Below, one piece after another: positions 1 through 30,862 of a DNA stretch of 30,862 nt. A program made the translations under genes and the position numbers. Source of the stretch: Deltaproteobacteria bacterium RIFOXYA12_FULL_61_11 (GTDB lineage: Bacteria > Bdellovibrionota_F > JAHFAK01 > YA12-FULL-61-11). The stretch spans positions 1 to 30,862 of the forward strand of contig MGSU01000263.1 of assembly GCA_001799195.1 (NCBI GenBank). Direction: 5' to 3'. The first letter of the stretch is position 1; each line of letters starts with the position of its first letter. The notes below the pieces were generated by a model, which did not search any database, was not told where the DNA came from, and worked only from the letters and a program-made list of their open reading frames with translations.

Positions 1-399
1 TGAGCGGATCGAGGTCCACTGCGGCGACGTGATTGGGCGCTCGGCCCAGCGGGTACAGAACCGCCGGGGCGAAACCGTCCTCGGCCACGTCGTACAGGAA
101 GACCCTGAGCTGATCGAGCTGCTTGTCGACAACCACGAGATCGTCGTACTCGTCGTCGTCGATCCTCGCGGCGACCACCCCGGCAGGATCATTACCCGCA
201 TCGAGGAGCTGCTCTTCTTCCCAAGCAAAGTGCCAATCGCCGAGGTTGCGATACAGATAGACCGAACCGTCGAGCTTGTTGACCACGGCAAGGTCGGCAC
301 GGGGTTGTTCCAGCCCCTCGTCGTGGAACAGGTCCGAGACCACGGCGTAGGCCGGCGCGAGATTCGTCGCACCGAGATTGTAGAGATTCGCGGCATCGG
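1..399 (-). repeat. FG-GAP/VCBS repeat array 4 (cut by window edge)
   Basis: The last residues readable at the left edge return to FG-GAP style: ADLAVVNKLDGSVYLYRN near 270-320, then DDDEYDDLVVVD near 130-165, then DLDPL at the very edge. The array is incomplete, so neither its length nor the protein's C-terminus can be seen. Confidence 0.65.
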
Positions 400-3300
400 T
401 ATACAGATAGCTGCGGCGGTACAACCCTCCCTCGGTCAGTGCGAACAGGCTACCGCCCGTGGCCTCGGCCTGGTGGAATCGGACCTTGCGCATGCGGTCG
501 TCCGGCAGGACCACCTCGCCTTCCCCCGGCATCGCCGGCCGGCGGGTGTCGAGGAAATCCAGGGCATCGGTCGTAGCCTCTCCGCGATAGGTCAGGTGAT
601 ACCCGTCATCATCGCCAAAGAGCCAGATCGCCTCACTGCCCTCCAACCCACTCACCGTGGTCACCTGCCGCTCGGTAGTACCGTTCACCACCACGACCGC
701 CCTCGGCAGACAGGCCTCGAGTTCCTCTTGGCCAACCGCGGGATAGCGTAGGACCGCGCTGTCGGACGCGATCAGGACGTCAAGGTTCCCGGCCTCGTTC
801 CGACGCACGTCGAGGTCGCGGAGAGTCCTTGTCCCGTCCACCTCGACGAGGAACCAGTGGGCTCCAGCATCAAGGGTGTAGAGCACATGGTGGCTGGTCA
901 GGGCGAAGAGGCTCTGGGCGTCGATCTGGGAGAGGGCCACGATGACCTCGTCCCCACCCGGAGCAACCGCATCGCAGCTCGCCTCGACGGCGGCGAGGTC
1001 GGTATCGAGGTCGAAACCCACGAAGCTCGCCCCCCCGTTCGAGGTCAAGGCCACGGCCCGGCTCGTCGCCAGCGAATAGGTTCCCGGCTGAGGGATCAGC
1101 CGCGGTGTGACCACCTCGAGGACGTTCCGACCGATACCGGGATCCGCGAGGAAGCTCTGGAAGCTCTGCCCCCCGTCGAGGGTCAACCCCAGTCCCTGGA
1201 CCGTACCGAAGAGGTACCTCGCTGTGGCCGAGTCGGAAGAGGTATCGGGCAGGAATGCGACCGAACCGATCCCCATGGGTAATGCCCAGTCCGGGGTGAG
1301 TAACGTCGTCTCTCCTCCGCTCTGCACGACGGCACCGATCGTCGAGCCGAGCAACAAACGCCTAGCCGCCCCGCTCCCGATCAGGTCGAGCGAGGTGAAA
1401 TCCAGATTGGGAATACCCGTCCCCTTGGTCAGAACCTGGTACGTGGCTCCATTGTCTTCGCTGAGCATCAGGCTGGCGGCTGTAACCAGGGCGAAGGTGG
1501 ACCGATCGTCCCCATCGACCGCCACGGCCACGACTTCGTTGCCCTCCTGGTTCTCCGCCAGAGCCTCGTTGCCCTGGAAGACCCGAGCGGCAGTCGTGAG
1601 CGTATCGAACCTACTGACAACCACCAGTCCATGTTCCGTCCCGATCAGCAGCTCTTCGGCCTGGGGATCGTTCGAGGCAAGGAAACGCAGGGAACGAACC
1701 CCCGGGCTCGGTAGGGAGGGATCGGTCGAGGTGGACAACGTGCGGCTCCCCAAGACCCCGGTGGATCGATCGAGGGCATAGACCCCGGCCTCGTCGGCCA
1801 CGGCGAGCACGGCTCGATCGGTCCTCGCCAGAGCGAGCGCGTGGACGACATCGGTCGAGGAATCGGTCAGACCGTACAAGGTGAAGGAGGAAGCATCGCC
1901 GCTGGGATCCGAGACCAGCAAGCCTGCGCCGATCAGGGGCAATCCGTCCACACCGCAAATGGGATCGGGGACATCCAACGTCGGGACGACCACGCACGAG
2001 TCCAGACCATAGCCACAGGCGAAATCATTGGTCGCGAGCATGTCACAGGCGGTAATCACCGGGACATCGAGGTTGGAATACCCCCCGAGGGAGAAACTCC
2101 GGAGGGTGTTGCGCACGACGTCGAGCGGTTCTCCAGTAACCGGATCCTTGGCGTACATGGTGCTGCGCAGGACACCGGCCCCAGTGCCTACCAGGGCTTC
2201 ACTGAAGGTCGTGACGAAATCGTACACATCGAAGGTCAGCGGAGTCTCGCCGGCCTCGAGTTGCATATCTACGAAGCGATAGTTCGACCCGCTCAGGAAG
2301 ATGTCGAAGTCGTCAAGGTGATAGATTTTCGTGCCCACCTGGACCAATACCTCGTCGATAAGTTGCTGATTGGCCAGCAACCGCACCGCCCGAACATCGT
2401 TGCTGGGAAGATCGGCATTGGAGGTATCGACCTTCTTGAAGGAACGCCCTTGGTTATTTGTAAAATACAAGGCCTTATCGGTTCGAACGACGAACTCCTT
2501 GAAGGCAGTGTTGACGTCGTTCCCGGTAGCGCGTTTCCAGATTGCGTCCAAGTCCCGGAACGCCGCGCCATCCGAGGTGGCGTCCTCGAGTCCCAAGGTC
2601 TCCGTGGTCGCCACCAGGTAGTGGTGGGTGCCCGGTCCATCCTCCTTGGGCTCGAAGGCGTGCAGGCAGGTGCCGCTCTCGGTCAAAGCGAGATAGTTGA
2701 GGTCATAAGCGGTCTCGACCTTGGCAAAATCCTGGAGGGGATCGTCGGTGACCGTGAGCACGGTGTTGCTCGGTAGGTCCGAGGTCGTGTCGTCGATGTG
2801 CACGAACGAGGTACCGCCGTCGATACTGACGTAGAGACCGGCATCGGTGCCGACCATGAAGGACTTGCAAAGCACCGCGTCGGTGTTGACCCAGGAGAGA
2901 TCGCTGACCGCGACCCCGGGCGCGACGGGATACCTGCCATAGGTCGTCCAATTGTCCCGGGTGATGTATACCCCGGTCTTGCTGGTGCCGAGGAGTTGGA
3001 ACATGCGGGCCTCGACCTGTTTGCCCTGGAAGGCGCAGGAGGTATTGCGCAGGCGGAAGTCGAAGGCCGTGATCGCATCGCCGGGCGGAGCCCCGAGGGG
3101 TTGCAACTCGCCGAGCGAGACCGTGGTGAAGGTTCTCCCTCCGTCATTGGTCACCGAGAAGACATCGGCCTGACCGGAACCCGCGCTGTCCTGGAGGACT
3201 GCAAAGGTCTTGCGTTTGGGATCGCCCTGGAAGAAGCGCACGTCTACGACGCGATGGACCGGGAGATTGAAGGCCGTGAACGTGGCGCCGCCGTCTTCCG

Positions 3301-6300
3301 AACGGGTCAGACCCAGCTCTGTCCCGAGCAGGAAGGTCCTACCGGTGGGATCGTCCTCGGCGAGGGCGACGGTAACGATCTTGTTCGACGGTACCAGATG
3401 GGTCGAGGCTTGCAGGTAGTTGACCTCTCCGATCTCGCCCGCGATACTCGTGCCGTGGATGGCCCCTCGCCGCGTGCCGAGCAACCATACCACCTGCTCA
3501 CCCACCATCTTGCAGTGTGCGCTAGTGATCCAGCGGGCTTCGGGATAGATCTCGGCCGAGTACTCGAGCGGGAGGAGGGTAGCCCCTCCATTCCAGGACA
3601 GGTAGGCGCCATCGGCCGTCCCGAGCAAAAAGACGAGTTGCTCGAGCTGCGTGGCCGGATGGTTGCAGAAAGCGACCGAACTGACCCGGTCGTCGAAATC
3701 GAACTCGGCGGCCAAGGCCCGAGAATTGAAATACCGCTGCTCGACCGCGGTTAGGGCTTGCGTGCCGCCCTCGTCGAGATAGGTCTCGGAGAACAGGACG
3801 GCGCCGAAATTGGCCGTCCCGACCAGGTGATGGTACACGGTCTCGTCCCCTTCGACCACCTTGTGGAAATCGACGGAGGTGAGATCGGAGGAGGTCAACT
3901 GGGAGGCATTGACGAACCCGGCGCTCCCCTTGGTCGCGTCGCGATTGATGACCAAACCTTGGGTGCCACCGACCAGATATTGTTTCCCCTCTCCATCCGG
4001 ATCGTCGACAAAGGCCACCAAGTTGATCACTCCGACCCCGGCGTTGGCATGCACGGTCACCGTCGGCGCCGTGAAACAATCCTCGACGTAGTGGATCTCG
4101 GTCAGCGTCGCGGCCACGAGGAGCTCTGTCCCCTCGGACCAATAATCCACCGAGACCACGTCAACCCCACCGAGGATGGTGGTAGCCGTTGCGCCGGCAT
4201 CTTGGCTGAGCCAGACCCCCGCACTGGTCGCCACGATCAGGATGTCCGCCCCAACGAGCAAGACCTTGCGCACGGTCCTCGACGGTAACGGAGTGCCGCT
4301 GTCGGTTTCCACCGGGTGGAAGGTCACGCCGCCGTCTTCGGTCAGGTAGGCCCCATCCGAGGTACCGATCAGGAAACGCAAGGGCTGCCCGGCAACCGTC
4401 GGAACCGCATGGGACACCGAGGTCACCGTGAGGGCCGGGAGATTGAAGAACTCCCGCAAATGGCGCTGCCCCTGATAGACCATGGCTCCGCTATCTGTGC
4501 CCAACAGGAAGGTCTGACCACCGGGGTTGGTCTGGTCGAAGGCCACCGCATTGATCGTGTCGGAAGGCAACAACGCCTCCGCTTCGTCAGCGGTGGCATC
4601 CAACGCCATGAAATGTCTATAAGTAACTCCATCGTCTGCCGTAAAGAAGGCTCCATCCCCGTCCGATCCGAGCAGCAGGGTGGCTCCATAGAGATCTCCG
4701 GCCGCGTAATCGAAATCGGTCAGCTCCGCGCCTTCGGCGAGCGGAATGGGTACTACCCTGGCTCGGCCGCCCTGGAAGAGGACGAAACTGTTACTGAGAC
4801 CGCCGAGCCCGACCAAGTCGTCGTCACCATCCCCGTCGAGGTCTCCCACGACGAGCTGTTCGAGGCCGACCGGCGAGGGGAAGACGACCCGGCGCCGGAA
4901 GGTGCTATCCATGGTTCCGCTCATCTCATTGACCAGGACGCTCACGTTCTGATTGTCATGATCGAGATACAAGAGGTCCGGGTACGCGCGATCCGCGCTG
5001 GGATCGGGCAGCTTCGACCCGAACTTCCCGACCACCGGCGAACTCGGGGTTGAACCGACCCCTGTCAGCACAGAGGGCTGGAAGACCCGCGGAGCGGTCT
5101 GTTCATAGAGAGACAAGGTATAGTCACAGACGAAATCATCCCCCACTTCGGTGCAGGTCGGATCGCTGTTGCTGACCACGACGTCGGTACGGCCGTCGCC
5201 CGTGAAATCTGTCGCGACCAGACCGTTCGGGGTGGCTCCGGTGACCAGATAGCCCGACGAGGAAAAGACCTCACCGCGACGGTCGCCGATATGGCATCCC
5301 TTGCCGGTAGCAGCATCCAGGACCACGAGGTCGGCTTGCAGGAACCCGATGGAGGCCACCGCTCCGAGCTCGGTCAGGGGATTGAGGGTTATCGGAGCAC
5401 CCGCGGTCAATGCTCCGTTATCGTTGAGGAGAGCCACGGACAGCTCGCGACGCGAGGCACTGGCGGTGACCAGCCCGAGACGGCCGCCATCGAGCACCCG
5501 GTAGGCGGTCAACCCGGACGACTGTCCGGCCACACCGATCGCTTGGCCGGCTTGCAGGTCATAATTCCCAGCAGGTCCAGGGCCGAGAGCGGGCACCACG
5601 GTCGGCACCACCATGAGCCGGTCCCGGGAAGGCATCTCTCCCTCGGTCAGGAGGACCAGTTCGGGAAGACCGCCGCCCTGCAATTCGATCACGGCCAGCT
5701 CGCGCGGCCGCTGCTCCAGTTGCAACTCGCTGCCTTCGGTGTAGGCCAGCCCGTTTTCGACGATGTCGTACAAGCGGACGTTCTCGGCCAGGCGATTGAG
5801 CACTGCCACGGCGCCGTTGGGCAGGACCTCGGGAACCGGAGGTATCCAGGCCGCATCCACCGGGCCATGCCCGGTCGGGAGCACGACATCGGCGGTGACA
5901 TCGAAGGTTCCCGCGCCGTCGTTGAGGTAGAGTTCGAGTTTGTCCCGGCCGTAGTTGACCAGGAGGAGATCCGAGGTCTGCACGGTTAAGGGGTTCCCCA
6001 GCGGGGCACATACGATGGCGCGGGGAACCTGGTCGCTGCGGAAATCGCCCTGGTAGGGCAAGGCCGCGACCACGGCAGCACCGGTGAGCAGGTCGGCTCC
6101 ACCGCTCTCCACGGTGAAGACGACCGCGGCGCGAGGAGCGCCTTCTTCGAGCGGATCTTCGAGCCCCACAACTGCGAGATCGGTCAGCGCATCTCCGTCG
6201 AGATCCCCTCCGCAGAGTTGCAACCCTTGGTACGCCCGGTCATCCGGATCGAGGAGCGGGTACTCGGTGACGAACTCGAGCCGCGGGTCCGTGTCGTCGG

Positions 6301-9300
6301 TCTCGAGGACCCGGGCCAAGAGCAGAGAGTGCCGGAGGTGATCGGCGACGACCAATTCCGCTCTGCCGTCCCCGTCGAGGTCGAGCTCGAGAGAGGCCGC
6401 CGGCCGCTCACCGGAGTCGAAGCTCCGGGCCGGAATATTGCGGTGCAGGATCAGCTTCTGTTCGCTCTGGTCGACCACCGCGAGGTCGGCCTTGTGCCCT
6501 AAGGTCGAGGTATTGACCACCGTGGCGGCCATGCCTGCCGGCTTGCTCCCGCCCTGGAGGATCACGGGGTCCGAGGTATCGAGCTGGCCGGAGCGATCCA
6601 CCGGACGGATGGTCAAAGTGTCGTCGAGTTGGTCGATGAGGGCGAGGTCAGGCAGACCGTTGCCGTTGAAATCCGCGAAGAGCAGGTCTTTGGGGAAGCG
6701 CCCGGTCTCGAGGGTGATAGCCACGGCCAGGGGATAAACCCCGGCCAGATCGTCGAAGGTCGATCGGCTCGGGTATACGACGACCGTGTCATCGGCCGAG
6801 TTGGAGACCGCGAGATCACCGACGTAGCGGCCGTCGAAGTTGGCCACCGCAACATCGACCGCGTTGACCCCGGTGGGCAGGTCGATCCCCGTCGGCGCCA
6901 GTTGCCCGGGGAGAATTTCGAAGATTCTCAGGGTATTGCTCTCGGACAACAGCACCGCGAGCATGTCTAGGATACCGTCACCGTCCTGGTCATGTCCCAC
7001 CAGGTCGTAAGGCTTGCTGTCCAGGGCCACGATCGCCCCAGGCAGAAACAATCCGGTGCCGTTGATGTTGGAGAAGGTCTGGAGCGCGCTGCCGTTCTTG
7101 GCCGCGATGACGATATCGGAGTCGTTGAAGGCCAGGGAGCCGTCCTGTTGGCGATCTTCACCCAATTCGCCGCACACCAGGGCCTTGGGTCCCAGCGGGA
7201 TGGGATAGAGGCGGGGCGTCCCCTGGAATACACCGGGGGTGACACTGGAGTTGAGTACGACCCCGAGTTCGTTCGTTTCATCGGTGACGTAGGCGAGGTC
7301 GGTGACCCCGTCATTGTTGAAGTCGGCCAGGCAACTCGCGGTGATCAGGTGGGCCGCGGGATAGAGCGTCCGGAGGAGATACGGAGTCTGGGGACTCTGG
7401 TTCATGAACCCCGCGAACTCTTTGACATCCCTGGCGAGCACCAGGAGATCGGCCCGTCCATCGGCATTGAGATCCCCCGCATGCACGGCAGCGGGAAGGA
7501 AGCCGAGCTCCAGGGTCGGGACGACCTGGTAGGACACCGAGTTGATGATGAGGGGGAATTCCAGCCAGGAACGCTTCCCAAGATTGGTTTCGACCACGAC
7601 GACACGGAGGTCAAAACGCTTGCCGCGATCGGCTTCGTCGGCCAGCAGATCGACCAGACAACGGTTCTGGTCTGTCGTGAAGGTGAGTCCCAAGGGATAG
7701 GTGCGCCCATCCTCGCGTTCGCACAGGACTACGTCCCCGTCGAGATCATAGAAATCGATGGCCCAGGTGCGACGTTCCCCGGGGAGCATGGTGAAATGCA
7801 CGCCGAGTTCCTGGTCGAGTTCTTCGGTGGCGAGCTCGTCGGTGAGGGACTGCCCCTCGAAGGTCTGGAAGATCGGTCGCTGGTTGTTCTCCAGAACGGT
7901 CACCGGAAGGACGAAGTTCGGGCTGACCAAACCGAGCGGATCAGTCACGCGCAGCCGCAGGTCGAAATGCCCGCCCTGGAAGAAATCCGGGGCAAAGGTC
8001 AGGTTGCCGTTCTGCGGGTCCAAGGTCGTATTGGCCGGCAGATTGACGCCGACGAAAGTCAGGAGGTCCCCGTTGGGATCGCTGGCTGAGAGGCTGCAAT
8101 TGAGGACTTGGTCGGGCCGGCTCTCGGTAATGGTGTACACCCCCTCGACCGGGGCCACGTTGCAACGCACTCCGGTGATCAGCGGCGCCTTGTTGGCCCG
8201 GGTCAAATAGACCTGGTGCCGCCTGCAGGACGAATCGCCATACAGGTCGACGACCTTGTAGTAGAAATTGAACTTACTCCGCACGTTGGCCAGGGTCGGC
8301 GCGAAGGTGGTGACCCGCTCGACGCGGTCGTGCAGCATCTCGGTGGTGCCCGGGTACTCGCACGGGAAAAGATACTGCAAGGCAGGCGAGGTGCAATCGA
8401 GTTCCTCGCTGGACTCCACGCAATACAGGTCCGGCAGGGCGGGTTGATCCTCGTCCGAGCTGAGCACCTTCATGCGATACTGCTCGCCGATGTTCACCGT
8501 GGCAGCCGAACCGTCGTGATCATTGGGGTCGAGCTCGGGGAGTATGGTGAGAGCAGGAAGAGTATTACGGTAGTTGACGCGGAAGGTGAGCGCTGCTTCC
8601 GCGCCGTGTACGTCTTGGACGGTCACTCGAACGTCATTCGATTGCTTGATCCGAGCGGCATCGAAACCGAAACCCAGTTCGAAATAGGCATCCCCGAGAT
8701 AGACTTGGGTACCCGGACGATCGGCGCAGGGGAGCCCGCTCTCGACCACGGTGCAACTCAGACGGCCCAGCTCCAGGAGAGGGGTCTCGGGATCGACATA
8801 GCGGAAGCGCAGCCGCAGGAGGTCTTGGGGGTAGAAGTCCAGGGCGAAGGCAATACCATCGATCCCTGAGGCGTACTGATCCTGACCGGTCAGGATATCC
8901 GCGAAGAGTTGGGGAACCTGGTTACGGACCGTCACGGTGAAGGTCGAGACCGCCGGCACGGGATTATCTGCATCGCTGGTCTCGATGGAGAACTGGTAGG
9001 TATTGCCGATGTGCGCCACGGTCGGCAGGTATTCGAAACCGAACGAGCGCAGCGTCGTGGGTTGGGGTCCGGAGAAGACGTCCGGTTCGAACTCGAACTG
9101 CGGCGCGTCGCCGCAGGGCTCCGCATCCCCGCCATTGGTCGCCACCGTGCAACCAAAGATGATCGGGTCGTTGTCGTCGTCGACGAAGGTCAGATCAAAG
9201 GCCACGCGTTGACCCATGGTCGTCTGCACCACTCCGACGAAGGGGTTCTGCCAATAGGGCAGTTCCTGTTTCTCGATGCTCCAGGTGAGCGGCACGGTGG

Positions 9301-12300
9301 CTATCCGACCGCTCGTGTCGACGGCATAGAAATTGAGCGGATACACCTGTTCTTCGCCGGCGAGGAAAATACGACGATACTCTAAGTACTCGAACAGGAA
9401 CGTAGCCTCGTGCGCGTTCGAGCTACCGTCACAGACCGGCGTGAAATAGTCTTCGAGGCCCTCGACTCCGCAGGTCACCAAGGGCAGTTCGCTGGCAATG
9501 GCGACGTCGACGAGCAACGCGGTGCGGTTGCCGATCGTGAGGTGCTCACCGGCGGTGACGGCCATACCATCGTTGACGAGGGAAATTGTGATCGGTCCCG
9601 GGGGTAGAGCATCATCAAGGACCAAGGTGAGGATCACCTGAGTGCAGTCGTTCTCCTCGGATACTTCACAGGCATCGGCGGTAAGATCGTAACTCCCGGC
9701 GTTGACCGGCAATACGGTGGTATCCAGGTGCAGCACGGAGGTGACCGGGTTGAAGCTGACCACACCGACGAGAGCCGTTGGAATCTCGACCGCCAGCTCG
9801 GTCTCATTGCAGTAGTCCGGATCATAGGCCACGAGCGGCACATCCCGGGGGGCTTCCCCGAGATAGACCCGGCCAGCGAGCACGTTGCCGATGACCGGAC
9901 CCTCGAACTCGCGGGTCACGGCCAGTAGGTAGCGTCGCTCGTCGCGGATCGCGACCCCTGCCTCGATGAGTTGGAAGCGGAACTCGAAGTTGTGGACCGG
10001 GTCGCACTCGCGATAGATGGTATTGGAGAGATCGAACGTGAAGCCGAGCTTGGCCTTGTCGAACAAGGCATACGCCGGGAGTTGCTCTTGCCAAGGAGCC
10101 TGGGGATCGGGCCGGTAGGAGGCGACCACGTCGAAGCCCTCCCCGAGAGTCCCCCCCTTGAGCAAGAACTTGAGGCTCACGAGGTCGTCGTCTTGCAGGG
10201 CTATCACTTCTCCCTCTGTCGTGGCCTCGTGGCTGTTGAAGATGAGGTTGAGGCTGAGTGGCCCCGCGATGACCCCTTCCTCGACCGCAGGGGTGGCCAC
10301 CTCGAGATTGTACAGGATGGAGATGTTGTCGGTGTTCTCGTTGAGTACGATGAGGTCGCGATCGTACTTGGTGGTCGCCGGATCGTCGGTGATGGTGCCG
10401 TCGCCGTCGATGTCGCGGACCTCGATATCAATGGGGTTGTTCCCTGCGAGCAGATTCAGGAAGGGGATGAAACGCCCGTCGCCGGCCTGGTTCAAGAAGA
10501 TCGAAACGCTGTCGTCGTCGCGGTTCAAGGCCAGGATGTCCGGACCATTCTTGACCGCATCCGTGGTGTTGGTGGGATCGATGTCGATCAGGGTGAAGGC
10601 CCCCGGATACCGTCCCGTTGGAATGAGGTTCGGGTCCTGGAAGCTCCCCTTGCTCCCTCCGGAACCGTTCTTGAACACCGAGAGGGTGTTGTCGTTGGAA
10701 TTGCTCACCACGAGGTCGATCAGGTCATCGACCTCGGGATTGAGGTTGGCACCGCGGATGGCGACCGGGAAACTGCCGGTGGCCAGGACGCGAGGCGTCG
10801 TCGAGAAGCCGTTGGGATAGAGGTTCTCGTAGATCAATGCTTGATTGAGGTTGGCGCTGAGGAGGACCACGTCGCGATGGACAGTGCCGATAACGTCGCC
10901 GACGAAGAAATCCACCGGATAGGCCGTGGCCGGAGCGCTGATCTGGACCTGATCTGCTTCCGCTGCGGAAAAAGTGCCCTGCCGGTTGAGCAGCACGGTC
11001 ACTTTGTTGCTGTCTTCGTACAGCACCGCGAGATCATCCCAACCGTCCTGGTTGTAGTCCCAGGCCTGGAGCTTGGTCGGCGATAGGCCGATGATCTGGG
11101 GCGTGGGCACCTCGAGATCCGGGAGGTTGGCCACCACCCTCTCTCGTACGACGTCCTCTAAGGGTTCCTCGATCACTTGGATCACGTCGGTGGTACCGAG
11201 GTCGATTTTAAGGAAGAGGTTGTACAGGACGGTGACATAGTTGAGGGCCGTGCTGACCAAGACCACGTCATTGGTCCCGGTATGGTCGAAGTTCCCCACC
11301 ACGAGGTCGTTGATACCCTGTTGGCAAGCGACACTGCGCACCGTGTTGTTGACCAGTTGCGGACAGCGATAGTCGAGCAGGAAGCGTTCGAAGGTGCTGT
11401 CGCCGTTGTTCATGAGCAGGGTCAGATAGGGCTGTTCCTCACCACTGCCGCCATTGCCTATCAAGATATCCCAGTCGTTCTCCCCATCGGTGGGATCCAT
11501 GTCGACCACGTCCATGCATAAGGGATGCGGCCCGGCGAGGTAATTCGCGGCAGCGGGGAAGACCCCTCCACCCTTGTTCTCGAGCAGAATGACCTGGTTG
11601 CCATTGGCATCGACGACGGCGAGGTCGTTCTTGTGGATGCCGAGCTCGGTCTTCCGGTCGAAGTTCACCCCCACCACATCGGCAGGGTTCCGCCCTCCGA
11701 CCAACTGTATCTGCCGTCTGCGATTGTAGGTCCCATCCCCGTTGTTGAGCAGGATGGAAATATTGCCACCGAGCTGGTTGGTCACCGCGATCTCGGGCCG
11801 ACGATCGGCCTTGAAGGCCTGGAAAGTCACCCCTGCGTCGTGGGTCAGGAACCCTCCTCTCGTGGTCGCCAGGAAGAAATTCTCGCCTCCTCCCTGGGGA
11901 TCGAAGGCGACGTCGTTGATAACGTGGTTCGCGGGGGTGAGTCCCGCGGCGGTGAGGACCTTCTTCGTAAACGTCACGCCATTGTCCGTGGACAGGAGGT
12001 AACCGGCCTGGGGTACGGTCTGCCCGGTCGGGATCTGTAAGGTCGCGACAAGGATACGGTTCTCGGCCGGGGTCGGACCCGGTAGGACGTCGAGGGCGAG
12101 CACATTCTCGTTGCGCACCGGGACGGTGAAGGCGAGCCCACCGTTGGTGGTGCGGGCGAGTCCCTTGAAGGTCCCTACCCAGAAGGTCTTGCCCGTGGCA
12201 TCGCTCGGGTCGAAGGCCACCGTGTGGATCTCGTTGTCGGGCAGGGTGTTGTTGACCGTGGCCAGGATCTCGGTGAAGGGACCTGGGAAATCGGGGGCGA

Positions 12301-15300
12301 GATACACACCGAGCTTGGTGCCCACGAGGAGCTGTGTCCGTGCTTCGGCAGTGCCGGCATCGACCTCGAGAAAGTCGAGAGAGGTGAGGACATTGCTCTT
12401 GAACACCGAGCCGTCCCCCTCATCCTTCAAGAGTTCGAACGTGAGGCCACCGTCGTTCGAGGTCAGCAGGCCTTCTTCGGTCGCCAGGACGAGGCGCTCG
12501 CCTGCCCCGAGGAAGACGAGGTCGTTGACCGCCGAGGTCAGGCGCTCGGGCAGGGTCTCGGGGTCATCATCGTGGTCGTATTCCAGGACCACGTTTTTGA
12601 TCAGCCGGGCATTGCTGCGCTCTTGGATCATGCACAGGCCATTGACCGTGGCCACGCCGAGGGTGGTTCCGATGTCCTCTTGGACATGCCCTATCGCGTT
12701 GACCTTGCTGCCAAGGGCCGAACAGTACTGCGGATTCTCGCGCAGGAAAGAGACCCCACCGTCGAGGGTGGCGCTGTAGCCGTAAATCGTGCCCAGGGCA
12801 AAGCGTTCTCCTGCTCCGGGCAGGTACTTCACCGCGGTCAGGTGATCGTCCTGGAACCAGAAAGGATCTCCATCGAGATCGACCAGGGCCAGGGCCGTGG
12901 GGAAGTTCCCCACCGTATAGGTCTCCTTGCGGTCACCGTACAGAAAGCTGCCGTCCCCGGCGGGTTCGGCGAGGAAGACGCTGACGGTGTCATTACCGGC
13001 ATTGCTGATCACGAGGTCGGGAAGTCCATCGAGGTCGAGGTCGTCGATAGCCACGTCGCGCGGGACATCTCCGGTGGGAAGTCCCGGTTCGAGGAGCTCG
13101 AGCAGGACATGATCACCCTCGGCAGCCCGGATGGAGGGTATGCCGGTCTCAGGCCTACTGGCCCGCCGCAGGGAAACCACGGTACTGGTATCGTTCTTGG
13201 TATTGGCCGTGGCCAGGAGATCGACCCGACCGTCGGCATCGATATCAAAAAGACTCAGCGCCCGAGCTTCCTGCCCGAGCGAGAACTGTCCGGCGTATTC
13301 GGTGAAGTGCCCTTGACCATCTCCGAGGTAGAAGAGCAAGTCCTCCCCGCCGTCCTGCGTCGCGAGCACGTCGGGATGATCGTCGGCGTTGATCAGGCCG
13401 CAGGCGATGGCGAAGACCCGAGTGGAGTTCTCGATCGGCAAGGCCACGTCCAGCTCGGCCCCGGCAAGGTTCTCGAAGAAATACAATTTCCCCCTGCTGG
13501 CCACCAGAATATCATCGAACGAGCCCTCCTCGCGTTGGACGAAGGGAGCCGCGCACAACCCGGACACACTGCCGAGATCTCGGCTGCCGGGGAGTTCGTA
13601 TTCGACCACCGGGGCATATTTCGCCGGTTCGGGCACGATGTTCAGGAGCACGCCGATGGTATTGGCATCCGTGCTCCCGACCACCAGATCGGGCTCGCCG
13701 TCGGTGTCGATCGTGGCGCTGACGAGCTTGGAGACCCCCGCACCGACCGGGAAGCGGGGGAAGGAGAGGAAGGTCAGGTTGTTGACGTAGACAACCATGC
13801 GGAACACGGAGCAATGTTCACCTTCCTGGGTCGGCGTGTCGACATCACAGGCATAGACGTTGACGGCGAACTCGCTCCCGGCATCCCCTTCTCCGGGCAG
13901 GAAGACCAACTCTCCCTTGGTCGGATCAGGGAAAGAAGGCAGGCTCTGGCGGAGCCGGTTGAGCGCATCGTTGGCCGGGATGGCATACCGGACGACATCT
14001 CCATCGAGATCCTCGGCGACCAAGGTCAAGCGCTGGAGCGCATCGTCGTCGACTTCGAATCGGTCGATGTCCGCGTTGCCTTCCATGGCGACCGTGGTGA
14101 AATCATCGGTCACCGGCGTGGCTCCGATGGCACGGAAGACTGGCCGACGGTTCACGTCCTGGACCTCGATCGCGGCCAGGAGCAGATTGCTCTCGAAACC
14201 GGATTGGTCCTGGACCACGAAGGTCGGCTGGTAATACTCCTGCTCGGTCCTGGTCTGTTGGACGTACGTCGGGGTGAAGGTATAGACCCCGTCGTTGGTG
14301 ATCTTCCCGCCGCTGGGGCTATCCACGACCTTGTACGTGAAGACCTGGTCCGGGCCGTTGGGATCGCTGGCTTCGAACCGGACGGTGAGCGTGTGGTTCT
14401 CGGCGACGACGAGGTGGGACAGGGGCTGCTCGACTCTTTGACCGTCGACCTTGACCTCGACCATCGCGAGCACCGGGGGTTTGTTCTCGTTGGTGACCCG
14501 GACCTCGAGGACGCGGCTCGAGGTCTTAGGGACGAAACCCGACACCGTCCCTTGAGCTCGATCGGTGGCCACGAGATGGAACCGGTACAGCCCGAGCTTG
14601 TGCACTCCATAGATGGGGAGGAAGCTCAACCGCCATGCGTTGCCCTTCTGGTCGGTCTTGGTGAGCAGCGAAGCGCCGAACAACTCGGCCGGATCTTCTA
14701 TTTCCTGTTCGACTTCCTGCCCCCCGGGCAAGAGCTCGCTGTGCACGACCCGCTCGACCGCGAGGTCGATAAGGTCCCCATCCACGTCGAGCAACTCGAG
14801 GTTGACCAGCAGGGGAGGGTCGTCGCCGTAATTCACGGTGAAGGCACTGGTGATCGGCGCCGTGAACTTGGGTGGACCGTTGCTGTCGCTGATCCGCACC
14901 GAGAAGGTCAAGTACTGGGCAATACCGGGATGATCGCTCACCGCCAAACGGAAGAAAACCTCCTTCGTCCGCTGCTCGCGAGTGACCAGGGAATAAGGAG
15001 GGGCGAAGGTGAAACGCCTCTCGACCTGACTGTAGCTCGCTCCCAGTGTGGCAACATTGTCTTTCCATTGTTCTGCTTCGGCGAAACGATAGGCCATCGA
15101 GGAGGTCAGGTTGCCCTTGTCGAGCGGATCGAGGTCATCGAAATCGAAAGAAACCACCAGGGTCTGGTTCTCGATCGCGGTGAAGCGCCGATCGGCCTGG
15201 TACTGGGCCAACACATTTTCGCTCCCCCCGTCTTCCTCGGCCCGGCTCGCTCCGGTCAAGGACACGCTGGGCAAGGTGTTGGGCAGGATGGTCAACCCGA

Positions 15301-16684
15301 AGGAGGCGTTCACCTCCAGACCGCAGGCATCGGTGGCGACCAGACTGACTTGGTAGGTCACGTTGTCGTCGGTGTCCCCCGCGTGGAGTCGCAGGTTGAC
15401 ACCCTCATCCCCTACCCGCTCCAACCGATAGGAGGTTTTCTCGGTATCCTCGGCCGTGGCCAGGGCGGGCGTGGACTCGACGGAGAACTCGAGCTGTTCG
15501 GCAGCGCGTTCGAAATCCTGGTCGACGACCGAGAATTCCAGGCTGGTGTATTGCAAGTTAAAAATGGAGAAGTCGGCCGGAGCGGCGCCCTCGAAACTGG
15601 GTTTTGAGGACACGATGGCCACCGTGGTGGTCGTCGTGTTGCCCTCGTCGGCAGTCTCGGGGGTGAAGGCGTCCTTGGCTCTCACGGTCAGGGGAAACTC
15701 TCCGCAGGACCCCTTGGGCGGTGCGAGGGTGATGGTGCCCCGGCCGTCCTCGTCGTACTCGACCGTGGCCCCGGGGATGGACTCGAAGCCCAGCAGCTCG
15801 AACTCGACGGCATCGTTCTCGGTGTCCACTGCCTCGACCGGGAGCTTGACGACGCTGCCCACCTGCACCTCGGTCCTGGCGCCGAGTTTGAAGACCTGGG
15901 GGACCTTGTTCTCGGAATACACGTGCAAGACGAGGGTCAGCGGTTCAGAGGTGTCCTTCTCGTCGTACCCGAGGAGCACTACGGTATAGCGGCGATCTTC
16001 GTCCCCCGCGCCGGGAACGAAGATCAGCGTCGCCTTCCCGCCGTCAAGACCGCGCAATTCGACATTGGAGGTGTGCGGGGTCACGGAGCCCAGCTTGATC
16101 TTCCCCAGATCGTTCGGAGCGAGCTTCAGGGAGAGGTCGAGCTTGAAACGCTGGCCCATGCGCACCGTGTACTCTCCGTCCTCCTGTTCGAAGGCCAGTT
16201 TGCCACGATTGCGGTTGACGACCTTGAGGGTCACCGCATGGGTGATCGGTTCGAAGGCGGGTTCGCGGTCTTTCTCGGGATCGAGGACCGCAACGAGGGT
16301 GAAGACGATCTTATAGGTTCCGGCCGCGGTGTGATCGGCCTCGAGGTCCAACTTCGCTACCCCGTCTTCGACGGTGAAGACAGTGGTGAGACCCTCGATC
16401 CCGTTTCCATCGGTGCCGATGGGAAGGATCTGCGGAGGATCCATGGTCGCATCGAAGACCTCCGGCACCGTGAAGCGCGCTTCCAGGCTGACCGATCCGC
16501 CCTCGACGACCTCGAGGGTGCGTGGGTTCTCCTCGTCGAAGAAGGGCAACTCGGTCGGGGTTTGGTTCTTCTTCCCCCCGGAGCAGGCGAGGAGCAGGGC
16601 CAGAGGCAAGACCAACAACATCGCTGCCAGGGGTTTGGAAGGAGAACCCGGAGCCGGCGAGAACATCGCGATCGTGGTGGCCAT
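1..16684 (-). CDS. Giant multidomain surface lipoprotein (partial, C-terminus beyond window)
   Basis: One open frame runs from ATG at 16684 to the left edge: at least 5,561 codons, with no stop seen when I read it by eye. The N-terminus has a signal peptide with hydrophobic residues about 19-33 and a lipobox LLAC (Cys34) followed by SGGKK. Lipidation and outer-membrane anchoring are therefore predicted. Domains then run as Ig/cadherin-like (about residues 40-970), FG-GAP (970-1280), Asp-box (1290-1625), FG-GAP (1625-2130), Ig/cadherin-like (2130-3045), FG-GAP (3045-4000), Asp-box (4000-5430) and a further FG-GAP array cut by the edge. FG-GAP and Asp-box repeats both form beta-propellers; cadherin-like domains bind calcium and give stiff rods. 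No enzymatic motif was recognised. Adhesion or cell-surface recognition is inferred from architecture only. The start codon has only a weak GAG-type ribosome site; ATG at 16666 is an alternative. The gene is divergent from the RND operon. Confidence 0.9.
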   Translation of the reverse strand, partial: MATTIAMFSPAPGSPSKPLAAMLLVLPLALLLACSGGKKNQTPTELPFFDEENPRTLEVVEGGSVSLEARFTVPEVFDATMDPPQILPIGTDGNGIEGLTTVFTVEDGVAKLDLEADHTAAGTYKIVFTLVAVLDPEKDREPAFEPITHAVTLKVVNRNRGKLAFEQEDGEYTVRMGQRFKLDLSLKLAPNDLGKIKLGSVTPHTSNVELRGLDGGKATLIFVPGAGDEDRRYTVVLLGYDEKDTSEPLTLVLHVYSENKVPQVFKLGARTEVQVGSVVKLPVEAVDTENDAVEFELLGFESIPGATVEYDEDGRGTITLAPPKGSCGEFPLTVRAKDAFTPETADEGNTTTTTVAIVSSKPSFEGAAPADFSIFNLQYTSLEFSVVDQDFERAAEQLEFSVESTPALATAEDTEKTSYRLERVGDEGVNLRLHAGDTDDNVTYQVSLVATDACGLEVNASFGLTILPNTLPSVSLTGASRAEEDGGSENVLAQYQADRRFTAIENQTLVVSFDFDDLDPLDKGNLTSSMAYRFAEAEQWKDNVATLGASYSQVERRFTFAPPYSLVTREQRTKEVFFRLAVSDHPGIAQYLTFSVRISDSNGPPKFTAPITSAFTVNYGDDPPLLVNLELLDVDGDLIDLAVERVVHSELLPGGQEVEQEIEDPAELFGASLLTKTDQKGNAWRLSFLPIYGVHKLGLYRFHLVATDRAQGTVSGFVPKTSSRVLEVRVTNENKPPVLAMVEVKVDGQRVEQPLSHLVVAENHTLTVRFEASDPNGPDQVFTYKVVDSPSGGKITNDGVYTFTPTYVQQTRTEQEYYQPTFVVQDQSGFESNLLLAAIEVQDVNRRPVFRAIGATPVTDDFTTVAMEGNADIDRFEVDDDALQRLTLVAEDLDGDVVRYAIPANDALNRLRQSLPSFPDPTKGELVFLPGEGDAGSEFAVNVYACDVDTPTQEGEHCSVFRMVVYVNNLTFLSFPRFPVGAGVSKLVSATIDTDGEPDLVVGSTDANTIGVLLNIVPEPAKYAPVVEYELPGSRDLGSVSGLCAAPFVQREEGSFDDILVASRGKLYFFENLAGAELDVALPIENSTRVFAIACGLINADDHPDVLATQDGGEDLLFYLGDGQGHFTEYAGQFSLGQEARALSLFDIDADGRVDLLATANTKNDTSTVVSLRRASRPETGIPSIRAAEGDHVLLELLEPGLPTGDVPRDVAIDDLDLDGLPDLVISNAGNDTVSVFLAEPAGDGSFLYGDRKETYTVGNFPTALALVDLDGDPFWFQDDHLTAVKYLPGAGERFALGTIYGYSATLDGGVSFLRENPQYCSALGSKVNAIGHVQEDIGTTLGVATVNGLCMIQERSNARLIKNVVLEYDHDDDPETLPERLTSAVNDLVFLGAGERLVLATEEGLLTSNDGGLTFELLKDEGDGSVFKSNVLTSLDFLEVDAGTAEARTQLLVGTKLGVYLAPDFPGPFTEILATVNNTLPDNEIHTVAFDPSDATGKTFWVGTFKGLARTTNGGLAFTVPVRNENVLALDVLPGPTPAENRILVATLQIPTGQTVPQAGYLLSTDNGVTFTKKVLTAAGLTPANHVINDVAFDPQGGGENFFLATTRGGFLTHDAGVTFQAFKADRRPEIAVTNQLGGNISILLNNGDGTYNRRRQIQLVGGRNPADVVGVNFDRKTELGIHKNDLAVVDANGNQVILLENKGGGVFPAAANYLAGPHPLCMDVVDMDPTDGENDWDILIGNGGSGEEQPYLTLLMNNGDSTFERFLLDYRCPQLVNNTVRSVACQQGINDLVVGNFDHTGTNDVVLVSTALNYVTVLYNLFLKIDLGTTDVIQVIEEPLEDVVRERVVANLPDLEVPTPQIIGLSPTKLQAWDYNQDGWDDLAVLYEDSNKVTVLLNRQGTFSAAEADQVQISAPATAYPVDFFVGDVIGTVHRDVVLLSANLNQALIYENLYPNGFSTTPRVLATGSFPVAIRGANLNPEVDDLIDLVVSNSNDNTLSVFKNGSGGSKGSFQDPNLIPTGRYPGAFTLIDIDPTNTTDAVKNGPDILALNRDDDSVSIFLNQAGDGRFIPFLNLLAGNNPIDIEVRDIDGDGTITDDPATTKYDRDLIVLNENTDNISILYNLEVATPAVEEGVIAGPLSLNLIFNSHEATTEGEVIALQDDDLVSLKFLLKGGTLGEGFDVVASYRPDPQAPWQEQLPAYALFDKAKLGFTFDLSNTIYRECDPVHNFEFRFQLIEAGVAIRDERRYLLAVTREFEGPVIGNVLAGRVYLGEAPRDVPLVAYDPDYCNETELAVEIPTALVGVVSFNPVTSVLHLDTTVLPVNAGSYDLTADACEVSEENDCTQVILTLVLDDALPPGPITISLVNDGMAVTAGEHLTIGNRTALLVDVAIASELPLVTCGVEGLEDYFTPVCDGSSNAHEATFLFEYLEYRRIFLAGEEQVYPLNFYAVDTSGRIATVPLTWSIEKQELPYWQNPFVGVVQTTMGQRVAFDLTFVDDDNDPIIFGCTVATNGGDAEPCGDAPQFEFEPDVFSGPQPTTLRSFGFEYLPTVAHIGNTYQFSIETSDADNPVPAVSTFTVTVRNQVPQLFADILTGQDQYASGIDGIAFALDFYPQDLLRLRFRYVDPETPLLELGRLSCTVVESGLPCADRPGTQVYLGDAYFELGFGFDAARIKQSNDVRVTVQDVHGAEAALTFRVNYRNTLPALTILPELDPNDHDGSAATVNIGEQYRMKVLSSDEDQPALPDLYCVESSEELDCTSPALQYLFPCEYPGTTEMLHDRVERVTTFAPTLANVRSKFNFYYKVVDLYGDSSCRRHQVYLTRANKAPLITGVRCNVAPVEGVYTITESRPDQVLNCSLSASDPNGDLLTFVGVNLPANTTLDPQNGNLTFAPDFFQGGHFDLRLRVTDPLGLVSPNFVLPVTVLENNQRPIFQTFEGQSLTDELATEELDQELGVHFTMLPGERRTWAIDFYDLDGDVVLCEREDGRTYPLGLTFTTDQNRCLVDLLADEADRGKRFDLRVVVVETNLGKRSWLEFPLIINSVSYQVVPTLELGFLPAAVHAGDLNADGRADLLVLARDVKEFAGFMNQSPQTPYLLRTLYPAAHLITASCLADFNNDGVTDLAYVTDETNELGVVLNSSVTPGVFQGTPRLYPIPLGPKALVCGELGEDRQQDGSLAFNDSDIVIAAKNGSALQTFSNINGTGLFLPGAIVALDSKPYDLVGHDQDGDGILDMLAVLLSESNTLRIFEILPGQLAPTGIDLPTGVNAVDVAVANFDGRYVGDLAVSNSADDTVVVYPSRSTFDDLAGVYPLAVAITLETGRFPKDLLFADFNGNGLPDLALIDQLDDTLTIRPVDRSGQLDTSDPVILQGGSKPAGMAATVVNTSTLGHKADLAVVDQSEQKLILHRNIPARSFDSGERPAASLELDLDGDGRAELVVADHLRHSLLLARVLETDDTDPRLEFVTEYPLLDPDDRAYQGLQLCGGDLDGDALTDLAVVGLEDPLEEGAPRAAVVFTVESGGADLLTGAAVVAALPYQGDFRSDQVPRAIVCAPLGNPLTVQTSDLLLVNYGRDKLELYLNDGAGTFDVTADVVLPTGHGPVDAAWIPPVPEVLPNGAVAVLNRLAENVRLYDIVENGLAYTEGSELQLEQRPRELAVIELQGGGLPELVLLTEGEMPSRDRLMVVPTVVPALGPGPAGNYDLQAGQAIGVAGQSSGLTAYRVLDGGRLGLVTASASRRELSVALLNDNGALTAGAPITLNPLTELGAVASIGFLQADLVVLDAATGKGCHIGDRRGEVFSSSGYLVTGATPNGLVATDFTGDGRTDVVVSNSDPTCTEVGDDFVCDYTLSLYEQTAPRVFQPSVLTGVGSTPSSPVVGKFGSKLPDPSADRAYPDLLYLDHDNQNVSVLVNEMSGTMDSTFRRRVVFPSPVGLEQLVVGDLDGDGDDDLVGLGGLSNSFVLFQGGRARVVPIPLAEGAELTDFDYAAGDLYGATLLLGSDGDGAFFTADDGVTYRHFMALDATADEAEALLPSDTINAVAFDQTNPGGQTFLLGTDSGAMVYQGQRHLREFFNLPALTVTSVSHAVPTVAGQPLRFLIGTSDGAYLTEDGGVTFHPVETDSGTPLPSRTVRKVLLVGADILIVATSAGVWLSQDAGATATTILGGVDVVSVDYWSEGTELLVAATLTEIHYVEDCFTAPTVTVHANAGVGVINLVAFVDDPDGEGKQYLVGGTQGLVINRDATKGSAGFVNASQLTSSDLTSVDFHKVVEGDETVYHHLVGTANFGAVLFSETYLDEGGTQALTAVEQRYFNSRALAAEFDFDDRVSSVAFCNHPATQLEQLVFLLGTADGAYLSWNGGATLLPLEYSAEIYPEARWITSAHCKMVGEQVVWLLGTRRGAIHGTSIAGEIGEVNYLQASTHLVPSNKIVTVALAEDDPTGRTFLLGTELGLTRSEDGGATFTAFNLPVHRVVDVRFFQGDPKRKTFAVLQDSAGSGQADVFSVTNDGGRTFTTVSLGELQPLGAPPGDAITAFDFRLRNTSCAFQGKQVEARMFQLLGTSKTGVYITRDNWTTYGRYPVAPGVAVSDLSWVNTDAVLCKSFMVGTDAGLYVSIDGGTSFVHIDDTTSDLPSNTVLTVTDDPLQDFAKVETAYDLNYLALTESGTCLHAFEPKEDGPGTHHYLVATTETLGLEDATSDGAAFRDLDAIWKRATGNDVNTAFKEFVVRTDKALYFTNNQGRSFKKVDTSNADLPSNDVRAVRLLANQQLIDEVLVQVGTKIYHLDDFDIFLSGSNYRFVDMQLEAGETPLTFDVYDFVTTFSEALVGTGAGVLRSTMYAKDPVTGEPLDVVRNTLRSFSLGGYSNLDVPVITACDMLATNDFACGYGLDSCVVVPTLDVPDPICGVDGLPLIGAGLLVSDPSGDASSFTLYGLTDSSTDVVHALALARTDRAVLAVADEAGVYALDRSTGVLGSRTLSTSTDPSLPSPGVRSLRFLASNDPQAEELLIGTEHGLVVVSRFDTLTTAARVFQGNEALAENQEGNEVVAVAVDGDDRSTFALVTAASLMLSEDNGATYQVLTKGTGIPNLDFTSLDLIGSGAARRLLLGSTIGAVVQSGGETTLLTPDWALPMGIGSVAFLPDTSSDSATARYLFGTVQGLGLTLDGGQSFQSFLADPGIGRNVLEVVTPRLIPQPGTYSLATSRAVALTSNGGASFVGFDLDTDLAAVEASCDAVAPGGDEVIVALSQIDAQSLFALTSHHVLYTLDAGAHWFLVEVDGTRTLRDLDVRRNEAGNLDVLIASDSAVLRYPAVGQEELEACLPRAVVVVNGTTERQVTTVSGLEGSEAIWLFGDDDGYHLTYRGEATTDALDFLDTRRPAMPGEGEVVLPDDRMRKVRFHQAEATGGSLFALTEGGLYRRSYLYTDAANLYNLGATNLAPAYAVVSDLFHDEGLEQPRADLAVVNKLDGSVYLYRNLGDWHFAWEEEQLLDAGNDPAGVVAARIDDDEYDDLVVVDKQLDQLRVFLYDVAEDGFAPAVLYPLGRAPNHVAAVDLDPL
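400..4689 (-). repeat. Asp-box (BNR/Ycf48-like) repeat array 2 of giant lipoprotein
   Basis: Across about 1,430 residues there are at least twelve Asp-box motifs. These include TADDGVTY near 4615-4645, TEDGGVTF near 4320-4350, SQDAGATA near 4185-4215, SWNGGATL near 3575-3600, SEDGGATF near 3280-3305, TNDGGRTF near 3130-3160, SIDGGTSF near 2800-2830, TNNQGRSF near 2435-2460, SEDNGATY near 1440-1470, TLDGGQSF near 1155-1185, TSNGGASF near 1025-1050 and TLDAGAHW near 855-885. Preceding strands read LLGTDSG or VGTDAGLYV. The part below about 800 is less regular and its limit is approximate. Confidence 0.75.
4690..7545 (-). repeat. FG-GAP/VCBS repeat array 3 of giant lipoprotein
   Basis: This is the longest FG-GAP array in the window, about 950 residues. 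Motifs include DLNADGRADLLV near 7440-7480, DFNNDGVTDLAYV near 7288-7325, DQDGDGILDMLAV near 6960-7000, DFNGNGLPDLALI near 6635-6680, DLDGDGRAELVVA near 6350-6390, DLDGDALTDLAVV near 6175-6215, DFTGDGRTDVVVS near 5175-5215 and DLDGDGDDDLVGL near 4810-4850. At seven blades per propeller this is enough for about two propellers. Confidence 0.8.
7546..10289 (-). other. Ig/cadherin-like domain block 2, cysteine-paired
   Basis: This block of about 915 residues again has cadherin-like repeats (SASDPNGDLLTF near 8070-8095, DPQNGNLTFAPDF near 7990-8020). Unlike block 1, it carries repeated short C-x(8 to 25)-C segments close to the Asp-rich motifs. They are near 9640-9675, 9430-9475, 9110-9150, 8720-8760, 8395-8435, 8095-8165 and 7660-7720. 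In an exported protein these are probable disulphide loops. The block sits between FG-GAP array 2 and FG-GAP array 3 and may act as a rod between two propeller heads. Confidence 0.6.
10290..11814 (-). repeat. FG-GAP/VCBS repeat array 2 of giant lipoprotein
   Basis: Repeats of the form D-LVV-x-N-x-x-N-x-VxVLLN-x-GDG-x-F are read here, including LLNNGDGTY near 11730-11760, DYNQDGWDDLAVL near 11030-11060 and DIDGDGTITDDP near 10390-10425. The array starts directly after the last Asp-box motif of array 1, so the two propeller types abut without an obvious linker domain. Confidence 0.75.
11815..12849 (-). repeat. Asp-box (BNR/Ycf48-like) repeat array 1 of giant lipoprotein
   Basis: Five Asp-box motifs ([ST]-x-[DN]-x-G-x-[ST]-[FYW] or close variants) occur: TLDGGVSF near 12750-12775, SNDGGLTF near 12435-12465, TTNGGLAF near 12125-12150, STDNGVTF near 11965-11995 and THDAGVTF near 11815-11850. 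They are separated by the hydrophobic strands VLATEEGL, VGTFKGL and LATTRGGFL, as in sialidase, sortilin and Ycf48-type propellers. No sialidase catalytic residues were recognised. Confidence 0.75.
12850..13770 (-). repeat. FG-GAP/VCBS repeat array 1 of giant lipoprotein
   Basis: Several calcium-loop motifs of the FG-GAP/VCBS type D-x-D-x-D-G-x-x-D-L are present, for example DTDGEPDLVVGS near 13675-13710, DIDADGRVDLLAT near 13200-13245 and DLDLDGLPDLVIS near 13010-13050. Each is followed by a strand of the type VxVLLN or VSVFLA. The spacing of roughly 60 residues matches blades of an integrin-alpha-like propeller. Confidence 0.8.
13771..16585 (-). other. Ig/cadherin-like domain block 1 of giant lipoprotein
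   Basis: This block of about 940 residues follows the lipidated cysteine. It repeats a pattern typical of tandem Ig-like/cadherin-like domains: a hydrophobic strand, an Asp-rich segment of the type D-x-D/E-N-D or SDPNGPD, an x-PG- or G-containing turn, and a strand of the type GxxTFTP. Examples lie near 15800-15830 (DTENDAVEF), 14340-14375 (SDPNGPDQVFTYKV) and 14000-14010 (DLDGDVVRYAI). Such domains usually bind calcium between repeats and act as spacers. The individual repeat boundaries were not resolved. Confidence 0.65.
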
Positions 16685-16727
16685 AGTACGCTCTCGAACT
16701 GATGGTGACTGTTGTGCCGCGGCAGGG

Positions 16728-16755
16728 AGTATACATAGGAACGCGTGAGATGCAA
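16728..16755 (-). promoter_or_regulatory. Candidate sigma-70-like promoter of the giant lipoprotein gene
   Basis: On the minus strand, TTGCAT (16750-16755) and TATACT (16728-16733; five of six to TATAAT) are separated by 16 bases. Transcription would start near 16721, about 37 bases upstream of the ATG at 16684. The -35 match is weak at three of six, so this is a candidate only. Confidence 0.4.
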
Positions 16756-16789
16756 CCACTATCCGACAGGCAGGCGAAGGCGAAAAGGC

Positions 16790-16818
16790 TTGTCCTCGGC
16801 CGTATTGACGCCTATCAT
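16790..16818 (+). promoter_or_regulatory. Candidate sigma-70-like promoter of the RND efflux operon
   Basis: TTGTCC (16790-16795; four of six to TTGACA) and TATCAT (16813-16818; five of six) are 17 bases apart. A start near 16825 would give a short leader of about 22 bases before the ATG at 16847. It points away from the giant gene's candidate promoter, and the two -35 boxes lie only about 35 bases apart. Confidence 0.45.
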
Positions 16819-16846
16819 CCCCGCACGGCCAAGACACCGCACCCAG

Positions 16847-18316
16847 ATGATGATCGTCGTCCCACATCCCGACCAACCCTCTTGTACTTCCAGATCGACC
16901 GGCTTCCTCTTCCCGGGACTCGTCCTGCTCTGCCTCGTCGGGGCCTGCGCCGTTCGCGGCAAGGCAGGCTCAGAGATTTTAGAGAGAGCCCTACCTCAGG
17001 TCCCAGCCACCGTGGCCGATACCGTGTATCCTTTCTGGGCAGACCTCGGCGATCCCAACCTCGAAGCACAGGTGGCGCGAGCCTTCCAACACAATCCCAG
17101 TCTCCTCGCCATGGCGGCGAAATTGACCCAGGCCCGAGCCGTCGCGAGGAAGAGCGGAGCGACCGACCTCCCAACCCTCGACGCCTCCGTTGGAGCCTCC
17201 CTGGGCCTGCGCGATGGCCCTGTCGGCGGTCCGAGCACCACCCGGAGCCTCACCCTCGGGTTGAGTGCGAGCTACGAGCTCGACCTCTGGGGCAGGCTGG
17301 AGGCCGAACAGGCAGCGGACCGCCTCGAGGCCGAGGCCAGCCGGGAAGACCTGCGTACCGCCTTGATCACGCTCGCCGCGGAAACGGCCACGGCCTGGTT
17401 CGGACTGGTCGAGCAGCTCGGACAAAGGACCCTACTGGCCGGACAACTCGCTACCAACACGCACGTCCTCGCCATCATCGAAGCGCGCTTCCGCAGCGGG
17501 CAAATCTCGGTCATCGACGTGCTCCAACAGCGGCAACTCGTCGAGGCGCTGGCCGGAGAGCGGCTGCAGGTCGAGACCTCGCTCGAACTCCAGACCAATG
17601 TACTCGCCCTCCTCACCGGAACCCTGCCTGAGGTGCCCTCGCCGCCCGAAGACCTCACCTTGCCCGGGTCGGTTCCATCGTTGCCGCCCCTGCCCCTCGG
17701 TACCTACCTCGAGACTATACTCGCCCGGCCAGATCTTCGAGCGGCCCTCCATCGGGTCGAAGCGGGAGACGCCCGGCTCTCGGCTGCCCTCGCCGACCGC
17801 TATCCCCGCTTGAGCCTCGTTGCCAAGGCAGAGACCACGACCGAGGCCTTGGCCGACCTGTTCGACAACTGGCTGGCCAATCTCCTCGCCAACCTTACCG
17901 CACCGCTCCTGGACGGCAACCGACGCACGGCCGAGGTGGAGTTGCGCCGGGCCCGCCTCGACGAGCTCGCTGCCACCTACCGGCACACCTATCTGCGCGC
18001 TCTCCGAGAGGTCGCCGATGCCCTGGTCAGAGAACGTCAACAGGTACTCTACGTCCAGAGCCTTGAGCGCCAGCTCACCCTCTCGGAACAGGCCACGACC
18101 CAAACCTTCTCGAGCTACAGCAAGGGGGCCCTGGATTTCACCCGTTACCTCATGACCCTCCTCGAGGATCAGCGCTTGCGACGCACACTGTTGAGAGCCA
18201 GACGAGAAGCTCTCGACTACCGCCTTGCGCTGCACCGAGTCCTGGCCGGCCCTCTGCCTCCTTCGGTATCCAACGACCCTGCGCCGACTCCGCCCGAGTC
18301 CGGCGGCACAGAGTAG
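16847..18316 (+). CDS. TolC-like outer-membrane efflux factor (OMF lipoprotein)
   Basis: A 489-residue protein of the outer-membrane efflux (OEP) family, which forms the trimeric channel of tripartite pumps. A signal peptide ends in VGAC, with the lipidated cysteine at residue 34, as in NodT/OprM-type factors. Two related alpha-helical repeat halves follow, roughly residues 60-270 and 290-470. They carry typical features: SASYELDLWGRL, a helix with RFRSGQISVIDVLQQRQ, the start of the second half with RPDLRAALHRVEAGDARLSAA, and TQTFSSYSKGALDFTRYL near the end. The frame is open back to 16745, but that start would lie upstream of the candidate promoter and before a poor signal peptide, so 16847 (or 16850) is preferred even though no clear ribosome site is seen. 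First gene of the operon; the adaptor starts 10 bases after its stop. Confidence 0.9.
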   Translation: MMIVVPHPDQPSCTSRSTGFLFPGLVLLCLVGACAVRGKAGSEILERALPQVPATVADTVYPFWADLGDPNLEAQVARAFQHNPSLLAMAAKLTQARAVARKSGATDLPTLDASVGASLGLRDGPVGGPSTTRSLTLGLSASYELDLWGRLEAEQAADRLEAEASREDLRTALITLAAETATAWFGLVEQLGQRTLLAGQLATNTHVLAIIEARFRSGQISVIDVLQQRQLVEALAGERLQVETSLELQTNVLALLTGTLPEVPSPPEDLTLPGSVPSLPPLPLGTYLETILARPDLRAALHRVEAGDARLSAALADRYPRLSLVAKAETTTEALADLFDNWLANLLANLTAPLLDGNRRTAEVELRRARLDELAATYRHTYLRALREVADALVRERQQVLYVQSLERQLTLSEQATTQTFSSYSKGALDFTRYLMTLLEDQRLRRTLLRARREALDYRLALHRVLAGPLPPSVSNDPAPTPPESGGTE

Positions 18317-18326
18317 GAGTTCCCCG

Positions 18327-19646
18327 ATGCCAGTATCCCTCGACGGCCGCGAGCGACGCAGTCCCGATACCGACCCTTCCTCTCCCGGTAGACGTCGCCG
18401 CCACCTCGCCCAGGCTTCGATCCTCGTTCTGGTCCTAACCCTTTCCGGGATCCTCGCAGGGTATTGGATGACCCATCGTCCCCAGGTCAAACGCCAATCG
18501 CCGCCTCCCAGCCCTCGGTTGGTCCGGACCTCGACCGTGAGCGCGGGTGACGAGCGGATCGTCATCTCGGCCATGGGTACGGTGGTTCCGGCCCGTCACA
18601 TTGTCTTGGCTACCCAGGTGAGCGGGAAAGTACTCTGGATCCACCCGAAGTTCGTTCCCGGCGCCCAGATCAAAGCCGGAGAACAGCTCGTGCGCATAGA
18701 CAGCGCGGATTACGACTTGGCGGTACGTCAGCGCGAGAGCGAACTCGAGAAAGTCCGCTCCGAATTGGTCCAGGAACTCGGACAACAGAGCGTAGCCCAA
18801 CAAGAGGTCAAGCTCTTGACCACGGAACCCAGCGCAGAAGAACGAGCTTTCATCTTGCGCCAACCCCAACTCAACAAAGCCGAGGCCCTGGTCAAGGCGG
18901 CCGAAACGGCCCTGTCGAAGGCTCGGCTCGACCTCCAACGCACCTCGATCACCGCCCCCTTCAACGCGGCTCTGCAGACGCGGGAGGTAGACCTCGGCAG
19001 TTACGTCGGCATCGGCACCCGCCTCTGCTCGCTGGTCAATACCGACCGCTACTGGGTCGAGTTGAACGTCCCCGTGGACACCCTGCGCTGGCTGGAGATC
19101 CCAGACTATAACTGCAAGCACGGCTCGGCCGTGGTCCTGCGCCACGAACCGGCGTGGGGGTCGGAGGGAACCCGGGAAGGCCGCGTCTTGCGTCTCCTCA
19201 CCGACCTCGAACCGCACGGCCGCATGGCTCGCATCCTGGTCGAGGTCGACGACCCCCTCCATCTGCGTCATCAGACGGAGCGGAGACGTCCCTTGATCCT
19301 CGGTTCCTTCGTCGCCGCGGAGTTGCAAGGTGTTCTGCTCTCCGGGATCCGGAAGATCCCGCGCGGCGCCCTGCGCGAAGGTCGCCACATCTGGGTACTC
19401 ACGGCCGGGAACACGCTCGACCTCCGTTCCCCTTCCATTGTCTGGGAGAGCGAGGAGTTCCTGTACCTCGACGCTGGGGTCGAACCCGGCGAACGGCTCA
19501 TCACCAGCGACCTCGGCGCCGTGACCCAGGGGATGCTCCTGCGCAGCATGGACGACGCCCCCACCCCTCCCGCCGGGGTTGCGCCGCAGGAGCCCATGCA
19601 GGGCAAGAAGAAGCAAAGGACCGGACATGAACGCCCTACCGACTGA
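18327..19646 (+). CDS. RND efflux periplasmic adaptor (HlyD/AcrA-type membrane fusion protein)
   Basis: A 439-residue adaptor that bridges the inner-membrane pump to the outer-membrane factor. It has an Arg-rich N-terminus and a single membrane anchor at about residues 28-46, with no lipobox. The two lipoyl half-motifs lie near residue 88 (VLATQVSGKVLWIHPKFVPG) and near residue 207 (TSITAPFNAAL). Between them is a helical hairpin of about 75 residues rich in Glu, Leu and Gln. The second half is followed by beta-barrel and membrane-proximal domains. ATG 18327 has AGGAG seven bases upstream, overlapping the stop of the preceding gene. The C-terminal tail is Pro- and Lys-rich. The reading frame overlaps the start of the pump gene by 20 bases, which suggests coupled translation. 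Confidence 0.9.
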   Translation: MPVSLDGRERRSPDTDPSSPGRRRRHLAQASILVLVLTLSGILAGYWMTHRPQVKRQSPPPSPRLVRTSTVSAGDERIVISAMGTVVPARHIVLATQVSGKVLWIHPKFVPGAQIKAGEQLVRIDSADYDLAVRQRESELEKVRSELVQELGQQSVAQQEVKLLTTEPSAEERAFILRQPQLNKAEALVKAAETALSKARLDLQRTSITAPFNAALQTREVDLGSYVGIGTRLCSLVNTDRYWVELNVPVDTLRWLEIPDYNCKHGSAVVLRHEPAWGSEGTREGRVLRLLTDLEPHGRMARILVEVDDPLHLRHQTERRRPLILGSFVAAELQGVLLSGIRKIPRGALREGRHIWVLTAGNTLDLRSPSIVWESEEFLYLDAGVEPGERLITSDLGAVTQGMLLRSMDDAPTPPAGVAPQEPMQGKKKQRTGHERPTD

Positions 19647-22600
19647 ACCACGCGGTCCGGTCGCCTGGATGGCCGGGCACGGCGTAGCTGCCAACATCCT
19701 GATGGTGGTTTTCCTGATAGGTGGCTTCGTCTCCCTGTCGACGATCAAACAAGAGCTCTTCCCCGATCTGGCCCTCGACATGGTGACCGTCTCCATGTCT
19801 TACCCGGGCGCCAGTCCGCAGGAGGTCGAGGAAGGCATCCTCCTCTCCATCGAGGAAGCCGTCTCCGGCTTCGAAGAGATCGCCGAACTGACCTCGGTGG
19901 CGAGCGAGGGTGGCGGGGTGGTCAGCGCCGAACTGAGCGAGGGATCGGATCTGCAGCGGGTGGCCCAGGACATCAAGGCCGAGATCGACCGGATCAGGAC
20001 CTTCCCCGAGGATGCCGAGGAACCCCGGGTCAGCGTCTCCACGCGCAAACGAGCGGTGCTCACCATGGTCCTGCACGGGCCCGCGGACCCGGTCACCCTG
20101 CACCAAGCCGCCGAACAGACCCGGGACCTCTTGTTGCAGAACCCCTCGATAACCCAGGTCGAGCTCGAGGGCATTCCTCCTCTGGAGATCGGAATCGAGA
20201 TCCCCGAGCAGCACCTGCGCCGCTACGGCCTGCGCCTCGATGAGCTCGCCGCCCTCCTGCGCAAAGAATCCGTGGACCTGCCGAGCGGAGGCCTGAAAAC
20301 CCCCAAGGGCGAGGTCCTGGTACGCATCAAGGAACGTCGCTTCTTCGGCCGGGAGTTCGCCGAGGTGCCGGTGGTGACCTCGAGCACGGGCAGCGAGATC
20401 AAGCTCGGACAACTCGCGACGATCACCGACAGCTTCGAGGACGTCGACCGTTATGCCACCTTCAACGGCGAACCCGCGGTCATGCTGGAAGTCTATCGGG
20501 TCGGCGACCAGACCCCCATGGAGGTGGCCGACGCCGTTCGCGCTGAACTCGAGACGATCGGCCACGACCTGCCCGCCGGGCTCACCGTCACCCTGACCGA
20601 CGACCGGTCCGTGTACTACGGGCAGCGCATGCTGCTCATGGTCAAGAACGGGTTGTTCGGACTGGCCCTGGTACTCATCCTGCTCGGCCTGTTCCTCGAG
20701 ATCCGCCTGGCCTTCTGGGTGATGATGGGCATCCCCATCTCCTTCCTCGGGGCCTTCCTCTTCCTGCCGGCCATGGACGTGACCATCAACATGATGTCCA
20801 TGTTCGCCTTCATCGTCGCCCTCGGCATCGTGGTCGACGACGCCATCGTCGTCGGTGAGAACGTCTACCAGTACCGCCAACAGGGGCTGGGACTCCTCGA
20901 AGCCGCCGTCAAGGGCGCCGGCGAGGTCTCATCCCCGGTCATCTTCAGCGTGCTCACCAACATCGTCACCTTCCTGCCGATCTCCTTCATCCCCGGCCAC
21001 ATGGGGAAGATCTACGCCATGATCCCCCTCGTGGTCTGCACCGTCTTCGCCGTGTCCCTGTTCGAGAGCATCTTCATCCTCCCCTCGCACCTCAGCCATC
21101 TCTCCCGGCGGGAGCCCCAAGGCTTTTTCGCGCCCCTCTACCGGAGCCAACAACGCTTCAGCACCGCCTTCCTATGCTGGGTCGATACTTCGTACCAACC
21201 CTTCCTGCGCACCTTGCTCGGGGCACGGTACCTCACCCTGGCCGTGGCAGTGAGTCTGCTCCTCCTCGTCCTCACCTACACCCTGAGCGGCCGGCTCGGC
21301 TTCCAACTCATGCCCCAAGTCGACTCCGATACGTCCGAGGTCGTCGTCGTCCTGCCCTACGGCGCACCGATCGAGAAAACCGCGGCCGTCATGGAACAGC
21401 TCCTGGCCGGCTTACACCGGGTGATCGACGGCACCGGCCACCCGGAACTCGTGACCCAGATCCTCGCCGATTATGGCCGCGGGGGCAGCCACAGCGGGCG
21501 CATCCGGGCCGAGCTCGCCCCCCCCGAGATCCGCGACAAGATCCTCAGCACCGAGGCCTTCACGCAAGCTTGGCGGGAAGCCGTCGGAGAGCTCCCCGGC
21601 GTAGAAACCCTGCGCTTCGTCTCGGACAGCGGCGGCCCCGGCGGCCGGGGGCGTCCGATCACGGTCGAACTCTCGCACCGCGACCTCGAACTCCTCGAGC
21701 GAGCGAGCAGTGAGTTGGCGGGCATCCTCGGCGGCTATGCCAAGGTCAAGGACCTCGATGACGGTTTCCAACCCGGCAAGGAACAATTCGACCTCGCGCT
21801 GACGTCTCTGGGCAAGAGTCTCGGGCTCAACGCCAGCGACGTCGCCCGGCAGGTACGGAGCGCTATCTACGGCGCCGAAGCCCTGCGCCAACAACGCGGC
21901 CGCAACGAAATCAAGGTTATGGTCCGCCTGCCCGAGGCCGAGCGGAGGTCCGAACACCTCCTGGAGACCTTGATGATCCGGACCTCGAGCGGCACCTTCG
22001 TCCCCCTGCGCGAGATCGCAGAGGTCAAACGCGGTCGTGCCTTCAAGACCATCGATCGCAAGAACGGCCGACGGGTCGTCCAGGTCTCTGCCGATGTCAC
22101 CCCGCGCAGTCTGGCTGGAGAGATCCTACTCGACCTCCGCCAGGTCGTGCTACCCGAACTCCTCGGGAAATATCCCGGTCTCAGCGCGAGCTTCGAGGGG
22201 CACCAGGCCGACATGCGCGAGAGCCTGGGAAGTCTGCGCTACGGCTTCTTCCTGGCCGTGCTCGCCATCTACGCCATGCTCGCCATACCGTTCCGCAGTT
22301 ATTGGCAACCGCTCACGGTCATGCTCAGCATCCCCTTCGGCGTGGTCGGCGCGCTGCTCGGCCACCTGCTCATGAGCTACGACCTCTCCATCCCCGGCAT
22401 CTTCGGCATCGTCGCCTTGTCAGGGGTGGTGGTCAACGACTCCCTTGTGATGATCGACACCTGCAACCGGCTGCAGGCCGAACAGGGGCTCTCCCCGGCC
22501 GAGGCCATCGTCCGCGCGGCGGTGCAACGTTTCCGCCCGATCCTGCTGACCACAGTAACCACCTTCGGCGGCCTGGCGCCCATGATCTTCGAAACCGAAC

Positions 22601-22773
22601 GCGCGGCGCGCTTCCTCATACCCATGGCCCTGTCCCTCGGCTTCGGCATTCTCTTCGCCACCGTGATCACCCTGCTCATCCTGCCGTGCTTCTACGTGGT
22701 GGGCGTGGACCTCGGGAACCTCTACCAGACCTTGCGCCGAGGCCTCTCCCCGGCCAAGGTCCCTCACGATTGA
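19627..22773 (+). CDS. RND-family inner-membrane efflux pump (AcrB/MexB-like)
   Basis: A 1,048-residue proton-driven transporter of normal family length. A first membrane helix (about residues 20-38) is followed by a porter domain with SYPGASPQEVEEGI, then helices 2-6. The proton-relay pair in helix 4 is intact as VVDDAIVVGENV (Asp404-Asp405). A second large periplasmic loop begins after the helix near residue 545. Helices 8-12 include PFRSYWQPLTVMLSIPFGVVG and GVVVNDSLVMID (Asn937-Asp938) in place of the lysine segment of AcrB. The ATG at 19627 has AAGGA six bases upstream, inside the adaptor gene. With the two upstream genes it completes a tripartite exporter. The substrate cannot be told; drugs, lipids or metabolites are all possible. 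The family resembles the broad HAE-type group rather than heavy-metal CusA. Confidence 0.93.
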   Translation: MNALPTEPRGPVAWMAGHGVAANILMVVFLIGGFVSLSTIKQELFPDLALDMVTVSMSYPGASPQEVEEGILLSIEEAVSGFEEIAELTSVASEGGGVVSAELSEGSDLQRVAQDIKAEIDRIRTFPEDAEEPRVSVSTRKRAVLTMVLHGPADPVTLHQAAEQTRDLLLQNPSITQVELEGIPPLEIGIEIPEQHLRRYGLRLDELAALLRKESVDLPSGGLKTPKGEVLVRIKERRFFGREFAEVPVVTSSTGSEIKLGQLATITDSFEDVDRYATFNGEPAVMLEVYRVGDQTPMEVADAVRAELETIGHDLPAGLTVTLTDDRSVYYGQRMLLMVKNGLFGLALVLILLGLFLEIRLAFWVMMGIPISFLGAFLFLPAMDVTINMMSMFAFIVALGIVVDDAIVVGENVYQYRQQGLGLLEAAVKGAGEVSSPVIFSVLTNIVTFLPISFIPGHMGKIYAMIPLVVCTVFAVSLFESIFILPSHLSHLSRREPQGFFAPLYRSQQRFSTAFLCWVDTSYQPFLRTLLGARYLTLAVAVSLLLLVLTYTLSGRLGFQLMPQVDSDTSEVVVVLPYGAPIEKTAAVMEQLLAGLHRVIDGTGHPELVTQILADYGRGGSHSGRIRAELAPPEIRDKILSTEAFTQAWREAVGELPGVETLRFVSDSGGPGGRGRPITVELSHRDLELLERASSELAGILGGYAKVKDLDDGFQPGKEQFDLALTSLGKSLGLNASDVARQVRSAIYGAEALRQQRGRNEIKVMVRLPEAERRSEHLLETLMIRTSSGTFVPLREIAEVKRGRAFKTIDRKNGRRVVQVSADVTPRSLAGEILLDLRQVVLPELLGKYPGLSASFEGHQADMRESLGSLRYGFFLAVLAIYAMLAIPFRSYWQPLTVMLSIPFGVVGALLGHLLMSYDLSIPGIFGIVALSGVVVNDSLVMIDTCNRLQAEQGLSPAEAIVRAAVQRFRPILLTTVTTFGGLAPMIFETERAARFLIPMALSLGFGILFATVITLLILPCFYVVGVDLGNLYQTLRRGLSPAKVPHD

Positions 22774-22837
22774 CCCCCTATCCCCTACGTGCTGGGAGGA
22801 CGTACGAGCGTTCGATCCGGGCAACCTGTCTTCTCAT

Positions 22838-22866
22838 TTGCCTTTCCTCGACCGGCTCTCTACAAT
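22838..22866 (+). promoter_or_regulatory. Candidate sigma-70-like promoter of the zinc-ribbon protein gene
   Basis: TTGCCT (22838-22843; four of six) and TACAAT (22861-22866; five of six) are 17 bases apart, in the 133-base gap after the RND operon. Transcription would begin near 22873, about 34 bases before the ATG at 22907. This also argues against a TTG start at 22838. Confidence 0.5.
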
Positions 22867-22906
22867 GGTTGCTTCTTCGCGCTCCCCGGACTCGGACGGA
22901 GGCTCC

Positions 22907-24106
22907 ATGCACGCTCACCTCGATGCTCCACGCCGCTTCGCCTGCCCCAGTTGCGGCGAACAGATCCCCATGAATGCCAGGCGTTGCCGTTACTGTGGGC
23001 TCCGTCTGAGCGTGACCTTGGTGGTGGCCAACCTCGAATCCGAAGCGCTCAAACATGCCTTGGTCAAACAAACCCTGGCCCTGCTCGGGGACGGGGCTCA
23101 ACCCTCTTTTTCGGCCTTGGTCAAACGCCTGGAACGCTTACCCGCCGCCCTGCTCTCCGATCTCTCTCCCGCGCAGGCAAAGACCTTGGTCGCGAACCTT
23201 GCCCAACCCGGCATCAACCTCGAGCTGTCTCATGCCGGGCTCGAAGAGCGCGCGCCGGGGGGATCACTCTTCCGGCCCGAGGAAGCTCCTCGCGACAATC
23301 CTCAGCCTCTCCCGACACCTTCCTCGCCCTATGCTCCGTATGCCGCGGGGGTGCTCACCGGCATGTTGTTGCTCACCGCTCTTCTCAGCGGTTCCCTGGC
23401 CTTCGAGTTCCTCGAACTCCGAGTGCCCCGGACCGAGGTCCAGGTACATCCCTCCCCTGCCATCCTTCCTCCTCTTTCGGTGGTGCGAAGACCGTCCCAA
23501 GAACAGCCGGCACACCCCTCTGAGACCCCGACCCTTTCTGCCGATGGTCAGACCGAGCTCGACCCGAGCGAGGAGAGCACGGCGATCGCTCCAGGACAAC
23601 CCGCTGCTCCGACTACGCAGGTTCCCGACGGGACAACCTCCTACCTGCTCGAGCAACCCATCCCTGGACCTACTGCCCCACCCGTCCAAGCAAGCCTGGC
23701 TGAGATAAGCTTCGCCGACGAACCCGTGAACTATGATGCAACCGAGGTGGCCGCGGTACTCCTACGCATGGAACAGGATTACCAGCAGGCCAATGAGGCA
23801 CTCAAACGAGAACTCGGTCTGATCAACCGACAGATCCGGCACCACCAGCGCAACGGGCAGCATAGCGACGATCCGATGCACAAGCACTCCGTCGACCAGG
23901 ACATCACCCGTTTGCGTGAACGCGTCGACCAAGCTCTCGAACTCTCTCTCACCAATACGGTCAAGTATTATCAGGACACCATCGAATTCCTCGAACGGGC
24001 CCTCGGCAAGGTCCGAGAACCCAACCGAGTGCAAGAACTCTCCCTGCGGCTGGATAGCTTCAAGTTGCAGCTCGAGGCAGCGCAGAAAGCCCAAAGGACC
24101 TTCTAA
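22907..24106 (+). CDS. Zinc-ribbon, single-pass membrane, coiled-coil protein of unknown function
   Basis: A 399-residue protein not recognised as a named family. Residues 11-33 form a zinc ribbon: CPSC at Cys13/Cys16 and CRYC at Cys27/Cys30. Residues about 40-110 form a small alpha/beta segment ending in PGINLELSHA. Its pattern (LVKRLERLPAALLS, then AQAKTLVANLAQ, then a short strand) recalls the C-terminal domain of ribosomal protein L7/L12, but this is inference. A hydrophobic segment at about 146-168 would be one membrane helix. It is followed by a Pro/Thr/Glu-rich linker of about 110 residues and a charged, helical C-terminus (about 280-395) likely to form a coiled coil. The ATG at 22907 has GGAGG four bases upstream. 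Topology predicts a cytoplasmic ribbon and a periplasmic coiled coil. Confidence 0.75.
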   Translation: MHAHLDAPRRFACPSCGEQIPMNARRCRYCGLRLSVTLVVANLESEALKHALVKQTLALLGDGAQPSFSALVKRLERLPAALLSDLSPAQAKTLVANLAQPGINLELSHAGLEERAPGGSLFRPEEAPRDNPQPLPTPSSPYAPYAAGVLTGMLLLTALLSGSLAFEFLELRVPRTEVQVHPSPAILPPLSVVRRPSQEQPAHPSETPTLSADGQTELDPSEESTAIAPGQPAAPTTQVPDGTTSYLLEQPIPGPTAPPVQASLAEISFADEPVNYDATEVAAVLLRMEQDYQQANEALKRELGLINRQIRHHQRNGQHSDDPMHKHSVDQDITRLRERVDQALELSLTNTVKYYQDTIEFLERALGKVREPNRVQELSLRLDSFKLQLEAAQKAQRTF

Positions 24107-24167
24107 CCCCCCTACTTCCTGCTCGTACCGCCTCTACCATTGTCAGAGGAAGAGGAACGCAGAGAAC

Positions 24168-24197
24168 TTTACTTCTCTCGAAGTCCTGGACTATGAT
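24168..24197 (+). promoter_or_regulatory. Candidate promoter of the GNAT acetyltransferase gene
   Basis: TTTACT (24168-24173; four of six) and TATGAT (24192-24197; five of six) are 18 bases apart in the 127-base gap between the two genes. The start would be near 24204, about 30 bases before ATG 24234. Read-through from the upstream gene is equally possible. Confidence 0.35.
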
Positions 24198-24233
24198 GCC
24201 GTCCAGTACAGAGCCTTCACCACGAGGACCATC

Positions 24234-24776
24234 ATGATCAAAGGCCCGACGTCGATCATCCGCGCCCTCGAACCGCGTGATTTCGACATCATGTTCAAGT
24301 ACTGGGATATCGACGAGGTCAACTTCTACACCATTTCCTGCAGCTTCCCGCGCTCACGAGAACGGTTCGAGAAAATCTATTCGGCCGTCGCCGAAGGCGA
24401 GAACAGCCGTTATTGGGGTATCTGCGACCTCGAAGGCACCTTGGTCGGCAACATGGGTGTCTATGACATGGACCAGTACGTGCGGTCCTGCCTGGTCGGC
24501 TTCCACCTCTTCCCCCCTTACCGGGGTAAAGGCCTCGGCACCAGTTCACTCCTCACCGGGCTGCGGTATGTCTTCGGCGACATGAACTACCAACGCGTCG
24601 GCGGAGAGACCAACGCCAACAATCGCGCGGCCATTTCCATGCTTGAGAAACTCGGGTTCACCCGCGAAGGAGTGGTCCGCAGGGGGTGGCGCTACCGTGC
24701 GGACTACCACGACAAGGTTCTCTACGGTATGCTGCGCGAGGAATTCCAGACCCTCAATCCCGCTCCACCGGCGTAA
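24234..24776 (+). CDS. GNAT-family N-acetyltransferase (RimJ/RimL-like)
   Basis: A 180-residue protein of the usual length for acetyl-CoA-dependent GNAT enzymes. The acetyl-CoA pyrophosphate-binding motif is visible as RGKGLGT (residues 97-103), just after a beta-bulge strand VGFHLFPPY. The following NANNRAAISMLEKLGFTREGVVRRGW is the classic end of the fold in the RimJ/RimL (Acetyltransf_3) branch, which acetylates protein N-termini, antibiotics or small amines. The substrate here is unknown. ATG 24234 is preferred because GAGGA lies five bases upstream, although the frame is open farther back into the preceding gene. It converges on the amidohydrolase gene with only six bases between the stop codons. 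Confidence 0.88.
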   Translation: MIKGPTSIIRALEPRDFDIMFKYWDIDEVNFYTISCSFPRSRERFEKIYSAVAEGENSRYWGICDLEGTLVGNMGVYDMDQYVRSCLVGFHLFPPYRGKGLGTSSLLTGLRYVFGDMNYQRVGGETNANNRAAISMLEKLGFTREGVVRRGWRYRADYHDKVLYGMLREEFQTLNPAPPA

Positions 24777-24806
24777 CGACCCTCAACCCGCCAACCATCG
24801 CCGGTG
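24766..24806. terminator. Possible weak stem between convergent genes
   Basis: CACCGGCG (24766-24773) and CGCCGGTG (24799-24806) are perfect 8-base inverted copies around a 25-base loop that contains both stop codons of the convergent genes. There is no T-tract on either side and the loop is long. A terminator role is only a possibility. Confidence 0.2.
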
Positions 24807-25973
24807 ACACCGCCCGACAAGTATGTCCCGGAGCAAGGCGACCCCGGTCAACAACGCAGCTTCGTCGAAATCGAACCCCGGGCTGTGCAGAGGATGCACA
24901 GTGCCCGCCGTTTCATCGCGAGTGCCGACGAAGACGAAGAGACCGGGAACCTCCGCCTGGTAGAAGGCGAAGTCTTCTCCACCCATCAACGGGGTCATCG
25001 GGACCAACTTCGGCCCGACCATCTCGGCCAGACCTCCGACCAGTCCGGGGTGGTTGCGCAGGGAAGGATAGTGGCGTACCCAGTGCAACTCGGCCCGAAC
25101 CCCGTGGACCCTGGCAACCTGGTCCACGGTCTCCGAGAGCAATTCCCTGAGGCTCGCCGCCACCCCATCGTCCCTGGTACGGAGGGTCCCCTCCAAAGCG
25201 AGACGCTCGGGCAAGACATTGCGCCCGGCCCAACCGTCGATGCGCCCGATGGTCAGGACCGCCTGGGAAAAGGGATCGACCCTGCGCGCGACCAGGAAAT
25301 GCAGGGTTTGCACCAGCTCGGCGATACAAGCGAGCAGGTCGTCAGCATGATGGGGCATGGCAGCGTGCCCTCCTCGCCCCGAGAACACCACATCGAAATC
25401 ATGCACCGCGGCCAACATGGCTCCGGTCAAACATCCCAGATGCCCCACCGGTAACTCGGGGTTGAGGTGCAACCCAAAGATGGCCTCGACCTTGGGATCG
25501 CGGAGCCCCCCTTCGGCGAGCATTCGAGCCGCGCCGCCAAAGCCTTCCTCTGCGGGTTGGAACAGGAGGACGACATCGTCTCGTTGCCGCTCGGGGTTGC
25601 TGGTCAACCATTTCGCCAGGGCGAGCAGCATGGCCATGTGCCCGTCGTGGCCACAGGCATGCATCACCCCTTTCCGCCGCGAGGCGTAGGCTGCGTTGCT
25701 GCGCTCTTCCACGGGCAAGGCATCCATGTCCGCACGCAGGGCCACAGGGGTGCCGGAACCCGTTTTCGCTCGCACCACGGCCTTGACTCCTGTCCCGGCA
25801 ATCGCACCGACCTCGGTCAGCCCGAGCGCTGTGAGGTATTCGAGAATGGTGCGTTGGGTCTCGTGCTCGTGGAGGGAGAGTTCGGGAGCGGCGTGGAAGG
25901 TCCTGCGCAGGGCGCGTACCTCCGGCAACAACGCCTGTAACGAGGCATCGAGGTCCGGCCAAGAAGCGTGCAT
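24783..25973 (-). CDS. M20D-family metal-dependent amidohydrolase
   Basis: A 396-residue zinc-type hydrolase of the M20D group (hippurate, IAA-amino acid, N-acyl-amino acid and N-acetyl-diaminopimelate hydrolases). Motifs appear in order: HxxPELS at residues 27-33, RADMDALP at 80-87, HACGHDGH at 105-112, and QPAEEG at 139-144 with the catalytic Glu. These are followed by GLHLNP, the dimerisation-lid entry GRGGHAAMPHHADD, and near the end GGEDFAFY and HSPGFDFDEAAL. All expected metal ligands are present, so it should be active. No signal peptide is seen, so it is cytoplasmic. The exact acyl substrate cannot be assigned. ATG 25973 has GAGGAG about eight bases upstream and starts 19 bases after the stop of the PIN-PhoH gene. 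It is the last gene of the operon. Confidence 0.9.
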   Translation of the reverse strand: MHASWPDLDASLQALLPEVRALRRTFHAAPELSLHEHETQRTILEYLTALGLTEVGAIAGTGVKAVVRAKTGSGTPVALRADMDALPVEERSNAAYASRRKGVMHACGHDGHMAMLLALAKWLTSNPERQRDDVVLLFQPAEEGFGGAARMLAEGGLRDPKVEAIFGLHLNPELPVGHLGCLTGAMLAAVHDFDVVFSGRGGHAAMPHHADDLLACIAELVQTLHFLVARRVDPFSQAVLTIGRIDGWAGRNVLPERLALEGTLRTRDDGVAASLRELLSETVDQVARVHGVRAELHWVRHYPSLRNHPGLVGGLAEMVGPKLVPMTPLMGGEDFAFYQAEVPGLFVFVGTRDETAGTVHPLHSPGFDFDEAALLTGVALLRDILVGRCHRRWLAG

Positions 25974-25992
25974 CGCAGGGTCTCCTCGAACG

Positions 25993-27318
25993 TCAGAGTA
26001 GGTTGGCCGCCTTCTCCGCCAGGCTCGACCGTTCTCCCTTGCGCAGAGTGACGTGCCCGGCCAGGGGTTCTGCCTTGAATTTCTCGACCACGTGGCACAA
26101 CCCGTTGGATGAGGCGTCGACGTAGGGGTTATCGATCTGGTACGGATCGCCGGTGAGCACGATCTTGGTGTTGGTGCCGACCCGGGTGAGGATGGTCTTG
26201 ACCTCGTGCGGGGTCAGGTTCTGGGCCTCATCGACGATGAGGAACTGATTCGGGATGCTGCGGCCGCGGATATAGGTCAGCGGCTCGATCTCGATCACGC
26301 CCATGTCGACCAACTCCTGGTAGGGATGTTGGCGACCCTTGCGTTTCTTGCCGTCTTGGTTCTGGCTGCTCATGAGCAGCTCGAGGTTGTCGAAAATAGG
26401 TTGCATCCAGGGTTTGAGCTTGTCCTCGACGTTCCCGGGCAAGTACCCGATGTCCCGACCCAGGGGGAAGATGGGCCGGCTGACCAGGAGGCGCTGGTAG
26501 ATGCCCTGATCGACCGTTGCATAGAGGCCGGCTGCCATCGCCATCAAGGTCTTGCCCGTGCCGGCCTTGCCGACCAGAGTAACGAGCCGGATCTGATCGT
26601 TGAGCAACAGGTCCAGCGCCATGGTCTGTTCGAGGTTCCTCGGGCTGATGCCCCACAGGGGTTCCTTTCGCGGCCTGACCGCCTGGAGGATTTTGCGTTC
26701 CACATCGTATCGCGCGACCGCGGTGTGGCTTTCCACCACCTCATCCCGGACCAGGAAGCATTCGTTGGGGAAGGCCTCCTCGGAATAGGGGATTTGCCCC
26801 TCGCGATGGAGCCGATCGATCAAGTCGCCAGGGACCTTGTATTCTTTGGTGCCGGAGTACAGTTCGTCGATTTCGACCTTCGAACCCTCGTAGTCTTCGG
26901 CGATCAGACCGAGGGAGTCGGCCTTGACCCGCAGGTTGACGTCCTTGGTGATCAAAATCACCGGCATGTCCTCGAAGCGCTCCTTGAGGGCGAGGGCGAT
27001 GGTCAGAATGCGATTGTCGGGGCTGTCGACCTTGAGGATGAAAGGCACCCGCGAGATGCTGCGGCCCTCGAGTTCGACCCTGAGCTGGCCACCGTTGGGG
27101 AGGGGAATCCCCTTGCTGAGCTTGCCCTGGCCGCGCAACCGATCGAGTTCCCTCGAGATCTGGCGCGCATTGCGCCCGACCTCGCTGAGTTCTTTCTTGA
27201 ACTTGTCGATCTCCTCGATGACCACGATGGGGATGATCACCACATTGTCGGCAAAGCCGTACATCACCTGGGGATCGTGGAGGAGGATGTTGGTATCGAG
27301 GACGAAGATCTTGGTCAT
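25993..27318 (-). CDS. PIN-PhoH fusion ATPase (PhoH2/YlaK-type)
   Basis: A 441-residue protein with an N-terminal PIN nuclease-fold domain (about residues 3-140) and a C-terminal PhoH P-loop ATPase domain (about 225-441). The PIN part shows FVLDTNILLHD with Asp8, the helix VVIEEIDKFKK, and ILITKDVNLRVKA with the late acidic residue. The PhoH part has Walker A GKAGTGKT at 250-257, Walker B LIVDEAQN with Asp363-Glu364, and the family signature TGDPYQIDNPYVD. Characterised PhoH2 proteins unwind and cleave RNA, so an RNA-processing role is likely. Its ATG overlaps the stop of the release factor gene as ATGA, which points to translational coupling. No membrane segment or signal peptide is seen. 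Confidence 0.92.
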   Translation of the reverse strand: MTKIFVLDTNILLHDPQVMYGFADNVVIIPIVVIEEIDKFKKELSEVGRNARQISRELDRLRGQGKLSKGIPLPNGGQLRVELEGRSISRVPFILKVDSPDNRILTIALALKERFEDMPVILITKDVNLRVKADSLGLIAEDYEGSKVEIDELYSGTKEYKVPGDLIDRLHREGQIPYSEEAFPNECFLVRDEVVESHTAVARYDVERKILQAVRPRKEPLWGISPRNLEQTMALDLLLNDQIRLVTLVGKAGTGKTLMAMAAGLYATVDQGIYQRLLVSRPIFPLGRDIGYLPGNVEDKLKPWMQPIFDNLELLMSSQNQDGKKRKGRQHPYQELVDMGVIEIEPLTYIRGRSIPNQFLIVDEAQNLTPHEVKTILTRVGTNTKIVLTGDPYQIDNPYVDASSNGLCHVVEKFKAEPLAGHVTLRKGERSSLAEKAANLL

Positions 27319-28422
27319 CGTTTTGTCTCCTTGTTACTGAGTAGATAGGCGCGCATGAAGCCATCGAGCCGGCCGTCGAGGACCGCGGTCACGTCGCCGA
27401 CCTCAAACTGGGTACGGTGGTCCTTGATCAGCCGGTAGGGCTGGAGTACGTAACTGCGGATCTGGCTGCCCCAGGCGATCTCCTTCTTCTGGGCATAGGC
27501 GGCATCGCGCTCTTTCTCCCTCTCAACCAGCTCGTGCTCGTAGAGGCGGGCCTTGAGGATCTTGAGGGCACTGGCCTTGTTCTTGTGCTGGGAACGCTCA
27601 TTCTGGCAGGCAACCACGATCCCGGTGGGCAAATGCGTGATGCGCACCGCGGAATCCGTGGTATTGACGTGCTGGCCGCCGGCCCCGTGGGATCGGTAGG
27701 TATCGATGCGCAACTCGGTCTCATTGATCACCACCTCGATGTCGTCCTTGACCTGGGGATAGACGAAGACCGAAGCGAAGGAGGTGTGTCTCCGGGCATT
27801 GGAGTCGAAGGGGGAGATGCGCACTAGCCGGTGGATCCCGATCTCGCTCTTGAGGAAGCCGTACGCATAGGGCCCTTCTATCGAGATCGTGGTATTCTTG
27901 ATACCTGCCTCGTCGCCATTGAGCTGGTCGAGGATGTCGGAAGAAAAACCACGATCCTCGGCCCAGTGCAGGTACATGCGTAGGAGCATGGAGGCCCAGT
28001 CGCAGGCTTCGGTACCACCTGCCCCGGCATTGATGTTCACGATGGCGCTGTTCTCGTCGAGGTCGCCGCTGAGCATGCATCGCAGTTCGAGCTGCTCGTA
28101 GCGTTGCCGCAGCGAGGTGGTACTCTTGACGAGTTCGGCGAGGAGCCCCTCATCGGCCTCTCCCGAGGCCAATTCGTAGAATTCGAGTTGCTCGGTCAGC
28201 TCGCCGTTCAAACTTTGCCACTCGGCCAGGGGTGCACTGAGCTTGGTGCGTTCGCGCAGGATGGTCTGGGCTTTCTGCTGATCGTTCCAGAACGAATCCG
28301 CTGCGATGAGAGCGTCTATCTCCTGCAATCGCCGTTGCTTGCCGTCCCAGTCAAAGATACCCCCGGATCTCCTGCATCCCCTTGATCATGGTTTGCAATT
28401 CTTTACCGATGTCCAGGTCCAT
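27315..28422 (-). CDS. prfB: Peptide chain release factor 2, with programmed +1 frameshift
   Basis: Release factor 2 ends translation at UGA and UAA. The gene is read in two frames: 23 codons from ATG 28422 to CTT at 28354-28356, then an in-frame TGA (28351-28353). A +1 shift continues as Asp-Trp-Asp from 28352 to the stop at 27315, giving about 368 residues, close to E. coli RF2. The stop-recognition tripeptide SPF is at residues 203-205 and the catalytic GGQ at 248-250 within SHGAGGQHVN. RSQHKNKASA follows, as in class I release factors. A strong GAGGAGG ribosome site (28428-28434) lies five bases before the ATG. The gene is not broken: the stop is the standard autoregulatory device. Confidence 0.96.
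28350..28365 (-). promoter_or_regulatory. RF2 programmed frameshift (recoding) site
   Basis: On the minus strand, GGGGG (28360-28364) is followed by TAT, then CTT, TGA and C. This is the same order and spacing as the E. coli prfB recoding site: an internal Shine-Dalgarno-like run three bases from the CTT slip codon, then a UGA followed by C, a weak termination context. Low RF2 levels let the ribosome slip +1 and make full-length protein. Confidence 0.95.
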
Positions 28423-28488
28423 GGGATCCTCCTCGAAGTTGATGGACACCGCACTGCGCGGCGTGGGCGAGCCAAGGCCTGTGCTCCT

Positions 28489-30546
28489 TCAACGTTCCTG
28501 CTCGAGTTCCAGGTTGCGGAGGCTGTCGAAGCGGCGACCTTCTGTATTGCTGTAGCCGATCCTGACCACCAGTTGCAAGCGGCGATCGCGCCAGAGCTGA
28601 TCGTTCTTCGTTTTCAGCAGGGGGAGTTCCCTGGTTCCCCGATCTTCGATAGTACCTACTTCGAGGCTCACCGGCAGCCCTACGAGCGCAGGAGATGAGC
28701 CCGGGGCTTGTTCGACCCGGAGCACGACCTTCTCGGCAGAACGAATGCCGGTGTTGTGCAAGCGCAGCATGATCGTTTCACCGGGGCGAAAACGTTCCGC
28801 CGTCGGCCTTCCGCCGGGATAGAGGTCTCGCAGCGGATAACCGGGTTCTGGGCGGCCAGCGAGGAAGGAGAGACAGGGCTCCAGCACCAGCTCGTTGACT
28901 TCGTGGAGATTCCCCTCGAAGCTGGGGGTCCCCGCTCCATCCGCGTACCGTCCGAACAGGCTGAGGCGCACCGCGTTCAGGCGTTGGGGTCCGTCTTCCT
29001 TGCACGGATTGACCTTCAACACGAGCTCGAATTCGGCCTTGCCCAGTTCCCCGGGTAGCAGCTCATCGATCGTGGACTCCGGAGCGCTGGTCTCCACCTC
29101 CTTCCCCTCGCTGCGAAGTCGCAAGACGATGCCGGTTGCCAGACCGGTGCCATTATTGGTCACGGTGACTCTCACTCGGGTCGGAACGCCGAGCTCGAGA
29201 CCGACGTTCCCCTCCCGAGAACTGTCGAGCAAGGTGCTGACGACGTGCAACCTCGGAGTACCGGGCAGGACCTCCAAGGGCAGCTTCACCGTGGTCTCTC
29301 CACCGGGGCCGTGGGCTGTCAGCGCAAAGAACGACGAGCGGTGGAGCTTGAACCAGCGACTCCCCTCAGGCCGTTCCCGGACCTGGTTCCCCTCCTGGTT
29401 GAAGAAGGTGACGTACTCGGCCCTGACCACGTTCCATGAAACCTTGAGCTGCCCCCCCTCGAGAATGGCCGGGGGTTCGGCTCTGAAAAGGCGAAACTCC
29501 GGAGGAGCCTGCCGGACCGGGAGGGCCAGGGTCCTGCGAACCTCACCCCGTTCATTGCGGGCCACCAGGGAGAGCTCCAGGTCCCGTTCGGATTTCAACA
29601 CCAGCTCCCCGGAGGATGGCCGCTTCCCGAGTCCTCCTCCGAGTTCGACCTCCTCGACATTGTTCACCTTCCAGCGCACCGTGGCGCTCTGGCCCTGCAC
29701 CAGGGCCGGGGGGTCGGCGGAGAACTCCTCGATCACCGGGGACGGTTCAAGCACGGCGACCGCGACCGCGGCCTCGACCCTACCGCTACCGTTCTCGGCC
29801 ACGAGGACGAACTGGGTATCGCGCTCGGCCACGACTCCTCGCTCCCCCTTCGCTGGAAGCACCTTGCCGGGCACTCCCTCGATGCGGACTGTACTCACTC
29901 CCCGTACTTCCCAGGTCAGCCGCACCTCTGCGCCGCGTTCGACCGACGTTCGTCCGGTGGAGAAGGAAATCAGGCGTGGAGGGGGCTCGACGACGCGGAC
30001 CTCAAGGGAACTGCGCACCTCCCCGGCAAACAGGGTATAGGTCGTCGTGCGCTCGGGCGTCACCACGAGGCTGCCTTGGAGCAGACGCTGTCCCAGGCCC
30101 GGCTCCAGGCGCACGGCCTCACTGCGTTCGACCTCCCAGGAGAGCGTGGCGCTCTCCCCTGTCTCCACGGTGGTCCGGTCGACCTGAAACCGCCGTATCA
30201 CCGGCCGGTACTGGGCCGGGGTCACGGTCAGCTCGAGCTTGGCGAAATGGGCTCCGTTGCGGCCGTACAGGGTATACGTCGTCGAGGTGCGAATAACGAC
30301 CTTCTTGCTCCCCACGGGGGCAACGACCCCCAGCCCGGGGACGATCTTCACCGTCTTGGCGTGCAAGACTTTCCAGGACAAGACCGTACTCCCATCGGCC
30401 TCCGGCACCAAAGGGTCCACGCGAAAGACTTCGATTTCGGGCTTCGGCACACTCGCACCCGCGACTCCAACCCACAGGAAGAGGAAGAGCAGTCCCTCTC
30501 GCACCCGCGCGGACCTCGAGGAAGCTCCGAGGACTCTCGGCCTCAT
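28489..30546 (-). CDS. Secreted protein with five Ig-like repeats and CARDB-like domains
   Basis: A 685-residue protein with a likely signal peptide: Arg-rich start, hydrophobic GLLFLFLWVGVAGA, cleavage near residue 32. Five related beta-sandwich repeats of about 75 residues follow (about 36-107, 112-183, 187-263, 266-343, 345-425). Each has a start of the type F-x-x-x-P-P-x-x-x-x-G, a SATLSWEV-type strand, and a TTTYTL-type strand. The fourth and fifth copies have diverged (ELSLVARN, FFALTAHG). Residues about 430-530 and 590-670 have CARDB/NEW3-like features such as VTVTNNGTGLATGIVLRL and LRLHNTGIRSAEKVVLRV. No enzyme motif is seen; a periplasmic or surface binding role is inferred. The ATG overlaps the transketolase stop as ATGA. 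The gap to prfB is 66 bases. Confidence 0.85.
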   Translation of the reverse strand: MRPRVLGASSRSARVREGLLFLFLWVGVAGASVPKPEIEVFRVDPLVPEADGSTVLSWKVLHAKTVKIVPGLGVVAPVGSKKVVIRTSTTYTLYGRNGAHFAKLELTVTPAQYRPVIRRFQVDRTTVETGESATLSWEVERSEAVRLEPGLGQRLLQGSLVVTPERTTTYTLFAGEVRSSLEVRVVEPPPRLISFSTGRTSVERGAEVRLTWEVRGVSTVRIEGVPGKVLPAKGERGVVAERDTQFVLVAENGSGRVEAAVAVAVLEPSPVIEEFSADPPALVQGQSATVRWKVNNVEEVELGGGLGKRPSSGELVLKSERDLELSLVARNERGEVRRTLALPVRQAPPEFRLFRAEPPAILEGGQLKVSWNVVRAEYVTFFNQEGNQVRERPEGSRWFKLHRSSFFALTAHGPGGETTVKLPLEVLPGTPRLHVVSTLLDSSREGNVGLELGVPTRVRVTVTNNGTGLATGIVLRLRSEGKEVETSAPESTIDELLPGELGKAEFELVLKVNPCKEDGPQRLNAVRLSLFGRYADGAGTPSFEGNLHEVNELVLEPCLSFLAGRPEPGYPLRDLYPGGRPTAERFRPGETIMLRLHNTGIRSAEKVVLRVEQAPGSSPALVGLPVSLEVGTIEDRGTRELPLLKTKNDQLWRDRRLQLVVRIGYSNTEGRRFDSLRNLELEQER

Positions 30547-30862
30547 CGAGGGAGCATTGCCAACGCAGTCTTGACCACCGCGGGAGCGGTGAAGCCGAAA
30601 GCCTCGGCGAGCTCCTCGGCGGGAGCGGAGGCTCCATAATGATCAAGACCGAGGTGGGTTCCCCTGGAGCCCAGGAACGCGGACCAGCCGGGGTCATTGG
30701 TAGGTTCGATCACCAAGCGGGGAACATCGTCCGGTCCGAGGACTCGTTGACGATATTCAGGGTCCTGGCGCAGGAACAGCTCCCGGCAGGGCACCGAGAC
30801 GACCCGGGGATCCCAGCGTTGCTCTTGCAACAGGTCCGCGGCCTCGAGGGCAAGACCGACCT
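30543..30862 (-). CDS. tkt: Transketolase, C-terminal end (partial, N-terminus beyond window)
   Basis: About 105 C-terminal residues of a transketolase, which moves two-carbon units between sugar phosphates in the pentose phosphate and Calvin pathways using thiamine diphosphate. The readable part matches the family's C-terminal domain: VVSVPCRELFLRQDPEYRQ, then VLGPDDVPRLVIEP, then LGLDHYGASAPAEELAEAFG and a final helix with VVKTALAMLP. The E. coli protein has the corresponding SMPSTDAF-KQD and TTFGESAPAELLFEEFG segments. The thiamine diphosphate and substrate sites lie outside the window. TGA 30543-30545 overlaps the next gene's ATG. The open frame continues to the right edge past a TTG at 30830 that is only an internal leucine. 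Confidence 0.88.
   Translation of the reverse strand, partial: VGLALEAADLLQEQRWDPRVVSVPCRELFLRQDPEYRQRVLGPDDVPRLVIEPTNDPGWSAFLGSRGTHLGLDHYGASAPAEELAEAFGFTAPAVVKTALAMLPR

Follow-up and report, generated by a model that had tools for sequence, protein, structure and literature searches.

A predicted giant bacterial lipoprotein with Asp-box propellers inserted into integrin-type FG-GAP propellers

Introduction

Proteins with one or several propellers are familiar from bacteria, and giant surface proteins are a recognized class. The core of the VCBS superfamily is made up of prokaryotic proteins with a signal sequence; these may contain several propellers, and their companion domains are mostly Ig-like (PMC8023676). 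Integrin-type propellers are known in bacteria, sometimes in tandem (PMC3192720). Asp-box propellers occur widely in bacteria, together with domains for adhesion and carbohydrate binding (PMC2716378). In Omnitrophota, giant open reading frames have been associated with a predatory or symbiotic way of life (PMC10066038). UniProtKB holds more than 41,000 proteins longer than 5,000 amino acids; in bacteria, NRPS/PKS are the commonest of these, followed by surface attachment proteins (PMC11573180). The original prediction for the locus studied here, made from the DNA letters, had described such lengths as rare in bacteria and as usually marking adhesins, predation or biofilm proteins; the catalog corrects this view, surface proteins coming second to NRPS/PKS (PMC11573180).

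The giant lipoprotein reported here shares features with each of these groups. Like the multi-propeller proteins of the VCBS core supercluster with VCBS/FG-GAP (PF13517) repeats (PMC8023676), it combines a signal sequence, several seven-blade FG-GAP propellers and Ig-like domains, but differs from them in having Asp-box propellers within FG-GAP propellers, a duplicated block and great length. Its FG-GAP blades are of the type found in the propeller of integrin alpha subunits, with DxDxDG calcium loops, and as in integrins, which can carry an inserted A/I domain, one propeller contains an inserted domain. Unlike in integrin alpha, the insert is a whole propeller within blade 6, the protein is a prokaryotic lipoprotein and no beta-subunit partner was identified. 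The [ST]xDGGxTF motifs and the blade profile resemble those of the Asp-box propellers of GH74 and sortilin/Vps10 (PMC2716378), whereas no catalytic domain was recognized and the Asp-box propellers sit inside other propellers of a giant lipoprotein. Very long, poorly conserved and putatively adhesive, the protein also recalls the Omnitrophota giants (PMC10066038), many of which possess multiple transmembrane helices in place of the lipoprotein signal alone seen here. A 3,907 amino acid frame in an unrelated genome of another phylum (G053, L105:1-11721) is likewise giant, with FG-GAP blades grouped 7, 7, 7 and 6+, but has no Asp-box blades and instead carries Laminin_G_3, Big_5 and beta-helix domains. 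The general kind of giant surface protein is thus already known, and it is the nested propeller layout that is apparently new.

Results and discussion

The giant gene is one real, unbroken gene that continues past the end of the contig. The window, meaning the whole stretch of DNA analyzed (30,862 bases), is the entire contig C263 (G000:C263). On its minus strand, a frame starting at an ATG at 16684 runs to base 2 (giant gene, 2..16684) through 5,561 codons without a single stop, an outcome with a chance of about 10^-68 for independent bases of the same composition. The GC content at codon positions 1, 2 and 3 is 0.66, 0.42 and 0.79 and is similar across all ten 556-codon slices; the two other same-strand frames contain 135 and 93 stops. 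The open frame and this uniform coding signal agree with the original prediction of a single minus-strand frame spanning the left half of the window and leaving it at the edge. A protein of at least about 600 kDa had been anticipated, and the visible part has a mass of 596.9 kDa and a pI of 4.3, both computed from 5,561 residues. Residues are numbered from M1 at 16684, with residue r beginning at 16684-3(r-1). The ORF caller extends the gene further upstream, to a TTG at 16876; the start at 16684 is supported by a GAGAG located 6 bases upstream of the ATG and by the lipoprotein signal that directly follows it.

It is extremely improbable that the frame is an assembly artefact in which several genes have been fused. 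The source is a metagenome-style bin of 342 contigs with 87% completeness, where such joins could occur, but the gene forms one frame with even codon-position GC. Within it, no direct DNA repeats longer than 34 nt were found and no tandem repeats were reported, making a collapse or a repeat-driven join unlikely. In addition, its domain order occurs twice in sequence that has diverged to about 22-30% identity. Neither of the two findings named beforehand as speaking against a single gene, an in-frame stop or a join of several genes, appears in the present assembly. The first 38 bases of the window occur once in the assembly and, because the window is the full contig and its left end is unique, the stop codon is out of reach. 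Two contigs with an open first frame were picked as candidate continuations: C292 encodes FG-GAP repeats of another subtype together with UnbV_ASPIC, and C172, which may be the continuation, encodes a CARDB array with a terminal FG-GAP region. The evidence joins neither to the giant gene. An antisense open frame of 1,127 amino acids (window 12224-15607, plus strand) lies inside the giant gene and is probably only a shadow that the coding strand casts at this GC content.

The giant protein carries an N-terminal signal characteristic of lipoproteins. It begins with MATTIAMFSPAPGSPSKPLAAMLLVLPLALLLAC, comprising a hydrophobic stretch that ends in a lipobox at Cys34 (LLLA followed by C34, read by eye), and the signal, MATTIAMFSPAPGSPSKPLAAMLLVLPLALLLA followed by C34, occupies 16583..16684 on the minus strand. 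This is the sole strong hydrophobic segment of the visible protein, with three other spots barely passing the threshold. As read from the sequence, the protein is exported as a predicted lipoprotein with an N-terminal lipid anchor at Cys34. The lipid would attach it to the outer membrane, with display most likely on the outside of the cell. The original assignment to surface-type proteins is borne out as regards export, through the LLLAC34 signal, and as regards adhesin-type domain content. The protein falls outside the RTX/type I-secreted giant adhesins of the LapA and SiiE type, which lack an N-terminal Sec signal, in that it has an N-terminal lipoprotein signal, which is the only decisive criterion in this comparison since RTX repeats and a T1SS signal would be C-terminal, beyond the contig; no RTX GGxGxDx motif is present in the 5,561 visible residues.

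Lipoproteins may also be retained in the inner membrane or, in the outer membrane, on the leaflet facing the periplasm. Accordingly, the protein could be a periplasmic or inner-leaflet scaffold that is never surface-exposed, consistent with the presence of a lipoprotein signal alone, with no surface-export signal and no dedicated secretion gene nearby. We consider this unlikely, as an extended protein of 600 kDa would be hard to accommodate in the periplasm and its domain types are those typically described for extracellular proteins (PMC11573180, PMC8023676). Display of the giant lipoprotein on the outer surface is the location we infer.

The visible protein is built from FG-GAP and Asp-box blades that alternate with Ig-like arrays. 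The domain search on slices of about 500 residues that had been proposed for this protein was run on ten slices, and Pfam FG-GAP_3 (PF13517) reached or passed its curated cut-off of 26.9 bits in six of them (exceeded in slices 3, 4, 6, 7 and 10, equalled in slice 8; best E 6e-18). The best Pfam scores for Asp-box families were all below cut-off (BNR 24 bits vs 27, Sortilin-Vps10 25.8 vs 33, PSII_BNR 19.8 vs 27). A relaxed Asp-box motif, S-x-D-x-G-x-T-W/F, has 12 matches, all of which lie within the two Asp-box regions. Profiles built from blades of the window retrieved matching structures from the PDB, namely integrin alpha-IIb (5e-6), integrin alpha-5, CRTAC1 and a secreted esterase for FG-GAP, and GH74 xyloglucanases and a two-component sensor for Asp-box (down to 4.5e-7); PDB searches with single sequences in place of profiles returned nothing significant. 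These results identify the domains as FG-GAP and Asp-box. The propeller folds are assigned from sequence alone, AlphaFold having returned a pLDDT of 33 both for residues 965-1835 (with internal copies) and for the Asp-box propeller by itself, and the folded shape and calcium binding of the protein are accordingly predictions. The original view that no named family covers the architecture holds only for how the domains are ordered and nested, as the domains themselves belong to named families (FG-GAP_3, BNR).

The domains are arranged in two blocks, each consisting of an Ig-like array, FG-GAP blades, Asp-box blades and further FG-GAP blades. This layout follows from a self-comparison revealing a large, diverged duplication, in which residues 802-1273 match 2896-3342 (E 1e-10) and residues 1577-1731 match 5416-5560 (E 5e-8). 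The block duplication is thereby shown by computation. All features are on the minus strand. Block 1 opens with Ig/cadherin-like array 1 (residues 35-976, 13757..16582; Big_9 E 0.0027 and tand_rpt_95 E 0.0046, both below cut-off; boundaries by eye). FG-GAP propeller P1 follows with blades 1-5 (977-1259) and the first part of a split blade 6 (1260-1273), together at 12866..13756 (Pfam and blade HMMs). The sixth blade is interrupted by an Asp-box (BNR) propeller of seven blades (1284-1626, 11807..12835; Pfam, blade HMMs and PDB profile), after which come the second part of blade 6 (1627-1663) and blade 7 (1664-1718) at 11531..11806, located by blade HMMs and by matches to outside FG-GAP sequences that restart at about 1624-1628. 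Seven more FG-GAP blades form propeller P2 (1719-2135, 10280..11530; Pfam and blade HMMs).

Block 2 begins with Ig/cadherin-like array 2, which is Cys-rich (2136-3052, 7529..10279; Big_9 E 1.8e-4 and Cadherin_5 E 4.9e-4, both below cut-off; boundaries by eye). In the Pfam searches, Big_9 scored 19-22.8 bits against a cut-off of 23.6 and Cadherin_5 20.3 against 26.5, and blade HMMs found nothing significant in the Ig regions. The array is followed by FG-GAP propellers P3 (3053-3429) and P4 (3430-3816), with seven blades each, at 5237..7528, and by blades 1-3 of propeller P5 (3817-3984, 4733..5236), all recognized by Pfam and blade HMMs. Next is an Asp-box array of about 28 blades, possibly four times seven (3988-5439, 368..4723), which was segmented by eye; an HMM recovers 28 of 28 but was trained on them. 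P5 then resumes with two blades, 4 and 5, and the start of a third, blade 6 (5443-5561, 2..358; Pfam, self-comparison and blade HMMs), where the contig ends. The contig end thus falls inside a repeat array, as had been predicted.

Blade counts in this protein rest on segmentation by eye followed by training of HMMs on the segmented blades, leaving the cross-block and split-blade tests as the only independent ones. In the cross-block test, HMMs trained on one block find the blades of the other. P1 to P4 each comprise seven blades according to the manual segmentation, with HMM support. Totals in sevens were not imposed, but the blades were delimited by hand; least certain is the number of Asp-box blades in block 2, 28. 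Overlapping seven-blade windows were also aligned, but the alignment slipped out of register and was set aside.

Blade 6 of P1 is split by a seven-blade Asp-box insert. An FG-GAP model trained only on block 2 matches residues 1260-1273 at model positions 8-21 and residues 1625-1661 at model positions 19-55, indicating that the two pieces complete one blade. When rejoined, blade 6 reaches 28.3 and 29.0 bits under two models trained without it; in the control, in which its left half was joined to random stretches (n = 300), the maxima were 16.7 and 18.9 bits. FG-GAP similarity from outside genomes likewise restarts at residues ~1624-1628. The split blade with its insert is therefore shown by computation. 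The blade is interrupted in its calcium loop, immediately after DLDGD. For block 2, where blades 3 and 4 of P5 flank the insert, the case for nesting is weaker because P5 is incomplete.

This nesting is the sole unusual feature of the protein; the layout is apparently undescribed, the component domains being familiar. It may represent a new architecture for giant surface receptors, with complete Asp-box propellers sitting in a calcium loop or between blades of integrin-type propellers as a prokaryotic, propeller-in-propeller counterpart of the integrin A/I insert, amplified by block duplication; we regard this tentatively, as falling a little short of an even chance. The layout suggests that integrin-type propellers can take very large inserts and provides a testable structural prediction.

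The giant protein is most likely a surface-displayed adhesin or capture protein. At a probability of roughly 60%, we read it as an exported giant lipoprotein, anchored in the outer membrane and most likely displayed on the surface, that presents two propeller heads on Ig-like spacers for multivalent binding or adhesion. In such a protein, the two Ig-like arrays would act as spacers carrying two heads of FG-GAP (integrin/VCBS-type) seven-blade propellers, and calcium in the DxDxDG loops would stabilize the latter. Asp-box propellers would be inserted in one FG-GAP propeller per head, singly in head 1 and as a set of about four in head 2, and would widen the binding surface. The protein would have grown by duplication of the Ig/FG-GAP/Asp-box/FG-GAP block. 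Its most probable role would be multivalent binding to polysaccharide, matrix or other cells; the ligand and the adhesion role are suggested by domain content. This functional reading covers the 5,561 visible residues, the C-terminus, where an enzyme or toxin domain could sit, lying beyond the contig.

Retrieval of GH74 xyloglucanases by the Asp-box blade profile raises the alternative of a surface enzyme that degrades polysaccharides, with the Asp-box propellers as GH74-like glycosidases and the rest as a binding scaffold. Several slices also match NCBIfam glycosyl_F510_1955 (best E 2.8e-11), but these matches span about 50-70 residues and never score above 43 bits, where the cut-off is 175. 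Pfam detects no catalytic glycoside hydrolase domain in the visible 5,561 residues and the Asp-box is a structural element present also in non-enzymes (PMC2716378), leaving an enzymatic function unlikely. A protein for contact-dependent predation or competition, whose long stalk would deliver a C-terminal effector encoded beyond the contig end, would fit the missing C-terminus and the lifestyles associated with giant frames in Omnitrophota (PMC10066038). It is nevertheless highly unlikely, considering that the 5,561 residues read contain no toxin-delivery or RTX feature and that the neighboring genes are an efflux operon and housekeeping genes. For a poorly sampled phylum, the giant lipoprotein is a clear example of an exported protein of this size; taken alone, it is no proof of predation, of biofilm formation or of a novel type of system.

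Searches among other genomes returned generic FG-GAP similarity and no second nested case. The searches covered up to 527 genomes, some of which recur between sets. The N-terminal 1,114 residues had no orthologue in 145 relatives, matching only generic FG-GAP sequences, and residues 1173-2141 (969 amino acids) showed only generic FG-GAP similarity and no nested case in 386 relatives. Residues 1270-1718, searched against two other phyla (9 and 132 genomes), gave the same result. A second genome from the phylum of the giant gene contained no match to either the N-terminal 1,114 residues or residues 1173-2141, and a scan of close-relative contigs gave three distant matches at 25-35% identity, with no orthologue and no second nested example. 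In three inspected genomes with Asp-box matches, no FG-GAP was found in the same frame. Absence at such search sensitivity is weak evidence for rarity of the nested layout.

The neighborhood of the giant gene in the window contains nothing pointing to its function. A divergent RND efflux operon on the plus strand (16745..22773) encodes an outer-membrane lipoprotein (OEP), an HlyD/CusB adaptor and an AcrB pump, and a promoter-like site at 16790-16818 lies on the efflux side of the divergence. Further along are genes for an M20 peptidase, PhoH, a release factor and transketolase. A frame at 22838-24106 (plus strand) has a zinc ribbon near its start and a long Pro-rich/coiled region, and overlaps a GNAT acetyltransferase frame at 23916-24776. 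Beside the release factor gene, 28489-30546 (minus strand) encodes a predicted exported protein of 685 amino acids with repeated Ig-like units and a weak CARDB match.

Large repeat lipoproteins seem to be usual in this lineage. In the genome that contains the window, at least two further giant proteins, exported or putatively so, carry CARDB arrays. On C309 (L115:6454-14982), a giant lipoprotein frame of 2,843 amino acids has a lipobox-like LVLGC and CARDB and TIG domains, and on C172 (L052:1-8211), a frame of at least 2,737 amino acids, with its 5' end off the contig, carries CARDB-like repeats and a terminal FG-GAP region. Together with these, a 2,126 amino acid lipoprotein of the sister genome G001 (L104:1135-7512), with CARDB, FG-GAP and C-terminal UnbV_ASPIC, underlies this impression. 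Elsewhere in the assembly, frames near 1878-6736 of C303 (L051) resemble, by eye, DNA gyrase subunits of an AT-rich organism, with a residue composition rich in I, K and N; this contig is a possible contaminant of the bin. C276 (L049:9189-13406) and C281 (L050:3826-5943) encode Ig and FG-GAP proteins with nearly identical C-termini that are apparently paralogues.
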